Source: an uncultured Caproiciproducens sp.
GTDB taxonomy: Bacteria; Bacillota; Clostridia; Oscillospirales; Acutalibacteraceae
DNA length: 64,000 nt
Reading direction: 5' to 3'
Assembly: GCF_963664915.1 (NCBI RefSeq)
Contig: NZ_OY761810.1
Location: 248,001-312,000, forward strand
The first letter of the stretch is position 1. Every line of letters starts with the position of its first letter. The translations under genes were made by a program, and so were the position numbers. Positions 1-64,000 of the stretch are shown in pieces. The notes beneath the pieces were generated by a model. That model had not been told where the DNA came from and searched no databases. It was given only the letters and a program-made list of their open reading frames with translations.

Positions 1-58
1 ACCTTTGTTTTACTTTCCAATATATTGATCCATACCAAATGGAGTATTTCACTGAATC

Positions 59-1888
59 TCATTTTGTCACCGCACTTTCAACCAATACGGTGTCCCCCTC
101 CTTCAGGCCGCTTGTAATTTCAACGTACTGCCCATTGGAGAACCCTGTCGTTACCGTTGTCTTTTTTGTTGTTCCGTCAGAACTTTTCACAAGGACGCTG
201 GAAATTCCGTCCTCAAAGGTAACGGCCTGATCGGAAACATATAATACATCCTTTTTCTGTTTTTTAATAAATTCGACTTCTCCGCTCATGCCCACAAATA
301 CTTTTTTTGTATTGGGATCGGTCATTTTTGCTACGACCGCATATGTAACGGAAGCAGACCCGCTGCGCGAAGGGGAAGCGGCAATACTTTCAATCGTCGC
401 GGCAAACGTCTGACCTTCATAGGAAGTGAGGCTGATTTCGGCATTCTGGCCAATTGACAGATCGGTAACATCATCTTCCGAGAGTGAAACGGACATACTT
501 ACCGCTGAAGTTTTGGCAATCGTTACAATTGTCTCACCGGCTTTTACATCGCTCCCATCGGAATAGCCAACCGAAACAACGATTCCGTCACAGGGAGCGG
601 TCAGAGCACCCTCGCCGTTAATTGCGCTGTTCACATCGGCCAGTTCTCTATTCAGGCTGTCGTAAGTCGCCTGCTGTGTGGTGACCGCCTGTGCGAGCTG
701 GTTCGCCGTCAACTCATAGGTCGACCCGGCGCTTGAACCGTCAATCAGGCTGCTCTGCAATGCTTCTTCTGCGTCATCAGCACTTCCTGTTGAGGACTTC
801 TGCGCTTTTTCCAAGGTAAACTGAGCTGTTTTCACTTCGTCCCGGAGTGACGTTACTTTGGAGTCGATCTCGTCGGAGGAGGAAGCTGCTGTATCGCTGT
901 CATCACCGCTGTTACTTGTTGAACTTGATCCGTACTTGTTTTTAAATGTTTCATTGTAGTCGTCATACGCTGAGGAGTAATTGTTATACTCGGCGGTGTA
1001 TAGGGATACTTTGGATTCCAAGTCCTTCTGCCCCGTGACAACACTGGAAATGGTATCCGAATATTTGTCATATGCGTCCTTGGCATCATCATATTCGCTC
1101 TTTTCGCCTTCATCGTCGTCCAAAGCTTTTGCGGTGACCCACGCGGCATATTTGGAATTCATGTCCGATTTCAAACTGCTCAGGGCGCTCAGTTGTTTCG
1201 AGTATTCGTCATTATAGCTGGTAAGTTGGTCGCTATAGTTGGTTTTCGTCGTTTCTGTATCATCCCGCCATTTCTTCAGCTGTTTGAGTTTTGCATAATC
1301 AGTTGGATAACTTTTTTGCAGTGCCAGATATTTTGCAAGGTCATCCTGCTTTTCTTTTAAATCCGCCTTCGCTGAGGTGATGTTATTCTGTATTTCCGCT
1401 TTTGCCAAGTATTCCTCGGTATACGCATTGGCGGCAGTCGCTCTGCTCGTCTGATAAGTGAGCTTTGCGGTTTTTAGTTTGTTTTCCTGATCGGCAACAG
1501 CCTGCTCAAGAGAAAGCTTTGCCTGTGCCAGCTTTGTTCTTGAATCCAGTGTTCCGTCCGTGATGCTGTCCTGGTCAAGCTTCACCAGTGACTCGCCCGT
1601 CTTAACGGAATATCCCACTTTCACAAGGACGCTGTCAATTGTTACATCGACCGGAAATGTTACCGTCGTTTCATCCAGAGCAACCGTTCCGCTTTCGCTG
1701 GTTCCCACGGTCACGTTTCCCTTTGCTACGGTATACTCGCGATAGTTGGCGGTGCTCTGCGATGCCTTCATCTGGTTGATGTAAAGCAGAACAGTCGTTA
1801 AAATTGCCACGCCCAGAACTGTGCTTGAGGCGATAACAATACACATTTTCTTGTGGGTCTTAATCATGTTTAGTACTTTATCTTTCAT
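59..1888 (-). CDS. HlyD/MacA-type efflux periplasmic adaptor (membrane fusion protein)
   Basis: Adaptor that would link an inner-membrane exporter to the cell exterior. One N-terminal membrane anchor (about residues 12-36) is followed by a first lipoyl-like half, a very long Ala/Gln/Lys-rich coiled coil (about 110-370), the second lipoyl half (around APCDGIVVSVGYSDGSDVKAG) and a beta-barrel plus membrane-proximal domain. At 609 aa it is longer than usual because of the coiled coil. I chose the ATG at 1888 because GGAGGT lies 5 bases upstream; an ATG 11 codons earlier has no such site. The gene ends 58 bases from the window edge, so the partner ABC ATPase/permease (MacB type) presumably lies off the left edge. 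Family call sure, substrate unknown. Confidence 0.85.
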   Translation of the reverse strand: MKDKVLNMIKTHKKMCIVIASSTVLGVAILTTVLLYINQMKASQSTANYREYTVAKGNVTVGTSESGTVALDETTVTFPVDVTIDSVLVKVGYSVKTGESLVKLDQDSITDGTLDSRTKLAQAKLSLEQAVADQENKLKTAKLTYQTSRATAANAYTEEYLAKAEIQNNITSAKADLKEKQDDLAKYLALQKSYPTDYAKLKQLKKWRDDTETTKTNYSDQLTSYNDEYSKQLSALSSLKSDMNSKYAAWVTAKALDDDEGEKSEYDDAKDAYDKYSDTISSVVTGQKDLESKVSLYTAEYNNYSSAYDDYNETFKNKYGSSSTSNSGDDSDTAASSSDEIDSKVTSLRDEVKTAQFTLEKAQKSSTGSADDAEEALQSSLIDGSSAGSTYELTANQLAQAVTTQQATYDSLNRELADVNSAINGEGALTAPCDGIVVSVGYSDGSDVKAGETIVTIAKTSAVSMSVSLSEDDVTDLSIGQNAEISLTSYEGQTFAATIESIAASPSRSGSASVTYAVVAKMTDPNTKKVFVGMSGEVEFIKKQKKDVLYVSDQAVTFEDGISSVLVKSSDGTTKKTTVTTGFSNGQYVEITSGLKEGDTVLVESAVTK

Positions 1889-2055
1889 AGCTGACCTCCG
1901 ATTTCGCCTTTCTATTTCCAATTATAGGAATTTATTCTTAACTAAACCTTAAAATGTTGCCGTTTCACCTAAATTTAAGCGCTTCTTCACAAGACCATCA
2001 CATGCGAAAAAAGCACTGCTGATATAATATAAGAGAAACAAACGGAGGTGTATTG

Positions 2056-2739
2056 ATGAGGATATTGCTTATTGAGAACGATAAAAAAATTGCTGAAAAA
2101 ATCGGTAGACTGCTGAACCGGAACCGCTGTGAATTTTTTTCGGCTTACCGCGGTGAAAACGGAGTTGACGAGGCCCTGAGCGGCATCTATGACGCAGTTG
2201 TACTTGATGTATCTTTGCCTGACTGCAGCGGCCTTGATGTTTTAAAACAGATTCGAAAATCCGGACTTTCCGTTCCCATCCTGATGCTTTCTCAGAAATG
2301 CGGCGTCAGTGACAAAGTGCGCGGTTTAAACAGCGGCGCCGACGATTTTATGGAAAGGCCTTTTGCGGATGCCGAGCTTCTTGCCAGACTCGGTGCGGTC
2401 TCCCGCAGAAAAGGTGATCTGATTGCGGACAACACGCTGGCCTTTTATGGATTAAATCTGAATCTGAATACCTATGAACTGTCTGATTCCGGCTGCTGCG
2501 TACCGCTTTCTAATAAAGAGTTTGAACTCATGAAATTTTTTCTCATGCAGGGGCATAACATCAGCAGCAAGGAAAACTTACTGACTAAACTGTGGGGATT
2601 TGAAAGTTCAACTGCCGAAAACTGTCTGGAGGTTCACATTACCTATCTGCGCCGCAAACTGAAACAGATTCATTCAGGCATCCGGATTCATTGTATAAAA
2701 AATGTCGGCTATCAGCTTATCGGCGGCGAGGATAAATAG
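2056..2739 (+). CDS. OmpR/PhoB-family response regulator, orphan
   Basis: DNA-binding response regulator of 227 aa: receiver domain (about 1-115) and winged-helix output domain (about 130-225, containing LEVHITYLRRKLK). The phospho-acceptor is Asp51 in VVLDVSLPD. The conserved receiver lysine (usually in a TKPF motif) is Arg101 here (MERPF), and the conserved Thr is Ser. This may weaken phosphorylation-dependent switching. ATG 2056 is preferred over the in-frame TTG at 2053 because GGAGGT ends at 2049. It is transcribed away from the efflux adaptor gene and may control it. No sensor kinase lies next to it, since a terminator and the convergent tcdA follow. Confidence 0.85.
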   Translation: MRILLIENDKKIAEKIGRLLNRNRCEFFSAYRGENGVDEALSGIYDAVVLDVSLPDCSGLDVLKQIRKSGLSVPILMLSQKCGVSDKVRGLNSGADDFMERPFADAELLARLGAVSRRKGDLIADNTLAFYGLNLNLNTYELSDSGCCVPLSNKEFELMKFFLMQGHNISSKENLLTKLWGFESSTAENCLEVHITYLRRKLKQIHSGIRIHCIKNVGYQLIGGEDK

Positions 2740-2742
2740 AAA

Positions 2743-2788
2743 GGGCAGTCAATCCGCCGCCATTACTGGCACTGCGGACCGACTGCCC
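2743..2788 (+). terminator. Intrinsic terminator after the response regulator
   Basis: GGGCAGTC (2743-2750) pairs with GACTGCCC (2781-2788), extended inward by CCGC/GCGG across a small internal loop. A short T stretch follows. It sits 3 bases after the stop codon and between convergent genes, so it may serve both. Confidence 0.75.
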
Positions 2789-2804
2789 TGTTTAATACGC
2801 TCTA

Positions 2805-3563
2805 TCAAATTTGCTTCGTAATATCCTTAATCACTTCCCCCGCGAGAATCAGTCCCGCAACGGACGGAACAAACGAAATGCTCCCTGGAACCTGCCTGCG
2901 GATGGAACATTTGCGTTTTGTGCCCGGCGGGCAGATACAGTGATATTTACAGCTGTTGGCGTCGTCTTCAATCGGCGTCATTGGCGTCTCCTTGGAATAC
3001 ACAACCTTCAGCGACTGAATATTTCGTTTGCGCAGCTCATTGCGCATTACTCTGGCAATCGGACAGACGGAAGTTTCATAGATATCCGCCACTTCAAATT
3101 TTGTCGGGTCTAATTTGTTCCCCGCACCCATGCAGCTGATGATGGGAACCCCGGCCGATTGTGCCCGTTCTATCAGAATCAGCTTGGAAGAGATGGTGTC
3201 AATCGCATCAACAATATAGGAAAAACGGGACAGGTTAACTGTATCCGCGTTTTCCGCTGTGTAAAACAGCGGGCAAATCTCAACCTTTGCGGAAGGATTA
3301 ATCTCGAGAATACGGTCACGCATGACCTCTACCTTGGGTTTCCCCACAGTTTTGCGTGTGGCGATCAGCTGGCGGTTGATATTGGTAAGGCAGACTTTGT
3401 CGTCGTCAAACAGCGCAATGCAACCGATTCCGCTTCTTGCAAGCGCCTCCGTCGTATAGGAGCCGACTCCTCCGATTCCAAATACCGCAACCGAAGCTTC
3501 TTCCAGCTTCTTCATTGCGGGAGCGCCCAATAAAAGCTCCGTTCTTGAAAATTCATTTAACAT
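2805..3563 (-). CDS. tcdA: tRNA threonylcarbamoyladenosine dehydratase
   Basis: ThiF/MoeB-superfamily E1-like enzyme that cyclises t6A37 of tRNAs to ct6A in an ATP-dependent reaction in the cytoplasm. The nucleotide-binding glycine loop is VFGIGGVGSYTTEALARSG (about residues 30-48), followed by the DDDKV and NINRQ motifs. A Cys pair near the C-terminus (CICPP) suits a metal site. The 252-aa product starts at ATG 3563 with AGGTGA 5 bases upstream. A 30-codon in-frame extension lacks a ribosome site and the family normally begins here (LNEFSRTELLLG). Single gene, convergent with the response regulator. Confidence 0.88.
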   Translation of the reverse strand: MLNEFSRTELLLGAPAMKKLEEASVAVFGIGGVGSYTTEALARSGIGCIALFDDDKVCLTNINRQLIATRKTVGKPKVEVMRDRILEINPSAKVEICPLFYTAENADTVNLSRFSYIVDAIDTISSKLILIERAQSAGVPIISCMGAGNKLDPTKFEVADIYETSVCPIARVMRNELRKRNIQSLKVVYSKETPMTPIEDDANSCKYHCICPPGTKRKCSIRRQVPGSISFVPSVAGLILAGEVIKDITKQI

Positions 3564-3844
3564 TTTATCACCTGTATATTCAGCAAGTTTACCAATTCGG
3601 TCATTGATTATATCGAACAAATTATACCGTAACATTCGACTGTTATCAATCAATTATTGAAATAAAAAACCTTTTCCTATAAAAGGAGTAATATATTGAC
3701 ATTTTATCTGACCGACAGTATGATAAAAGACAAATCGTTTTATACGAAAGCAATTGAACAAATGAATGGAGAAAACCCCTTTATTTATAAAACTATCCGG
3801 CAATGCGGTTCTGTGAGGACGCGGTGCAAAATTTTTAAGGCTCT

Positions 3845-5878
3845 TTATTCGGACAGTTTTTCATCCAGCTCTTCAAGATCAAAAATCGGCGGCGAGCAGG
3901 CATTGTTCTCACAGATGTAATAAGCGCTTCTGCCGTCTTTCAGTTGATATTCCTTCGTAAATTCCGCGATCTTTTCGATTTGCCCGGCATTTTCCGCACT
4001 CTTCACGAGTACGGTGGTGTTGGGCATAAATTTTTTATGAAACAGCGATCTCACCCGCTCAAAATCAGCATCATCCTTTACAACGCACACGATTTCTCTT
4101 GTGGGGTAAAGCGCATTCATCATTGCAATCAGCGCAAAGCTGTGCCCAGCCTGATATTCCTGCGCGACACCGGCCATAAATTTGAGCTGCCAATCCGCAG
4201 TCTCCTGCAGAGCCGGATTTCCGGTAAGCGCCGCCAGCTTTGACAGGCAAAAGGCCGCCACGGAATTACCGGATGGGATTGCGCCGTCATAGGTTTCCTT
4301 CGGACGGTAAATAAGCGATTCCGCATCACTGGCGGAAAGATAAAAACCTCCGTTCTCCCCGTCATAAAAGCGGTTCAGCATGATTTGATTCAGTTCAGAA
4401 GCCCGCTGGAGATAATCCGCATTGCAGGTTGCATCATAAAGATTCAGCAGAGCCCATACTGTAAACGCATAATCGTCCAGTCCGCCCGTGCCTGCGGCCT
4501 CTTCGTCACGATAGCGCACAAACAGGCCGCCTTTCCCGTCGGTCAAATTATTTTTGATAAAACGCATTGCTTTTTCCGCCGTCGCAAGGTACCGGGAATC
4601 TTCTAAAATCCGGTAAGCATCGGCGAAAGCGGTAATCATCAGCGCGTTCCATGAAGTCAAAATTTTGTCATCCTTATGCAGCTTCGTACGCGTCAGACGG
4701 TATTCATACACCTTCGGAAGCAGCCGCTCCATTCGCTCATCCAAAAGCTCGTAATCTTTATTGGTAATTAAATTCAGAATATTTGCACCCTCAAAATTGC
4801 CCTGATGGGTCATTCCAAAATAGTCAATGACGGCCTGTCCATCGGCTTCACCTAAGAGCGTTGTGATTTCATCGGGAGTAAAAACATAATATTTGCCCTC
4901 TTCTCCGTCGCTGTCCGCATCCTGCGCACAGTAAAATCCGCCGTTTTTGTCAGTCATTTCCCGTAAAATATAATCCATCATTTTAACGGCAACCGTTCTA
5001 TAGAGGCCGGTTTCGGTAATTTGAAAGGCTTCCAGATAAGCAATCAGCAGCATTGCATTGTCGTAGAGCATTTTTTCAAAATGCGGCACAAGCCATTTCT
5101 CATCCGTCGAGTAACGCGAAAACCCAAAGCCCACATGGTCAAAAATTCCGCCGCGGTACATTTGACGCAAGGTCTTTTCCACCATCTCGAGTGCAAACGC
5201 ATCATGCTCCAAAATGGAATACCGCAGCAAAAACAGCAGGTTGTGCGGGGATGGGAATTTCGGACTGGCACCGAATCCGCCGTAATGACGGTCGAAATTC
5301 TGTTCAAACCATGCTCTGCCGGAAAAAATGGAATCCTTTGTAAGCGTGACCGCTTTCTTTGCTGTCTGTCCCTTGAGCGCTTGGGCAATGCGCTCACCGG
5401 ATTTAAAAAGTTCGTTCCGATTTTTCTCCCACTGCTGTGCGGCAGAGGCAAGAAGGTCCATCAGGCCCGGCATGGAATACCGGGAATTTTTCGGGAAATA
5501 AGTCCCAGCATAAAATGGGTGCTGGTCCGGTGTCATTAGAACGGTAAGCGGCCACCCGCCGGTACCGGTTAACGCCTGACAAACCGTCATATACACCGCG
5601 TCCACGTCCGGGCGTTCCTCTTTGTCCACTTTTACGGCGATAAAATGACGATTCAGTTCATCTGCAACTTCATCATCTTCAAAACTTTCCCGCTCCATCA
5701 CGTGGCACCAATGGCAAGTACTGTATCCAATGCTTAAAAATATCGGTTTATCCTCTGATTTGGCTTTGGCGAAAGCTTCCTTTCCCCATGGATACCAATT
5801 TACCGGATTATAAGCGTGCTGCAGCAAATATGGAGATTTTTCACCGACTAATTGATTGGGTATACGATTCTTGTTCAT
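3845..5878 (-). CDS. YyaL/SSP411-family thioredoxin-domain protein (DUF255)
   Basis: Full-length 677-aa member of the YyaL/spermatogenesis-associated protein 20 family. The N-terminal thioredoxin-like domain (about 1-170) carries CHWC in [16 protein letters not shown]. The remainder resembles an (alpha/alpha)6 six-hairpin glycosidase/epimerase toroid with repeated GGF/GGI turns (for example [16 protein letters not shown]). The family has no firmly established reaction; proposals include a redox or sugar-epimerase-like role. Start is the ATG after GGGGATGATGCC. Monocistronic; the cytoplasmic location is inferred from the lack of a signal peptide. Confidence 0.88.
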
Positions 5879-6252
5879 GGCATCATCCCCTATTATTTGA
5901 ATTTAACATCGATGGTGATATTGTTATCAATTGGAATCAATAAGATACAGCCAATAATAGAGTTATAAATAATGATAGAATTAAAAATAAAATCCGCTTT
6001 TTATGCAACCAATCGACTGATCAAGAAAAGAAAGATGATTTTGTACAGACAACTGAATGGCCATTTTGTGTCGCTATCAGCCAGGGAGGGCAAACTCTTA
6101 CAAAAATTATTATTTTACCAGACCGGATAGCTTAAGCAAAAAATTATATTTGGAACTGGTTTTGACTAAATTTAATAGTGATGGAGTTGGTGATAATGAA
6201 ACGATTTTAGGAAAGTATCCGTTGTAAGATTTTACTTGATACAACCATTCAG
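5879..6252. other. AT-rich intergenic stretch, no convincing gene
   Basis: Between the YyaL gene and the next terminator I see one short rightward reading frame (6057-6227, 56 codons, ending in LGKYPL) with no ribosome site and no recognisable family. It ends 25 bases before the terminator at 6253, so it could be the tail of a decayed gene. Nothing else in this stretch is supportable. Confidence 0.4.
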
Positions 6253-6291
6253 AAAAGGGCGCACAGCTTTTGGCCGGCTGTGCGTCCTTTT
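6253..6291. terminator. Bidirectional intrinsic terminator
   Basis: A 15-bp stem with one G-T wobble, AAAAGGGCGCACAGC (6253-6267) against GCTGTGCGTCCTTTT (6277-6291), with A and T tracts at both ends. It lies 62 bases downstream of the leftward TspO-like gene, which it most likely terminates. Confidence 0.8.
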
Positions 6292-6353
6292 AGGGAATTA
6301 TTTAGATACTTTTAGTATATTCTATTATTTATAATCCAAAAAGTATAATACAT

Positions 6354-7214
6354 TCATAATTTCAGCGGATGCGTTTTCTTTGCGGCCCAGACAAACAGAA
6401 CTGTCAGAGCAAGAACGGCAATGCAGATACTGGTTGTGATGACAATGGCGTGATATTGCCCTTGGAATCCGTTTGCAGAAAGATGCTTAACGAGGATTCC
6501 CGCATATGCCCAGATAACGGTAAGCCCATAGGCAATATCCTTGTTTTTCATCATGATCCAGACGCCGATTATTAAGCCGAGCATCAGCATGATTGCCGTC
6601 CGGAATTGTTCGGGACCACCCCATCCGCTCCAGCCCAGACTAACAAACAGTACGACAATGTTGGCTAATGCAGCGACCGTCACCCAACCGAAATAGATGC
6701 TGAAAGGAAGTCTCATCAGTATTATTTCTTTGAGACTGAACTCTTCTTTTGTCAGAATCCCCGCGATGGCGGCCAGACAGGCCAGCAAAATCAGCATAAA
6801 CAGAACGGAAAGAGGAATGCGGTGAGAATGCCACGCAAAAATCCATGCTGCGTTGGCTAATGAAGAAAGAATAAAATACCTGCTGATTTTCTTTACAATT
6901 TCATTTTTCCGCGTGTCATTGCTTCCATTAAAAAGCCCCCACTGATAAAGGAGGAACAAGGCAAGCAAAAAATAAATCAGACCCCAAATAGCGAATGTAA
7001 ATGCAGCCGGCGCAAAAAGATTGGGATAGGAATCAGACACCTGCCCCGTGTTCGCATTGTTCAGCGGAAGAGTGTTTGCAAGAACGTTGACGAGAACCAT
7101 GAACAAAAATGTGACCGTATTCAAAATCTTAAGGCTGGTTAGTCCTTTCACGTTTTTGACGGTTTTTGTTTGTGTTGCATTTTTTATAGATTTTGTGTTT
7201 TTCATGTTATCCAT
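6354..7214 (-). CDS. TspO/MBR-like (tryptophan-rich) integral membrane protein
   Basis: A 286-aa very hydrophobic protein with about seven predicted membrane segments after a charged Lys/Asn/Thr-rich N-terminus (1-25). The first part contains FTFAIWGLIYFLLALF and WIFAWHS, and later W/G-rich turns (GWSGWGGPEQ) match the larger bacterial TspO-like proteins (about 250-290 aa, versus 155 in classical TspO). Classical TspO binds porphyrins and cholesterol; the function of this larger group is not established. AAAGGGGTGATT precedes the ATG. Monocistronic, divergent from the fructose operon. Confidence 0.65.
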   Translation of the reverse strand: MDNMKNTKSIKNATQTKTVKNVKGLTSLKILNTVTFLFMVLVNVLANTLPLNNANTGQVSDSYPNLFAPAAFTFAIWGLIYFLLALFLLYQWGLFNGSNDTRKNEIVKKISRYFILSSLANAAWIFAWHSHRIPLSVLFMLILLACLAAIAGILTKEEFSLKEIILMRLPFSIYFGWVTVAALANIVVLFVSLGWSGWGGPEQFRTAIMLMLGLIIGVWIMMKNKDIAYGLTVIWAYAGILVKHLSANGFQGQYHAIVITTSICIAVLALTVLFVWAAKKTHPLKL

Positions 7215-7440
7215 TATTCAATCACCCCTTTACCATATTATATATGAAAATCTTTATAATAAAATAATAAGTTTGCAAAAGATATTGCTGATTGAATTTT
7301 GCAAATGTAACCTATTCCGCTATTCATAAATAAACCTCTCATAATCGGTCAAATATTTTCCATCGATTACATTTTTTGAAAAATTTAGATGAGAATTTTA
7401 GCTCGCGTTTAATCAATTTGTGGATATTGACAAAATTATC

Positions 7441-7505
7441 TTGACTGATTTTGGCTATTTGTTTGACTGATTATGATTGACTATAAATGAATTTGAGTGT
7501 AATAT
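7441..7505 (+). promoter_or_regulatory. Fructose operon promoter with repeated TTGACTGATT operator boxes
   Basis: Promoter: -35 TTGACT (7477-7482), 17-bp spacer, -10 TAATAT (7500-7505), placing the start about 17 bases before the deoR-family ATG. Two identical 10-mers TTGACTGATT (7441-7450 and 7463-7472) are offset by 22 bp, two helical turns, and a related TGATTGACT overlaps the -35. DeoR-family repressors of fru operons typically bind repeats like these, so autoregulation relieved by fructose 1-phosphate is inferred. Confidence 0.6.
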
Positions 7506-7528
7506 AAAAATATCAAGGGGGAATTCCA

Positions 7529-8299
7529 ATGCTGACAGAAGAGAGATACGCCGCCATATTGAAACTGGTGGAAAAGAAAAAGGTTGTGACCGTATCGGAG
7601 CTGACCGAAGCGTTCAACAGTTCCGAATCCACAATCCGCAGGGATTTAACCGCGCTTAATAATATCGGCAAACTGAATAAGGTGCACGGGGGCGCCACCG
7701 CTATTGATGTTTTCTACAGCACAAAGGACGACGATGTCTCCATCAGGCAAAGCAGGAACACCGATCAAAAAAATGCCGTTGGCAGGTATGCAGCATCTTT
7801 GATTGAAGAGAATGACTTTGTATATATTGACTCCGGAACGACAACTGAAAAGATGATTGATTATATTACCATGAAAAATGCGGTGTACGTAACAAACGGC
7901 ACAGTTCACGCTAAAAAACTTGCACAAAAAGGCTGCCATGTTTATATTCTGGGCGGCGAGCTGAAAATGGCAACGGATGCGGTCGTCGGAAATGAAGCGA
8001 TCGAAAGCCTGAAAAAGTACAACTTTACGAAGGGCTTTTTCGGAACAAACGGCATCAGTCTAAAAGTAGGTTTTACAACACCGGATGTAAGTGAAGCACT
8101 TGTAAAGGCGGAAGCAATGTCAAAATGCAATGTGAAATACGTGCTGGCAGATGACAGCAAGTTTAACAGCATCTCCCCCATTACCTTTGCAAATCTTGAT
8201 TCGGCAGTTGTTATTACCACCGTATTGGATGACAGGCAGTATAAAAAGTACACAACTATACTGGAGGTTGAGAAAAATGATCTACACCGTGACCTTTAA
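7529..8299 (+). CDS. fruR: DeoR/GlpR-family repressor of the fructose operon
   Basis: A 256-aa DeoR-family regulator: N-terminal HTH (about 1-57, with SSESTIRRDLTALNNIGKL, the classical recognition helix) and a C-terminal sugar-phosphate sensor domain (about 75-235) with DSGTTTEKMIDY and the VGNEA/FFGTNGIS motifs. First gene of the fru operon; its 3' end overlaps fruK by 23 bases, so the two are translationally coupled. By family and context it represses the operon until fructose 1-phosphate binds. AAGGGGG precedes the ATG. The symbol follows from context. Confidence 0.85.
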   Translation: MLTEERYAAILKLVEKKKVVTVSELTEAFNSSESTIRRDLTALNNIGKLNKVHGGATAIDVFYSTKDDDVSIRQSRNTDQKNAVGRYAASLIEENDFVYIDSGTTTEKMIDYITMKNAVYVTNGTVHAKKLAQKGCHVYILGGELKMATDAVVGNEAIESLKKYNFTKGFFGTNGISLKVGFTTPDVSEALVKAEAMSKCNVKYVLADDSKFNSISPITFANLDSAVVITTVLDDRQYKKYTTILEVEKNDLHRDL

Positions 8300-9179
8300 T
8301 CCATCCCTTGACTATATTATAAAATTAGATTCCTTTCAGGTTGGCGAAGTGAACCGTACCGTTTCGGAGAAAATCCTTCCCGGCGGAAAAGGTATTAATG
8401 TTTCCATTGTGCTGAAAAATCTTGGCATTGACAGTATTGTCTTGGGATTCATTGCAGGTTTTACCGGTGATCAAATTGAACACAGAGTGAAAGGTTTTGG
8501 CTGTAAAAGTGATTTTATTCGCATTCAGAACGGCATGTCACGAATCAATGTAAAATTAAAATCAGAGCAGGAAAGTGAGATAAATGGTCAGGGACCGCAA
8601 ATCGGCGAGTCGGATCTGCAAAAAATGTTTGAACAGATTGATCTTTTAGAAGATGGTGATCTTCTTGTTTTGGCAGGAAGCATACCCAACACCCTTCCGG
8701 AAAATATTTATGAGAATATTTTAAAACGCATCAAAAGCAAGAACATTAAAGTAGTAGTGGACGCAACGCGCGATCTTCTTTCCAATGTTTTGAAGTTTCA
8801 TCCATTTTTAATCAAACCCAATAATTTCGAATTGGGTGAAATGTTTGATAAACTGCTGAACAGCGACGAGGAAATTATTTTTTACGCGAAAGAGCTTCAA
8901 AAAAGAGGGGCCGGCAACGTATTGGTCTCCATGGCGGGAGACGGAGCCATTTTTGTAGAAGAAAGCGGACGCGTGTACAAAAGCCCCGCTCCAAAAGGTA
9001 TCGTGCGCAACTCAGTGGGAGCCGGGGATTCCATGGTAGCCGGATTCTTAGCGGGATACCTTCAAAGCGGAAATTACGAAGAAGCGTTCCATATGGGCGT
9101 GGCAGCCGGAAGCGCAAGTGCATTCTGTGAGGAATTGGCAACAAGTGAGGAAATCGGAGCATTGTTAAAATTGATATAA
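8277..9179 (+). CDS. fruK: 1-phosphofructokinase
   Basis: PfkB-family kinase, 300 aa, that phosphorylates fructose 1-phosphate (made by the PTS) to fructose 1,6-bisphosphate. It starts MIYTVTFNPSLDY, contains the first signature PGGKGINVSIVLKNLG (about 37-52), and the ATP/anion-hole signature VGAGDSMVAGFLAGY (about 244-258) with catalytic Asp. ATG 8277, inside the end of fruR, is chosen because GGAGG lies 10 bases upstream; a longer frame would run through the repressor gene. fruA follows after 19 bases. Confidence 0.93.
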   Translation: MIYTVTFNPSLDYIIKLDSFQVGEVNRTVSEKILPGGKGINVSIVLKNLGIDSIVLGFIAGFTGDQIEHRVKGFGCKSDFIRIQNGMSRINVKLKSEQESEINGQGPQIGESDLQKMFEQIDLLEDGDLLVLAGSIPNTLPENIYENILKRIKSKNIKVVVDATRDLLSNVLKFHPFLIKPNNFELGEMFDKLLNSDEEIIFYAKELQKRGAGNVLVSMAGDGAIFVEESGRVYKSPAPKGIVRNSVGAGDSMVAGFLAGYLQSGNYEEAFHMGVAAGSASAFCEELATSEEIGALLKLI

Positions 9180-9198
9180 ATATTTAGGAGGAGTCAAC

Positions 9199-11082
9199 AT
9201 GCGCATTACCGATTTGTTAAGTGAATCCGGCATTAATCTTCATGCAAATCCAAAGTCAAAGGCGGATGCAATCGATGAGCTGGTAGAGTTGATGGATCGA
9301 ACCGGCAATTTAAAAAACAAGACGGAATACAAAAGATGTGTACTAAGCCGTGAAAAAGAAGGTACAACGGGAATAGGTGAAGGCGTCGCTATTCCCCATG
9401 CAAAAACCAATGTGGTCACCCGGGCGGGCTTAAGCGCAATCGTGGTGAAGGATGGAGTGGACTTCGATTCCCTGGACGGCACGCCCGCGAAGCTGCTATT
9501 TATGATCGCCGCCCCTGATACTAAGGAAAATGTTCATTTGGATGTACTCGGCCGGCTGTCCGTTCTTCTGATGAACGACGAATTTCGCCAGGCATTGATT
9601 CAAGCAAAAAACAACGAAGAATTTCTTAAATTAATCGACAGAGCCGAAACTATAAAAATGTCGGAAGAACAGCAGAAAGAAAACAAAACCGGTTATCGCC
9701 TTCTTGCGGTCACAGCCTGCCCCACAGGCATAGCCCACACGTACATGGCGGCGGAAAGCCTTCTAACAAAGGCGAAAGAAATGGGCATCAGCATGAAGGT
9801 GGAAACCGATGGTTCCGGCGGCGCGGAAAACGTTTTGACAAAATCCGAAATTGCAAAAGCGGACTGCATTATCATTGCCGCAGACCGCCAAGTTGAAATG
9901 AACCGTTTCAACGGCAAACGGGTGATTCAAACCAGAGTTTCCGACGGGATTAACAAGGCACAGAATCTGATAGAGCAGGCAATTAGCGGAAATGTTCCCA
10001 TTTACCAAAGCACCGGCAAAGAAGCAGTCAGTGAAAACGAAGATAATGAAAGCGTCGGCCGTCAAATTTACAAGCATCTGATGAACGGCGTATCGCATAT
10101 GCTTCCGTTCGTCATCGGCGGAGGAATCTTAATTGCACTCTCTTTTCTTTTTGACAACTATGCGATTGATCCCACTAAGTTTGGCAACAATACCCCCCTT
10201 GCCGCTTTTCTGAACAAAGTCGGCAACGCTGCATTTGGATTTATGCTTCCAATATTAGCTGGTTTCATCGCTATGAGCATTGGTGACAGACCCGCGCTGG
10301 CGGTTGGTTTTGTGGGCGGCGCACTGGCAAGCGCCGGCGGAGCGGGATTCCTTGGCGCCTTGCTGGCAGGCTTTATCGGCGGGTATCTGGTCGTTGGTCT
10401 GAAGAAACTTTGCGCAGGCTTCCCAAAAAATCTTGAGGGAATTAAGCCCGTGCTGATTTACCCATTTTTCGGAGTGCTGCTGATCGGTATTGCAATGGTG
10501 TTTATTGTCGATCCCCCCGTTTCCGCATTTAATCAGTGGCTTACGGCAAGCCTGAACAACATGGGGAGCACCAGCAAGGTCCTTTTGGGCGTGCTGCTTG
10601 GCGCGATGATGTCCATCGACTTTGGCGGACCAATCAACAAAGCCGCCTATGTATTCGGCACTGCGTCAATTGCTACCGGAAATTTTGATATTATGGCTGC
10701 GGTCATGGTCGGCGGCATGGTCCCTCCCCTTGTTATTGCACTTTGCACAACTTTCTTTAAAAACAGATTTACATATCAGGAGCGTCAGTCCGGTTTAGCA
10801 AACTATGTAATGGGCTTATCCTTTATCACAGAAGGTGCAATCCCGTTTGCCGCATCCGACCCGCTGCGGGTAATTCCCGCGTGCGCAATCGGCTCTGGTT
10901 TTGCCGGTGGACTGTCAATGCTTTTCAACTGTACACTGCGTGCGCCTCACGGTGGCATTTTTGTTTTCCCCGTCGTGGGAAATCCCCTGATGTATGTGAT
11001 CGCTCTGCTGGCGGGCTCCGTTGCGGGCATGCTCATTCTGGCTGTTTTAAAAAAGCCGCTGAAAGAATTGGATCGGGCGTAA
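9199..11082 (+). CDS. fruA: PTS fructose-specific EIIABC
   Basis: Single-chain fructose permease, 627 aa. Order: EIIA (1-150; phosphohistidine His67 in GVAIPHAKT), EIIB (about 165-265; phosphocysteine Cys174 in ACPTGIAHTYMAAE) and the membrane EIIC (about 285-625) with repeated Gly/Ala-rich segments and the SFITEGAIPFAA motif. It imports fructose and releases fructose 1-phosphate to FruK. AGGAGG precedes the ATG. Domain order and length match Firmicute FruA proteins. It shares one transcript with fruR, fruK and the following HPr. Confidence 0.95.
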   Translation: MRITDLLSESGINLHANPKSKADAIDELVELMDRTGNLKNKTEYKRCVLSREKEGTTGIGEGVAIPHAKTNVVTRAGLSAIVVKDGVDFDSLDGTPAKLLFMIAAPDTKENVHLDVLGRLSVLLMNDEFRQALIQAKNNEEFLKLIDRAETIKMSEEQQKENKTGYRLLAVTACPTGIAHTYMAAESLLTKAKEMGISMKVETDGSGGAENVLTKSEIAKADCIIIAADRQVEMNRFNGKRVIQTRVSDGINKAQNLIEQAISGNVPIYQSTGKEAVSENEDNESVGRQIYKHLMNGVSHMLPFVIGGGILIALSFLFDNYAIDPTKFGNNTPLAAFLNKVGNAAFGFMLPILAGFIAMSIGDRPALAVGFVGGALASAGGAGFLGALLAGFIGGYLVVGLKKLCAGFPKNLEGIKPVLIYPFFGVLLIGIAMVFIVDPPVSAFNQWLTASLNNMGSTSKVLLGVLLGAMMSIDFGGPINKAAYVFGTASIATGNFDIMAAVMVGGMVPPLVIALCTTFFKNRFTYQERQSGLANYVMGLSFITEGAIPFAASDPLRVIPACAIGSGFAGGLSMLFNCTLRAPHGGIFVFPVVGNPLMYVIALLAGSVAGMLILAVLKKPLKELDRA

Positions 11083-11110
11083 AAAAATATATATATGAAG
11101 GAAATTAGCA

Positions 11111-11368
11111 ATGAAGGAATTCAGTTATGTGATTACCGACCTTGAAGGAATCCATGCAAGACCAGCTGGAATGCTGATTAAAGAAGCCGGTAAATTTTCA
11201 TCTTCCCTCAAGATCACGAAAAGCGGCAGGTCGGCCGACGCAAAGAAGATGTTTGCCGTCATGGGCCTTGCCGCAAAAAAGGGTGAAACCGTCAGAGTCA
11301 TCGCCGACGGACCCGATGAAGACAATGCAATCGCCAGCCTGAAGAAATTTTTTAAGCAATATTTATAA
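11111..11368 (+). CDS. HPr-family phosphocarrier without Ser46 (fructose-operon HPr)
   Basis: An 85-aa HPr paralog with the active-site GIHARPAG; His15 is present for PEP-derived phosphate. At position 46, where HPr normally has the regulatory serine phosphorylated by HPr kinase, there is Lys (AKKMFAVMG). It should carry phosphate to FruA but not take part in Ser46-P/CcpA catabolite repression. It lies 28 bases after fruA with GAAGG before the ATG, so it looks like a dedicated FPr-like carrier for this permease. Confidence 0.88.
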   Translation: MKEFSYVITDLEGIHARPAGMLIKEAGKFSSSLKITKSGRSADAKKMFAVMGLAAKKGETVRVIADGPDEDNAIASLKKFFKQYL

Positions 11369-11396
11369 CCTTTCCATAACCTTGATGAAATAAATA

Positions 11397-11431
11397 CGCC
11401 CCCAACCGCAGAAGTTCTGCGGTTGGGGGCG
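11397..11431. terminator. Strong terminator between fru operon and merR gene
   Basis: Perfect 15-bp GC-rich stem (CGCCCCCAACCGCAG / CTGCGGTTGGGGGCG) with a 5-base loop. The 3' T tract is short on the plus strand and richer on the minus strand, so it probably serves both convergent transcripts. Confidence 0.85.
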
Positions 11432-11447
11432 CGCTTTGCTGACTGAA

Positions 11448-11858
11448 TCAGACGGATTGTTTTATCGGCTTTTTAAAGTGATCCATTTTGTTTTGATAGA
11501 CGGCACACGCCTGATCGTAAAACTGGATTTTATAGTTCACCTTTGCAAGATGCTTTTGCATTTCCTGAATCTGCTGCAGCACACTTTCACGCTGTTTGAT
11601 GAAAATCTGACGCCGATCTTCCAGTGTTCGGTCGCCTTCCAAACAAAGATCGATATATTCCTTTATCTTCTTAATCGACATTCCGGTGCCTTTCAGACAG
11701 CAAATGAGGGACAGCCATTCCAAATCGGAATCCGTGAAAATCCTGATTCCGCTCTCCGTTCGCTCCACAAAGGGCAGCAGGCCCTCTTTTTCGTAATATC
11801 GCAGTGTATGCGCCGTCAGATTCATTTTCTCCGCCGCCTGCGTGATTGAATATTCCAT
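11448..11858 (-). CDS. MerR-family transcriptional regulator
   Basis: A 136-aa MerR-type activator: winged HTH (about 1-70, MEYSITQAAEKMNLTAHTLR then YYEKEGLLP) and a long C-terminal dimerisation helix (about 78-120). Cysteines in the C-terminal half (SLICCLKG, DLCLEG, DQACAV) do not form a clear metal-binding motif. It most resembles the AdhR/YfmP-like stress group often found next to aldo/keto reductases. Divergent from such a gene, whose promoter has the MerR hallmark spacing. The inducer is unknown; electrophiles or aldehydes are plausible. Confidence 0.85.
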   Translation of the reverse strand: MEYSITQAAEKMNLTAHTLRYYEKEGLLPFVERTESGIRIFTDSDLEWLSLICCLKGTGMSIKKIKEYIDLCLEGDRTLEDRRQIFIKQRESVLQQIQEMQKHLAKVNYKIQFYDQACAVYQNKMDHFKKPIKQSV

Positions 11859-11934
11859 CCTTAATCACTCCTGTTTATAATGGTATCTGTAGCTAGTCAA
11901 AGAACTGCTTTGATACATTTATTTTTTATTTCTC

Positions 11935-11965
11935 TTGACTTAGAGCTAACTTGAAGGTTTACAAT
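11935..11965 (+). promoter_or_regulatory. MerR-type promoter with 19-bp spacer
   Basis: -35 TTGACT (11935-11940) and -10 TACAAT (11960-11965) are separated by 19 bp, the over-long spacing typical of MerR-activated promoters. An imperfect dyad CTTAGAGCT/AACTTGAAG (11939-11956) fills the spacer. It drives the aldo/keto reductase 29 bases downstream. Confidence 0.75.
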
Positions 11966-11993
11966 AGTATAACACACGACAGGAGGATTTTAA

Positions 11994-13121
11994 ATGTTTT
12001 ACAAAAAATACAAAGACACGGATTTGTCTGTTTCCGCACTGGGGTTAGGCTGTATGAGACTGCCGAAAACAAGCCCCGACAAAGAGGATATCGACTATGA
12101 CAAAGCACAGGAAATTGTGGATTACGCCCTGTCCCACGGCATCAACTACATTGACACAGCGCATATGTATCACGGAGGAAAATCGGAGGAATTCGTTGGA
12201 CACGCATTGAAAAAACACGAGCGCGGCAGCTATTTTCTGGCTACGAAAATGCCGGTCTGGATGGCTGAAACCCCCACTGACGTGGAGCGTATTTTCAATT
12301 TGCAGCTGGAACGGCTCCAGACAGACTATATTGACTTTTATCTGATCCATTCCCTGACTAAAAAGAACTTTGCACAGTGTGAAGCGTTCGGAGTGTATGA
12401 ATTTTTAGCGAAGAAAAAGCAGGAGGGCGTGATCCGTCATCTCGGTTTTTCTTTTCATGATACGCCGGAAGTTCTGGAAGAGATCTACAATGCACACGAA
12501 TGGGATTTCGCGCAGATACAGCTGAATTACCTTGACTGGGATATCCAGAAAGCCAAACAGCAGTATGAAATTCTGGAGAGTCATCATATACCATGTATTG
12601 TTATGGAACCGGTGCGTGGGGGCGCGCTCGCAAGCCCTTGTGAAACAGCGAACAGGCTGTTCAAAGAGGCGAAGCCGGATAAAAGCGTCGCTTCGTGGGC
12701 CATCCGCTTTGCGGCGTCTCTTCCGAATGTCATGACGGTTTTGAGCGGCATGTCGACAATCGACCAGATTGTGGACAATGTTGATACCATGAGTAATTTT
12801 AAGCCGCTGACCGATGAGGAGTGCAACGTGGTCCACCAGGCAGCGGAAGCCTGTAAACAGAAGGACACGATCCTCTGCACAGGCTGCCGTTATTGCATGG
12901 ACTGCCCGAGCGGCGTGGATATTCCGAAAATATTTAAAATTTACAATCGATATCAAACCGTGAAAAACTTGGACGCCTTTAAAGAGGCCTATAGCAATAC
13001 CGCTGAATCCGAAAGACCGGAGCACTGTGTTGCCTGCGGAAAATGCGCACTCCACTGTCCACAGGCCATTGAAATCCCTGAAAAGCTCGCGATGATCTCT
13101 GAATTAACCAAAAGATTTTAA
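11994..13121 (+). CDS. Aldo/keto reductase with C-terminal 4Fe-4S domain
   Basis: A 375-aa oxidoreductase. The N-terminal (beta/alpha)8 AKR domain (about 1-285) has the tetrad regions INYIDTAHMYHGGKSEEFVG (Asp, Tyr), FLATKMP (Lys) and FYLIHSLTK (His). The C-terminal ferredoxin-like part (about 285-375) has Cys clusters CTGCRYCMDCP and CVACGKCALHCP. This Fe-S AKR family is common in anaerobes; substrates are mostly unknown and electrons may come from ferredoxin or NAD(P)H. AGGAGG precedes the ATG. Presumably induced by the divergent MerR protein. Confidence 0.88.
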   Translation: MFYKKYKDTDLSVSALGLGCMRLPKTSPDKEDIDYDKAQEIVDYALSHGINYIDTAHMYHGGKSEEFVGHALKKHERGSYFLATKMPVWMAETPTDVERIFNLQLERLQTDYIDFYLIHSLTKKNFAQCEAFGVYEFLAKKKQEGVIRHLGFSFHDTPEVLEEIYNAHEWDFAQIQLNYLDWDIQKAKQQYEILESHHIPCIVMEPVRGGALASPCETANRLFKEAKPDKSVASWAIRFAASLPNVMTVLSGMSTIDQIVDNVDTMSNFKPLTDEECNVVHQAAEACKQKDTILCTGCRYCMDCPSGVDIPKIFKIYNRYQTVKNLDAFKEAYSNTAESERPEHCVACGKCALHCPQAIEIPEKLAMISELTKRF

Positions 13122-13129
13122 GGTTAAAT

Positions 13130-14023
13130 TTATTGAAGTTTTAATTTACTGTTTTTAACTTCTTCCATGGTTGGGATGGACGGTTCCGCTCCCTTTTTGG
13201 AAACAGCCAGAGACGAGGCCTTTGATGCAAGTTCAAGCGCCTTTTCAGGAGTGCTGTGATTGGAAATTTCTTCGATAAAAAATCCGGTAAAGGTGTCCCC
13301 TGCTGCTGTGGTATCCACAACTGGAACATTGTAAATGCCATGGGCGGCGCGCACAGCCGCATCCTGGTAGACCGCACCCTTGCTACCCAGGGTCAGAACA
13401 ATTTTCGCCCTTGGGAACTTTTTCTGAAGCTCGTCGGCCATTTTTTCGGTCTGGTCGCAGCCGCAGAGCTCGGCGGCTTCCACTTCATTCAAGATAAAGT
13501 AATCCACCAGTTCCAGCGGCAACTTCAAAATTTTAGCGTCCATCGGGGAAGGATTCAGTACGATGATCATTCCCTTTTTACTTGCTGTTTCCATGATGGA
13601 ACCACCGGAGCTGATCTCATTCTGCAAAAGGAGCCAGTCCCCTTTGTCAAAATGACTGAGTACTTCTTCGGCGAACTCGCCCGTCACCTGCTGATTGGCA
13701 CCGCCGAACAGCAGAATGCAGTTTTGGCCGGAGCGGTTTACCTGAATGATCGCGTGCCCCGTAACACCGTCCGTTTTTTTCACGTACTGTGTACGAACGC
13801 CGCTTTTTTCCATTACATCCAAAAGCATGCCGCCGTCCTGACCGGCCATTCCGGCGTGATAAACCTCCGCGCCGGCCCGCGCCAGCGCAAGAGACTGATT
13901 TAACCCTTTTCCCCCGCAGAAGACGGACATGCCGTCGGAAGAAAGCGTTTCTCCGGGTCTTACAAAATGATCCACACTGTAAACATTATCAATATTCAGA
14001 GAACCAAAATTCAAAATTTTCAA
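13130..14023 (-). CDS. PfkB-family carbohydrate kinase (ribokinase-like)
   Basis: A 297-aa PfkB-fold sugar kinase. It begins MKILNFGSLNIDNVYSVDHF, has the GGKGLNQSLALARAGAEVYH substrate/lid signature (about 38-57), and the C-terminal VVDTTAAGDTFTGFF signature (about 236-250) with the catalytic Asp. The overall pattern fits ribokinase (phosphorylating D-ribose at O5), but other pentoses or nucleosides cannot be excluded. It is convergent with the aldo/keto reductase (8 bases between stop codons) and has no transporter next to it. Confidence 0.85.
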   Translation of the reverse strand: MKILNFGSLNIDNVYSVDHFVRPGETLSSDGMSVFCGGKGLNQSLALARAGAEVYHAGMAGQDGGMLLDVMEKSGVRTQYVKKTDGVTGHAIIQVNRSGQNCILLFGGANQQVTGEFAEEVLSHFDKGDWLLLQNEISSGGSIMETASKKGMIIVLNPSPMDAKILKLPLELVDYFILNEVEAAELCGCDQTEKMADELQKKFPRAKIVLTLGSKGAVYQDAAVRAAHGIYNVPVVDTTAAGDTFTGFFIEEISNHSTPEKALELASKASSLAVSKKGAEPSIPTMEEVKNSKLKLQ

Positions 14024-14157
14024 AACTGATTGCTCCCTATTTCGTTTTTTGCTTTTTCCTATTCATCATAGCATTTCTATGCGGTGAAGTAAATATTAAA
14101 TTCAATTGCATATGATTTTTTATAGTCAAAATGAATAAACATCTGCTCAAATCATAC

Positions 14158-14185
14158 TTGATTTTTTAAAAAAGTATGATATAAT
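14158..14185 (+). promoter_or_regulatory. Strong extended -10 promoter for the hyd maturation operon
   Basis: -35 TTGATT (14158-14163), 16-bp spacer, and a consensus TATAAT (14180-14185) preceded by TGA (extended -10). Transcription should begin near 14192, about 230 bases before the first start codon. Confidence 0.8.
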
Positions 14186-14191
14186 ATTAAC

Positions 14192-14366
14192 AAATAGTTT
14201 TCGGTGCGTACGCTGAGACGGTCTTTTTTCCATCTTGCGGCAAACCTATTGGAAACTTTTTAAGAAAGTGATCGTGCTGAACACTGAAGGGTTCGTCCCG
14301 AATGAGAAGGCGAGAGAATAGTTGAGATTCAGGGAACACATCCGTGCTCCTTTGTTTTGATATACT
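14192..14366 (+). ncRNA. Structured 5' leader (putative riboswitch/attenuator), class not recognised
   Basis: The roughly 175-base transcribed leader lies between a strong promoter and an intrinsic terminator, with no gene in it. Short helices can be drawn by eye: ACTTT/AAAGT near 14255-14270, GTG/CAC around 14274-14284, GGG-TTCGT-CCC near 14289-14299, and CTATT (near 14246) with AATAG (14316-14320). CAGGGA (14330-14335) can pair with TCCCTG (14368-14373), the 5' arm of the terminator, giving a mutually exclusive antiterminator. I do not recognise a TPP, SAM, cobalamin, FMN, GEMM, Moco or T-box consensus. The layout predicts ligand- or protein-controlled readthrough into the [FeFe]-hydrogenase maturation genes. 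Confidence 0.6.
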
Positions 14367-14398
14367 ATCCCTGTGCCTTTTAGGTACAGGGATTTTTT
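14367..14398 (+). terminator. Leader terminator upstream of the hyd maturation operon
   Basis: An 11-bp stem (14367-14377 with 14383-14393, one G-T pair), loop TTTTA, followed by a run of T. It stands between the promoter and the first gene, so it must be conditional. Confidence 0.88.
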
Positions 14399-14420
14399 AT
14401 TGATGGAAAGAAGGGTTCAT

Positions 14421-14684
14421 ATGGAATCAAGAATTGCTCTGATTGGAATCGTAGTGGAAAATACCGATTCGGTGGAAAAAATTAATTCTGTCCTCCATGA
14501 GTATGGAGAATACATCGTGGGAAGAATGGGAATTCCTTATCATAAACGCCATATTTCAGTTATCAGCATCGTAATGGACGCACCCGGTGATATCATCAGC
14601 GCCGTTTCCGGCAAGCTGGGAATGATTCCCCATGTCAATATTAAAACGGTCTATTCCAAAGTACCCCCGGCGGAAGAAGAATAA
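14421..14684 (+). CDS. TM1266-like iron-only hydrogenase system regulator (ACT-like)
   Basis: An 87-aa ACT/NikR-C-like small domain protein (MESRIALIGIVVENTDSVEKI) that matches the TM1266 family, found next to [FeFe]-hydrogenase maturation genes and annotated as a putative regulator. The ligand and mechanism are not established. ATG 14421 is used because GAAAGAAGG lies 7 bases upstream; an earlier in-frame start overlaps the terminator. First gene of the operon with hydE, hydG and hydF; hydE follows after 15 bases. Confidence 0.85.
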   Translation: MESRIALIGIVVENTDSVEKINSVLHEYGEYIVGRMGIPYHKRHISVISIVMDAPGDIISAVSGKLGMIPHVNIKTVYSKVPPAEEE

Positions 14685-14699
14685 GAACGGAGGCTGTGG

Positions 14700-15752
14700 A
14701 TGAAGGCTTTGATTGACAGACTTTATACCGCAAGAACGCTCAATAAAGAAGATTTTTGCTTGCTTTTAAACCATTGTACACCGGAAAGCAGCAACTATCT
14801 TTTTGAACTGGCCCGAGGCGTATCAAAAAAATACTTTGGAAACCAAATTTACACCCGCGGGCTGATCGAATTTACAAATTACTGCCGCAACGACTGCTAC
14901 TACTGCGGAATCCGCTGCGGCAACCGCAAAGCCGAACGCTATCGGCTGACAAAAGAAGAAATTCTGTCCTGCTGTGAAAATGGTTATGAGTTGGGCTTCC
15001 GCACGTTTGTTTTGCAGGGGGGCGAAGACCCCTTTTTCACGGATGAAGACATTTCGAAACTTGTGAGATCCATGAAAAAAAGCTACCCCGACTGTGCCGT
15101 CACTCTCTCCATCGGCGAAAAAAGCTTTGAATCCTATCTAAAATACTTTCAGGCGGGTGCAGATCGTTACCTGCTTCGTCACGAAACAGCCAGCGCGCAG
15201 CATTACGGTAAGCTTCACCCGCCGGGACAAACGCTGCAAAGCCGCATGGACTGCCTGCGGTCGCTGAAGGAGATCGGCTATCAGGTAGGCACCGGATTTA
15301 TGGTCGGATCCCCCTTTCAAACAGTAGAAAATCTTGCGGATGACTTGCTTTTTATCAAGCAGCTTGATCCGCAGATGGTCGGAATCGGGCCTTATATTCC
15401 CCATCATGACACACCCTTCGCCGACCGGCCCGCGGGGAGTTTGGAACTGACGCTGTTTTTAATCGGCATTTTGAGGCTCATGCTTCCGAACGCGCTGATT
15501 CCCGCCACAACAGCCCTGGGTACCATCCATCCAAACGGGCGTGAAAAGGGCATTTTAGCCGGAGCGAATGTTGTCATGCCCAATCTTTCACCGGTAAAGG
15601 TGCGAAAAAAATACGAGCTGTACGACAACAAAATATGCACGGGCGAAGAAGCGGCCGAATGCAGGTTCTGTCTGCAAAGCCGGATGGAAAGTATCGGATA
15701 CCGCATTGTCGTCGATCGGGGTGATTTTCGCCCTGTAAATCTGAACATTTAA
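14700..15752 (+). CDS. hydE: [FeFe]-hydrogenase maturase HydE (radical SAM)
   Basis: A 350-aa radical SAM enzyme needed to build the H-cluster; it acts on an iron-cysteine precursor in assembly of the dithiomethylamine-bridged diiron unit. The cluster motif CRNDCYYC (CX3CX2C) is at about residues 63-70, followed by GIRCGNRKAERYRLT and an LQGGEDPF motif in a TIM-barrel fold. C-terminal cysteines (CTGEEAAECRFC) may bind the auxiliary cluster seen in some HydE proteins. CGGAGG precedes the ATG. In operon with hydG and hydF. Confidence 0.93.
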   Translation: MKALIDRLYTARTLNKEDFCLLLNHCTPESSNYLFELARGVSKKYFGNQIYTRGLIEFTNYCRNDCYYCGIRCGNRKAERYRLTKEEILSCCENGYELGFRTFVLQGGEDPFFTDEDISKLVRSMKKSYPDCAVTLSIGEKSFESYLKYFQAGADRYLLRHETASAQHYGKLHPPGQTLQSRMDCLRSLKEIGYQVGTGFMVGSPFQTVENLADDLLFIKQLDPQMVGIGPYIPHHDTPFADRPAGSLELTLFLIGILRLMLPNALIPATTALGTIHPNGREKGILAGANVVMPNLSPVKVRKKYELYDNKICTGEEAAECRFCLQSRMESIGYRIVVDRGDFRPVNLNI

Positions 15753-15764
15753 GGAGTTTTCAAC

Positions 15765-17183
15765 ATGTATGACAGTAAATCAAAAATTGCGACCGAATTT
15801 ATTGACGATGAAGAAATTTTAGACACTATTGCCTACGCGCAAAAAAACAAACAGAACCGCGAACTGATCGACGGACTGATTGAGCGGGCGAAGGACTGCA
15901 AAGGATTGACCCACCGCGAAGCGGCCGTGCTGCTGGAATGTGACCTGCCGGACGAAAACGAAAAAATGTTTAAACTGGCAAAAGAAATCAAACAAAAATT
16001 TTACGGCAACCGCATCGTGATGTTTGCCCCGCTTTACCTTTCCAATTACTGTATCAACGGCTGTGTATACTGCCCTTATCATTTTAAAAACAAGACGATC
16101 TCCCGCAAAAAACTAACGCAGGAGGAAATTGCCCGTGAAGTGGTCGCATTACAGGATATGGGCCATAAGCGCCTTGCTTTGGAAACCGGCGAAGACCCGA
16201 TCAACAATCCTATTGAATATGTGCTGGAAAGCATCAAAACCATTTACGGCATCAAACACAAAAACGGGGCAATCCGCCGCGTAAACGTCAACATTGCCGC
16301 AACGACAGTGGAAAACTATCGCAAGCTCAAAGAGGCCGGCATTGGCACCTACATTCTTTTTCAGGAAACATACAATAAAAAAAGCTATGAGGAACTGCAC
16401 CCCACCGGACCGAAACACGACTATGCCTATCACACCGAAGCCATGGACCGCGCCATGGAGGGCGGCATTGACGACGTGGGAGTCGGCGTTTTATTCGGAC
16501 TGAACATGTACCGTTATGATTTTATCGGTCTGCTCATGCACGCGGAGCATCTGGAAGCCGCCATGGGCGTGGGCCCGCACACCATCAGCGTGCCGCGCAT
16601 CCGCCCCGCCGACGACATCGACCCGAAAACCTTTTCAAACTCCATCTCGGATGAAATCTTCGCAAAAATTGTCGCTGTCTTACGGATTGCCGTTCCTTAT
16701 ACCGGTATGATCATCTCCACAAGAGAGTCCCAGAAAACAAGGGAACGCGTGTTGGAACTCGGTATCTCCCAGATCAGCGGCGCTTCCTCCACCAGTGTCG
16801 GCGGTTACGTTGAACCGGAAGCGGAGGACGACAATTCCGCGCAGTTTGAGGTAAACGACAAGCGCACGCTGGACGAAATCGTCAACTGGCTCTTGGGTCT
16901 GGGCTTTATTCCCAGCTTCTGCACCGCGTGTTATCGGGAGGGACGCACGGGCGACCGCTTTATGACCCTTGTAAAAGCCGGGCAGATTGCGAACTGCTGC
17001 CACCCGAATGCTTTGATGACGCTCAAAGAATATCTGGAGGATTACGCTGCTCCGGATACTAAACAAAAAGGGGAAGCAATGATTGCCAGAGAAATCCCCC
17101 ATATTCCGAACGAAAAAGTCCGCTCGATTGCAATGGAGCATTTACAGGAGCTGAAAGAAGGAAAACGGGATTTCAGATTCTAA
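15765..17183 (+). CDS. hydG: [FeFe]-hydrogenase maturase HydG (tyrosine lyase, radical SAM)
   Basis: A 472-aa radical SAM tyrosine lyase that produces the CO and cyanide ligands of the H-cluster through an Fe(CO)2CN-cysteine synthon. The SAM cluster motif is CINGCVYC (about 88-95), with the ETGEDP motif following. The C-terminal second-cluster motif is CTACYREGRTGDRFM (about 386-400), which distinguishes HydG from the related thiamine enzyme ThiH. AAGGAG precedes the ATG, 12 bases after hydE. Confidence 0.95.
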   Translation: MYDSKSKIATEFIDDEEILDTIAYAQKNKQNRELIDGLIERAKDCKGLTHREAAVLLECDLPDENEKMFKLAKEIKQKFYGNRIVMFAPLYLSNYCINGCVYCPYHFKNKTISRKKLTQEEIAREVVALQDMGHKRLALETGEDPINNPIEYVLESIKTIYGIKHKNGAIRRVNVNIAATTVENYRKLKEAGIGTYILFQETYNKKSYEELHPTGPKHDYAYHTEAMDRAMEGGIDDVGVGVLFGLNMYRYDFIGLLMHAEHLEAAMGVGPHTISVPRIRPADDIDPKTFSNSISDEIFAKIVAVLRIAVPYTGMIISTRESQKTRERVLELGISQISGASSTSVGGYVEPEAEDDNSAQFEVNDKRTLDEIVNWLLGLGFIPSFCTACYREGRTGDRFMTLVKAGQIANCCHPNALMTLKEYLEDYAAPDTKQKGEAMIAREIPHIPNEKVRSIAMEHLQELKEGKRDFRF

Positions 17184-17213
17184 ATCATAAACAAAACGGA
17201 AAGGGTGCGAAAA

Positions 17214-18413
17214 ATGAGTTTAACGGATACTCCAAGAGCCAACCGCCTTCATATTGCCATTTTTGGGAAACGCAACAGCGGTAAATCCTCTTTGATCAAC
17301 GCTCTGACCCGGCAGGAAATCGCGCTGGTTTCGGATGTAGCCGGAACAACGGCGGACCCTGTGTATAAATCCATGGAAATTTATGGGATAGGCCCCTGCG
17401 TGTTCATCGACACCGCAGGCTTTGACGACGTGGGCGAACTGGGGCAGATGCGCGTGGACAAAACCAAGAAGGTCATCGATAAAACCGACATCGCTCTTGT
17501 CGTTTTCAGCGACGAAGACATTGCAGAGGAAATCAAATGGATTGAAACCCTTCGCAGCCATAAAATCCCAGTAATCGCAGTAGTCAACAAAGCGGATATT
17601 CTCACAAATACATCCGAAATTTGCGGGCGTGTTCAGCAGGCCTGCAAACTGAGCCCCATTGTGGTCAGCGCGAAGGACAAAACCGGCATTGAAAAAATCC
17701 GCGAGGAGATTATCCGTCTTCTGCCGGAAGACTACGAAACGAAAAGCATTACCGGCGGGCTTGCGGACGACGGGGACATCGTTCTGCTGGTCATGCCGCA
17801 GGATATACAGGCCCCAAAAGGGCGTTTGATTCTGCCCCAGGTACAGACACTGCGCGACCTGCTCGACAAAAAATGCCTTGTCCTCAGCGCGACCACCGAC
17901 AAGCTGGATGAAGCGCTGGCATGTCTGAAAGAACCGCCAAAACTGATTATCACCGACTCGCAGGTCTTCAAAACAGTTTATGAAAAAAAGCCGAAGGAAA
18001 GCAAGCTGACCTCCTTTTCGGTGCTGTTTGCCAATTACAAGGGTGATTTGCCCTATTATGTAGAAAGCGCAAACGCAATTGACCGGCTCACGGAACAGTC
18101 GCGGGTTCTGATAGCGGAAGCCTGTACCCACGCTCCGCTGGCCGAGGATATCGGGCGCGAAAAGCTCCCCCGCATGCTCCGCAAAAAGGTCGGGGAAGCT
18201 CTGACGGTCAACGTGGTAAGCGGTTCGGATTTTCCGGAGGATCTTTCCCCGTACGATTTGATTATTCAATGCGGAGCCTGCATGTTCAATAAAAAATATG
18301 TTCTTTCCCGCGTGGCGCGCGCCCGCGCACAGGGTGTTCCCATGTCCAACTACGGTGTGGTGATCGCCTATTTATCTGGCATTCTCGATAAAATCGATTT
18401 GAACCCTTCGTAA
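17214..18413 (+). CDS. hydF: [FeFe]-hydrogenase maturation GTPase HydF
   Basis: A 399-aa scaffold/carrier GTPase that receives the diiron unit and delivers it to apo-HydA. P-loop GKRNSGKSS, switch DTAGF and specificity motif NKAD lie in the N-terminal GTPase domain (about 1-175); dimerisation and cluster domains follow. The cluster motif is normally CxH-x(44-53)-HCxxC; here it is CTH, 45 residues, then QCGAC, so the second His is Gln. ATG 17214 is chosen over GTG 17205, which touches the AAAGG ribosome site. Last gene of the operon, followed by a terminator. Confidence 0.93.
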   Translation: MSLTDTPRANRLHIAIFGKRNSGKSSLINALTRQEIALVSDVAGTTADPVYKSMEIYGIGPCVFIDTAGFDDVGELGQMRVDKTKKVIDKTDIALVVFSDEDIAEEIKWIETLRSHKIPVIAVVNKADILTNTSEICGRVQQACKLSPIVVSAKDKTGIEKIREEIIRLLPEDYETKSITGGLADDGDIVLLVMPQDIQAPKGRLILPQVQTLRDLLDKKCLVLSATTDKLDEALACLKEPPKLIITDSQVFKTVYEKKPKESKLTSFSVLFANYKGDLPYYVESANAIDRLTEQSRVLIAEACTHAPLAEDIGREKLPRMLRKKVGEALTVNVVSGSDFPEDLSPYDLIIQCGACMFNKKYVLSRVARARAQGVPMSNYGVVIAYLSGILDKIDLNPS

Positions 18414-18431
18414 TAAAAAACAACAAGAAAA

Positions 18432-18468
18432 AAAGAAAGTCCGTTCAGCATACGGGCTTTCTTTTTTT
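18432..18468 (+). terminator. Terminator of the hyd maturation operon
   Basis: 13-bp stem (18432-18444 with 18452-18464, one G-T pair), 7-base loop and a run of T to 18468. Confidence 0.88.
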
Positions 18469-18482
18469 GATTGTTAAAATTT

Positions 18483-18671
18483 TTATTCCACCGTAATAAC
18501 CGAAACCGGGCAGCCGTCCTGTGCCTGAACAGCCTTGTCCTCGGCCTGAGGCGGCACATCTTCCTGGTAGACCTCGGCAACGCCGTCATCTCCCATTCTA
18601 AAGACTTCAGGGCAGGTTTCGGGGCAGAGCCCACACGAAATGCATCCGCTTCTGTCAAGAGTAGCTTTCAT
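18483..18671 (-). CDS. Monocluster [4Fe-4S] ferredoxin
   Basis: A 62-aa small acidic ferredoxin of the Thermotoga type: Cys10, Cys13 and Cys16 (CISCGLC) plus the distal Cys in DGCPVSV as ligands. Cys20 is an extra cysteine that in related proteins can form a disulfide. ATG 18671 is used because AAGGA lies 8 bases upstream; an ATG 9 codons earlier lacks a site. Convergent with hydF. A natural electron partner for the hydrogenase encoded 1.5 kb to the right (inferred). Confidence 0.88.
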   Translation of the reverse strand: MKATLDRSGCISCGLCPETCPEVFRMGDDGVAEVYQEDVPPQAEDKAVQAQDGCPVSVITVE

Positions 18672-18891
18672 AGTAATTTCCTTCTTTCCGGTCATAAACG
18701 ACCAATTTATTTCATCATTCAGGATGATCGAGTCTTAAATTATCTATATTACCGCCTTGCGGCATCCGTTTATTCAGCAACTTAATTCAGTCTCATATAT
18801 TCCAAATATTTCCATTTATCTCCATGATATACAGCTAGAACGTAAAAGTAAAGAACCGGAGATTTGTTACATAAATTGTAAAGCAAATTCT

Positions 18892-19044
18892 TTATCGTTT
18901 GGTATTGGGGCCCAACGATACTTTTTTCGTATTGTGCCGCTGGTTCTGATTTTCGGGTTTGACTGATTGGCTGATACTGTTCATCGCCGATTTTTCGTTC
19001 TGTTTATTCAAATCATTCTTTTCTACAGCCTGTTTTTGATTCAT
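18892..19044 (-). CDS. Small hydrophilic Gln/Asn/Lys-rich protein, unknown
   Basis: A 50-aa frame, ATG at 19044 with GGGAG 8 bases upstream, starting 11 bases after the stop of the HMA-like gene and on the same strand. The product (MNQKQAVEKNDLNKQNEKSA...) is highly hydrophilic, without Cys, a hydrophobic core or known motif, and is probably disordered. Support comes from spacing and ribosome site only. It would be co-transcribed with the HMA-like gene. Confidence 0.5.
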   Translation of the reverse strand: MNQKQAVEKNDLNKQNEKSAMNSISQSVKPENQNQRHNTKKVSLGPNTKR

Positions 19045-19055
19045 CGCTCTTCTCC

Positions 19056-19295
19056 CTACATCACATGATTCTCGTTTTTTTCCGCCCGAATTTGATAGCC
19101 GAGCCGTTGGAGCTTATCCTCAATCCGGCATTGCTCCACACCGGTCGTATCATAATCCACGGCTACTCTTCCCGTCTGTGCATTCGTGCTGACTGAAATA
19201 ACCCCATGCAGGGTATCAAGCTCTTTCTTAATGATTTGAACATCTTTTTTATCGGCCATATTATCAACCTGAAAATATGCACTGGCCTTTGACAT
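19056..19295 (-). CDS. Heavy-metal-associated (HMA) fold protein lacking the CxxC site
   Basis: A 79-aa protein with the beta-alpha-beta-beta-alpha-beta pattern of HMA/CopZ domains: FQVDNMADKKDVQIIKKELD, then VISVSTNAQTGRVAVDYD and LQRLGYQIRAE. The metal-binding MxCxxC is replaced by MADKKD, so canonical Cu(I) or Zn binding is not expected. Good ribosome site (GAGGTGATGATAC). It lies 64 bases downstream of the flavodoxin-like gene and may share its transcript. It could be a protein-interaction version of the fold. Confidence 0.7.
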   Translation of the reverse strand: MSKASAYFQVDNMADKKDVQIIKKELDTLHGVISVSTNAQTGRVAVDYDTTGVEQCRIEDKLQRLGYQIRAEKNENHVM

Positions 19296-19359
19296 GTATC
19301 ATCACCTCGGCCATAGTATTTGCAAAACAGTGATGAATATCAGATTCCATTCATTTTTA

Positions 19360-19887
19360 TTATATGTTTTTGATACAGTCCAATATGGGCTTGATCGCAT
19401 CGCGGCTGGTGAAGTCCGCGGGATGGGTGTAACAGGCAAGCATTCCTTTTGCGTCTTCATCGGTATCCGGGGCTTTTTCAAGCTTTATTTTAAGCATGTT
19501 CATCAGCATTTTATCTTTCAGGCCGCATTTTCCCATGTCAAATCCCCCGCGCAAAAGAAAAAAATGAACCTTCTCCCTTATTTCTTCGGGTAAATTGGCA
19601 TTTCGAATCTCTTCAACCACATTGGGCCGGCAAGGCGACGCGCCGACACCAAAAACAATCAGCTTTTTATTTGCCAATTCTTTCATATGCCCGGTAATAA
19701 GCTTCACGCCATTGATTCCGCCGATATACAGCCCGCCGCCGTACACAATTGTATCATACTGTATCAAATCTTCAAGCTTTGCCATGCCCGCTTCGACCAA
19801 GTCCGCCTGTGCATCCTCTGCAAGCCAGCGTGCATACTTTTCGGTAAATCCGGATTTTGATTTATAAACAATAATTGTAGACTTCAT
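19360..19887 (-). CDS. Flavodoxin-domain protein
   Basis: A 175-aa flavodoxin-fold protein. The FMN phosphate loop is KSKSGFTEKYARW (about 9-21), with YGGGLYIGGING in the 60-loop position and a downstream GVGASPCRP segment. The length resembles the HemG-like/flavodoxin-like redox proteins of Clostridia rather than short-chain flavodoxin. A role in low-potential electron transfer is plausible. No signal peptide, so cytoplasmic. Single gene or first in an operon with the HMA-like gene. Confidence 0.78.
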   Translation of the reverse strand: MKSTIIVYKSKSGFTEKYARWLAEDAQADLVEAGMAKLEDLIQYDTIVYGGGLYIGGINGVKLITGHMKELANKKLIVFGVGASPCRPNVVEEIRNANLPEEIREKVHFFLLRGGFDMGKCGLKDKMLMNMLKIKLEKAPDTDEDAKGMLACYTHPADFTSRDAIKPILDCIKNI

Positions 19888-20044
19888 TATACAGTCTCCT
19901 TCGTTTCTTCAAATATCATGCATCTTGTTTGGTACAAATCATACCGTCCCAATATAAAATTGTCAACAGAAACGGATTAAAAATTTGTAATAATTCCGCA
20001 ATGAGTGTCATCCGCTCTTTTATGTCCGTATCTCCTGAAAACGA

Positions 20045-20073
20045 TTGACAATAAAATAACAATATGTTATCTT
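20045..20073 (+). promoter_or_regulatory. Promoter of the hydrogenase operon with a small dyad
   Basis: -35 TTGACA (20045-20050), 17-bp spacer, -10 TATCTT (20068-20073) preceded by TGT (extended -10). A dyad ATAAC-N5-GTTAT (20056-20070) sits in the spacer and overlaps the -10, a suitable place for a repressor; it does not match a Rex consensus well. Confidence 0.6.
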
Positions 20074-20136
20074 TTTTATAAGCAAAGGAATCATTTCCGC
20101 AGGTAAAACCGAAACGAATTACGAGGAGAATAATCA

Positions 20137-20628
20137 ATGGATACTCAATGCGATTACAAAACATTGGACGAAATACTCGAAAAGCATCAGTACAGCCCCG
20201 GAAACATTATTGCTATTCTGCAGGACACACAGGAGGTGTACCGTTATTTGCCAAAGAATATTTTTTCCTATTATTCAGACAAACTTGGAATCAGCCAAGC
20301 ACAAATATTCAGCATTGCAACATTTTATGAAAATTTTTCTTTGGAGCCCAAAGGAAAATATGTGATTAAGGTCTGTGACGGCACAGCCTGCCATGTTAGA
20401 AAATCGACGGCAATTTTGGAGCAGCTGCGCAAAGAGCTGGGGCTTTCCTTAGCCAAAAAAACAACGGATGACCTGCTGTTTACCGTTGAAACGGTTTCCT
20501 GCCTTGGTGCCTGCGGGCTTGCACCCACGCTTACGGTGAATGACAAGGTAATGGGCATGATGACCCCTCAGAAAGTATCCGACTTACTTGTTACACTCAG
20601 GGAGGACAAAGCCGATGCTGAAATGTAG
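20137..20628 (+). CDS. hydC: NuoE-like [2Fe-2S] subunit of NAD-linked [FeFe]-hydrogenase
   Basis: A 163-aa thioredoxin-like [2Fe-2S] protein of the complex I 24-kDa family. Ligand cysteines are in CDGTACHVRKS and SCLGACGLAPT. With the next two genes it makes the soluble hydrogenase that couples H2 with NADH and, in bifurcating types, ferredoxin. GAGGAG precedes the ATG. The 3' end overlaps the next gene by 14 bases. The symbol follows the Thermotoga HydABC naming. Confidence 0.9.
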   Translation: MDTQCDYKTLDEILEKHQYSPGNIIAILQDTQEVYRYLPKNIFSYYSDKLGISQAQIFSIATFYENFSLEPKGKYVIKVCDGTACHVRKSTAILEQLRKELGLSLAKKTTDDLLFTVETVSCLGACGLAPTLTVNDKVMGMMTPQKVSDLLVTLREDKADAEM

Positions 20629-22489
20629 AGAAGACCTGCAAAAAATCCGCAGCCTTTATCAGGAGCGCCTTGCAAAGCAGAAAGTTAAAATTCTGATCTG
20701 TGCAGGCACCGCATGCGTGGCAAACGGATCTCTTGCGTTATACGATACGTTCATGAAACTCGTTGAAGAAAAAGGAATCAACTGCGCGGTTGATTTGGAG
20801 CACGAGCCGGAGGAAGAGCCTGTCGGCATTAAAAAGAGCGGCTGTCACGGATTCTGCGAGATGGGTCCGCTGGTGCGAATAGAACCAAAAGGCTATTTAT
20901 ATGTTAAGGTGAAACCCGAAGACTGTGCGGAAATACTGGAAGCCAGTGTCGTTGGTGATACCTGTGTGGAACGGCTCACCTATCATAAGGGCGGCGAAGC
21001 CCACAAGCATCAGGAATCCATTCCGTTTTACAAGCAGCAAAAGCGTGTCGTGCTGGAGCACTGTGGCCATATTGACGCCACCTCCATTGGGGAATACATA
21101 GCAAACGGCGGATACTCAGCTTTGGAAAAAGCCCTGTTCGAAATGACGCCGGAGGAAGTATTGCAGGAAATGGAACTGTCCAACCTGCGGGGCCGCGGAG
21201 GCGGCGGCTTCCCCACCGCCAGAAAATGGTCCCAGGTAAAACGCCAGAAAGCGGAAAACAAGTATATTGTCTGCAACGGCGACGAAGGAGACCCCGGCGC
21301 GTTCATGGACCGGAGCGTAATGGAAAGCGATCCGCACAAAATGCTGGAGGGCATGATTCTTGCCGCCTACACCTGCGGTGCGAAAAGCGGCTATATCTAT
21401 GTGCGCGCGGAATATCCTCTTGCTGTGAAACGCCTTGGAATCGCGATTGATCAGGCAAGGGAACTCGGTCTGCTCGGCAGCAACATCCTTGGAACCGACC
21501 TTTGCTTTGATCTAAAAATCAGCCGCGGCGCAGGCGCGTTTGTCTGCGGTGAGGGAAGCGCACTGACCGCTTCCATTGAAGGAAAGCGCGGCATGCCGCG
21601 TGTAAAGCCGCCCCGAACCGTGGAGCACGGACTTTTTGACAGTCCGACCGTACTGAATAATGTGGAAACCTTTGCAAACGTGCCGGCAATCATCACCAAC
21701 GGCGGCCAGTGGTTCCGCGGCATCGGCCCGGAAAACAGCCCGGGGACCAAAGCGTTCGCGCTGACCGGCAACATTATGAACACCGGTCTGATCGAAGTCG
21801 CAATGGGCACCACGCTGCGCGAGGTGATTTACGATATCGGCGGCGGAATGCGGGACGGCGCCGATTTTAAGGCAGTGCAGATCGGCGGCCCGTCCGGCGG
21901 ATGCCTGACCAAAGAGCATTTGGACCTTCCTCTGGATTTTGACAACTTGAAAAAGGTCGGCGCCATGATCGGTTCCGGCGGTTTGGTTGTTATGGATGAC
22001 CATACCTGTATGGTTGAAGTGGCGCGCTTTTTCATGAGCTTCACGCAAAATGAATCCTGCGGAAAATGCGTGCCCTGCCGTGAGGGAACCAAGCGCATGC
22101 TGGAAATTTTGAACCGAATTGTAGAAGGGAACGGAGAACCGGGCGACATTGCCCTGCTGGAAGAGCTAGCGGAGACCATTTCTGCCACGGCGCTCTGCGG
22201 TTTGGGAAAGACCGCCGCGTCCCCGGTGCTCAGTACCATTAAATACTTCCGTGATGAATATGAAGCACATATCAATGAAAAACGGTGTCCAACCAAAAAC
22301 TGCAAGAAGCTGAAAAGAATATATATAGACGCATCCCTGTGCAAAGGCTGTTCCAAATGCGCGCGAAACTGCCCTGTTGGAGCAATTTCCGGCCAGATTA
22401 AAACGCCGTTTGTGATTAACGGCGCAAAATGCATTAAATGCGGCGCGTGTGTGGAAGCGTGTGCTTTCCACGCGGTAAAGGAGGATTAA
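20615..22489 (+). CDS. hydB: NuoF-like FMN/NADH subunit of [FeFe]-hydrogenase
   Basis: A 624-aa diaphorase subunit. The N-terminal thioredoxin-like [2Fe-2S] domain (about 15-110, CAGTACVANGS and GCHGFCEMGP) is followed by the NuoF core with the FMN/NADH loop LRGRGGGGFPTARKW and NGDEGDPGAFMDR, a [4Fe-4S] site CGKCVPCREG, and two C-terminal [4Fe-4S] motifs (CKGCSKCARNCP, CIKCGACVEAC). ATG 20615 lies inside the end of hydC with GGAGG 9 bases upstream. This is the architecture of electron-bifurcating HydB proteins. Confidence 0.93.
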   Translation: MLKCREDLQKIRSLYQERLAKQKVKILICAGTACVANGSLALYDTFMKLVEEKGINCAVDLEHEPEEEPVGIKKSGCHGFCEMGPLVRIEPKGYLYVKVKPEDCAEILEASVVGDTCVERLTYHKGGEAHKHQESIPFYKQQKRVVLEHCGHIDATSIGEYIANGGYSALEKALFEMTPEEVLQEMELSNLRGRGGGGFPTARKWSQVKRQKAENKYIVCNGDEGDPGAFMDRSVMESDPHKMLEGMILAAYTCGAKSGYIYVRAEYPLAVKRLGIAIDQARELGLLGSNILGTDLCFDLKISRGAGAFVCGEGSALTASIEGKRGMPRVKPPRTVEHGLFDSPTVLNNVETFANVPAIITNGGQWFRGIGPENSPGTKAFALTGNIMNTGLIEVAMGTTLREVIYDIGGGMRDGADFKAVQIGGPSGGCLTKEHLDLPLDFDNLKKVGAMIGSGGLVVMDDHTCMVEVARFFMSFTQNESCGKCVPCREGTKRMLEILNRIVEGNGEPGDIALLEELAETISATALCGLGKTAASPVLSTIKYFRDEYEAHINEKRCPTKNCKKLKRIYIDASLCKGCSKCARNCPVGAISGQIKTPFVINGAKCIKCGACVEACAFHAVKED

Positions 22490-22492
22490 AAT

Positions 22493-24184
22493 ATGAGCGG
22501 AGAATTTATGCTGATTGATAATATCCCGGTGGAAATAGAGGGCGAAAAGAACCTGCTCAGCCTCATCCGCAAAGCGGGAATCGAACTTCCAACCTTTTGC
22601 TATCATTCCGAGCTGTCGGTTTACGGTGCCTGCCGCATGTGCATGGTCGAAAACAAACGGGGCGGTATGGAGGCAGCGTGTTCCACCCCGCCGCGCGCGG
22701 GAATGGAAATTTACACCAATACGCCGAAGCTCAGAAAGTACCGTAAAATGATTTTGGAACTGCTGCTTTCAGACCACTGCCGCGACTGCACCACCTGTGA
22801 GAAAAACGGGGAGTGCAAGCTTCAGGAACTGGCAGAGCGCTTCGGTATCAAGCAAATCCGTTTTAAAAACACCGCGGCAGAACCGAAGCTTGACACCTCA
22901 TCCCTCTGCATCATCCGCGACACAAACAAGTGTATTCTTTGCGGAGACTGCGTAAGAATGTGCAACGAAGTACAGAATGTCGGCGCCATCGATTTCATGT
23001 CGAGAGGCGCGAAGATGACGGTCAGCACAGCGTTCCATGTGCCGATAGCCGATTCCAACTGCGTCGGGTGCGGCCAGTGCGCCGCTGTGTGCCCGACCGG
23101 AGCCATCGTGGTAAAAAAGGACACCGAAAGCGTTTGGAACGCGCTGAGTGACCCGGAAGTAAAAGTCGTCGTACAGATCGCTCCCGCCGTGCGCGTAGGT
23201 ATCGGCGGCAAGATGGGCCAAAAGGCCGGCGAAGACCTGATGGGCAAAATTGTGGCTGCCCTGAAACGTATGGGTGCCGACGAAGTATTCGACACCGCGA
23301 CAGGCGCTGACCTTACCGTGATGGAGGAGGCGAACGAACTGCTGGAACGCCTTGAAAGCGGCGGAAAACTGCCGCTGTTTACTTCCTGCTGCCCGGCGTG
23401 GATTCAGTACGCGGAAAAAAAGCACCCGGAGCTTTTAGCCAATATTTCTTCTTGCCGCTCCCCCATGGAAATGTTTGGTTCCGTTTTGAAAGAGGAATAC
23501 AGACATTCCAGCCGCCGCATCGTCAACGTGGCAGTCATGCCGTGCACAGCAAAAAAATTCGAGGCAGCGAGAGATGAATTCAAGAAGGATGGCGTTCCTT
23601 ATGTGGACTATGTAATTACCACACAGGAGCTGATTCAGATGATTAAAGAATCCGGCATCTACTTTTCAGAGCTAGAATCGGAAGCAATTGATATGCCTTT
23701 CAGCAGCAAAAGCGGAGCCGGCGTCATTTTCGGTGTTACCGGAGGCGTTACGGAGGCGGTTATCCGCCGCCTTGCCGAAAATAAATCATCAACCCAGCTG
23801 CACGCGATTGCGTTCAACGGCGTCAGAGGGATGCAGGGAACCAAGGAAACAGTTGTCCACTATGGTGACCGCGAGCTGAGAATCGCCATGGTCAGCGGGT
23901 TGAAAAACGCGGAGAACCTGATCCGCCGCATTCAAAGCGGGGAGACCAGCTATGATTTCGTAGAGGTCATGGCGTGCCCCGGAGGATGCGTCTGCGGTGC
24001 CGGACAGCCGATTACCGACTTGCAGGGAAAAAAGACGCGCAGCGTCGGCCTTTACGCTGCCGATAAAATGTGCAGCATCAAGCGTTCCGAGGAAAATCCG
24101 GTCGTGATGTCGTTATATTCCGATTTACTGAAGGGGAAAGTACATAAACTTCTCCATGTTGAATATAAAGAGAGGAACCGGTGA
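22493..24184 (+). CDS. hydA: [FeFe]-hydrogenase catalytic subunit (group A)
   Basis: A 563-aa hydrogenase. Order: N-terminal [2Fe-2S] (CYHSELSVYGACRMC), His-ligated [4Fe-4S] (HCRDCTTCEKNGEC), two [4Fe-4S] (CILCGDCVRMC, CVGCGQCAAVC), then the H-cluster domain with TSCCPAW, MPCTAKKFEA and EVMACPGGCVCGAGQP. The last motif is slightly unusual, since GCVNGGGQP is the common form. No C-terminal extra domains. GGAGG precedes the ATG, 3 bases after hydB. Matured by the HydE/F/G proteins encoded upstream. Confidence 0.94.
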   Translation: MSGEFMLIDNIPVEIEGEKNLLSLIRKAGIELPTFCYHSELSVYGACRMCMVENKRGGMEAACSTPPRAGMEIYTNTPKLRKYRKMILELLLSDHCRDCTTCEKNGECKLQELAERFGIKQIRFKNTAAEPKLDTSSLCIIRDTNKCILCGDCVRMCNEVQNVGAIDFMSRGAKMTVSTAFHVPIADSNCVGCGQCAAVCPTGAIVVKKDTESVWNALSDPEVKVVVQIAPAVRVGIGGKMGQKAGEDLMGKIVAALKRMGADEVFDTATGADLTVMEEANELLERLESGGKLPLFTSCCPAWIQYAEKKHPELLANISSCRSPMEMFGSVLKEEYRHSSRRIVNVAVMPCTAKKFEAARDEFKKDGVPYVDYVITTQELIQMIKESGIYFSELESEAIDMPFSSKSGAGVIFGVTGGVTEAVIRRLAENKSSTQLHAIAFNGVRGMQGTKETVVHYGDRELRIAMVSGLKNAENLIRRIQSGETSYDFVEVMACPGGCVCGAGQPITDLQGKKTRSVGLYAADKMCSIKRSEENPVVMSLYSDLLKGKVHKLLHVEYKERNR

Positions 24185-24189
24185 TTTAA

Positions 24190-24447
24190 ATGGTTATCAG
24201 TGTCTGTATTGGAACAGCCTGCCACCTGGAGGGCAGCTATAACGTGATCGCCGCGTTTCAGCAGATGATCGAAAAATACGGTCTGCACGACAGCGTGAAA
24301 ATCAAAGCGGCCTTTTGCATGGGACAGTGTGCGCACAACGGTGTCTGCGTAAAAATTGATTCCGGTGAAGTGCAGAGCGTTACCGGTGCCACCGCCAAAA
24401 GATTCTTTCAGAAAAATGTGCTTGCAGTTCTGAAACCGCAGAATTGA
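24190..24447 (+). CDS. Small thioredoxin-like [2Fe-2S] ferredoxin
   Basis: An 85-aa single-domain [2Fe-2S] protein related to the C-terminal half of NuoE/HydC: CIGTACHLEGS and CMGQCAHNGVC hold the four likely ligands. It follows hydA by 5 bases and is the last gene before the terminator, so it is probably an accessory electron carrier or extra subunit of the hydrogenase. Comparable small proteins occur in clostridial hydrogenase operons; their role is not settled. Confidence 0.82.
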   Translation: MVISVCIGTACHLEGSYNVIAAFQQMIEKYGLHDSVKIKAAFCMGQCAHNGVCVKIDSGEVQSVTGATAKRFFQKNVLAVLKPQN

Positions 24448-24459
24448 TCTCCATATAAG

Positions 24460-24500
24460 CGGAAGGCGGGTGAAATCTTAAAGATTCCACCCGCCTTCCG
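24460..24500. terminator. Terminator of the hydrogenase operon
   Basis: CGGAAGGCGGGTG (24460-24472) pairs perfectly with CACCCGCCTTCCG (24488-24500), and AATCTT/AAGATT extends the stem inward. TTTATT follows. Also usable by the convergent HD gene. Confidence 0.9.
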
Positions 24501-24506
24501 TTTATT

Positions 24507-25112
24507 CTATTTACATTTTTCAAGAAAAATCCTGACATTTTCCTCTTCTTTTTGTCTGTCTGTTCTCAAACGGCCCAAACGGTCGCAAAGCCCTAACAGC
24601 GCAACATCCTGAACGGATGTCTGCTGTTTCATTTTCTCCACATCCGCAAAAGGAAGGTTGTTTACAACAAACAGAAGCTGCATGTGCCAACGCACAAGAG
24701 CAGCCGTTTTTTGAATAAATTCCTCATCTCCGCTGAACTGCTTTAAAAATTCAGCCGCCATTTTCGCACCGAGACTGTCATGGTCATAAGAAGTGATCTT
24801 GCCCCTGCGGATTCTGGTTGTGCCCTGCTTGCCAATATCATGGAGCAGTGCCGCCCACATAAAAACCTTTTCATCGCTGCTTTTTGCTTTGATTTTAGCT
24901 GCCTCATCAACCACAAGCATGGTATGGTTCCACACATTTCCCTCGGGATGATGTTCCGGTGACTGTTCGGCATTTTTTAAGCTGTGCAGCACGGCAAAAG
25001 GATACTCCCGCAGAGCAACTGTTTTTTCCAGCCCTTCGAAGTACTCCGAGGGCCTGTCATCCTCCAGTAAATGCCGTTCCATCGCGTCATATAAATTCTG
25101 TTTCATTCCCAT
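24507..25112 (-). CDS. HD-domain phosphohydrolase
   Basis: A 201-aa HD-superfamily protein: metal-ligand pattern H (NHTMLVVDEA), HD (ALLHDIGKQGT), H (DHDSLGAKMAAEFL) and a distal Asp (LLGLCDRLGRLR), as in tRNA nucleotidyltransferase-associated or nucleotide-hydrolysing HD proteins. The exact substrate is unknown. The gene starts 26 bases inside the 3' end of the broken GGDEF gene, so the two were probably one transcript. Confidence 0.78.
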   Translation of the reverse strand: MGMKQNLYDAMERHLLEDDRPSEYFEGLEKTVALREYPFAVLHSLKNAEQSPEHHPEGNVWNHTMLVVDEAAKIKAKSSDEKVFMWAALLHDIGKQGTTRIRRGKITSYDHDSLGAKMAAEFLKQFSGDEEFIQKTAALVRWHMQLLFVVNNLPFADVEKMKQQTSVQDVALLGLCDRLGRLRTDRQKEEENVRIFLEKCK

Positions 25113-25804
25113 TGTTCTTCTTCTCCGATTTTTCAGGCATTTTAAGCCTTCTGTTATTCAGTTTATCCTCATACATCAAACAGTCAATATGTTTCAAAAA
25201 ATCATTGACGGATTTCCCCGACCGGCAGTCAAATAAATCGTACCCCAAGCTCAGACTGATTGTGTACGGCACAACTGCGCCGAAGTTGAACTGACTGATG
25301 TTTTCTTTCAGCCTTTCTATCGCACGTGTTAAATCCGAGCCGTCCTCAATTTCCATAATGACAATAAACTCGTCCCCGCCGTACCTTGCGATTTCCCCAA
25401 AATCCCAAAAAGGATAAAACCGTATTAGCGCTGACGGGGAGCATCATCCAACCGAACATTTTCTTGAGCCGCGTTTCGTCCCTGCATATCAGATAGTCCG
25501 CATACAGCGACCATATCATGCAAATGACCGGATTCAGGAAAAAATAAATCACTGTAACCAGCAAATAGACTGCCCTGATTAAAAAACCTGTTTTGCCATC
25601 CAGCAGCCACATGCCGGAATCAAGAATCAGGATCAGCGCATTGGAAAACAACAGCGCCAGAAAAAGCTTTTGCTCCAATAAATATTGATCCTTTTGATGG
25701 CGCACGTTCAGGAAAATAATAAGCAAAACAGCCAGTGCAAAACCGTTCAATTCCAAATACAGCATCGTTTGCATATTTTCCTCCTGCCTCTGCGCAGTAA
25801 CCAC
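25087..25804 (-). pseudogene. Membrane GGDEF protein gene with internal deletion and frameshift
   Basis: The first frame (from 25804) encodes about four membrane segments and stops at 25346. The second frame carries ARYGGDEFIVIMEIEDG and the C-terminal half of a GGDEF domain to 25087. The two meet near 25395 in different frames (SANTVLSFLGFWG versus FGEIARYGGDEF). The remaining membrane segments and the first half of the GGDEF domain, roughly 100-200 codons, are missing, so this is a deletion scar, not a simple sequencing slip. The intact protein would have been a membrane diguanylate cyclase. Confidence 0.8.
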
Positions 25805-25874
25805 ATAATGGCTTTATTTTATATTAAAATATTATACCACTATTTCCCAATAATTCCATTGAAATATTTCCTCC

Positions 25875-26345
25875 TCAGCGCAAAATGCATTTTTCCAAAT
25901 TCAAGAGCCGCACCTTGATGTCCAAACCTCCGCCATACCCGACAAGCGACCCGTCCGCGCCGATGACGCGATGGCAGGGGATGAGAATCGGAATGGGGTT
26001 CCTGTTGTTTGCCATTCCCACCGCCCTGTACCCTTTCGGACTTCCGGCACTTTCAGCAATCTCTTTGTAGCTGCGCGTTTCGCCGTAAGGGATATCGCAC
26101 AAACTTTCCCAAACTTTACGCTGAAATTCGGTTCCTGCGGGAGAGAGAGGAAGAGCGAATATTTGTCTGCCGCCCGCCAAATATTCCCGCACTTGGGCGG
26201 CTGCCTGTTTCAGCAGTTCTGTTTCACAAACTGAAACATCTTCGGGCACGGCTGCACCTTCAAAATACAGATCGGTAATCCCCGCTCCATTTTCGGCAAT
26301 TCCGATACGTCCGATATCCGTATTATAAAAAAACAGATTTTTCAT
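25875..26345 (-). CDS. ogt: Methylated-DNA--[protein]-cysteine S-methyltransferase
   Basis: A 156-aa suicide repair protein that removes O6-methylguanine lesions. The acceptor motif is PCHRVIGADGSLVGYGGG (about 123-140), preceded by the DNA-binding helix with YGETRSYKEIA and the arginine finger region GYRAVGMANNRNP. Length and domain order are standard for Ogt without an Ada domain. Single gene. Confidence 0.92.
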   Translation of the reverse strand: MKNLFFYNTDIGRIGIAENGAGITDLYFEGAAVPEDVSVCETELLKQAAAQVREYLAGGRQIFALPLSPAGTEFQRKVWESLCDIPYGETRSYKEIAESAGSPKGYRAVGMANNRNPIPILIPCHRVIGADGSLVGYGGGLDIKVRLLNLEKCILR

Positions 26346-26800
26346 TGCTTTATTCCTCCATATTTTAAATGATCAGGCAATTAATATGATTCTTATATTA
26401 CATAGTATTGTTCTGATTTATTTGGCTCATAAGAATAATGATCTTGTGTTTTGAAAATAAACAAAATGCCCGGCTTATAGAACCGGGTGCCTTGTTCTGA
26501 TTGTCAGGATTTTCAGGCACTATAGAGTCAAAGCTCGTACCCTTTGCAGTAAAGCTCGTACCGGCCTGTATTTAATGATACTCTTATAGATTTGTAAAAT
26601 CCATAGCACCTTTGCCATATGTCTGCATTATAAATTTCATATCCTGCATTTTAAACCCAATTTTTCGTATGTATCGTCCATTTCATGGCAATTTTTGCAA
26701 GTCTAAATTCTCAATCCATCAACATTGCTTTTTAAAAAGCCATTATAGCAAACGACAAGAAAACACGGATTGTCTTTTGAAACTTAGGTTAGCTTGTATA
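26346..26800. other. Intergenic region with a direct repeat and a small hairpin
   Basis: No gene is supportable. It contains a 12-bp direct repeat AAAGCTCGTACC at 26530-26541 and 26551-26562 (21-bp offset) and a short CCGG-rich hairpin around 26468-26486. Either could be a regulatory site, but there is no matching element elsewhere in the window to support it. Confidence 0.4.
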
Positions 26801-26878
26801 TTGACGAAACCATTATAAATGCGTATAATAATGGGCATACGAACAAAGAGGTTCACTATTTCGGTAGTGAGCCTCTTT
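26801..26878 (+). promoter_or_regulatory. Consensus promoter followed at once by a terminator-like hairpin
   Basis: -35 TTGACG (26801-26806), 17-bp spacer, -10 TATAAT (26824-26829); start near 26836. A 14-bp stem (26845-26858 with 26865-26878, one G-T pair) with a TTTCGG loop then begins about 9 bases into the transcript, followed by ATTTTATTT. It could be a very early attenuator or a 5' stabilising hairpin for the ABC transporter mRNA. Confidence 0.7.
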
Positions 26879-26929
26879 ATTTTATTTAATACTAAAATAT
26901 TAAGAGTGCATTGAAAGGATTTGAATTTT

Positions 26930-27751
26930 ATGAAAAAGAAAACAATTGCAGGAATGCTCGCCGGAGTACTTTTCGCTACAAGCGTATTCGCAGGCTGCAG
27001 TTCAAGCACCACAGCCAGTTCCGCAGCTGCGGCCGCATCCGATGCCGCGGCATCGGGGGCTGCATCATCCGCAAGTTCCAAAGTATACCTGATTGCATGC
27101 GATGCAAAATACGCACCGTTCTCCTTCGAAGATAACGGCAAATACAAAGGAATCGATGTGGAACTGCTGGATGCCATCGCAAAAGCGGAAGGTTTTCAAT
27201 ATGAACTGAAACCAATGGATTTCAGCGGCATTATCCCGGCAATTAAAGCCGGCCAGATCGACGGTTCCATCGCCGGAATGAACATTACCGAGAAAAGAAA
27301 AGAATCCGTGGATTTCTCAGACGGATACATTCAGGCCGGCTCCTCCATTGTCGTTAACAAGGACGACACCACCATTAAATCTCTGGACGACTTAAAAGGT
27401 AAAACCGCTGCCGTTAAGAAGGGCACCACAGGCGCGGCATTTGCTGAAGAAAACACCGCAAAATATGGTTTGAAGGTAAATGTTTACGATGATTCCCCTT
27501 CCATGTTCCAGGCGGTTGAAAACAAAAATGCAGACTTCCTTGTTGAGGACTTCCCGGTTATTTCCTATTCGATCAAGGTTAACGCCGGTTCAAAGCTGAA
27601 GGTAGCAGTAGAATCCATCGGAGAAGCACCGTACGACGCGTTTGCAGTAGACAAAGGCAAAAATCAGGATCTTTTGAAAATGTTCAACGAGGGTCTCAAG
27701 AAGGTAAAAGCCGATGGTACTTATGACAAAATAGTCAATCAATACATATAA
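26930..27751 (+). CDS. Amino-acid ABC transporter substrate-binding lipoprotein
   Basis: A 273-aa family 3 solute-binding lipoprotein. The signal peptide ends in a lipobox (VFAGC), a Ser/Ala-rich linker follows, and the binding fold starts with IACDAKYAPFSFEDNGKYKG. The polar amino-acid signature region includes MDFSGIIPAIKAGQIDGSIA. It captures an amino acid outside the membrane for the permease encoded next; the ligand cannot be told from sequence. ATG 26930 with AAAGG upstream is preferred over TTG 26921. Confidence 0.9.
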   Translation: MKKKTIAGMLAGVLFATSVFAGCSSSTTASSAAAAASDAAASGAASSASSKVYLIACDAKYAPFSFEDNGKYKGIDVELLDAIAKAEGFQYELKPMDFSGIIPAIKAGQIDGSIAGMNITEKRKESVDFSDGYIQAGSSIVVNKDDTTIKSLDDLKGKTAAVKKGTTGAAFAEENTAKYGLKVNVYDDSPSMFQAVENKNADFLVEDFPVISYSIKVNAGSKLKVAVESIGEAPYDAFAVDKGKNQDLLKMFNEGLKKVKADGTYDKIVNQYI

Positions 27752-27791
27752 GGAAAGTGACACAGTAAGCTTTCCCTGCGGTGAAAAGCAG

Positions 27792-27817
27792 CAGCCCGCG
27801 CTTGCGCGGGCCGCTGT
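27792..27817 (+). terminator. Intercistronic hairpin between binding protein and permease
   Basis: CCCGCG (27795-27800) pairs with CGCGGG (27805-27810), extended by CAG/CTG past a bulge, followed by TGTTTTA. Such partial terminators or stabilisers usually raise binding-protein mRNA relative to the membrane genes. Confidence 0.65.
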
Positions 27818-27852
27818 GTTTTACACCGTGTGAATGATAGGAGGTATGGATA

Positions 27853-28521
27853 TTGGATTTGTTTTTTAAAATCTTCAGAGAGTCGCTCCCAAGCCTTTTG
27901 AGCGGTTTGCGCGTTACCATTACCATGGCAATTTTATCCCTTATTTTTGCATCTATTGTCGGGATTATTATGGGTATTTTCAGCATCAGCAAATTCCGCG
28001 TGCTGAAAGCCATTTCTACTACATACATCTATGTCATCCGCGGCATCCCGCTGATGATTCTCGGGTTATTCCTGTATTTCGGCGTTGGCGCCGCACTGCA
28101 AATCCGCTTTGACCCCATGGTTGCCGCCATTATTGCGCTGACCATCAACGCCGGCGCGTATATGGCGGAAATTTTCCGGGCGGGGATTCAGGCCATCGAC
28201 TTCGGTCAGATGGAGGCGTCCCGCAGTCTTGGCCTCAGCTATCTAAAATCGATGAGAAGAGTCATCCTGCCGCAGGCGGTGAAAATTATGATTCCGTCTA
28301 TTATGAATCAGTTTATCACCACGATCAAGGACACCTCCATTCTTTCTGTTGTCAGCGTGCGGGAACTTACCCTCAGCGGACAGATTATCATTGCGAACAA
28401 TTACCGTCCTTTTGAAGTGTACGGCGCTGTCGCTATTATGTACTTTGTATTTATCACCATATTAACTATGATTTCTAAAAAAGTGGAAAGGAAGCTGAGT
28501 TATGATAATCGAGGCGAATAA
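27853..28521 (+). CDS. Amino-acid ABC transporter permease
   Basis: A 222-aa HisM/GlnP-type inner-membrane permease with about five membrane segments and the EAA loop [21 protein letters not shown] (split here as [10 protein letters not shown] then [10 protein letters not shown]). The start is TTG 27853, since GGAGG lies 8 bases upstream and the nearby ATG at 27846 is in another frame that soon stops. Overlaps the ATPase gene by 20 bases. Confidence 0.9.
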
Positions 28522-29230
28522 AATTAAAAAAAGCTTTGGAAAACTGCAGGTTTTACGCGATATTTCACTTACCGTGGACGAGGGTGAAGTGCTTTGCATC
28601 ATCGGCCCGTCCGGTTCCGGTAAAAGCACGCTGCTCCGCTGCCTGAACCGACTGGAGGAGATTCAGGACGGCAGCGTTGTCGTTTTGGGCGAGGATGTTT
28701 CGCATGCCAAAAACATCAACAAGCTGAGAGAAAATATCGGCATGGTTTTCCAGTCCTTTAACCTTTTCCCCAATTACACCGTGCTGGGAAATATGATGCT
28801 TGCCCCGCTTGAGCTGAAAAAGATGAAGCGCGACGAGGCAGAGAAAAAGGCCATGGCTCTCTTAAAAAAGGTCGGTCTTGAGGATAAAAAAGACGTTTAC
28901 CCCCAGACTCTGTCGGGCGGACAAAAGCAAAGGGCCGCGATTGCCCGCGCACTGCAGATGAATCCGAAAATCATGCTGTTTGACGAACCAACCTCTGCGC
29001 TCGACCCCGAAATGGTTGATGAAGTGCTGAAGGTAATGAAGGATCTTGCACAGGAAGGCATGACCATGGTGATCGTAACCCATGAAATGGGTTTTGCCAG
29101 AGACGTTGCCGACCGTGTCATCTTTATGGACGGCGGTTATATTGTAGAGCAGAGCCCCGCCAAAGACATCTTTACGGCACCCAAAAACGACCGGTGCAAG
29201 GATTTTCTTGCCAAGGTACTCAGCGCGTGA
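28502..29230 (+). CDS. Amino-acid ABC transporter ATP-binding protein
   Basis: A 242-aa GlnQ/HisP-type ATPase: Walker [11 protein letters not shown]-loop VFQSFNLFP, signature LSGGQKQR, Walker [13 protein letters not shown] and switch VTHEMGFA. It energises uptake with the preceding permease and lipoprotein. Start ATG overlaps the permease end, indicating coupling. The transporter is complete: one binding protein, one permease (homodimer) and one ATPase. Confidence 0.94.
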
Positions 29231-29272
29231 GCCTTGGGGCCTTGTTCAATTTTTTATGCTAATTTTAATTTT

Positions 29273-29479
29273 TCACTCCTTTTCTTCGATAATCTCCTGT
29301 ACCCGTCCCACCATATCATCTTCTGACAGCATCACTTTAATGCCATGAGGATGATTGGGACTGTTCGTCAATATACGTTTAACATGTCCGCGTGTCAGTT
29401 TGCCCGTGGGCTGATCTTTCTTCAGCACAATATCCACCAGTGCGCCGATTTTAATATTGGCTCTTATCTTTCCGTTCAT
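29273..29479 (-). CDS. ywbE: YwbE-family protein
   Basis: A 68-aa highly charged protein that matches the YwbE family of Firmicutes (MNGKIRANIKIGALVDIVLK, then TGKLTRGHVKRILTNSPNHP). It forms a small beta-barrel-like domain and its biochemical role is unknown. It is convergent with the ABC transporter operon and lies about 110 bases downstream of the metal-regulated promoter and terminator at 29596-29739, from which it might be expressed by readthrough. Confidence 0.82.
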   Translation of the reverse strand: MNGKIRANIKIGALVDIVLKKDQPTGKLTRGHVKRILTNSPNHPHGIKVMLSEDDMVGRVQEIIEEKE

Positions 29480-29591
29480 ATCGTTACCTGATTTCTAAAA
29501 GATGATGGCGGGCGCCCCGCCGCATACATAATTGATATTCTATAGTATAACCCCGATGAGAACATAGCACAAGTACACCGCTTTATGGTGA

Positions 29592-29704
29592 TCGCAAAAC
29601 AGCACACAGTCGGGTGACCGTGTGCTGTTTTACTGTAGTTCTATATGGATTCAGATGAAGTTATAAGCATTTTGACCTTCTTAGTTGGTTAGCGCTTGCT
29701 AACC
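29592..29704 (-). ncRNA. Putative metal-regulated small RNA (about 113 nt)
   Basis: On the minus strand a near-consensus promoter (TTGACA at 29739-29734, 17-bp spacer, TGG-TATTAT at 29716-29711) would start a transcript near 29704, and a 12-bp terminator stem (29596-29607 with 29620-29631) ends it near 29592. The only frame inside is a 9-codon ORF (29670-29641, MLITSSESI) with a good AAGAAGG site. So it is either an sRNA, a micropeptide mRNA, or a leader for ywbE. The start site is covered by a TTAG-N6-CTAA dyad. Confidence 0.5.
29596..29631. terminator. Bidirectional intrinsic terminator
   Basis: Perfect 12-bp stem AAAACAGCACAC / GTGTGCTGTTTT with a 12-base loop. In the leftward direction it would end the short RNA described here. 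Confidence 0.8.
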
Positions 29705-29707
29705 AAC
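29684..29707. promoter_or_regulatory. Operator dyad 1 (TTAG-N6-CTAA type)
   Basis: Perfect inverted repeat GTTGGTTAGC / GCTAACCAAC around GCTT, lying directly on the transcription start of the leftward promoter. It resembles DtxR/MntR-like metal-repressor sites, though the spacing differs from the classical DtxR box. The regulator is not in this window. Confidence 0.7.
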
Positions 29708-29915
29708 GTTATAATACCATGCGGCGAAGGACTTGTCAACCATTTTGAATGATGTTTTCCGAAGCTAATTTTTAGACAAACATGTTCTCTTACGCGTGTT
29801 TTTCATATTTTAAACACTGACGAGCGTACTGCACAATTCTCTCAATCAGTCTCCATGTTTTCTTATTACTATAGTTAAAATCAAATCCTCAAATCGTTTT
29901 TTGCGTTGATATCTA

Positions 29916-29969
29916 TTGACAAAGTCCCTGTCATGGAGTAAATTATAAATAGTTAGTATATGCTAACTA
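29916..29969 (+). promoter_or_regulatory. Rightward promoter with operator dyad 2
   Basis: -35 TTGACA (29916-29921), 17-bp spacer, -10 TAAATT (29939-29944). A dyad TAGTTAG-TATATG-CTAACTA (29950-29969) covers the predicted start. The arrangement is the same as at dyad 1, as expected for repression by one metal-sensing regulator. It would drive the FeoB-associated gene through a leader of about 190 bases in which I see no gene. Confidence 0.65.
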
Positions 29970-30096
29970 CCTCAATCCTAATATCGGCAAAGAATGGTGG
30001 AAATAACGGGCAGGAACTATGAGCTATCCATCCGGAAGGCAGATGCGCAAAATATCATAGTGGCATAGTCGCAGGATGAGTACAACATTTATGCTA

Positions 30097-30120
30097 ATTG
30101 GTTAGTTTTGACTAACCAAT
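30097..30120. promoter_or_regulatory. Operator dyad 3 (TTAG-N6-CTAA type)
   Basis: Perfect 9-bp arms ATTGGTTAG / CTAACCAAT around TTTTGA, 22 bases before the start codon of the Cys-rich peptide gene. Same core and 6-base spacer as dyads 1 and 2. Possibly a second promoter (TATGCT at 30090-30095) or a roadblock site. Confidence 0.65.
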
Positions 30121-30142
30121 ATCTTGAAAGGGGATTAATTTT

Positions 30143-30280
30143 ATGACGACATTTATCATAGCAGCCATCGTCTTCGCCGCAATGGCCGCTGCGGCACGGT
30201 ATACGTACAAAGCGCAAAAAGCCGGAAAGTGTGTTGGCTGTTCGGGCTGCAATGGGCACTGTGAACATCGGCCAAAATGA
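30143..30280 (+). CDS. FeoB-associated Cys-rich membrane protein
   Basis: A 45-aa peptide: an N-terminal membrane helix (TFIIAAIVFAAMAAAARY) followed by a short Cys-rich tail CVGCSGCNGHC, the pattern of the FeoB-associated Cys-rich family normally encoded after feoB in Clostridia. Here no feoA or feoB is adjacent. AAAGGGG precedes the ATG. Proposed to assist ferrous iron handling at the membrane; the mechanism is unproven. Preceded by metal-type operator dyads and followed by an Nramp transporter gene, consistent with metal homeostasis. Confidence 0.8.
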   Translation: MTTFIIAAIVFAAMAAAARYTYKAQKAGKCVGCSGCNGHCEHRPK

Positions 30281-30300
30281 GACGGGCAATGATTTTAGGA

Positions 30301-30329
30301 TTGATAAAAAAGCTTTTTTAAAGTATACT
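30301..30329 (+). promoter_or_regulatory. Promoter for the Nramp transporter gene
   Basis: -35 TTGATA (30301-30306), 17-bp spacer, -10 TATACT (30324-30329). The start would fall near 30336, only about 2 bases before the first possible ATG (30338), so either the mRNA is leaderless or translation starts at an internal Met. Confidence 0.55.
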
Positions 30330-30337
30330 AAAAGAAA

Positions 30338-31636
30338 ATGTCTTATAGAACGGATGCTGCTTGTATGAATGGTTTGAGATTACAAATGAATAAACTCTTT
30401 TCAAAAGATCACAAGCGTCCGGATATTTCGCTTAGTCTCTTTAAATACATAGGCCCGGGGCTGCTTGTTACAGTGGGCTTTATCGATCCGGGCAACTGGG
30501 CAACCAATATAGCAGCCGGGTCCGAGCATGGATACGGCCTGCTTTGGGTGATTACGCTTTCCACAATCATGTTGATCCTTTTGCAGCACAACGTTGCCCA
30601 TCTGGGCATTGTTACAGGCGACTGCCTGGCAGAGGCCGCTACCAAACATCTGCGCAGAAAAATCAGTGTTCCCGTACTGATTACCGCTTTGCTGGCCTGT
30701 GCTTCGACCGCACTTGCGGAACTTCTTGGCGGAGCCATCGCACTGAACATGCTGTTCCATATTCCGGTTAAAGCCGGCTCTATGATTGTTTTTGCAGCTG
30801 TGACAATTATGCTTTTCAGCAATTCCTATAAAAAGATAGAGAAGATTATTATTGGGTTCGTTTCCATTATCGGCCTGTCTTTTTTGTATGAACTTACCAT
30901 GGTGAACATCGATTGGGGCGCGGCGGCCAGGGGCTGGGTGACACCAACCTTCCCTGTAAATTCCGCATTCATCATCATGAGCGTACTGGGCGCAGTGGTA
31001 ATGCCGCATAACCTGTTTTTGCATTCTGAAGTCATTCAGAGCAGACAGTTTAATCTGGAAGATAAAGCGATTCTTGAAAAGCAGTTAAAATACGAATTTA
31101 CGGATACCCTGTTCTCAATGATTGTCGGCTGGGCAATTAACAGCGCAATGATTCTGCTTGCCGCCGCCACTTTTTTTCAGCAGCATATTCTGGTGGATGA
31201 ACTGTCACAGGCGCACACTTTGCTGACGCCTTTAATCGGCAGTGCTTCCTCCATTATCTTTGCCGTCGCACTTCTTTTCGCAGGATTCTCGTCGTCCATT
31301 ACCGCAGGAATGACCGGCGGAAGTATCTTGGCTGGCATGTTCGGCGAACCCTACAGTATCGAAGACAAACATACCCGAATCGGTGTACTCGGAACTCTGG
31401 TTTCCGCAATGATTGCCATTCTTTTTATCAGCGATCCGTTCAGCGGCCTCCTGATTTCCCAGATGCTTCTGAGTATCCAGCTCCCTATTACGATTTTTCT
31501 TCAGCTGTATTTAACATCTTCAAAAAAAGTGATGGGCGAATATAAAAACTCGCGTCTTCACAACGGCTTGCTGTGGGCCATCGGCATTACAGTAGCCGCT
31601 CTCAATATTTATTTACTGATTGACACACTTTTATAA
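30338..31636 (+). CDS. Nramp-family divalent metal (Mn/Fe) transporter
   Basis: A 432-aa proton-coupled metal importer with about 11 membrane segments. The metal-binding first unwound helix is GFIDPGNWATNIAAG (Asp and Asn of DPGN) and helix 6 carries the MPHN motif (GAVVMPHNLFLHS). Start uncertain: ATG 30338 gives the longest frame but has a weak ribosome site and nearly coincides with the predicted transcription start; Met at 30365 or 30386 would shorten the tail without touching the first helix. MntH-like. Clustered with the Cys-rich peptide and the metal-type operators. Confidence 0.9.
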   Translation: MSYRTDAACMNGLRLQMNKLFSKDHKRPDISLSLFKYIGPGLLVTVGFIDPGNWATNIAAGSEHGYGLLWVITLSTIMLILLQHNVAHLGIVTGDCLAEAATKHLRRKISVPVLITALLACASTALAELLGGAIALNMLFHIPVKAGSMIVFAAVTIMLFSNSYKKIEKIIIGFVSIIGLSFLYELTMVNIDWGAAARGWVTPTFPVNSAFIIMSVLGAVVMPHNLFLHSEVIQSRQFNLEDKAILEKQLKYEFTDTLFSMIVGWAINSAMILLAAATFFQQHILVDELSQAHTLLTPLIGSASSIIFAVALLFAGFSSSITAGMTGGSILAGMFGEPYSIEDKHTRIGVLGTLVSAMIAILFISDPFSGLLISQMLLSIQLPITIFLQLYLTSSKKVMGEYKNSRLHNGLLWAIGITVAALNIYLLIDTLL

Positions 31637-32187
31637 CCCGGACGAACGCGAATGACTTCGCCAAGCTGTTTTGCATAAACTTCCGAATAAGTCAGCCGTC
31701 CGCCCACTTTTTCCGACTTCATCAGGCTGATTTCTTCCACATTCATGCTCATAGGCGGAATTGACCTTACAAACGCGTTTCGGTCAAAACCATCTGCCGG
31801 CAGAACTTCGCGCCCGAGTGTTAAATGCGGCCTGAATGCCCGTGTTTCAATGGAAAACCCTTCCCGGCGCAGTGCTGTGCACAGGCGGCTGTTGATGGAA
31901 TTGAGAGCAGCGCTATTCTCAACGCCGATCCAGTAGATATCCCCGCCGCCGCGCGGAAAACGTCCAAATCCCCCGATGCTAAGCTCAAACGGATCTCCGG
32001 CGGCGGCATCCATTGCCTGTTTTGCCGAACCGGCTTTTGATGTCTCGCCAAGAAAGGCCAGCGTGAGATGCAGATTTTCGCGCCGGGTAAAATTTCCGCG
32101 GAGCGAACCCTCTTTCAGCGTTTGAATACAACCGTAAAGACTGTCTTTTATCTGCTCATTAAAATTTATGGAAATAAAAAGACGCAT
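31609..32187 (-). CDS. thpR: RNA 2',3'-cyclic phosphodiesterase (2H family)
   Basis: A 192-aa LigT/ThpR-type enzyme with the two HxT motifs HLTLAFLGET (about 38-47) and HLTLGRE (about 120-126), which form the catalytic histidine pair. The family opens 2',3'-cyclic phosphates of RNA and was first described as a 2'-5' RNA ligase. ATG 32187 has AGGTGA upstream; an in-frame GTG 3 codons earlier lies inside that site. Follows the DUF503 gene by 5 bases; its 3' end overlaps the Nramp gene end on the other strand. Confidence 0.88.
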   Translation of the reverse strand: MRLFISINFNEQIKDSLYGCIQTLKEGSLRGNFTRRENLHLTLAFLGETSKAGSAKQAMDAAAGDPFELSIGGFGRFPRGGGDIYWIGVENSAALNSINSRLCTALRREGFSIETRAFRPHLTLGREVLPADGFDRNAFVRSIPPMSMNVEEISLMKSEKVGGRLTYSEVYAKQLGEVIRVRPGYKSVSISK

Positions 32188-32192
32188 ATTGT

Positions 32193-32474
32193 TCACCTGA
32201 TTTCTCTTAGAATATTTGTAATTTCCGCCTCGGTGCAGCTTTCAATGTAATTCACTACATGGTCAATGACACTGTCCGCCAAGGCTGCGGTTCCCGCGAC
32301 GCAGGCGACGCCTATTACAATCGTCTGATGGATGTCCTGGCTGTCCACCTCGGCAACCGACACATGAAACTGATTCTGCACTCTCGCAATAATACTGTTA
32401 ACCACCATGCGCTTTTCCTTGAGCGAATGAACCCAAGGAGCGTAAAGTGTAAGCTGTGCTGTTCCAATCAACAT
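32193..32474 (-). CDS. DUF503/YlxP-like protein
   Basis: A 93-aa protein of the DUF503 family (MLIGTAQLTLYAPWVHSLKE), a small ferredoxin-like fold protein often near ribosome-assembly genes (YlxP) in Firmicutes. Its function is not established. ATG 32474 is chosen since GGAGA lies 7 bases upstream; an upstream extension of 24 codons has no site. It is first in a two-gene unit with thpR. Confidence 0.8.
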   Translation of the reverse strand: MLIGTAQLTLYAPWVHSLKEKRMVVNSIIARVQNQFHVSVAEVDSQDIHQTIVIGVACVAGTAALADSVIDHVVNYIESCTEAEITNILREIR

Positions 32475-32656
32475 TTGTTGTCTCCATAAAATATAGTATA
32501 CTCTTATTTTATGATATAAAATTGGAATAATTCTCCGTATTATCATAATGCCAACATAAACATCAAACTATACAAGATGTTGCATTTTTTTATTGTTATT
32601 ATAGCGAATTTACAGTATTATGTAAAGTAATCCCATTCAAATCCGTTTCGAATGAC

Positions 32657-32697
32657 AAAAGGACGCCGAATCAGTTTGATTCGACGCCCTTTTCATT
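32657..32697 (-). terminator. Terminator at the end of the catabolic operon
   Basis: Imperfect 17-bp hairpin (AAAAGGACGCCGAATCA against TGATTCGACGCCCTTTT, two mismatches) with flanking A/T tracts, just downstream of the leftward M24-like gene. Confidence 0.75.
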
Positions 32698-32703
32698 TTA
32701 CAA

Positions 32704-33828
32704 CTATCTGCATATAATATCCTCAAACTGACATGATGGATCCGCATTCAAATTTGTTAACGCCACAGCGCCCGTATTTTTCACTAGAACCGTATCCGTT
32801 ATGCGTGGGCCGCCGAATTTCGGGTCATAAATTGTCGGCAGCAGAACGTCCACCACCATATTTTCTTCTATCACATGGTCGATGCCTTTTCCCAGAATCG
32901 GATAAAATTCCGACTGGCGGATTCCAACGCCATAACCGATATGATCCATAAACATTCTGGCGTATCCATGGTCGTGAATGACTTTAAATACTTTGTCATA
33001 AATCTCGCCGGATACCGCGCCCGGTTTCAAGGCTTCCATTGCAACTTTTTGAGCCTCCATGAGCAATTTATAAATCTCAACCGACTCCGGTGCAACCTCG
33101 CCTAAAAATACCGTGCGGCACATTTTGGCTGCGTACCCTTTGTAAGACGCTCCCAAATGGATGACCACAGGCTGATTGTTATCAATCATATAATCGCCCG
33201 CGTAGGGATGCACAAGCTGCTGGCGGTCATGCCGCAGCACCTGCATACGGAATGTGCTGCCTTCGGAACCCGCCTTACGCATGGCATACTCGGCCTCCGC
33301 AAGGATTTTAGTTTCTTTTACACCCGGACGTACGGCTTCAATTGCGGCTTTCATCCCCTGTGAAAGAAATTCCGCCGCTTTTGTAATGGAAGCAATCTCC
33401 TGCTCACATTTTACAGAACGAAGCTTGTAGCAGGTCGCGGCGATATCGCCGAAGTAGATGCCCGGAAAGGTATCGCGCAGACACTGATAGTCTTTTAAGC
33501 TGATAAAATAACGCGTGAATCCTACTTTGGGATTCGGGATGCCCATTTTCAGAATCATATCGGCCGTTTTCTGGCTGACATTTTCCTTTGGAAAGAAATA
33601 CGGGACAACTTCTAAGCCCGACTGATCGCGCACATGACGTGCTTCCAGCCACAAACACAATAGTTTCGCCTCGCCCTGCGCGGGAATAATCAGGGAACCC
33701 CCTTCAATATCTTCGACGTTTGCAAAATAGATCAGGTTTTCCCTGTCCATAATAACCGCCGCATCCAGATCTGACTTTTGCAGTTCCTGCTGCAGCGCGG
33801 CAATCCTGCCCGCAATAATTTCTTTCAT
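32704..33828 (-). CDS. Creatinase/Xaa-Pro peptidase (M24)-fold hydrolase lacking metal ligands
   Basis: A 374-aa two-domain protein: creatinase-N domain (about 1-130, beginning MKEIIAGRIAALQQELQKSD) and a pita-bread catalytic domain. Residues that bind two metals in aminopeptidase P are changed: the Asp in VIHLGASYKGY is His, the next Asp is Lys (AAKMCRT), and the C-terminal Glu positions are Leu and Thr (VDVLLP, RITDTVLV). That resembles metal-free creatinase, so it may hydrolyse a small C-N substrate instead of peptides. ATG 33828 has GGAGT 8 bases upstream; a longer frame has no support. Last gene of the catabolic cluster. Confidence 0.75.
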   Translation of the reverse strand: MKEIIAGRIAALQQELQKSDLDAAVIMDRENLIYFANVEDIEGGSLIIPAQGEAKLLCLWLEARHVRDQSGLEVVPYFFPKENVSQKTADMILKMGIPNPKVGFTRYFISLKDYQCLRDTFPGIYFGDIAATCYKLRSVKCEQEIASITKAAEFLSQGMKAAIEAVRPGVKETKILAEAEYAMRKAGSEGSTFRMQVLRHDRQQLVHPYAGDYMIDNNQPVVIHLGASYKGYAAKMCRTVFLGEVAPESVEIYKLLMEAQKVAMEALKPGAVSGEIYDKVFKVIHDHGYARMFMDHIGYGVGIRQSEFYPILGKGIDHVIEENMVVDVLLPTIYDPKFGGPRITDTVLVKNTGAVALTNLNADPSCQFEDIICR

Positions 33829-33899
33829 TACAATACTCCTTCCGTCGTTAAATAACAGAAAAGGAGGCGTGACCGGCCCCCTCTTCCATTCACTATTCC

Positions 33900-35168
33900 T
33901 TACTTCGCTTCTGCTGCGTCTTTCGTTTCTGCTGCGTCGAAATCCAGTTTCTCGCAAATCAGAGAAACGACTACGCCGCCAACCAGCGCCCAGAATGCGG
34001 AACCGATATGAAGAATGGAAACTCCACTGACACCGATAACAAGAGCGGCAAATGCGCCCATTCTGAACTTCTTGGTTCCAAAACCTTCCTGAAACGCGTT
34101 AATCAGAACATTGATCATCGCAACGCCCGCAAGAACGTTAATCAGGGAAGCGGGAATCGCTTTGACAAACGCCATGGCAAAACTTGCAAAGAGGCCGAAG
34201 CACGCAAACAAAATGCCATTCAAAACGCCAGCCGCGTAACGTCCTTCCTTCTTTTCACCCGCTTCTTCCGAGGAGCAGATGGCGGTCATCGGACCAGCGA
34301 TATTCGCATTGTGGGCACCGAACATACCGGAAAGGATTCCGCCAATGCCGCTGATAACCGTCATACCGTTGATCGGCGCTTTATAACCCTGCGCCATCAA
34401 GACGCCGACAGCCTGTGCGTTTTCCGCACCGACCACAAGCGCGGCAAGCGGCACGGAAACAGACAGAACCGTCGCAATATTAAACTGGGGAACCACAATT
34501 TGCGGCGGTATGTATTTCAGGTCCACCGCGTTGGCGGCCATGCCGCCGGTGGCTAAGAGCGCTACTATACCGAAGATGAGTGCCGCGAGAACCGGCGGGA
34601 ATTTCTTAATCAACTTCGGAACAAGGAAGAAACCGATTAAAGCAGCGCCGCAGATGATCGGCGATTCACCGGTGGATGTGACAATGGCTGTGCCGAAACG
34701 CAGCATACAGCCTGCAATCATACCCATAACAATCGGAAGAGGCAGCCATTTCATTACCTTGCCCATCAATCCGGTTACCCCAAGCAAAAGCACGATAATA
34801 CCGGCCATGATAAAAGACCCGGCAGCTTCATTAAACGTAAATCCTGTCAGAGCGGCTCCCAGCATGGACGCGCCAGGAATGGAATATGCGCCGACAATTG
34901 GCATTTTGTAGTAAAGGCCCATAACTAAACTGATGAGTCCGCCTAAGACATAAATTCCAAAAAGCCATGAAACGGTTTGCTCCGTGGTGTAGCCCGCTGT
35001 TGTACTGGCTTTAATGGTGACCAGTGCAGGACCGGTACATCCGAAAATTGCTGCAACAACACCCGCGGTAATTGTCTTGGAATTAAGATTTTTGCCGAGA
35101 TCGGAAATTCCAGATTGAAAGCCGGGTCCCTTTTCAAAGAATGACAGTCCTCTACTTGCAGATGCCAT
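33900..35168 (-). CDS. BenE-family (benzoate/H+ symporter-like) transporter
   Basis: A 422-aa membrane protein with about 12 segments, matching the BenE family: early GCTGPALVTIKAST, GAYSIPGASMLGAALTGF (substrate helix) and AENAQAVGVLMAQGYKAPIN. BenE proteins import benzoate or related carboxylates with protons. In this operon the substrate is more likely the carboxylate that the neighbouring enzymes degrade. ATG 35168 is used because GGAG lies about 8 bases upstream. Between the unknown 487-aa gene and the M24-like gene, all on one strand. Confidence 0.85.
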   Translation of the reverse strand: MASASRGLSFFEKGPGFQSGISDLGKNLNSKTITAGVVAAIFGCTGPALVTIKASTTAGYTTEQTVSWLFGIYVLGGLISLVMGLYYKMPIVGAYSIPGASMLGAALTGFTFNEAAGSFIMAGIIVLLLGVTGLMGKVMKWLPLPIVMGMIAGCMLRFGTAIVTSTGESPIICGAALIGFFLVPKLIKKFPPVLAALIFGIVALLATGGMAANAVDLKYIPPQIVVPQFNIATVLSVSVPLAALVVGAENAQAVGVLMAQGYKAPINGMTVISGIGGILSGMFGAHNANIAGPMTAICSSEEAGEKKEGRYAAGVLNGILFACFGLFASFAMAFVKAIPASLINVLAGVAMINVLINAFQEGFGTKKFRMGAFAALVIGVSGVSILHIGSAFWALVGGVVVSLICEKLDFDAAETKDAAEAK

Positions 35169-35191
35169 AATCATTTCTCCTCATTAAATTG

Positions 35192-36655
35192 TTATTTATT
35201 TTTATTTAAAATAGAAATGTCCACGCCTCTTTGCTTTAGCCACTTTGGCAGAAGAACGTTGTCAACTCTGTCGCTGACTTCCGGCGCTTTTTCGATCAAA
35301 AGCTTTGCAAGGGATTCGCTGACATTCATGCCGCCCATCGCTCCGTCAAATATAATGACTTTATCCGTATCGGCAACGTTGTAAGCAAACTGCATCGCCT
35401 GTTCTGTGGATCTTGCAGTGACTGCATAATCCATATAACCGATATTCATGGAGTCGGTGTCAAACAGTTTACCCTGTTCCTCACCGACAACAACCGTCGG
35501 GATATTCTTGGAGAAGAACTCGGACGGATATCCTGTCCACGCATAATTATGCACGCACATTTTAATTGCAGGGTTCATCGGCGGTGTTTCTGGCAGAAGG
35601 GGCTTTCCGTTCTTCCTGTAGAATGCCTCGGTATACCATGTGTAAGGCGGAAGTGGTTGTTCCATATCGTAAAGATCGGTATTCGCGCCCGTAAAGTTTG
35701 CATAAATAACGCCTGCGGAGAACACATACGGTACAGGACACGGGAAATCAAGAACCGCAATACATTTGTCAACTTCTCCGAACAGCGTCATGATTTTTCC
35801 GTACAGCTGGCAGCCGACAAAGGTTGCGCGGTCATTCAGGGCATACAAATCATTGTCGCAGTCCGCACCGATAACGCCGTGCGGTCCGCAGTTCAGGAAA
35901 GCGGCGAATGCGAACTTGCTCTGAACAAATTTGGACTCAAAGATTGCGCGGGCTGTAAAGTTCGCCGCACGCGGTCCAAGGTTCTGGTGGTAAGTGCTGC
36001 GTGTTTCACAGCGTGCATAGGACATGCCGAACGGTTTTACCGCCTTATCCACCTGTCTGTGGAAATGTACCTCACGCACGTCGGTATGATGCGCATGAAT
36101 GATCCAGTCCGCATCATAAACCTTTTTAATCCCATAAAGGGTTCCGATTTCGGTTTCAATGGGAATTCCTTCGTCAATCGGAGCAACACCGATTGCTTTT
36201 CCGTTGTAATAGGTATCAAGACCGTACCGTTTGATATATTCCTCAGTTTCACGGAAACGCATACCGACGCCGGCACGCAGACGAATATCCGTGCATCCGG
36301 TTCTCGTTTCTACAACATCCTTAATCGCCTTTAAAAGTTCGGCATAAGGTTCGCCGCCGAAAAGAGTAAAACCATGGTGGGAAGCCAGCACATTCACGGA
36401 ATGCTCCGGCTTGATCATGCTCATGTCAACCTTCATCAGAGCGTCTTGTGCAGCTTTGCGGACATCTTTGATTGCATTGGGTCCGCCCGGCAGCAGTACG
36501 GGAGGAAGATCGGGAAACAGTTCACGCAGATAAAGGGAAACCATTCCCGATAATTCGGAAACACGGGTTTTCACAAGAGCCGGGTCAATACCATACTGAG
36601 AAGGTTTTGCTGAAACTGGCTTTATGGGTTCATGCATCATTTCATTATAATTCAT
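35192..36655 (-). CDS. Unrecognised 487-aa protein of the catabolic cluster
   Basis: I do not recognise the family with confidence. It has no signal peptide or membrane segment. It is rich in conserved-looking His/Cys/Asp: HAHHTDVREVHFHRQVD (about 193-209), YARCETRSTYHQ, FLNCGPHGVIGADCDND and a C-terminal IIFDGAMGGMN. The order (an N-terminal nucleotide-like GG loop, then VYDADWIIHAHHT) is faintly like DUF2088/LarA proteins, a weak guess. GGAGAGG precedes the ATG, which overlaps the stop of the Fe-S protein gene (ATGA), so it is translationally coupled to an electron-transfer partner. Confidence 0.55.
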   Translation of the reverse strand: MNYNEMMHEPIKPVSAKPSQYGIDPALVKTRVSELSGMVSLYLRELFPDLPPVLLPGGPNAIKDVRKAAQDALMKVDMSMIKPEHSVNVLASHHGFTLFGGEPYAELLKAIKDVVETRTGCTDIRLRAGVGMRFRETEEYIKRYGLDTYYNGKAIGVAPIDEGIPIETEIGTLYGIKKVYDADWIIHAHHTDVREVHFHRQVDKAVKPFGMSYARCETRSTYHQNLGPRAANFTARAIFESKFVQSKFAFAAFLNCGPHGVIGADCDNDLYALNDRATFVGCQLYGKIMTLFGEVDKCIAVLDFPCPVPYVFSAGVIYANFTGANTDLYDMEQPLPPYTWYTEAFYRKNGKPLLPETPPMNPAIKMCVHNYAWTGYPSEFFSKNIPTVVVGEEQGKLFDTDSMNIGYMDYAVTARSTEQAMQFAYNVADTDKVIIFDGAMGGMNVSESLAKLLIEKAPEVSDRVDNVLLPKWLKQRGVDISILNKNK

Positions 36656-37272
36656 TTCTGATCCTCTCCTTCCGGATTGGTATGCACAACGCGATCCAGC
36701 AGTTCTTTGTCTTCTTCGAAATAGAAACCTCTTTTGTTGTATTTTTGTACGACTTCATCAGGAAGTGTCCACGCGGTAGGCGTAATGCCATACCACTGCC
36801 AGCCGTTTTCATCGCGTTTCAGTTCGATGCCCGCCGCCTGAATCAAGCGGAGCAGCGGCTGGATGCATTCGATGGTGCATCCGGTGCGAATGCCGGTCAG
36901 CGACGAAATTTCATCAGGAGTTTTAGCCCCTCCTAAGATTGCGGCGGCCACTTCTTCGGCACGTACTCCGACGCAATAGCAAATAACCTGTTCCGGATTA
37001 AGATGCGCTTTTTCGCAAATTGCACGGATCGCTTTTGGATCATACTCGGAAACATCCACCCCAATGGTAAATGGCTCCTCCCTCTTAATCATTTTAATGG
37101 CATGGAATGGGCAGCGGGACTCGCAGTTGGTGCAGCCGCGGCACGCGTCCGCTTTTACTTTTGCCTTTTTGTCTGTCACCGAAATCGCGTAAACAGGACA
37201 TACCTTTTCACAAACTTTGCATCCCCTGCACATATCCTGCTGTACTTCGGCCAAAAGGGTTACCTTTTTCAT
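36652..37272 (-). CDS. 2x[4Fe-4S] ferredoxin fused to a BFD-like [2Fe-2S] domain
   Basis: A 206-aa Fe-S protein. Residues 1-60 hold two [4Fe-4S] motifs (CRGCKVCEKVCP, CRGCTNCESRCP). Residues about 90-145 hold a bacterioferritin-associated-ferredoxin-like [2Fe-2S] site (CYCVGV then GIRTGCTIEC). The last 60 residues are unassigned. Probably the electron donor or acceptor for the 487-aa protein that it overlaps by 4 bases. Such a fusion in a catabolic operon implies a redox step upstream of the hydratase. Confidence 0.82.
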   Translation of the reverse strand: MKKVTLLAEVQQDMCRGCKVCEKVCPVYAISVTDKKAKVKADACRGCTNCESRCPFHAIKMIKREEPFTIGVDVSEYDPKAIRAICEKAHLNPEQVICYCVGVRAEEVAAAILGGAKTPDEISSLTGIRTGCTIECIQPLLRLIQAAGIELKRDENGWQWYGITPTAWTLPDEVVQKYNKRGFYFEEDKELLDRVVHTNPEGEDQK

Positions 37273-37405
37273 CCGTTAAACCTCTCCCTTCTTATCTGTT
37301 TTTTACCGCCTGTTAAATTTCCGACCTCTGTTACACGACCTTTACTCATTCAATCAATCTCCCCCTATGCAAGCTTAGATCATTTTATTACAATTATGTG
37401 CCCTT

Positions 37406-38419
37406 TTATTTACTGTTGTTCTGAGCAAGCTCAAAAGCAACATCAATAATCATGTCTTCCTGTCCGCCGACCATGCCGCGTTTTCCCAATTCGACAAGGA
37501 TATCACGCGGGTTCAGATTGAATTTCTCAGCAGCCCGATAAGTATGAAGAAGAAAACTGGAGTAAACTCCCGCGTAACCCAGCATCAGAGACGCCGTGTT
37601 AATCACCTGCGGGCGCTGCATAATCGGCTCTACGATATTTTCAGCGACATCCATGATCCCGTACAAGTCGACGCCTGTGTCATATCCAAGACGGTCAAGC
37701 ACCGCACACAATACTTCATTCTGCGTATTTCCCGCGCCCGCACCCAGTCCGCGGCAGGTAACGTCAACATAGGAAGCGCCTTCCTCTACGGCCGCAATTG
37801 AGTTTGCGACAGAAAGCCCAAGGTTGTTATGGGAGTGGAACCCGACTGGAATATCGATTGAATTTTTCAGAACGCTGATTCTTGCACGGACATCATCCGG
37901 TACCATATGTCCTGCGGAATCCGCAAGGTTAATATAATCTGCGCCGGCGTCGACAAAGATTTTTGCCTGCTCAACAATTTTTTCCGGGGACGCCATATGG
38001 GACATCATTAAAAAGCCCACTGCCATCATGCCGATGCTCTTTGCATATTTAATATGTTGAATGGCGATATCCGCCTCGGTTACATGGGTGGCGACACGCA
38101 CGGCCTGTGCGCCGTTGTCTTTTGCTTCCTGAAGATCTTCAATGGTACCGATACCGGGAAGCAGCAAAACGGTCAGCTTTGCATTTTTAATCACTTTGCT
38201 TGCGGCTCTGAGAAGTTCCATTTCCGGCACTTTGGAAAAGCCGTAGTTGATGGAAGAGCCCGCGATGCCGTCGCCGTGGCTCAGTTCGATCAGGCTGACG
38301 CCTACTTTATCCAGCCCGCCTGCAATAGCGGTAACCTGGTCTACCGTATAGCTGTGGCTGACGGCATGACTTCCGTCACGCAGCGTTGTATCTACAATCT
38401 TAATTTTTCTTTTTTCCAT
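37406..38419 (-). CDS. 4-hydroxy-2-oxovalerate aldolase
   Basis: A 337-aa DmpG/MhpE/BphI-type class II aldolase that splits 4-hydroxy-2-oxovalerate to pyruvate and acetaldehyde. TIM barrel start IVDTTLRDGSHAVSHSYT (Arg and Asp for metal and enolate), metal ligands in HSHNNLGLSVANS, and a C-terminal communication domain. It normally forms a channelling complex with the acylating acetaldehyde dehydrogenase, encoded here 5 bases upstream. GGAGGG precedes the ATG. Length is standard. Confidence 0.93.
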   Translation of the reverse strand: MEKRKIKIVDTTLRDGSHAVSHSYTVDQVTAIAGGLDKVGVSLIELSHGDGIAGSSINYGFSKVPEMELLRAASKVIKNAKLTVLLLPGIGTIEDLQEAKDNGAQAVRVATHVTEADIAIQHIKYAKSIGMMAVGFLMMSHMASPEKIVEQAKIFVDAGADYINLADSAGHMVPDDVRARISVLKNSIDIPVGFHSHNNLGLSVANSIAAVEEGASYVDVTCRGLGAGAGNTQNEVLCAVLDRLGYDTGVDLYGIMDVAENIVEPIMQRPQVINTASLMLGYAGVYSSFLLHTYRAAEKFNLNPRDILVELGKRGMVGGQEDMIIDVAFELAQNNSK

Positions 38420-38424
38420 TGCGG

Positions 38425-39294
38425 TTAACCCTCCATGCTCAGCAGATTTTCTGCTACTTTTTCGGCAACGGCGGTCGCCGCCTGATTAATAATATCAAGA
38501 TTACCGGAATACTTCGGCAGGAAATCCCCGGCTCCTTCAACCTGAACGATAACGGTAACCTTGTTGCCGTCAACTACAGGAGGAACACGAAGCTTGTAGC
38601 CCGGCACATACGCCTGAACCTGTTTGACAATATCATTAACCGATTCGATGATTTTTTTCTCATCCGGATTCTTTACCAAACTATAAATCGTATTGGTCAT
38701 CATCATCGGCGGATCTGCCGGGTTCAGCACAATAATCGCTTTGGCTTTGTCCGCGCCGCCGACAATTTCAAGCGCTTTTCTGGTAGTTTCGGTAAATTCG
38801 TCGATGTTCGCACGGGTTCCGGGGCCTGCGCTTTTTGAGGAAAGGCACGCCACGATTTCCGTATAAGTGGAATCCGCAACCTTATTAATCGCATAGGCGA
38901 TGGGAATGGTTGCCTGACCGCCGCATGTCACCATGTTGAAGTTGTCGACATGGGCCAGATGTTCCAGATTTACACAGGGTACCACATAGGGGCCAACTGC
39001 CGCCGGTGTCATATCCATAACAATTTTACCCGCCGCTTTTAGAATCGGCGCGTTATGTAAATGCGCTTTCGCACTGGTCGCATCAAATACGATTTTAATA
39101 TCCGGGTCCGCCGCGACGGCGTCAACACCGTTCAATGACGTTTTAAAGCCCAGTCCCTGCGCTCTTTTAATCCCCTCGGACTCTACAATGCCCGCCATCA
39201 TGTGCATTTGCAGATGTTTGCTTTTCATAACCTTATACATCAGATCGGACCCGATGTTTCCGGGGCCAATGATGCCTACCTTAATTTTCTCCAT
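38425..39294 (-). CDS. Acetaldehyde dehydrogenase (acetylating)
   Basis: A 289-aa DmpF/MhpF/BphJ-type enzyme that converts acetaldehyde, NAD+ and CoA to acetyl-CoA. N-terminal Rossmann loop [18 protein letters not shown]; the catalytic Cys is in [15 protein letters not shown] (about 125-139). Slightly shorter than proteobacterial homologues (about 305-315 aa). It partners the aldolase. This is distinct from the two long acylating dehydrogenases of the microcompartment locus. Confidence 0.93.
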
Positions 39295-39315
39295 ATTGAT
39301 TTCCTTTCAAGAATG

Positions 39316-40089
39316 TTATTTGAATTTGGCTGTCACACTTCCCATACCGTAAAAACTCACAGTAAAGCTGTCGCCTTTTGCAGCCGGTTGTGCGGCGGTC
39401 AATGCACCCGCCATTACAATATTTCCTTCTTTTAGTTCAATGTTAAATGCGGAGAGTTTATTTGCTAACCAGGCAACCGATGCCGCGGGATTCCCAAGAA
39501 CCTCGGCACAAGTGCCGCTGTTGACAAGTTCGCCGTTCTTTTCCAGCGTCATGCCGGTCAGGCGCATGTCTACTTCGGCAATGGGTGTCATGCGGCCGCC
39601 GATGATAAATCTTGCACTGGAACCATTGTCCGCGATCGTATCCGCAAGCGTAATCTTCCAGTCCTTAATGCGGCTGTCAACAATTTCAATTGCGGGAACC
39701 ACATAGTCTGTGGCATTGTACACGTCTGCGACTGTTACGCCGGGACCGCGCAATGTTTTTTTCAGGCAAAAAGCCAGTTCACCCTCAACCTTCGGCTGAA
39801 TCAATTCATCAGCCGGGCAGGCTTCGCCCTCAAGCACCAGCATTTTATCGGTCAGATGTCCATAATCCGGCTCATTCACATGTAAAAGATTTTGCATGCC
39901 TTTGCTGGTAAGACCTATTTTCATGCCGATGATTTTTTCACCCGCGGCAACTTTTTTTGCCACATTTTCAAGCTGAATTGCATAAGCGTCTTCGACTGTC
40001 ATATCCGGATTGGATGCCGTCGGCATTGCAATCTGGCGGCGTTCTTTTTCTGCGTCAAACAATTCCTGCGCTGTTTTTCTGCGATCCAT
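39316..40089 (-). CDS. 2-keto-4-pentenoate hydratase / oxalocrotonate decarboxylase family
   Basis: A 257-aa member of the FAH-like hydratase/decarboxylase family (DmpE/MhpD and DmpH/XylI). Seen: KIIGMKIGLTSKGMQ, metal-ligand segment PKVEGELAFCLKKTL, and VVPAIEIVDSRIKDW. By position next to the aldolase it most likely hydrates 2-hydroxypenta-2,4-dienoate to 4-hydroxy-2-oxovalerate, but decarboxylation of a 2-oxo-hexenedioate cannot be excluded. AAAGGAG precedes the ATG. 21 bases before the acetaldehyde dehydrogenase gene. Confidence 0.88.
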   Translation of the reverse strand: MDRRKTAQELFDAEKERRQIAMPTASNPDMTVEDAYAIQLENVAKKVAAGEKIIGMKIGLTSKGMQNLLHVNEPDYGHLTDKMLVLEGEACPADELIQPKVEGELAFCLKKTLRGPGVTVADVYNATDYVVPAIEIVDSRIKDWKITLADTIADNGSSARFIIGGRMTPIAEVDMRLTGMTLEKNGELVNSGTCAEVLGNPAASVAWLANKLSAFNIELKEGNIVMAGALTAAQPAAKGDSFTVSFYGMGSVTAKFK

Positions 40090-40107
40090 AAGACCTTACT
40101 CCTTTAA

Positions 40108-41019
40108 TTAAAGATTATTTAATCCGTGATGTTCATGGTGGAAAGGCTTTTTCATTAGCTTTTCCGCAAGCATCGCGGCAATTTTTTGTGCGGTCAGCTC
40201 TTTGCTGTCATGATTTTTTAAACAGTCCAGCAGCACACCTGCCGCAAGCCGGACTTCGTCGTTTGGCCCGGGAAACGACACCAGCATGGAAGGCCCGACC
40301 GTTCCGACCGCAATGCGCACACCGTCCTTGACATGGCGGCCCGTTCCCTGCTGGAACTTTACAACGTATGGCGTTGCCGCCTGCGGGTCGATTCTGAGCA
40401 TACTTTCTACCGATTTATCTTTGTCCTCGGCGCCCACGCCGCCGGTTGTGATAATTAGCCCAAACGCGCGGGAAACCGCGTCGGACAGCTTATATTCCAT
40501 ATCGTCAAGATCATCCTCGATGATATCTCCGACGGTCACCTTGTAACCCTCGGATTCCAAAAGTTCTTTGAGATAAGGGGTGTTTGTGTCTTCGATCAAA
40601 TTCTGTTTGAGCTCAAAGCCGGTGGGGAAAATAATCGCGCGCTTGGCAATGCGCTCTTTCATTTCATCCACCATGTGGTCTACCTTCTGACTCATCTGGA
40701 TTGGATTCTCCCCTTCCAGACAGATCAGACCCAAAATTCCGTTTGAATGCAGACAGGAATCTTCGGTAAGATGAACGCCGTCCAGCTTTGAAAGCGCGTC
40801 CAGAAGCGCGCGCTCCTTGCCCACAATGTTTTCAGTGGGAATATCATTTTCCATAATATCCAGCGTAATATGGTCGGGACGCACGTCAACCACCAGCACT
40901 TTGCTGCTTTCCAGTCCCAGCACATCCGCTACCGTGTTCGCAAGCAAAGTCAGATTTACATGATCGAGTTTAATGTGGTTAACCCAAAGCTCTGTTTTTT
41001 CCAAAAGGTTTAATCCCAT
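40108..41019 (-). CDS. MoCF/MogA-CinA-like molybdopterin-binding domain protein
   Basis: A 303-aa protein. The C-terminal two thirds contain a MoCF_biosynth-type fold: GLIITTGGVGAEDKDKS and VGPSMLVSFPGPNDEVRLAA are the classical nucleotide/molybdopterin loop motifs. The N-terminal 110 residues are unassigned. Homologues cluster with molybdenum hydroxylase genes, but none is in this window. ATG 41019 (AAGGG 8 bases upstream) is preferred over TTG 41025. In a leftward series between the QPRTase-like and hydratase genes. Confidence 0.72.
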   Translation of the reverse strand: MGLNLLEKTELWVNHIKLDHVNLTLLANTVADVLGLESSKVLVVDVRPDHITLDIMENDIPTENIVGKERALLDALSKLDGVHLTEDSCLHSNGILGLICLEGENPIQMSQKVDHMVDEMKERIAKRAIIFPTGFELKQNLIEDTNTPYLKELLESEGYKVTVGDIIEDDLDDMEYKLSDAVSRAFGLIITTGGVGAEDKDKSVESMLRIDPQAATPYVVKFQQGTGRHVKDGVRIAVGTVGPSMLVSFPGPNDEVRLAAGVLLDCLKNHDSKELTAQKIAAMLAEKLMKKPFHHEHHGLNNL

Positions 41020-41049
41020 TTTCAAAACCCTTCTTTCTATCTCAATCCC

Positions 41050-41847
41050 TTATCGTTCAACATCCATTTTAATGTCCAGAAGCGGTGCGTCTACAATTTC
41101 TTTTCCAATACAAAGTATATCTATACCATAATCGAAAAATTTCGGTATCTGGTCCAGCTTCACACCGCCTGCAAAAGCAATTTGCAGCCGGCTGCATCTG
41201 CCCATTTCCTTAATCTTTGTGGTACAGCGCACCACGTCTTCCAGATTGCCTGTATCGACCATCAGAATATTGCAGCCGTTTTCCACTGCCTGAACGGTTT
41301 CTTCCTCAATGGTACAGTCCTTGCCCTTAATCTGAATGACTTTTGCCAGATCATGACAGTCACGGACGGTTTCCAGTGCTGCAGGAATCGAGCCAAGCAT
41401 GCGGATATAGTTCTTGTCGAGATAAACCATCGGCGTGCTGCTGATCCGGAAGGATGCGCCGCCCGTAACGATTGCCTGGCGAATGCCGTTCTTGATGGCG
41501 GGGGGCATCTTTTTCCACGAACCGGACACAATCTGTATTTTTCCCTGTGCAAGCCTTACTGCTTTTTGCGAGGCAGTGGCCACACCGGAAAACTTAGAAA
41601 GCGTTCCAATGATTTTCTCTTCAGAAATTGCAATTGTTTTAGGAGTCGCAACTACTTCCCCGATTGGTTCCCCGGTTTTTACGCTGTCCCCTTCGTGTAA
41701 AAACATATTGAGTTTCGCACCGATTTCTTCTGTAAGTCTTTGTGCTTCCTCTATACCGGACAGACAGCCGTCGCGCTCAGGAATTAGCAAAGCGCGAAAT
41801 TGCTTATCCGCAATATTCTTAAATATCGTATCACGAATATCTTCCAT
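41050..41847 (-). CDS. Quinolinate phosphoribosyltransferase-like protein (ModD/NadC fold)
   Basis: A 265-aa protein with the NadC two-domain fold (N-terminal swivelling domain with HEGDSVKTGEPIGEV; C-terminal barrel with FAGGVKLDQIPKFFDYGID). The quinolinate/PRPP arginine-lysine motif usually read as TRKTTPGLR is replaced by GSWKKMPPAIK, so de novo NAD synthesis is unlikely. ModD proteins of molybdate loci share the fold. First structural gene after the operator dyads and iclR, so it is a pathway or cofactor enzyme of this operon. Confidence 0.7.
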   Translation of the reverse strand: MEDIRDTIFKNIADKQFRALLIPERDGCLSGIEEAQRLTEEIGAKLNMFLHEGDSVKTGEPIGEVVATPKTIAISEEKIIGTLSKFSGVATASQKAVRLAQGKIQIVSGSWKKMPPAIKNGIRQAIVTGGASFRISSTPMVYLDKNYIRMLGSIPAALETVRDCHDLAKVIQIKGKDCTIEEETVQAVENGCNILMVDTGNLEDVVRCTTKIKEMGRCSRLQIAFAGGVKLDQIPKFFDYGIDILCIGKEIVDAPLLDIKMDVER

Positions 41848-41858
41848 AATTTACCTCT

Positions 41859-41873
41859 TTCGTCATTACCGAA
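41859..41873. promoter_or_regulatory. Operator TTCG-N7-CGAA, site 3
   Basis: TTCG TCATTAC CGAA, 12 bases upstream of the QPRTase-like start codon. Same core and 7-base spacer as the sites at 41907 and 42844. Candidate IclR-family operator. Confidence 0.6.
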
Positions 41874-41897
41874 TATCGTTCACATATATTCTGCAAA

Positions 41898-41929
41898 GAA
41901 TAGCGTTTCGCTGTTAACGAACGCTATTC
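41898..41929. promoter_or_regulatory. Extended operator dyad containing TTCG-N7-CGAA, site 2
   Basis: GAATAGCGTT ... AACGCTATTC forms a nearly perfect 30-base palindrome whose centre is TTCG CTGTTAA CGAA (41907-41921). It lies 51 bases upstream of the first structural gene and just downstream of iclR. It could double as a weak hairpin but has no T tract. Confidence 0.65.
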
Positions 41930-41949
41930 AAAATTATATAAAACTTTCC

Positions 41950-42720
41950 CTATTTGTATCCCAGTCTTTGAGAAATTTGGCGGGCACAAAACTGTACATC
42001 TTTGGCAACGGATTCAATTTTATCCATTGGCAGCCTTGCCGTCGGAGCGGAAACACTGATCGCAGCCACCGGCTGGTTTAAGTGGTTAAAGATGGGAGCC
42101 GCAACACAGCGCAGACCTGTTTCAATTTCCTCATTGTCAATCGCATAACCGCAGGAACGCACATGAAGCATCTCCTGATTCAATTCATCCAAACATGTAA
42201 TAGTATGCTCCGTATATTTTTCTAAATTACCTTTTTCAAAAAAACGTTTCAGTTCATCATCACCCAGAAATGCCAAGATCGCTTTACCCACACCGGTACA
42301 GTGCATTGGAGCCCGCTTGCCTGTCTGTGAATAAACAATCATAGCTCCGGGGGCATCCACTTTATCAATATAGACAATTTCATCGCCATAATGAGCGGCA
42401 AGATGAACAGTGGCGTTGTGCTTGCAGACAAGCTCTTCACAAAACGGTTTTGCTTCATTGCGCAAATCCATCCGCTTATATACTAAACTGCCAAGTTCAA
42501 AAAGCTTTATCCCAAGCCGATACCTCTTGGTCTGAAGATTTTGTTCCAAAAAACCTTTTGCCACAAGAGTGTTCACCAATCCGTAAACGGTACTCTTGCT
42601 TAATTTCATTTGCTCTGAAATTTCCGAAATTCCAAGCTCAACCAATTGTCCGTCAAAGCATTCAAGAATATCCAGCGCCCGAACAACAGATTGTACGATT
42701 ACGCCAGTCGCGCTTGTCAT
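41950..42720 (-). CDS. IclR-family transcriptional regulator
   Basis: A 256-aa IclR regulator: winged HTH (about 10-70, LGISEISEQMKLSKSTVYGL) and the effector domain (about 85-250, GDEIVYIDKVDAPGAMIVYS, TGVGKAILAFLG, CGYAIDNEEIETGLRCVAAP). IclR proteins commonly sense aromatic-derived or small carboxylates, matching a catabolic operon. ATG 42720 follows AAAGGG by 8 bases; a GTG directly before it is less likely. Upstream and downstream dyads suggest it controls itself and the operon. Confidence 0.9.
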   Translation of the reverse strand: MTSATGVIVQSVVRALDILECFDGQLVELGISEISEQMKLSKSTVYGLVNTLVAKGFLEQNLQTKRYRLGIKLFELGSLVYKRMDLRNEAKPFCEELVCKHNATVHLAAHYGDEIVYIDKVDAPGAMIVYSQTGKRAPMHCTGVGKAILAFLGDDELKRFFEKGNLEKYTEHTITCLDELNQEMLHVRSCGYAIDNEEIETGLRCVAAPIFNHLNQPVAAISVSAPTARLPMDKIESVAKDVQFCARQISQRLGYK

Positions 42721-42843
42721 CACAAAATCCCTTTCTGTAAAACATTAAAGCCGCGATATCCATGCAAATCGCACGCTTTGGATATTTACATTGTAAGATA
42801 TGATTTTATAAAAGTCAATCATATTCTGTATAATAGAATCAAG

Positions 42844-42858
42844 TTCGTCAATAACGAA
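42844..42858. promoter_or_regulatory. Operator TTCG-N7-CGAA upstream of iclR, site 1
   Basis: TTCG TCAATAA CGAA, 124 bases before the iclR start and just upstream of its probable promoter region. Matches the two sites before the first structural gene. Confidence 0.6.
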
Positions 42859-43009
42859 ACAATTAGCGATCCCTGTTTTGTTGAATATGACTACATTTTT
42901 ATTAAATTAAGTTCTGTGAGAAGCTCACTGTGAAAGCCCGCTGTGTTAATATCTACAAATAGTATTGTTATTGTGAATAATACATTTTGTATTTTAAAAA
43001 ACAAAGCCT

Positions 43010-43061
43010 GTACCGCGTAATCAACCACGTCATCCCTAACGTAATTGTATTTGCGCGGTAC
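43010..43061 (-). terminator. Terminator of the microcompartment operon
   Basis: On the minus strand GTACCGCG (43061-43054) pairs with CGCGGTAC (43017-43010), enclosing a large, internally foldable loop, then AGGCTTTGTTTTTT. It separates the microcompartment operon from iclR. The rest of 42859-43089 shows no gene. Confidence 0.75.
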
Positions 43062-43089
43062 AAGCAATCTGCGGTCCTTAGACACGGAT

Positions 43090-43629
43090 TTATAAAAGTG
43101 TTTCGTAAAGCTTTGGGGAAGGTTTCGGAATGACCGTCGTCTGCACCAAAAGCTCACAATCTTTTTTCGCCGCTTCCACGGCAGTTCGCACAGCACCCAC
43201 ATCACCGGTCAAAATCACAACGCCTTTTCCACCGATTGAATAGCCGATTTTTATTTCTATCAGCGTAATATTCGCCGCTTTCGCCGCCACATCCGCAGCC
43301 GTAATGGCGGAGGCGATAGAATAAAATTCAATGACGCCGACCGCCCCCGGGTTTACAATCTGGTTCGTCAGGCAAATCGCAGGAATCAGCTGAGGATGGA
43401 TATTCGGAATCAGCAGGGTGTCTACCAGATACTCTCCACCGTATTTTGCCCCTTCAGCCATAGAAACCTTAACATCCCCCGTTGTTCCCCCAATGAGCAC
43501 AATATATTTGCCGGGACAGACGGTAGACGCTTTCAGCAGCTCAACATTCGCAGCCTTTATCATATAGTCGCTTGTTTCAATTCCTCTGGCTATGCTTGAA
43601 AATTCTATCATACCGATTGCATTGCCCAT
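43090..43629 (-). CDS. pduT: Tandem-BMC shell protein PduT-like (trimer, Fe-S pore)
   Basis: A 179-aa shell protein with two BMC domains in tandem (about 1-90 and 95-179; GVIEFYSIASAITAADVAAK begins the second). Cys38 in TVCPGKY matches the PduT cysteine whose three copies hold a [4Fe-4S] cluster in the trimer pore, implying electron passage across the shell. Choosing ATG 43629 gives exactly this numbering. Follows pduS by 5 bases; the pair is the expected redox conduit. Confidence 0.9.
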   Translation of the reverse strand: MGNAIGMIEFSSIARGIETSDYMIKAANVELLKASTVCPGKYIVLIGGTTGDVKVSMAEGAKYGGEYLVDTLLIPNIHPQLIPAICLTNQIVNPGAVGVIEFYSIASAITAADVAAKAANITLIEIKIGYSIGGKGVVILTGDVGAVRTAVEAAKKDCELLVQTTVIPKPSPKLYETLL

Positions 43630-43634
43630 GCCAA

Positions 43635-44990
43635 TCACTCCTCCCTGCTCCGACGGATTACAGTGCCGGTTCCGTCTATTTTCTCAATCACGCCGTCAAT
43701 GCTCGCATGAATATTTGCGGACAATGCACCTTCCGCCGCCGTCGCCAGCAGTTCGCCTTTTGCAACGCGGTCATTGACCTGCCTGACTGGAACAGCCGGT
43801 TTACCAATATGCTGCTGGAATGGAATTACTACCATTTCCGGAGCAAGCTCATAACACTCTTTCGCATGAAGCCGGTAATAGTCCGAAATATTCAGCCGCG
43901 CCACCAGTCTGCCGGTAGGCACCTGACCGTAACGGGCGCCCTCACTCGGAACGGGGTTCCTGTTTTGTTCTACCTTGATCCCGCGTTCTCTGAGCTGGCT
44001 CTTAATGTAAATGTTCACTTTGCGCGGAGAAAGCCCCATGGGACAGGAAAACATTTCACATACGCCGCATTCTGAGCAGTTCATTGCCGTACCAAAAGCT
44101 TTTTTATATTCCTCATTGTCGGTAATGAAGGGTTCTCTGAACAGGTTACGCATCACAAGATGCGGTTTCATATCATGCCCAATCAAATTTCTTGGGCAAA
44201 GGCTTGTGCACATTCTGCACTGCACGCAGGCGCTTTTCGCCTGCAGGCGAATGCGGTGAAGCGGTATGGTTGCCCGGCGGATCAGATAATGATTTTTAGG
44301 GAGGACAATAATATTCCCCGTCGTTTTGGTAACACTCAGCCCTCTGATTTGATCAAGATCCGTAAAAACCTTCCCCATCATGGGCCCGCCTAAAATCACA
44401 TCATAATCGGAAACCACCGGCTGCGCTTTGTTGATGCACTCCGTAATCAGAGTCCCCACCGGCACATGGAGCAGGATCGGTTCTTTGACCTCACCCACAA
44501 CGGATAAATATTTATCCGTTACCGGTCTGCCCTGCAATGCATCATAAATATTCAGCATAGTCCCCACATTATCCACTACCGCTCCCACATCCAGAGGAAT
44601 TCCCCGTTCGGGCACGGACTTGCCGCAAACCAGATGCACCATGATCTGTTCGTCGCCCGCCGGGTAAAAAGTCGGCATTTCAAAGAGTTCAATTTCTGCC
44701 CCTGCTTTTTCAATTGCTTCTTTCAGCGCGTCGATTTCCGCCGTATATTTATGCTTTAAGGCAATGACGGTACGCTTTGCGCCCAAATAAGCGGAAACAG
44801 CCTGAGCAGCTTCGACAATCCTGTCGGGAAAGGTGCGCGATATGTATTTGTCCGTTTCAATCAGCGGCTCACATTCAGCGGCGTTTATGATAAAACAATC
44901 CGCTTTAGCCGAAAGCTTCACATGTGTGGGGAAGCCCGCGCCGCCCGCACCCACAACGCCGGCGTTCTTGATTGCTTCTGTAAGATTCAT
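43635..44990 (-). CDS. pduS: PduS-like RnfC-family flavo-Fe-S electron conduit
   Basis: A 451-aa protein of the PduS/RnfC type. N-terminal FMN/NADH-binding domain (GVVGAGGAGFPTHVKLSAKA, then INAAECEPLIETDKY), SLBB-like region, two [4Fe-4S] motifs (CVQCRMCTSLCP and CSECGVCEMFSCP) and a C-terminal RnfC-type barrel-sandwich segment. In B12-dependent Pdu systems PduS reduces cobalamin; here, with a B12-independent enzyme, it more likely shuttles electrons through PduT to or from the lumen NADH pool. Confidence 0.9.
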   Translation of the reverse strand: MNLTEAIKNAGVVGAGGAGFPTHVKLSAKADCFIINAAECEPLIETDKYISRTFPDRIVEAAQAVSAYLGAKRTVIALKHKYTAEIDALKEAIEKAGAEIELFEMPTFYPAGDEQIMVHLVCGKSVPERGIPLDVGAVVDNVGTMLNIYDALQGRPVTDKYLSVVGEVKEPILLHVPVGTLITECINKAQPVVSDYDVILGGPMMGKVFTDLDQIRGLSVTKTTGNIIVLPKNHYLIRRATIPLHRIRLQAKSACVQCRMCTSLCPRNLIGHDMKPHLVMRNLFREPFITDNEEYKKAFGTAMNCSECGVCEMFSCPMGLSPRKVNIYIKSQLRERGIKVEQNRNPVPSEGARYGQVPTGRLVARLNISDYYRLHAKECYELAPEMVVIPFQQHIGKPAVPVRQVNDRVAKGELLATAAEGALSANIHASIDGVIEKIDGTGTVIRRSREE

Positions 44991-45059
44991 GATCTCACCG
45001 TCCTAAAATAAAAGCATTCCGTTAGATAATTGTCACCGCGCAGCGCGCGGAAAGTTCGC

Positions 45060-45698
45060 TTATTCCCGGATGATTTGCATACCGTGTACGCGGGCATAAT
45101 CCCAAGCCTCGGAAGAAACGATGCTGTCGGCCGCTATGCGCAGAACACTTGTCTTTACAGCGTTCAGCATTGCCAAATCTCTCGCCGTTATAATCGCCCG
45201 TTTTATTTTTTCCTGCTTAACCGGCTGCTCGTTTTGACTGACAGATGCAGGCTCAGGATTGATTTTTTCGCCCAGCACAATGTCTTCCAATTGATTTGCA
45301 GAGCAGAGCACAACGCCGGAATCTTTCAAAAAATTTACTTTATCAAGCATCATGTTGTAATAAACAGCCGGAGCCGTTCTTTTATAATCGAATAGCTCAA
45401 CTTCTTCTTCAACGGCAAAAACTTTTTTCCCTTTCAGAATCGCCTGAACCGCCAGACCGGAATAAGGAGTATTTGCTGTTCCGCTGACAATCTGAACAAG
45501 CATATCGTTCGTCAGGTCGTAGAGAATCACCGCTGCAAATTCATTCATATTAAAATCGTATTTGCCTTTTAATGCGCATTCAACCTGATATTGATTACCA
45601 AGGCGCCTGCTTTCGAGCATCCGGTGACAGCAGGTGTCGTGTTTCTGAGTCAAAATCAACAGTCGCGGTTTTGAATGAATTCCCCCCTGAATGTCCAT
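45060..45698 (-). CDS. Microcompartment-associated flavoprotein-like protein (paralog A)
   Basis: A 212-aa protein: N-terminal flavodoxin/PPC-decarboxylase-like alpha/beta part (about 10-135) and, after a Glu/Gln linker, a 40-residue C-terminal segment (AIITARDLAMLNAVKTSVLR, ending HGMQIIRE). It resembles the 'ethanolamine utilization' proteins of unknown function found in clostridial microcompartment loci. The gene at 56809 has the same two-part layout. Good ribosome site (AGGAGG). Function unknown; a luminal cofactor-handling role is possible. Confidence 0.6.
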   Translation of the reverse strand: MDIQGGIHSKPRLLILTQKHDTCCHRMLESRRLGNQYQVECALKGKYDFNMNEFAAVILYDLTNDMLVQIVSGTANTPYSGLAVQAILKGKKVFAVEEEVELFDYKRTAPAVYYNMMLDKVNFLKDSGVVLCSANQLEDIVLGEKINPEPASVSQNEQPVKQEKIKRAIITARDLAMLNAVKTSVLRIAADSIVSSEAWDYARVHGMQIIRE

Positions 45699-45713
45699 AA
45701 CTCCTCCTATCTT

Positions 45714-46535
45714 CTACCTGCATTCGCAATTCATCGCGATTCCCGCAGGAGTAATCAGGAACGGATAATGCGGTTTGATCGTCTGAATTCCTGTTTCCTT
45801 TTCAAACACCTTTTCAATTCCCGTCATGCAGCAGGTTCCGCCGCAGAGATATATCGCCTGTGTATCGTCTTTTTTAATGTATTTTTTTACGATAGCGGCC
45901 ATTTTTTCAATAACTGCCTTAATAATCGGAAAAATTTCATTGTGCTTCGCATAATCCAATTTGATCTGCTCGGCTTCTTCAAAGGATATATGCATATTAC
46001 CTGATAAAACCAGCGTCAGATGCGTACCGCCGGTCGGTTCATCTTCAATTTCGACCACTTTGCCCTCTTTAAAAATGGCAAGCCCGGTTGTTCCGCCGCC
46101 GATGTCCACCACAACCCCATCGCTGATTTGAAAAATAGAATTTGCCGCTGTCGGTTCATCAAGCACATTGACAACCTCCAGCCCGGCGCCCTCCGCCACA
46201 TAAACATGGGTTCTGGTACTGGTCTGGGTGCCCGCCGGCATCGCGATTGCGCAATGGGTAAGCTCTCTGCCCAGGCGGCCTTCCAGCTTTGCCTTCAGCT
46301 CCTTAACAATCCGCTGTGCGCCCAAATAATCAACAACAACGCCGTCCCTTAGTACACGCGCCGCTTTTTTTTCACATGCGATGGGATTATTGTCTTCATC
46401 AAGGACAACAAGCACAATATACGCGGTGCCGAGGTCAACGCCCACCTTCAGTTTGCTTCCAACCGGCTGAAAGGTCGTTGTTTCCGACTCCTCCACCCGC
46501 GCCATGTAGCCATCCACTCTGTCCAAATCCATCAT
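45714..46535 (-). CDS. eutJ: EutJ-family ASKHA chaperone-like ATPase
   Basis: A 273-aa actin/Hsp70-superfamily protein: phosphate-1 loop KVGVDLGTAYIVLVVLD, phosphate-2 VVDIGGGTTGLAIFKEG and adenosine loop IYLCGGTCCMTG. It lacks a peptide-binding domain. EutJ proteins are thought to help assemble or refold encapsulated enzymes. AAAGG lies upstream, within the end of the small gene at 46538. Standard length for the family. Confidence 0.9.
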   Translation of the reverse strand: MMDLDRVDGYMARVEESETTTFQPVGSKLKVGVDLGTAYIVLVVLDEDNNPIACEKKAARVLRDGVVVDYLGAQRIVKELKAKLEGRLGRELTHCAIAMPAGTQTSTRTHVYVAEGAGLEVVNVLDEPTAANSIFQISDGVVVDIGGGTTGLAIFKEGKVVEIEDEPTGGTHLTLVLSGNMHISFEEAEQIKLDYAKHNEIFPIIKAVIEKMAAIVKKYIKKDDTQAIYLCGGTCCMTGIEKVFEKETGIQTIKPHYPFLITPAGIAMNCECR

Positions 46536-46537
46536 AA

Positions 46538-46819
46538 TCAGGCCGCCTTTCCGCTCTCTTCATGATTTTCATTCATGTTAAAACGCTCATGCCGGTCAGA
46601 CTCCTCAAAACAATGAACATCACGCAGCGGAATAGAATCCTTTTTAAAAATTGCGGCCGCATGCCCAATTTGAACGCTGCGGCCAACAATTGATTGTGTA
46701 TGTCCTATGTTCGCCAGTGAGACTAATCCTGCTTCAGCATATTTAGAATTCTTTGATACTATGTATTTTAAAGTCCCTTGGAGAAATCTCTGATATGAAA
46801 CGCATCCGATAAGACGCAT
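46538..46819 (-). CDS. Small unrecognised protein between aldehyde dehydrogenase and eutJ
   Basis: A 93-aa frame that I cannot assign. It begins inside the 3' end of the aldehyde dehydrogenase gene (52-base overlap, AGGAAA about 7 bases before its ATG) and stops 2 bases before eutJ, whose ribosome site it contains; that tight packing argues for translation. The middle (SLANIGHTQSIVGRSVQIGH) looks folded and the tail (MNENHEESGKAA) hydrophilic. It could instead be the remnant of a larger decayed gene. Confidence 0.4.
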   Translation of the reverse strand: MRLIGCVSYQRFLQGTLKYIVSKNSKYAEAGLVSLANIGHTQSIVGRSVQIGHAAAIFKKDSIPLRDVHCFEESDRHERFNMNENHEESGKAA

Positions 46820-48225
46820 CTGCGTTTCCTGCAGAATGATCTTGCACTGGTCAGACCCTCGCCGGTCGGACCCGCAATGGTAAAGGTGGTATGGCCTTCT
46901 CCGCCAACGCCGATCCCGGCATAAGACGGGGCATTTTTCACGAAGATGGTGGTTTGCAGCAGTTTGGCCATTTTTGTCAGCTTATCAACATTCTTGGAAT
47001 GCATCATGGCGGTGTGGCGGTTTCCTCTTTCCGCAACAAGCGCAAGGTCAATAGCCTCATCCACATTTTTGACCCTTACAATCGGCAGTATCGGCATCAT
47101 CAGTTCTTCCATTACAAATGGATGATCCTTTTCTGTTTCCATGATGATCGCTTTCACTTCCGGTCCTGCCTGTACTCCCAATTTCTCGAGAATATAAAGA
47201 GCGCTCTTACCTACAAACGAGGTTTTCGGGCCGCCGCCTTCTTTTCTGACCAGATCCGCAAGTTTTTGTATCAAAGCGGGATCTTTCATTTCATAAGCGC
47301 CGTTTTCCTTCATATTGCGGACCAATTCATCTGTAATCTGATCGACGGCAATGACTTCTTTTTCCGCTATGCACGGAAGATTGTTGTCAAAGCTGCACCC
47401 GTTAATAATATCAATCGCCGCTTTTTTAATATCGGCGGTTTCATCAACAACAACAGGCGGATTCCCCGCGCCGGCGCCAATCGCTTTTTTTCCCGTGGAC
47501 ATGACCAGCTTTACGATAGCCGGCCCGCCGGTGGCAACCAGCATTCTGACTTTCGGGTGTTTCATCATGACATTGGTGTTTTCAATAGACGGTTCCATAA
47601 CGGTGACAATCAGATTTTTAGGAGCACCGGCTTCTTCCAGCGCCTTGTTTATCATTGTGACCAGTTTCAGCGTGACATCCTTTGCCCTTGGATGCGGGCT
47701 GAACACAATGGAATTCCCTGCAGCCAGCATCCCTATGGAATTGCAGATCACAGTTTCCGTCGGATTCGTCGCGGGCGTAATCGCGCCGATGACCCCAAAC
47801 GGGCAATATTCAACCAGTGTTATGCCGTCGTCGCCGGACAACGCTTCTGTTGCCAAATCTTCGATCCCGGGAGATTTTTCTGCGGCCAGTCTGTTCTTAA
47901 TTAATTTGTGCGGATAATTTCCCATTCCTGTTTCGTCAACAGCCAGTCTGGAGATCAATTCAAGATTATCCTGCTTCAGCACCACATCTCTTAGTGTCTG
48001 AACATACTTTTGCCTCTCGGCCATTGAGCAGAACAAATACTGTTTTTGCGCGATATCACAGGCGTCTATTGCGTCTTCCATCGTATTGAATATTCCATAA
48101 GCGCCGTTTTTTTCTTCGTTGTTGCTTTCCGTTTGGTCTTTTTTCTCAGTACTGGATTTGTTTGCACCTATTTCGCCAAGCACCTGTTTGACCATTTTTT
48201 CAATTAAACCTGCATCTATATCCAT
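46768..48225 (-). CDS. pduP: CoA-acylating aldehyde dehydrogenase with encapsulation peptide
   Basis: A 485-aa PduP/EutE-type enzyme that oxidises propionaldehyde or acetaldehyde to the acyl-CoA with NAD+. The first 18 residues (DIDAGLIEKMVKQVLGEI) form an amphipathic helix typical of lumen-targeting peptides, followed by a charged linker (about 20-45). The catalytic Cys is in SFDNNLPCIAEKEV. The C-terminus (RRCVLSDAFHIR) extends a few residues beyond the usual end. ATG 48225 has a GGGG(T)GG site; a longer frame has none. A second paralog lies at 54097. Confidence 0.9.
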   Translation of the reverse strand: MDIDAGLIEKMVKQVLGEIGANKSSTEKKDQTESNNEEKNGAYGIFNTMEDAIDACDIAQKQYLFCSMAERQKYVQTLRDVVLKQDNLELISRLAVDETGMGNYPHKLIKNRLAAEKSPGIEDLATEALSGDDGITLVEYCPFGVIGAITPATNPTETVICNSIGMLAAGNSIVFSPHPRAKDVTLKLVTMINKALEEAGAPKNLIVTVMEPSIENTNVMMKHPKVRMLVATGGPAIVKLVMSTGKKAIGAGAGNPPVVVDETADIKKAAIDIINGCSFDNNLPCIAEKEVIAVDQITDELVRNMKENGAYEMKDPALIQKLADLVRKEGGGPKTSFVGKSALYILEKLGVQAGPEVKAIIMETEKDHPFVMEELMMPILPIVRVKNVDEAIDLALVAERGNRHTAMMHSKNVDKLTKMAKLLQTTIFVKNAPSYAGIGVGGEGHTTFTIAGPTGEGLTSARSFCRKRRCVLSDAFHIRDFSKGL

Positions 48226-48296
48226 TGATTTTCCACCCCTTATTAATAAATAGCACACTTTTTGAGCAACAGCCATCCATCATTTCATTTGCAAAT

Positions 48297-48953
48297 TTAC
48301 GATGTATGATCCGGCTCCTTTATTTTTCGCAGAATTACAAAATCATTATTCTTTAATGCACACGCATTTGCTTCATCAAGGTCAACATGCATTTCAAGCG
48401 AAAACCGATCGGAAACCCGTACCAGAACATTTCCTAAAACACACCGGCGCTCTCCGCAGGACTCGACTTCAACAATGTCTTTATCCTTCACACCCATTTT
48501 TGCCGCCTGTTCCGGAGTCATATGAATATGTCTAAGTGCAACAATGGTCCCGCAGGGTAAAGCAATGCTGCCTTTAGGCCCAACCAATTCCAAACCCGGC
48601 GTATTGTTTAATCTGCCCGATTCCCTGATGGGAGCCTTCACCCCAAGCCGGAAGCCATCGGCCAGCGAAATTTCGATCTGACTTTCTTTTCTTAGCGGGC
48701 CTAAAATGCGCACATTTTTAAACTCGCCTTTGGGTCCGCGAATATTTACTGTTTCTTCAGCTGCAAACTGGCCCGGTTGTTTCAATGTCTTCATATGCGT
48801 CAGTTGGTATCCCGGACCAAATAATTTTTCCAGATCGCTCTGGTTTAGATGCACATGACGGTTCGACACGCCAATCGGAATTTTGCAGTTTTCTAAATCC
48901 TGAATTTTTTTAATAACCAGTTTTGCAATTACTTCAAGGACATCCGTTTGCAT
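48297..48953 (-). CDS. pduL: Phosphate propanoyltransferase
   Basis: A 218-aa PduL phosphotransacylase that converts acyl-CoA and phosphate to acyl phosphate, recycling CoA inside the compartment. Zn-ligand His residues are in IGVSNRHVHLNQSDLEKLF and ALRHIHMTPEQA, and His in EMHVDLDEANAC. The N-terminal helix (MQTDVLEVIAKLVIKKIQDL) looks like an encapsulation peptide. Lies between the aldehyde dehydrogenase and a shell gene. Confidence 0.93.
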   Translation of the reverse strand: MQTDVLEVIAKLVIKKIQDLENCKIPIGVSNRHVHLNQSDLEKLFGPGYQLTHMKTLKQPGQFAAEETVNIRGPKGEFKNVRILGPLRKESQIEISLADGFRLGVKAPIRESGRLNNTPGLELVGPKGSIALPCGTIVALRHIHMTPEQAAKMGVKDKDIVEVESCGERRCVLGNVLVRVSDRFSLEMHVDLDEANACALKNNDFVILRKIKEPDHTS

Positions 48954-49012
48954 ATTGATCAGCCACCTTCTGCTTTATCTGCCGGTTCGTATTTCATTTC
49001 ATGACCCCGATA

Positions 49013-49294
49013 CTAGTTGATTCCGGTTGGCAGAATGCGTTCAGTATCTGTATGCGGCCTCGGAATGACATGCTGGGAAACCACTTTTCCGACATTGCTT
49101 GCTGCTGCTACTCCTGCGTCTACGGCCGCTTTCACTGCACCGACATCGCCTCTTACCATAACTGTCACAAGGCCTGAACCGATTTTTTCATAACCGATCA
49201 AAGACACGCTTGCCGCTTTTGTCATGGCATCCGCAGCCTCGATGGCACCCACCAACCCTTTCGTTTCTATCATACCCAATGCTTCGTTCGTCAT
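49013..49294 (-). CDS. BMC-H hexameric shell protein (copy 1)
   Basis: A 93-aa canonical single BMC domain ([20 protein letters not shown], then [19 protein letters not shown]), PduA/EutM/PduJ type, forming the flat hexamer tiles. The KIGSGL turn forms the small polar pore for diols. Very similar to the second copy at 57754. GGAGG precedes the ATG. Confidence 0.95.
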
Positions 49295-49350
49295 ATGGAA
49301 AACCTCCTTATAAAAGATTATTAAATTGAAAGAATATAGATCTTCCAGTA

Positions 49351-50553
49351 TTAATTACAAATAAATTCTGCAACCGATTGGATTGCTTTTTTCTTGAGTG
49401 AATCCACTTTATCAAGTTTTTCCCATTGAAAATCCTGATCTTCACGCCCAAAGTGCCCGTATGCCGCAGTCTTTAAAAACTGGGGCTTTCTTAGCTGCAG
49501 CTGCTCCAGAATATCGGCCACGGAAAAAGAAAATGTATCTCTGACAATGGAGTCGATGCACTCCGATTTAATTTGTTCCGTACCAAACGTATTGATCGTA
49601 ATTGCTACGGGGTCCGTCATACCGATTGCATAGGCGAGCGCCACCTCGCATTTTTTAGCCAGCCTCGCGGCGACAATATTTTTCGCTGCATACCGTGCCA
49701 TATATGCCGCGGAGCGATCAACCTTTGTTGGATCTTTCCCTGAAAAAGCGCCTCCGCCATGTTTTCCGACTCCGCCGTAAGTGTCAACCATAATTTTGCG
49801 TCCGGTCAATCCCACGTCTGCCGCCGGACCGCCAATGACGAAACGGCCTGTCTGATTAATGTATATTTTGGTATTGCTGTTCATCCATTTCGGATCAACC
49901 TCACTGTAAATCACTTTATGTAAAATGGTATTGCAGATGGTTTCGTGACTGACATTCGCGTCGTGCTGCGCCGAAACAATGATACTTGTAAGATAGAGGG
50001 GCTCCCCCTGCGCGCTGTATTTCATGGTTACCTGGCTTTTTCCGTCGGGATAAAGCCAAGGTATGGTCTTATCTTTTCGGGCCTGCGTGAGCTTCATCAC
50101 GAGTTTATGTGCCAGATCAATAGTCAAAGGCATATAGTTTTCAGTTTCATCGCACGCATAACCGTACATCATCCCCTGGTCACCCGCACCGAACACTTTT
50201 TGGGCCAATGAAACATTCGTATTTGAACGATCCACTCCCTGTGCGATATCCGGCGACTGTGAATTGATGTTGGTCAGAATCATACAATTTCGATAATCAA
50301 AACCGGTGCATGGCTCTATATATCCGATATTTTTCACGATCTCCCTTGCAACACCGGAAACATCTACTTTGGCTCGGGAGGTTACCTCCCCTGCGATCAT
50401 AACCGTGTTTGGTGATACCATTGTTTCAACTGCTACTCTTGACTCCGGATCACCGGACAAATACGCATCCAATATACCATCTGAGATCTGGTCGCATATT
50501 TTATCGGGATGCCCTTCCGTAACAGATTCCGATGTTACTAAATATTCATTCAT
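49351..50553 (-). CDS. metK: S-adenosylmethionine synthetase
   Basis: A 400-aa complete MetK (ATP + methionine to AdoMet): [52 protein letters not shown] and the Gly-rich loop [20 protein letters not shown]. Embedded in the microcompartment operon between a shell gene and the two-component genes, all on one strand. The activase for the glycyl radical enzyme consumes AdoMet, which gives a simple reason for co-expression. Whether it is the only metK of the genome cannot be told here. Confidence 0.95.
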
Positions 50554-50563
50554 TCTCTCTTCC

Positions 50564-51592
50564 CTACCTTGGTTTCAAAGCATTGCCTGTTTGCAATGCC
50601 AATGATTTTTTATATTGAAACACCGTAATATGTTCATATTTTTTGAATACCTTGCTAAAATAACTGCTCTCGTTGTAGCCCAGGCGAAACGCCACATCAA
50701 TGATGTTCAAATCTGTAAATGAGAAATACGCTTTCGCCAAAGTGAGCTTCCGCATATGTAAATATTCAATTACGCTCACATTCATCTGCTGCATGAATAT
50801 ACGGCTCAAATAGCCCTGACTGATATTGCAGTTATCGACGATTTCATTTAAGCCAATATCCTTTTTGATATTTTCATCAATGTAACGAAAAACATTTTCC
50901 AGCACCTTGTATTTTTTAATGCTGATCTGTTGAAAAATATAATTGACTACATTGAAAAGCCAAAACTCTAAACTTTTCTTTTCAGAAAACAGTACTTCTG
51001 TCATTGGGAACAATTCTTCACACTTCATCTGCCCATCATCCAGCCATTCAAGAAGATTAATCAAGCTTTGTCCCAGTTTCACGAATGTGCTTTTCAAAAG
51101 CTCTGCGTCTTCTCCCACATCAGAATAAACCTCTTCCACAATTCGCGGAATCTGATAATACATTTTTCCGAAATCTTTTTCTTTCAAGACAGTGTACAGA
51201 ACATCGGCATTCTTTCCGTATTTTTTATGAATTTCTGTATAATTATCGAGCAGCGACTTAACTGTAGCGGTGGTGACCGGCTTTGAAATATATTCCTTGA
51301 CTTCGGCTTTTAAAGCCTCCCTTGCAAATTCAAAGTTGTTGTACGCGGAAACGATATAAATCGTAATATTATGATTATTCATATAAATTCTCTTGCTGGC
51401 TTCAATACCGGATATTCCGGGCATCATAATATCCATGAAAACAATATCGACTTTTTCCGTTTTGCAAACCTGTACTGCATCCTCACCACTGTCAACAGTG
51501 CGTACAACGAAAAAGCCATCTACTTTGGATATCATAATCCGCATGGCTTCTCTCATCAGTTGTTCATCATCAGCAATTATAACGTGATACAT
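50564..51592 (-). CDS. AraC-type response regulator (YesN-like)
   Basis: A 342-aa regulator: receiver domain (about 1-120; phospho-acceptor Asp in IVFMDIMMPG, conserved Lys in YISKPV) and a C-terminal AraC HTH pair (about 240-335, VIEYLHMRKLTLAKAYF and IDVAFRLGYNESSYFSKVFK). Its receiver looks fully functional. Start codon directly follows the kinase stop (TAAATG), so the pair is coupled. It presumably activates the surrounding operon. Confidence 0.92.
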   Translation of the reverse strand: MYHVIIADDEQLMREAMRIMISKVDGFFVVRTVDSGEDAVQVCKTEKVDIVFMDIMMPGISGIEASKRIYMNNHNITIYIVSAYNNFEFAREALKAEVKEYISKPVTTATVKSLLDNYTEIHKKYGKNADVLYTVLKEKDFGKMYYQIPRIVEEVYSDVGEDAELLKSTFVKLGQSLINLLEWLDDGQMKCEELFPMTEVLFSEKKSLEFWLFNVVNYIFQQISIKKYKVLENVFRYIDENIKKDIGLNEIVDNCNISQGYLSRIFMQQMNVSVIEYLHMRKLTLAKAYFSFTDLNIIDVAFRLGYNESSYFSKVFKKYEHITVFQYKKSLALQTGNALKPR

Positions 51593-52891
51593 TTATAATA
51601 CCTTTTCGTCAAAGTTTTTCGGATATTTGATCAAGCATTTTGTACCGCTTGTTTCTTTGCTTTCTGTGACAACATCATATTTTGGTCCAAAGGAATTAAT
51701 CAATCTCTGTCTGATACTGGAAATTCCTGTATCAATGGCATCCCCTTCAAAACCGCCTTCTTTATATGGCTTAAACTTCTGGGAAAGCTTTTCTTCGCTC
51801 AGTCCCAATCCATTATCTTCCACACAAATCACTACATCGTTGTCCTGATAACACACTGAAAGCCGAACGGTGCCGCCTTCGCGCTTTTGGTCGATCCCAT
51901 AAAAGACTGCTTTTTCAATGAAAGGCAAGATGATAAAACTTGGAATTTGCTGCATATGTATGTCTTCTGCAATTGTAATGGAATAGTCTAGACGTTCACC
52001 CATCCGCACCTTTTGAATTTTCAGATACCGTTCAATGTTTTCCATTTCTTCAGGTATTGGAATGGCGCTCTTCGTATTTGTGAGATTATACCTTAAGAAT
52101 TCCGCAAACATTGTAGCCATTTCATTGGTTTTCGGGGCATCTTCAATCACTGCCAGATTGGAAATGGAATTGAGACATCTGAACAAAAAGGATGGGTTCA
52201 TTTGAGATCTCAATGCAACCAGTTCTGCGTTTTTCAAAGTATACTCGAGTTCCATTCTCTTTTTCTTTTCATTTAAACTTTCCATTTCTTTTTTTAAAGA
52301 CTCTTTCTGCATTAATCTTGACAATTCCTTTTCACCAAGCTGGTTAATAATCATCGAGATTAAATCTGCAATATTGACAAACTGCTGGTATTTCATTTCC
52401 AGTATTTCATTAAACAGATCACTCTTGCTGATTTTATAATCTTCCGCATGATGCATCACAGTTTCAAGTCTGCATATATTCTGCGGGGCATCCAAGCATC
52501 TGATCTGCCCCCCAATAAATCCCCCAAGATAATGTCCCCTGACGATAATCGGAATGGCAACTTCCAATAATCCGCATGGACAAAAATACACGGATGTTTT
52601 TTGCGTAACAGCGGCCTGTATAGCACCGAACGCATCGGAGGACCAGCAAAGGCGTTTTTCTCCTTCGTTCCGCCTGATCTCACGGCAAAAAGAGGTGAAA
52701 CAGGTCAGTTCGGTGACCGGCTCTCCCTTGTAATCCACTGTAACAAAAGCTAGACCCGTTGCTTTGGAAATTTTTTCTTGGATATCTTCTAGTTTTTCTT
52801 TCCCAAAAAGATGGTTGATATCAAAATTGCTGAACACACTGTCTTCTTCCTGCACCAATTCTTTCGTCTTCGAATCAAAGAACTCATCCAT
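51593..52891 (-). CDS. PocR-domain sensor kinase-like protein with degenerate H and N boxes
   Basis: A 432-aa soluble sensor. The N-terminal PocR ligand domain (about 18-190; Cys-rich TCFTSFCREIR, LCWSSDAFG, FCPCGLLEVAIPI) is named after the Pdu regulator that senses 1,2-propanediol. A coiled coil (about 195-230) leads to a LytS-type kinase core. The phospho-acceptor His of the usual NPHFLFN motif is Ser234 (MNPSFLFRCLNS), and the N-box Asn is Lys327 (PFIEKAVFYG), while the G1 box VEDNGLGLSEE remains. Autophosphorylation is therefore doubtful. It may act as a pseudokinase on the adjacent regulator. Confidence 0.88.
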   Translation of the reverse strand: MDEFFDSKTKELVQEEDSVFSNFDINHLFGKEKLEDIQEKISKATGLAFVTVDYKGEPVTELTCFTSFCREIRRNEGEKRLCWSSDAFGAIQAAVTQKTSVYFCPCGLLEVAIPIIVRGHYLGGFIGGQIRCLDAPQNICRLETVMHHAEDYKISKSDLFNEILEMKYQQFVNIADLISMIINQLGEKELSRLMQKESLKKEMESLNEKKKRMELEYTLKNAELVALRSQMNPSFLFRCLNSISNLAVIEDAPKTNEMATMFAEFLRYNLTNTKSAIPIPEEMENIERYLKIQKVRMGERLDYSITIAEDIHMQQIPSFIILPFIEKAVFYGIDQKREGGTVRLSVCYQDNDVVICVEDNGLGLSEEKLSQKFKPYKEGGFEGDAIDTGISSIRQRLINSFGPKYDVVTESKETSGTKCLIKYPKNFDEKVL

Positions 52892-52965
52892 GAAATTAAC
52901 CTCCTAAATCAAGAATATACTACCTTACCCATATTATATAATATATTCTTTAATTTAGGGGATTT

Positions 52966-54081
52966 TTAGTATATTTTTTTCAATATTGTTTCAACATCTT
53001 CTTCGGTTATTTTTCTAGGATTCATTGGTGTGCAGCCATCGTTCACAGCATTCTGGGATACATAACTGATATATTGGTCAAAATCAGATTTTTTTACGCC
53101 GCATTCGCTGAGGGAAACCGGCATATTCATAAGCTTTTTCAGTGATGTGATAAATGTAAGAAGGACAGCCACGGCAAGTTTTGGATCCGTGTTTCTTTCC
53201 ACCATGCCTGTTTGGTAAGCCATTTTAGCGTATTTGGCAAAAACCCTTTCATCCTGTCCGTTAAACTGGATTACTGCATTGAGCAAAATTGCATTTGCCA
53301 GCCCATGTGCAATATGGAAAACCCCTCCAATTTGATGAGCAATACTGTGATTGATTCCTAAACCCGCCGTATTAAATGCAATACCTGCCATACTGGATGC
53401 CAGAAGCATCTCGGATCTTGCCGCTTCATCATTGCCGCAGCGATAGCATTTGAGCAAAGAGTTCATAATCAACTCCATCGCCTTTTCTGCCATTGCATCA
53501 GTGCATACACTGGAACCATTTGCCACATAGGCCTCAAGGGCATGAGTCATAACGTCCATACCGGTGTTTGCCGTAATATCCGGCGGAAGCGTAAGCGTTA
53601 ACTTTGCATCAAGAATTGCTTCGTCTGGATAGATGCTGTCGTCAAAAAAGATATGCTTTTGCTTCGTCTCGTGATCCACCACCACCGCCGCGGCCGTTAC
53701 CTCAGACCCTGTGCCGCTTGTGGTCGGAATAGCAATCAACGGAACGTCAATGGCTATTTTCATTTCCCGGCCGAAATATCGAATTCCCTTCGCGGTATCA
53801 ATGGCGGAGCCTCCCCCGAAAGCAATGATTACTTCCGGCTTAAATTGTGTTAGAATGGCGACTCCCTTTCCAATAACGGTAAGCGGCGTGTCGGGCAGGA
53901 CTCCATTAAAAAGCCTAACCTCGTTGCTGTTGTCAATCACTTCCAAAACTTTTCGGATGCTGCCGTTATCGATCAAAAACTGATCACAGATGATCCAGAT
54001 TCTTTTACTGTATATGGATCCAAGACGTTCCAGTGAATTCTCACCATAGAAGATCTTCGTTTTTAAAAATATACGTTCCAA
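52966..54081 (-). CDS. pduQ: Iron-containing alcohol dehydrogenase (1-propanol dehydrogenase type)
   Basis: A 371-aa group III alcohol dehydrogenase that reduces the aldehyde to alcohol and regenerates NAD+ inside the compartment. NAD loop FGGGSAIDTAKGIRYF, TTSGTGSEVTAAAVV, and the iron-ligand stretch GINHSIAHQIGGVFHIAHGL with three His. The start codon is TTG with GGGG 6 bases upstream. Lies 15 bases downstream of the second aldehyde dehydrogenase gene. No clear encapsulation peptide at either end. Confidence 0.9.
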   Translation of the reverse strand: MERIFLKTKIFYGENSLERLGSIYSKRIWIICDQFLIDNGSIRKVLEVIDNSNEVRLFNGVLPDTPLTVIGKGVAILTQFKPEVIIAFGGGSAIDTAKGIRYFGREMKIAIDVPLIAIPTTSGTGSEVTAAAVVVDHETKQKHIFFDDSIYPDEAILDAKLTLTLPPDITANTGMDVMTHALEAYVANGSSVCTDAMAEKAMELIMNSLLKCYRCGNDEAARSEMLLASSMAGIAFNTAGLGINHSIAHQIGGVFHIAHGLANAILLNAVIQFNGQDERVFAKYAKMAYQTGMVERNTDPKLAVAVLLTFITSLKKLMNMPVSLSECGVKKSDFDQYISYVSQNAVNDGCTPMNPRKITEEDVETILKKIY

Positions 54082-54096
54082 GTCTACCCCTGCTTC

Positions 54097-55467
54097 CTAA
54101 CGAATTGAAAACGCATCAGTTAGCGTGCATCTTCTTCTTCTTGCGAAATGCCTTGCGGTCGTCGTCCCTTCACCGGTTGTAGTGGCGATGGTAAAACTGG
54201 TATCGCCCTCTCCGCTGTACCCGATTCCGGTTAAGGAAGACCCATTTTTAACAAATACAGAGGTTTGCATTTTTTTGGCCGCCCGGTTCAGCCTTTCGAT
54301 TGACTGGGAATGAATGGTAGCAGTATGACGGAACCCCTGTTCAATTTCAAAAGCCGTGTCAAGCGCGTTATCGAAATCCGGCACTCTGATTAATGGGACG
54401 ACCGGCATCAGCATTTCCAATGTGGCAAACGGATGATGCTTGATTGTATCCACCACGATCAGCTTGATATCTTCATTGCAGGAAATACCGGCAGCCTTCA
54501 AAATCTCATTGGCACTTTTTCCCTCAAATGCTTTATTAACACCCATATCCTGCGTAACGGTCACAGATGTCAGCTTCAGCATCTCTGCTTCATTATTGAT
54601 ATAATAAACTTTATTTTTTTTGAGTTCATCTATAAATTCATCCGCTGCTTTGGATACAATAACAATGCTTTTTTCTGATATACACATGATATTGTTGTCA
54701 AATGAAGCGCCCTGAACAATATCTCTTGCTGCTTTTTTAATATCTGCTGTTTCATCAACAATGGCGGTCGGATTTCCGGGTCCGGCGCCGATTACTTTTT
54801 TGCCGCTGGTCAATGCCTCTCTCAGGACACCGATTCCCCCCGTTGTAACAACCATTGATACATTTGGATGCGTCATTAATTCACGGGTGACCGCCATGGA
54901 GGTATCGCCCAATGTAACTACCAGATTATCAATGCCGCAGGTATCCCGGATCGCTACATTAATCATTTCTGTAACAAACTGAGAAACTTTAATGGCTCTT
55001 GGGTGCGGGACATGCACGACGGCATTTCCCGCTGCCAGCATGCCGATTGTGTTGTTAATTAATGTGGCACAGGGGTTCGTACAGGGATGTACGGCACAAA
55101 CAACGCCATAGGAGGACAATTCATACAAAGTCATTCCGCAGTCGCCTGTTTTCACCTCTGTAATCAGATCTTCGACGCCCGGTGTTTTGTTGATTGCCAA
55201 AAGAAGCTTTTCGATCTTATCTTCAACATTGCCCATTCCCGTTTCTTCTGCTGTCATCTTTGCAATTACATTCACCATCGGCATCAATTCTTCTTTAATT
55301 GCATTGATTACTTCCTGACGTTCATTAAGCGTAAGTTTGGAATATTGGGTATAAGCTCCCTGCGCAACTGCAACGGCATCATTCACTGAACAAAAAACAC
55401 CGCTCCTCACAATACCGCTGTATGTCAAGTATTTCTTAACCAACTCTCCAATTTGTGCAGTATTCAT
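54097..55467 (-). CDS. CoA-acylating aldehyde dehydrogenase, second copy
   Basis: A 456-aa PduP/EutE-family enzyme. The catalytic Cys lies in SFDNNIMCISEKS, and the C-terminus RRRRCTLTDAFSIR is typical. The N-terminal helix (MNTAQIGELVKKYLTYSGI) is shorter and leads straight into the catalytic domain without the charged linker of the first copy. ATG 55467 follows GAGAGG by 6 bases; 11 upstream codons are not supported. Two divergent acylating dehydrogenases in one locus suggest different substrates or lumen positions. Confidence 0.9.
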   Translation of the reverse strand: MNTAQIGELVKKYLTYSGIVRSGVFCSVNDAVAVAQGAYTQYSKLTLNERQEVINAIKEELMPMVNVIAKMTAEETGMGNVEDKIEKLLLAINKTPGVEDLITEVKTGDCGMTLYELSSYGVVCAVHPCTNPCATLINNTIGMLAAGNAVVHVPHPRAIKVSQFVTEMINVAIRDTCGIDNLVVTLGDTSMAVTRELMTHPNVSMVVTTGGIGVLREALTSGKKVIGAGPGNPTAIVDETADIKKAARDIVQGASFDNNIMCISEKSIVIVSKAADEFIDELKKNKVYYINNEAEMLKLTSVTVTQDMGVNKAFEGKSANEILKAAGISCNEDIKLIVVDTIKHHPFATLEMLMPVVPLIRVPDFDNALDTAFEIEQGFRHTATIHSQSIERLNRAAKKMQTSVFVKNGSSLTGIGYSGEGDTSFTIATTTGEGTTTARHFARRRRCTLTDAFSIR

Positions 55468-55537
55468 CTTAACCTCTCTTTCACCTAATTTCTTAGGCAT
55501 TCAATCGCGTAAATTTATGACATGCCGCAACCTGTCT

Positions 55538-55804
55538 TTACACATCCATTGTATCGATAATCCCGATGATTGCCATATCAATGGATACGTTATGCTTTTG
55601 AACGCGTACAGCCGACCCAGAGCAAACCAGAACATATTCCCCTATGCCCGCCCCCACATAGTCGGCGGCAACTTCTTCAGAGCCGATATTGTGCTTCTGC
55701 GAATCTATTTTCTGAATAATCATCAGCTTGAATCCTACCAATGACTCTTCTTTTCTTGTCGCAACAACATTGCCCACAACTTTTGCCATGTATATAATAA
55801 TCAC
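55538..55804 (-). CDS. eutN: EutN/CcmL-type pentameric vertex protein
   Basis: An 88-aa BMC-P protein that caps icosahedral vertices: AKVVGNVVATRKEESLVGFK, VGAGIGEYVLVCSGSAVR and the final IDMAIIGIIDTMDV. GTG 55804 is proposed because AGGAAAGG lies just upstream; ATG 55789 (MAKVVG) would fit the family equally well but has no near site. The only pentamer gene in the window. Starts 36 bases after the stop of the tailed shell gene. Confidence 0.9.
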   Translation of the reverse strand: MIIIYMAKVVGNVVATRKEESLVGFKLMIIQKIDSQKHNIGSEEVAADYVGAGIGEYVLVCSGSAVRVQKHNVSIDMAIIGIIDTMDV

Positions 55805-55840
55805 AATCCTTTCCTGTCGCTTGCATTCACTACACAAGGA

Positions 55841-56719
55841 TTATTTATCTTTTTTACCTTTCGGCTTTCTTGTCGCCGGTTTTGACGGATTTTTCTCCTT
55901 CACAACGGTGGTTTTCGTAGTCGTGTTTTTCACAGCCGAAGATGCGCCGCCGGGTGTTGTCTTTGCTGTGTCAAGCGCCTTTTTCTTGGAGTCCGACTCA
56001 GTCTTAACTGCCGGAATTTTAATTTCCGGCTTAGAAGTGATCTGTTCTTTAACCGGAGGAATCACTGGCTGTTCTACTGTTTTTTCAATTTCTACCGGTG
56101 GTTCGGGATGAGTGGTTTCTTTGTGTTCCGCCGTTGGCTCCGGCAGAATGATCTTTTCTTCAGCTGGAGGGATCGGATTCTGTGCCGGCTCTTCCTGTGC
56201 CATTGTCGGTTCCGACCGGATGGTTTCTTCCTGCGGCAGAGTAATCGGCTCCTGTGCAAGCGCGTTCTGTTCCGCTGCGGGTTCCGATGGACCCTCGGAT
56301 TCCAATACAGAATGGTTCTCAGCTTCCAGAATCGTTTCTACAGTTTTCTCTTCAGAAATTTCCTCATATTGTTTTGGTATTTCTTCCTCGATTACAGGAA
56401 TCGGAGAACTTTCAACCGGACTTACAGGTTTTTCTGCTTGTTTCGTAGTCTGACAAAATACCGCTTCAACGCTGTCTGAAGGTCTGGGAATTACTTTGGA
56501 TGAAATATAATGGTGATAAGTTTCTCCTATTTGTTTTCCGGCACTGACAGCGGCATTGACAGCTCCCACATCTCCTGTGATTTTTACCGTGATCCATCCA
56601 TGTCCCCTTGTTTTTTCAATCTGGATAATCGTCACGCTCGCTGTTTTCACCATTGTATCCGCAACCAGAATAGCCGTTGCCAATCCTTGTATTTCTATCA
56701 AACCTAATGCGTCTTTCAT
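55841..56719 (-). CDS. BMC-H shell protein with a 200-residue low-complexity tail
   Basis: A 292-aa protein: an ordinary BMC domain at residues 1-88 (ALGLIEIQGLATAILVADTM), then about 200 residues rich in Pro, Glu, Thr and Lys without predicted fold. The tail is acidic first (repeats such as PAAEQNALAQEPITLPQEE) and strongly basic at its end (KPATRKPKGKKDK). PduK- and EutK-like proteins also carry C-terminal extensions, but these are usually short folded domains. The tail may bind cargo, nucleic acid or neighbouring shells. Confidence 0.9.
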   Translation of the reverse strand: MKDALGLIEIQGLATAILVADTMVKTASVTIIQIEKTRGHGWITVKITGDVGAVNAAVSAGKQIGETYHHYISSKVIPRPSDSVEAVFCQTTKQAEKPVSPVESSPIPVIEEEIPKQYEEISEEKTVETILEAENHSVLESEGPSEPAAEQNALAQEPITLPQEETIRSEPTMAQEEPAQNPIPPAEEKIILPEPTAEHKETTHPEPPVEIEKTVEQPVIPPVKEQITSKPEIKIPAVKTESDSKKKALDTAKTTPGGASSAVKNTTTKTTVVKEKNPSKPATRKPKGKKDK

Positions 56720-56808
56720 CTTGTCACCTTACTTCTTTTTTTCTTTGGTCAATATGTAAAAATGTAAACAAAAGAAATTTGATTACTGGGTTTTCAATTT
56801 ATTTAGGG

Positions 56809-57561
56809 TTACTGCCTGAGAATTTCAATTCCTAACCGAAAGGCTTTTTCTTTTGCCAGAGCAGTCATGATGTCACCGTGGTGCAAAACAATCCGACGGT
56901 TCTGCGTAAATTGGTCGATTTCACTTTCGGTAATCACTTTTTGCCCGGCATCCGTATGATGTATTTGCTGCGGTTGGATATCGGTCTTATCGCAATCCGT
57001 ACAAATCGGTTCTTCTTTAGAAATATCATTTTTAATTTCTATACCGTATTCTTCTATTGTTTTGTAATATTCCTGTATTCTTCTGACATAAGCTTTGGGT
57101 TCTTTTCCTGTGAATGGTTCTAAGCCGGATTTTAACAGAACAATCTTTTGTCCGTTGGCCATACAGCTCTGTATCCATTTTGTTTCAAAGGTATCGCTGA
57201 TACATAATGCGGTCTTTACAACAAGTTCTCTCGAAACAACCGGAAATACGGTTAAAGCGTCTGACAATAATTCAAAGTTAATTTCACTTTGCTTCACAAT
57301 GGTACCGCACGCCCTGCATTCCTTCAGCTTTTTCATATAATAGTCATTTGCCATCGACGGAGGAATGACTGTAAAAATTTGATACTCGTACTGATTCTTT
57401 AAATTTTCAAAAAACGCCCGAAAATCCTCTTTCCAGCCGCCTGTGAGGACAACATACATTTTATAGTCGGGTACGGAGAAATTTTGGATTATATTTTCAG
57501 CCTGCATTTTCTGAATGACTTTTAAGATGATCTGGTACAGATTGTTTTCATTAATTTCCAC
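56809..57561 (-). CDS. Microcompartment-associated flavoprotein-like protein (paralog B)
   Basis: A 250-aa protein with a short N-terminal amphipathic helix (INENNLYQIILKVIQKMQAE), an alpha/beta flavoprotein-like domain (about 30-170, with CRACGTIV), a linker with CTDCD, and a C-terminal segment TQNRRIVLHHGDIMTALAKE similar in position to that of the gene at 45060. GTG 57561 is used because AGGAGGGG lies 5 bases before it. Function unknown. The N-terminal helix could be a targeting signal. Confidence 0.6.
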   Translation of the reverse strand: MEINENNLYQIILKVIQKMQAENIIQNFSVPDYKMYVVLTGGWKEDFRAFFENLKNQYEYQIFTVIPPSMANDYYMKKLKECRACGTIVKQSEINFELLSDALTVFPVVSRELVVKTALCISDTFETKWIQSCMANGQKIVLLKSGLEPFTGKEPKAYVRRIQEYYKTIEEYGIEIKNDISKEEPICTDCDKTDIQPQQIHHTDAGQKVITESEIDQFTQNRRIVLHHGDIMTALAKEKAFRLGIEILRQ

Positions 57562-57753
57562 AATACCCCTCCTGAACCTTTTTAACCTAGCGTATTTCAA
57601 TAATAAAAAGACGGATTGAATGAAAGATCGGGCTCATGACACGAAAGGAATCAGGGAAGAGTATTGGGATAATTTACGCAATCCTTCTACAACCCCTGAC
57701 CCTTCCATACCATTAACGCCCTACACCGTCACGTGAGAAACGAAAGTGCAATA

Positions 57754-58035
57754 TTATTTGTCCATATGCGGAATAATTTTTTCAGTATCCGAATGAGGAC
57801 GGGGAATAACGTGAATGGAAACAACTTCGCCAACCATCTTAGCAGAGGCTGCTCCGGCATCTGTTGCGGCCTTAACGGCTCCAACATCTCCGCGTACCAT
57901 AACCGTTACTAATCCGGAACCGATTTTCTCGTAACCTACTAAATTGACGTTTGCGGCCTTTACCATTGCATCAGCAGCTTCAATAGCCGGTACCAATCCT
58001 CTGGTTTCGATCATACCCAATGCATCAGAGTTCAT
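57754..58035 (-). CDS. BMC-H hexameric shell protein (copy 2)
   Basis: A 93-aa single BMC domain, about three quarters identical by eye to the copy at 49013 and with the same pore segment KIGSGL. The differences lie mostly at the ends and in one helix ([14 protein letters not shown]). Strong GGAGG site. First abundant shell gene after pduB, probably the main tile of the compartment. The 150 bases before it (57601-57753) hold no gene. Confidence 0.95.
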
Positions 58036-58071
58036 GTATAATTACCTCCTTTTATTGTTTTGTTGATGTTT

Positions 58072-58863
58072 TTAAATGTAAGGATGAGTGGTTGATTTGG
58101 GTTCGGAGCCCAAGGCACCCAGCAGCTTGATGCCGACATCCCTGGCCGCTCTGACAGCCTGACGCACAGCACCGGAATCACCTGTAAAGATTAAGATGAC
58201 TTCGTTTGAGAAACTGGTTCCGCCGTTGCCGGGCGAGCTGTAGCATACCACTTCAACATTCGCGGCCTTGACAGCCACATCCGCCAATACCGTGCCGATT
58301 GCGGCAGGGCCGGCGCATGTCATGCCAAATGCTTTGCCCAAAGGCGAACCGAATGCTTTTTCAATACACTGGCTGGCTCTTGCGGAATATTGAAATTCCA
58401 GATGGCCGGCTTCGCTGCCGTAAACATCGCCGAAATACTTTGGAAGGCTGGCGAGTGCGATTTCGACTGCCCTTCTGGCATCCGATACATCTTCAGCGCC
58501 GATATAGATTAAATCTCCATGGCCGGCACCGCCTTTTGTATCTCTGGGCAATTCAATTGAAATTACCTCTGTGTTGGTTGCTTTGACTGCGTCATCAACC
58601 GCCATAATCTGGGGGCCTGCACCTGTTCTACCTCCGATAATACCGATTGAACGATATTTGCCGAGTTTCATAACATCGACGAGCATCGGGTCAACGCTGG
58701 CGATTACCAAACCAATGGTATCGCCGACCGCTGTTCCCACAAATTCTGTTACTCCCACTGAACTGCAAAGCTGTGTACCGGCTTCCGCTGTTTTTTCTTC
58801 CGGTTTTATTTTTAGCTCATCGGCTACCTGCTGCACAACCTTATTAATTAATTGCTGATCCAT
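58072..58863 (-). CDS. pduB: PduB-like tandem-BMC shell protein
   Basis: A 263-aa trimeric shell protein with two permuted BMC domains (about 40-150 and 155-260). The N-terminal 25 residues (QQLINKVVQQVADELKIKPE) form an extra amphipathic helix, as in full-length PduB, where it helps anchor the enzyme core to the shell. GGAGHGDLIYIGAEDV and NGGTSFSNEVILIFTGDSGA mark the two domain cores. Lies between the activase and a hexamer gene. Confidence 0.92.
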   Translation of the reverse strand: MDQQLINKVVQQVADELKIKPEEKTAEAGTQLCSSVGVTEFVGTAVGDTIGLVIASVDPMLVDVMKLGKYRSIGIIGGRTGAGPQIMAVDDAVKATNTEVISIELPRDTKGGAGHGDLIYIGAEDVSDARRAVEIALASLPKYFGDVYGSEAGHLEFQYSARASQCIEKAFGSPLGKAFGMTCAGPAAIGTVLADVAVKAANVEVVCYSSPGNGGTSFSNEVILIFTGDSGAVRQAVRAARDVGIKLLGALGSEPKSTTHPYI

Positions 58864-58890
58864 TGTCTATCCTCCATTTCATTAAATTTT

Positions 58891-59811
58891 TTAACCACCG
58901 ATAATACATTCGAAGCCCTGCCCTTCAACCACGGTTTTTAATGCTTGTATCTTATCAGGAGTCAGTGTCATAACATCCTTCATCAGATAATCCCTGCCCA
59001 AAAGCTCATACTTATTTTCACCATATGTATGATACGGGAGCAAATGTATTGTCTTGATATTGTGTAATGTTTTTGCAAACCTGCTGATTGCCAAAATATC
59101 CTCTTCGGTAGCATTCACCCCGGGAATCGTCGGCACCCTGATCACCGTTTGCGTGATTTCGGAGACTCTTACGGCATTTTGCAATATAATCTCATTGCTT
59201 ACTCCTGTATATTTTTTGTGCACTTCAGGATTCATTGATTTGATATCCATCAGAGCCAAATCCACATAGGGAAGCACTTTTTCAATCACTTCGCTGTCTG
59301 CATAGGCCGTCGTTTCGATTGCCGTATGCCATCCCTGCTCTTTTGAGGCTTTCAGCAGCTCAAGGGCAAAATCGGACTGTACCAATGGTTCTCCGCCCGA
59401 AATCGTAATCCCGCCGCCGGAACGTCTGTAGTTGGTCGCGTCTTTTTTAAGTTCCAACACAACCTGCTGCACCGTCATCTTGGTGCCCTTTAATACCAAC
59501 GCTCCCGTGGGGCAGACATTTGCGCATTCACCGCATCCAATACAAAGATCCCTGTTGACAAAGCCTTTGTTGTTTGCGTTAAGTGCCCCCTGCCTGCATG
59601 CTTTTATACATTTTCCACAATGAATACAACGCATTTGCTGATAAGTAATCACCGGTTTCAACTTTTGGGACTCAGGATTACAGCACCATGCACATGATAA
59701 AGGACATCCTTTTAAAAATGCAATTGTGCGAATTCCGGGACCATCATGCACAGAAAACCTTTGTATGTCAAAAACAAGTCCCGTCGCGCTATAATTTATT
59801 GAATCCACCAC
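58891..59811 (-). CDS. Glycyl radical enzyme activase (radical SAM)
   Basis: A 306-aa activase that installs the glycyl radical on the enzyme encoded upstream, using AdoMet and a low-potential electron. Radical SAM motif CPLSCAWC (CX3CX2C, about residues 36-43), then an inserted ferredoxin-like domain with two [4Fe-4S] motifs (CIHCGKCIKACR, CIGCGECANVCP), and GGGITISGGEPL in the barrel. This layout is that of dehydratase/lyase activases rather than PflA. Start GTG 59811 with GGGAG upstream. Confidence 0.93.
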   Translation of the reverse strand: MVDSINYSATGLVFDIQRFSVHDGPGIRTIAFLKGCPLSCAWCCNPESQKLKPVITYQQMRCIHCGKCIKACRQGALNANNKGFVNRDLCIGCGECANVCPTGALVLKGTKMTVQQVVLELKKDATNYRRSGGGITISGGEPLVQSDFALELLKASKEQGWHTAIETTAYADSEVIEKVLPYVDLALMDIKSMNPEVHKKYTGVSNEIILQNAVRVSEITQTVIRVPTIPGVNATEEDILAISRFAKTLHNIKTIHLLPYHTYGENKYELLGRDYLMKDVMTLTPDKIQALKTVVEGQGFECIIGG

Positions 59812-59862
59812 CTACAACTCCCTTAGCTACATTTCGTTGTGTTTGGAGTATATCATCGAGAA

Positions 59863-62400
59863 TTAGAATGTCTGCTCTGTACGGCTGATGATATCATCCT
59901 GCACTTCTTTGGCAAGCACTACAAACTGCGCACTGTATCCGGCAACACGAACGACAAGATCTTTGTATTTTTCAGGATCTTTTTGCGCGGCCAATAATGT
60001 ATCTCTGTCTACAACGTTGAACTGTACGTGCATGCCCTTATGGTCAAAATAGCTTCTGACGACAGATGCGAAATTTTGCAATCCTGTGTCTCCTGCAAGT
60101 GCAGACGGCAGGAACTTCTGATTCAGCAGCGATCCGTTTGAAATGAGGAAATGATCCAGTTTGGCGACTGAGTTCAGTGCCGCAGTCGGTCCTTTAACGT
60201 CTTTGCCCTGTCTTGGCGATACACCGTCGGCCAGAGGCTGTTTTGCTAACCTGCCATCGGGAAGAGCTGCAACGTCTTTACCAAACAGTACGTTTGCTGA
60301 AACTGGATATGCACCCGCCTGGAATTGTCCGCCGCGAGGATTTCTGTATTTCTGTACTTCTTCGCAGTAAATTCTTCCGATTTTGCGGGAAACCATATCG
60401 ACTTCATCAATGTCGTTGCCGAAGCTCGCTGTGTTATCCATCAATCTGAAAATATTGTCATATTCAGAGCTGGAGCAGGAACCGCCGGCATCTTTTACGC
60501 CGCACATCTTCTGAAGGTCGGCCATGTCAATATTGCAGGAATTACCGAGAACCTTCTTAACGGCCTCAAATATCTTCTGCTCTGTAATAGCGTCTGTACT
60601 GCAGCAAACGGCCTCGTTGGCTTTTGCGCCGACCGGACGGCCAAAGTTTGCGTCCAGAGCTTCTTTTAACTGGCTGGTGGTAATGTCCTTATCTTTAAAC
60701 ACATGCTTATCCATCGCATATACTGAATCTCCGGAATCGGCAATACCAAACGCCTGCGGGCCTGTAAAGTTGTAAATGGCTCCGCCTTCCTGAACAGACT
60801 TGCCTCTCTTGATGCAGTCGTCAACCATTGCCGACTGGAACGGGAGCGGGCATCTTTCCGCATGTGCCAGATCAACGCAGTTGTCGGCTTCCGCCAAGTG
60901 CTGCACAAAGTATGCTATTTGTTTCTTAAATGCATCATAGAATTCTTCAATACATTTCCACTCGCACACGTCCGGGGTAACAGGTCCTAACTGTTTGTTG
61001 CCGACTTTGCCGCCGTGTAATGTAATTTCCATAACCTTGGCAACATTGAAGAACGCGGCATCATGCCAGCCTTCGGTCTTATGCGGACACTGCGGCTCAA
61101 CACAGCCGATAATGCAGTATTCACGGGCATCTTCGAGGGAAACGCCCCTGTTTTCAAGAGCCGGAATGATGACTTCGTCATTGTACATTGCAGGAACACC
61201 AAGTCCAAGACGGGCAAGCTCGCAGGACCTGAACAGGAATTCGTCAGGAGTTCCCTGCCATACGCGGATGGAGAAAGAAGGAGCAGGCAGTTTAACATGG
61301 GCGCAAGCCTCCATCATCATGTAGGAAACTTCATTGGTGGCATCCAGTCCATCAGGGGTCTGACCGCCGGCTCCGATGTTTTGGAACACCGCGTAACCTG
61401 CGAACGCCTGAGCGGAAACTTCGTCACGGGTTTTGTTGACGTCATTGAGTTTAATCCATATGCAGTCAATCAATTCCTGTGCGAATTCCTTTGAAATATT
61501 CTTGTCTGCTGCAAGATAAGGATACATATACTGGTCGAAGCGGCCGGGAGAAATGGAATGTCCGCTGGATTCGATCTGCATCATGCTCTGGATGAACCAG
61601 AATGACTGGCAGGCTTCATAGAAATTACGCGCACCGTTTTCCGGTACTCTTTCACAATTTGCAGCAATTTGCAGAAGTTCGGCTTTTCTGGTGGCATTCA
61701 TTTCTGCTGCAGCCAGTTTTCTAGCTTCGTCAGCATATCTGTGAGCAAAATTGATAGCTGCATTATAAGTTATAATCAGAGCATTATAGAACTGCTGCTT
61801 TTTTATGTAACTTGGATCCATTAAATCCAGTTTCATCATGGCATCGACTACTTCTGTAATAACCCCTCTGAAGCCACTCTTTAATATCTTGCCGTAATCA
61901 ACGCAAACATGGCCTACGCCGCCATAGAAGTAATTGCCTACTGTAAACACGCCTGCCGCCTGACAGTCTTTTGTTTCCTGGGACATGTAGGAAGACGCGA
62001 GTTCGCTTGTCGTCTTCCCGGGCCAGTACTTGAAAGCCTCATGCAGCTCCTGTGCGGTCTCCTTTGGTATCACAAACGGGTCGGCCATTCTTGTGGCCAT
62101 TGTGTCGAATTCTTTTTCCACCCAGTCATAAGAAAATTCCGGGCAAATTTCTGTCGAGCGCGGATGTTTTGTAATAGCGCCCACAATCAATTCGTCATCG
62201 CGAATGGTAATCGGCAGATTGCCAAAAATCTTTTCATCTGCTTTTGCGCGTCTCATGATCGGCGCCATGCCTTCTGTTTCCTTGTAAGCCTCTGTTACAA
62301 GAACCGCTCTGTCCGACTCAACATAAGGGGTTGCATCCAGAATCATTCTTCTTAGTTTTTCAACCCTGGCCGTTGGTTTGGAAAATCCTTTTTCTATCAC
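59863..62400 (-). CDS. Glycyl radical diol dehydratase (1,2-propanediol/glycerol type)
   Basis: An 845-aa B12-independent dehydratase and the signature enzyme of the compartment. Radical site Gly821 in RVAGYSAQF; thiyl Cys433 and base Glu435 in IIGCVEPQ. His164, His281, Ser282 and Asp447 are present at exactly the residue numbers of Clostridium butyricum glycerol dehydratase, so the diol pocket is conserved. It is about 58 residues longer between Cys433 and the radical Gly than that enzyme (C433, G763), with a Cys-rich insert near KMCGVKDAGGSCSSSEYD. Start GTG with AAGGAGG upstream. Choline lyase is less likely because of the His/Ser/Asp set. Confidence 0.9.
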   Translation of the reverse strand: MIEKGFSKPTARVEKLRRMILDATPYVESDRAVLVTEAYKETEGMAPIMRRAKADEKIFGNLPITIRDDELIVGAITKHPRSTEICPEFSYDWVEKEFDTMATRMADPFVIPKETAQELHEAFKYWPGKTTSELASSYMSQETKDCQAAGVFTVGNYFYGGVGHVCVDYGKILKSGFRGVITEVVDAMMKLDLMDPSYIKKQQFYNALIITYNAAINFAHRYADEARKLAAAEMNATRKAELLQIAANCERVPENGARNFYEACQSFWFIQSMMQIESSGHSISPGRFDQYMYPYLAADKNISKEFAQELIDCIWIKLNDVNKTRDEVSAQAFAGYAVFQNIGAGGQTPDGLDATNEVSYMMMEACAHVKLPAPSFSIRVWQGTPDEFLFRSCELARLGLGVPAMYNDEVIIPALENRGVSLEDAREYCIIGCVEPQCPHKTEGWHDAAFFNVAKVMEITLHGGKVGNKQLGPVTPDVCEWKCIEEFYDAFKKQIAYFVQHLAEADNCVDLAHAERCPLPFQSAMVDDCIKRGKSVQEGGAIYNFTGPQAFGIADSGDSVYAMDKHVFKDKDITTSQLKEALDANFGRPVGAKANEAVCCSTDAITEQKIFEAVKKVLGNSCNIDMADLQKMCGVKDAGGSCSSSEYDNIFRLMDNTASFGNDIDEVDMVSRKIGRIYCEEVQKYRNPRGGQFQAGAYPVSANVLFGKDVAALPDGRLAKQPLADGVSPRQGKDVKGPTAALNSVAKLDHFLISNGSLLNQKFLPSALAGDTGLQNFASVVRSYFDHKGMHVQFNVVDRDTLLAAQKDPEKYKDLVVRVAGYSAQFVVLAKEVQDDIISRTEQTF

Positions 62401-62657
62401 TTTAAATACCTCCTTAAAAAAATTTGATCAGTTTATTTTGAACACCAAAGTCTGTCTCAACTTCTTGTGTTTGATTATATACCTCTCTCTGCTTGACCGT
62501 ATAATACTATTCAAACTCAAAAAATGTAAAATTAAAACCAAAACATTTGCTAATTTAAAAACATTTTATGAAATAGTTACAAATATTTTCGAATTTTATT
62601 TTCGGAATAATTTCTTCAATTCTACAGAAGTGTTCTGTTTTCTACAAAATATGCAGA
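62401..62657. other. AT-rich intergenic region upstream of the dehydratase gene
   Basis: It holds the probable leftward promoter of the dehydratase gene (a TATAAT on the minus strand at 62479-62474, no good -35) and the ribosome site of the GTG start. I see no gene, terminator or clear operator. Confidence 0.45.
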
Positions 62658-63245
62658 TCAAAGCGAAACCGACACGCCCAGTAAAGCGATAAAATTTTTC
62701 AGAATTGCCGTGTTGCCCGGCCATGCGGGCGAGGTGACCAAGTTCCCGTCAACAACAGATTCATCCGCTTCCTTTTCAATATAGATGCCCCCGGCCATTT
62801 CGACTTCCGGTCTGACCGCGGGATACGCCGTCAGCCTTCTTCCTCTCACCACATCCGCTGCGGTAAGCAGCTGGACACCGTGGCAGATCGCTGCAACCGG
62901 CTTGCTCAACTTCATGAAGTATCTCACAATGTCAAGCACTTCATCATTCAGCCGCAAATACTCCGGAGAACGCCCGCCCGTCAGATACAGACCCGCATAA
63001 TTCTCGATTTTCAGCGAGGAAAAAGAGGCATTCAGTAGGAACCTGTGCCCCGGTTTCTCGGTGTAAGTCTGATCCCCTTCAAAATCGTGGATCGCCGTTT
63101 TAATAAATTCACCGGCTTTTTTGTTCGGACACGCCACTTCCGCCTGAAGATCAAGCACACCCAATGTCTGAAAAGGTACCATCACTTCATAATCTTCCGT
63201 GAAGTCCCCTGCAAGAATCAGTATTTTTTTTCGAATTTGGTCCAT
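62658..63245 (-). CDS. DJ-1/PfpI-family protein
   Basis: A 195-aa DJ-1 superfamily protein ([20 protein letters not shown]) with the nucleophile-elbow Cys in [14 protein letters not shown] and a conserved Glu near the N-terminus. Family members act as glyoxalases, deglycases, chaperones or amidases. Lying between eutP and the dehydratase, it may remove reactive aldehyde adducts leaking from the pathway; that is inference. 30 bases before it, the eutP gene ends on the same strand. Confidence 0.85.
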
Positions 63246-63274
63246 ATTTTTCTCCTCCTGATATTCAGGTAAAA

Positions 63275-63757
63275 TTAAGACCGATTTACTGCAAAATTAA
63301 GACTTTCTTCTTCCCACGGCAGAATGTCCCCCGGTTCCCTCAGATGATTGATTATGTCAGGAATGCCCTCTCCGGTGATGGAACTTACATGGAAAATCGT
63401 CTTGCACCCCGCAAGCCTCAGCCAGTTGTCCGCAAGATCCGGCCTTGCGCCTTCCACATCAATCTGGGTCACAATCCCAATGATCTCCCTCGTTGCTGCG
63501 GCCACAAAATTGGGACTGTAAAGTGAATATTTTTCTGTTGCATTCAGCAACAAGCCCACTACATCCGCTTCGTAGCCATAAAGAACCAACGCTCTTGCCA
63601 GCGTTCTGTTTTCCGCATACTCACCGGGTGTATCAATAATGACATCGTAACGATTCACATACTGCGTTTTATGATACTGAATTTTTTCACCCTTCAATGC
63701 CTGTGTCAGGGTAGTTTTTCCGCAGCCGGTTCTTCCGACCAACATGATTTTTTTCAT
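63275..63757 (-). CDS. eutP: EutP/PduV-like small GTPase
   Basis: A 160-aa P-loop GTPase: Walker [13 protein letters not shown], switch [11 protein letters not shown] and TQIDVEGA in the place of the NKxD motif. EutP/PduV proteins are linked to compartment placement or, for EutP, to acetate-kinase-like activity. Start codon shortly after the stop of the EutS/PduU-like gene. Length is normal for the family. Confidence 0.92.
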
Positions 63758-63764
63758 GACGCGC

Positions 63765-64000
63765 CTATGCTTTTGTCAGGCTGCACACGGTAAATCCCAT
63801 TACATTTTCCGCATAATTCAAAACAGCCTCCAAAGCAGTCGATACATCGGATATCTTCCCTGTAATGATTAACGTGCCGCTGAACCTGTCTATAAATCCA
63901 ATATCAATGCTGGACTTTTTCAGCGCGATATCGGCGGCTATAATGGATGTTTCACTTGGAGACATCGTCAAGATACCGATTGCGGCTTTGGCATAATCTA
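63765..64000 (-). CDS. EutS/PduU-type shell protein, 5' end outside the window
   Basis: The C-terminal 78 residues of a circularly permuted BMC-H protein: DYAKAAIGILTMSPSETSII followed by DIGFIDRFSGTLIITGK and NYAENVMGFTVCSLTKA. The reading frame is open to the window edge, so the start lies beyond 64000. EutS/PduU hexamers have a beta-barrel plug over the pore. It ends 8 bases before eutP starts. The operon therefore continues to the right. Confidence 0.9.
   Translation of the reverse strand, partial: DYAKAAIGILTMSPSETSIIAADIALKKSSIDIGFIDRFSGTLIITGKISDVSTALEAVLNYAENVMGFTVCSLTKA

Follow-up and report, generated by a model that had tools for sequence, protein, structure and literature searches.

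A ten-gene cluster in the window (the whole stretch of DNA analysed, 64,000 nucleotides from an uncultured Caproiciproducens sp.) may well serve the breakdown of a furan carboxylate without oxygen, with 2-furoate as the most likely substrate. In such a pathway U487, a 487-aa protein probably of the nickel-pincer nucleotide (NPN) type, would act together with an Fe-S/BFD protein; we put the probability of this reading at about 0.55. As the original prediction had stated, the genes form a single leftward cluster: all ten lie in the same direction on the minus strand (32704..42723), the intergenic spacing is at most 133 bases, and the genes of the Fe-S/BFD protein (36652..37272; two Fer4 motifs and Fer2_BFD) and of U487 (35192..36655) overlap by 4 bases.

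The genes and their conservation are observed directly. The set recurs, far above chance, in Clostridia, other Bacillota, one spirochaete and deltaproteobacterial MAGs. We counted 81 non-redundant loci of 85, chosen by U487 similarity and hence a non-random sample, many of them from related genomes; 54 are flanked by 4 kb or more in either direction, and 49 of these carry a U487 of at least 60% identity ("close" loci). Genes were counted by tblastn, as the ORF caller behind the neighbour families loses real genes opposite long antisense ORFs. The genome-neighbourhood comparison shows the gene set to be conserved in the 49 close loci: the Fe-S/BFD and hydratase genes are found in all 49, those for the QPRT-like and MoCF-domain proteins in 48 each, and that for the IclR-type regulator (41950..42723; PF01614, 177 bits; PF09339) in 45, while aldolase and acetaldehyde dehydrogenase are present in 39.

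U487 matched no Pfam family, Lar_N and DUF2088 included, and sequence searches returned no PDB relative; AMP nucleosidase, the sole PDB match of the U487 profile, was discarded as a chance hit (E 0.85). A scan of viral contigs found no relative either. Lys207 and His223 (Lys-x15-His, spacing 16), a directly observed motif, are invariant in 52/52 U487 sequences, in an alignment omitting L113, L114, L115 and L121 (repeats) and L119 and L120 (broken gene). They are spaced like the NPN-binding Lys184 and the nickel-binding His200 of lactate racemase (LarA), two residues that interact with NPN (PMC7583248). We equate the two pairs by spacing and invariance rather than by profile alignment, and a low-threshold profile alignment puts the region around LarA Lys184 close to Arg215 of U487 rather than to Lys207. 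The same Lys-x15-His occurs in 10/10 LarA sequences and 5/5 members of a second LarA group (sets of 10 and 5 ORFs picked by their first letters from a set of loci), as well as in 9/13 of a DUF362-like set, of which at least three sequences are probably wrong reading frames. With hhalign, U487 scored 35.2 against LarA at a probability of only 17.5%, the maximum of 120 shuffles being 26.0, and this score depends on the LarA set: ten LarAs gave 26.1 (1.9%), no better than the top shuffle, and the second group alone gave 19.6, which is noise. DUF362-like proteins were dropped as nearest kin despite their shared motif, as they scored 17.1, within noise. Alignment A1 comprises the window protein and 34 of 55 U487 rows, A2 and A3 each the window protein and 27 of 43. 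The position of the catalytic LarA His108 is occupied by Met or Leu in 38/38 close members and that of H174 by His in 38/38, so that the pair of racemase catalytic histidines is incomplete in U487; the NPN-binding Arg75 falls near F96, where the alignment is uncertain, and in this alignment the arginine appears not to be kept.

Genomic linkages, likewise observed directly, point in the direction of NPN. larB, larC or larE adjoins U487 in 21 of 54 loci, and one example of each exceeded its cut-off. Phylum genomes with U487 carry larC in 26 of 27 cases, versus 199 of 371 without it (Fisher p = 3e-6, uncorrected for kinship), and larC and larB are each over their cut-offs in 39 of 42 U487-positive genomes. 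larC was below cut-off or missing also in G423 and G555, as was larB in G555 and G826, and Breznakiella (G514, a complete-genome record) has the ten genes with neither LarB nor LarC over cut-off. In the window's own genome, larB and larC are present away from the cluster, which itself has no adjoining larBCE. Because of the Lys/His pair, the weak LarA profile match and the larB, larC and larE neighbours, we consider U487 a probable NPN enzyme. It resembles the LarA superfamily (DUF2088, lactate racemase) in these features and, among close members, in a histidine ten residues before the lysine, yet differs from it in escaping Lar_N, in lacking a His108 equivalent, in its constant Fe-S/BFD partner and in its degradative-pathway neighbours. 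The nickel-pincer link had been missed in the original prediction.

The Fe-S/BFD gene accompanies U487 in every well-flanked locus (49/49 close and 5/5 distant, 54/54 together), and in one locus (L147) its relative naturally contains an NAD(P)H:FAD-type module as an insertion (Pyr_redox_2 and Fer4_20). We propose that this protein is the electron donor of U487. The QPRT-like protein (41050..41847; QRPTase N and C domains) and the MoCF-domain protein (40108..41025; PF00994) are probable maturation factors for U487 or its cofactor, the latter perhaps for a metal or nucleotide. The QPRT-like protein matches the NadC fold (3c2e, E 4.6e-28) with its motifs changed from TRKT to WKK and from KDNH to DKNY, at residues whose roles we presume; PRPP-using quinolinate chemistry was rejected on account of these altered substrate motifs. 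Besides, the two genes are fused in two Desulfovibrio MAGs (L069, L070) and stand beside distant U487 relatives in hydratase-free loci (3/5), which fits maturation of a cofactor or an enzyme and speaks against the idea that the QPRT-like protein acts on the substrate. The nearest solved domains of the MoCF protein are of the gephyrin/Cnx1/MogA type. At least four histidines occur in the last 30 residues in 12/28 relatives, the window protein having four, and the notion of the His-rich tail as a universal nickel store was given up at that count.

Downstream of the putative ring opening, the cluster encodes a 2-oxopent-4-enoate (2-hydroxypenta-2,4-dienoate) hydratase-like protein (39316..40089), an acetylating (acylating) acetaldehyde dehydrogenase (38425..39294; TIGR03215, 439 bits, cut-off 282) and a 4-hydroxy-2-oxovalerate aldolase (37406..38419; TIGR03217, 510 bits, cut-off 286). 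The best family of the hydratase is TIGR03220 at 297 bits, below the cut-off of 409, and its exact substrate is therefore putative. This trio is shared with the lower meta-cleavage pathway, which we take to be of the dmpEFG/mhpDEF type, whereas here the cluster holds no oxygenase and the upstream step would fall to an unrelated protein. A further difference lies in the outlet: a 2-oxoacid:ferredoxin oxidoreductase (PFOR/IOR) is present in 9/10 aldolase-free loci versus 0/39 aldolase loci (the IOR example scoring 566 bits, below its family cut-off of 651), and none of the seven genomes tested from aldolase-free loci had an aldolase over cut-off. This replacement across loci suggests that both outlets can use 4-hydroxy-2-oxovalerate. 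In the 3.13-Mb, single-contig genome of the window, no LigB extradiol dioxygenase was found, and the Rieske-type search gave one sub-threshold match with an internal stop (E 0.007, 17.2 bits, cut-off 24.9); the search covered these two oxygenase families. An oxygen-independent route probably feeds the hydratase, as originally suggested, and reductive attack by U487, which occurs together with the hydratase in 49/49 close loci, is its likely source. The idea that the unrecognised proteins attack the substrate is supported for U487 but not for the M24 protein as a core ring-attacking enzyme, since the latter is found in only 36/49 close loci.

With regard to the substrate, five of 15 UbiD ORFs in the loci were tested, and four of these (L040, L078, L069, L053) were nearest to 6h6v at 548-638 bits, the best score beyond the 6h6v/6h6x pair being 187-226 bits for the same four; the UbiD of L140 was not HmfF-like. 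6H6V is PtHmfF (PMC8988006), and the enzyme from P. thermopropionicum converts furandicarboxylate to furoate and back (PMC6644310). In addition, an AOR-family aldehyde oxidoreductase and an Fe-ADH alcohol dehydrogenase adjoin some loci. Because of the HmfF-type decarboxylases, AOR and alcohol dehydrogenase in some loci, 2-furoate seems a more likely substrate than an N-heterocycle. UbiD is present in only 6/49 close loci, and the window cluster has neither UbiD nor AOR alongside. It does encode a BenE-type carboxylate transporter (33900..35174; PF03594, 275 bits; TIGR00843, 239 bits, cut-off 203), a proposed furoate importer; BenE and UbiD co-occur in 0/54 loci (BenE in 34, UbiD in 7; p = 4e-4). 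The M24 hydrolase (32704..33828, 374 aa from an inner ATG; PF00557, PF01321), apparently accessory, has lost five residues (D>H, D>K, H>Y, E>L, E>T, read by eye from an alignment to 1wy2) at what we take to be the prolidase metal-ligand positions.

In the pathway that we propose, BenE would import the furan carboxylate, and U487 would carry the nickel-pincer nucleotide made by LarB, LarE and LarC encoded elsewhere in the genome, being matured, itself or in its cofactor, by the QPRT-like and MoCF proteins. Electrons may reach U487 through the Fe-S/BFD protein, and as a putative ring-opening furoate reductase it would pass a hydride from the reduced pincer to furan ring carbon C5, whereupon the C5-O bond may be broken by vinylogous elimination to give 2-hydroxypenta-2,4-dienoate (2-oxopent-4-enoate). 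Carbon skeleton and redox state are consistent with this step, as C5H4O3 + 2H = C5H6O3. The hydratase would then form 4-hydroxy-2-oxovalerate, which the aldolase would cleave to pyruvate and acetaldehyde, the dehydrogenase converting the latter to acetyl-CoA. More tentatively, U487 might stand for a new NPN class that opens heteroaromatic rings with external electrons and free of O2, working without CoA in the close family. QPRT and MoCF would then assemble a variant of the pincer cofactor, perhaps an adenylated one, and distant families would carry out related chemistry on other rings; acyl-CoA-synthetase-like ORFs beside several distant U487 copies lower the odds of this extension. Here and below, acyl-CoA-synthetase, aminotransferase and TRAP labels of neighbours were read by eye, without profile support.

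Other readings of the cluster are less probable. QPRT and creatinase-type folds act on nitrogen compounds in known relatives, and the cluster has both a QPRT-like and an M24-like protein; in a variant of the original prediction these would be the catalysts of a hydrolytic or reductive attack on an N-heterocycle. This now appears quite improbable, since M24 is missing from 13 of the 49 close loci, and the QPRT-like protein, with its altered NadC motifs, stays with U487 where the other neighbours differ. Somewhat better placed, albeit still unlikely, is the same enzyme logic applied to pyrrole-2-carboxylate or thiophene-2-carboxylate, which would be opened reductively with loss of ammonia or sulfide to yield 2-oxopent-4-enoate. 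These rings fit the C5 skeleton just as well, BenE and M24 stand in the window locus without a furan-specific neighbour, and an aminotransferase-like ORF (by eye) occurs in five loci, four of them Moorella; against it stand the four HmfF-type enzymes among five tested UbiDs, the AOR and Fe-ADH that suit furfural and furfuryl alcohol, and the lack of any further amino-group gene evident by eye among the neighbour families.

Comparably unlikely is that U487 racemises, epimerises or dehydrates a 2-hydroxy acid in the manner of LarA, with no ring opening and with the Fe-S/BFD protein only keeping the pincer active. The NPN enzymes characterised in PMC12611868, PMC11770544 and PMC7583248 do invert 2-hydroxy acids, and the reactions described there are racemisations or epimerisations, none a net reduction, which also counts against the reductive role proposed above. 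However, U487 lacks the His108 equivalent, the Fe-S/BFD partner at all 54 well-flanked loci and the NAD(P)H-type module of L147 exceed what a racemase would require, and a hydroxy acid leaves the HmfF-type UbiD unexplained.

Reductive furoate opening by U487 would also set the cluster apart from the aerobic furfural/HMF (Trudgill) pathway of Cupriavidus basilensis (hmfABCDE and hmfFG), with which some loci share an HmfF-type UbiD and the presumptive 2-furoate node. That known route runs from furoyl-CoA to 2-oxoglutaroyl-CoA (PMC6604932), whereas the predicted product here is 2-hydroxypentadienoate, and acyl-CoA-synthetase-like ORFs occur in eight loci, among the close ones only in L030 and L056, away from the core. 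Reports of anaerobic growth on furfural date from 1983 and 1991 (cited in PMC6604932), and the same 2018 review notes that the oxygen need limits the known pathway and that other furan routes in anaerobes are still to be discovered. For such breakdown, the cluster supplies genes that can be named, carriers that are in culture and an assay that is direct. Were the proposal true, the nickel-pincer cofactor would take part in net redox chemistry, which agrees with a remark in PMC7583248 that LarA relatives without some of the catalytic residues might run another hydride-mediated reaction. Genome comparison predicts that oxygen-avoiding bacteria may cleave the ring of furoic acid, which occurs in plant waste, with an unstudied enzyme that probably carries a nickel cofactor. 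Furans are inhibitory in hydrolysates of plant biomass, and their degradation without oxygen would be useful in practice.

The cluster comprises ten leftward genes, with an IclR regulator at one end and an M24 hydrolase at the other, in a 3.13-Mb genome on one contig that is closely related to Caproiciproducens faecalis and 'Amazonia massiliensis' (95% identity in U487, the 487-aa protein). In profile searches, BenE, the aldolase and the acetaldehyde dehydrogenase passed curated cut-offs; the best family of the hydratase was 2-oxopent-4-enoate hydratase, with a score below that family's cut-off. Searches of Pfam and the PDB returned neither a family nor a structural relative of U487. Our genome-neighbourhood comparison started from 85 loci (81 non-redundant), 54 of which extended at least 4 kb to each side and 49 of which carried a close U487 (at least 60% identical). 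Fe-S/BFD and the hydratase were present in all 49, followed by QPRT and MoCF (48 each), IclR (45), aldolase and acetaldehyde dehydrogenase (39 each), M24 (36), BenE (34), larB (20), larC (19), larE (12), AOR (7), UbiD (6) and Fe-ADH (5). The cluster is thus almost certainly conserved. QPRT and MoCF, fused into a single protein in two Desulfovibrio MAGs, seem to go with U487 rather than with the downstream pathway, since each persists in 3/5 loci with a distant U487, where Fe-S/BFD is constant (5/5) and the hydratase missing (0/5). Directly upstream lies a leftward, by eye microcompartment-like group (43090-48276) with PduS-like, shell-like, EutJ-like and aldehyde dehydrogenase ORFs; a PduS-like gene also adjoins the cluster in L028, L060 and L076.

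Counting the window genome, U487 was found in 5 of 118 relatives searched (1 of 98 genera) and in 27 of 398 genomes of the phylum, one being a contig-edge fragment. A short-peptide pattern scan of the GTDB species collection gave 55 loci, chiefly from Clostridia and other Bacillota, plus one spirochaete and deltaproteobacterial MAGs. One close relative of the window genome carries U487 in two overlapping frames (L007, L008), a pseudogene or sequencing error, and in another genome a U487 fragment (G214:C2:801958-803305; 49 residues, E 4e-9) adjoins larC, separate from the intact copy.

By eye, U487 resembles LarA. Its alignment to 15 LarA proteins with hhalign scored 35.2 at a probability of only 17.5%, against at most 26.0 for 60 column and 60 block shuffles, 17.9 for the reversed alignment and 16.2 and 16.7 for two unrelated cluster families; a smaller set of ten LarAs gave 26.1. 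Lys207 and His223, the sole Lys-x15-His pair of the window protein, are kept in 52/52 members, and this spacing recurs in LarA (10/10), a second LarA group (5/5) and a DUF362-like set (9/13). The counterpart LarA residues, Lys184 and His200, interact with the cofactor (PMC7583248). Ten positions before the Lys (LarA His174), His occurs in 38/38 close U487s and Tyr in 11/14 distant ones, whereas LarA His108 is matched by Met or Leu in close U487s. Besides, larB, larC or larE lay within the fetched stretch at 21/54 loci, and one tested example of each protein exceeded its curated cut-off. LarC occurred in 26/27 U487-bearing versus 199/371 other genomes of the phylum, a comparison that ignores kinship, and LarC and above-cut-off LarB each in 39/42 of a chosen U487-bearing set. 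Neither is specific to U487, because both were present in two further, U487-free genomes searched. The window genome has larC and larB, with an adjoining larE-like ORF, ∼0.96 Mb from the cluster; elsewhere, separate from this main pair, a second, partial larC with larB sits beside a lactate-racemase-like gene (G000:C1:2231605-2236331). Breznakiella is a real exception, with neither LarB nor LarC over cut-off; B. homolactica would either draw on another cofactor source or use a different cofactor. Its locus holds all ten cluster genes, in a record titled complete genome. Membership of U487 in the NPN superfamily is very probable.

Clues to the substrate come from UbiD (15 ORFs; 13/81 non-redundant loci). 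Four of five tested matched 6h6v at 548-638 bits and its companion 6h6x at 527-618 (next enzyme 187-226); the fifth, from a locus with a distant paralogue, did not fall in this type. The 6H6V protein is PtHmfF, one of a group of enzymes that act on furan-2,5-dicarboxylate and 2-furoate (PMC8988006, PMC6644310). BenE and UbiD never shared a locus (0/54, p = 4e-4); four UbiD loci carry instead a carrier family, its tested member of MatC/CitMHS type, as import of furandicarboxylate followed by its decarboxylation would predict. Neighbouring AOR and Fe-ADH could convert furfural and furfuryl alcohol to furoate; in a gut bacterium, furfural is oxidised by a tungsten oxidoreductase (PMC13328260). 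On balance, 2-furoate is the favoured substrate.

Pyruvate- or indolepyruvate-type ferredoxin oxidoreductases were found in 0/39 aldolase-bearing versus 9/10 aldolase-free loci (one PFOR checked, 1668 against a cut-off of 911 bits; one IOR, 566, under its 651), and none of seven genomes tested from aldolase-free loci had an above-cut-off aldolase. 4-Hydroxy-2-oxovalerate therefore likely has two alternative fates: cleavage to pyruvate plus acetaldehyde, or oxidative decarboxylation to 3-hydroxybutyryl-CoA, a product deduced from the class of enzyme. The exchange speaks for the assigned hydratase product and, through it, for 2-oxopent-4-enoate as the probable product of U487.

Electrons presumably come from Fe-S/BFD, whose gene lies beside that of U487 and accompanies it more constantly than any other; we consider this donor role a good bet. 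In a 706-aa relative (L147:11074-13191, minus strand), the ferredoxin and BFD parts are separated by an inserted module of Fer4_20 and Pyr_redox_2, the domain combination of NAD(P)H-dependent flavoproteins. This insertion and the constant pairing fit electron delivery to U487.

Mechanistically, hydride would be added to furoate C5, and vinylogous opening of the C5-O bond would then lead straight to the dienol of 2-oxopent-4-enoate. In the close family, no CoA activation would be expected, as acyl-CoA-synthetase-like ORFs (by eye, 8 loci) are few there (L030 and L056) and off the core. Literature searches, covering few subscription papers, for anaerobic furoate or furfural genes, for nickel-pincer enzymes with aromatic or ring chemistry and for the aldolase in anaerobes gave, among the matches listed, no title or abstract opening that reports this cluster. 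In a genome from the phylum of one deltaproteobacterial MAG (11/395 genomes there had U487 profile matches, several with distant paralogues), four U487 paralogues occur; two Fe-S/BFD-U487 pairs in one stretch (L140) adjoin a non-HmfF-type UbiD and a zinc-type oxidoreductase, and these paralogues possibly act on other ring substrates. We put the whole reading, a conserved cluster in which an NPN-dependent U487 fed by Fe-S/BFD would open 2-furoate to 2-oxopent-4-enoate, at about 0.55, as high as this because the individual steps back one another.
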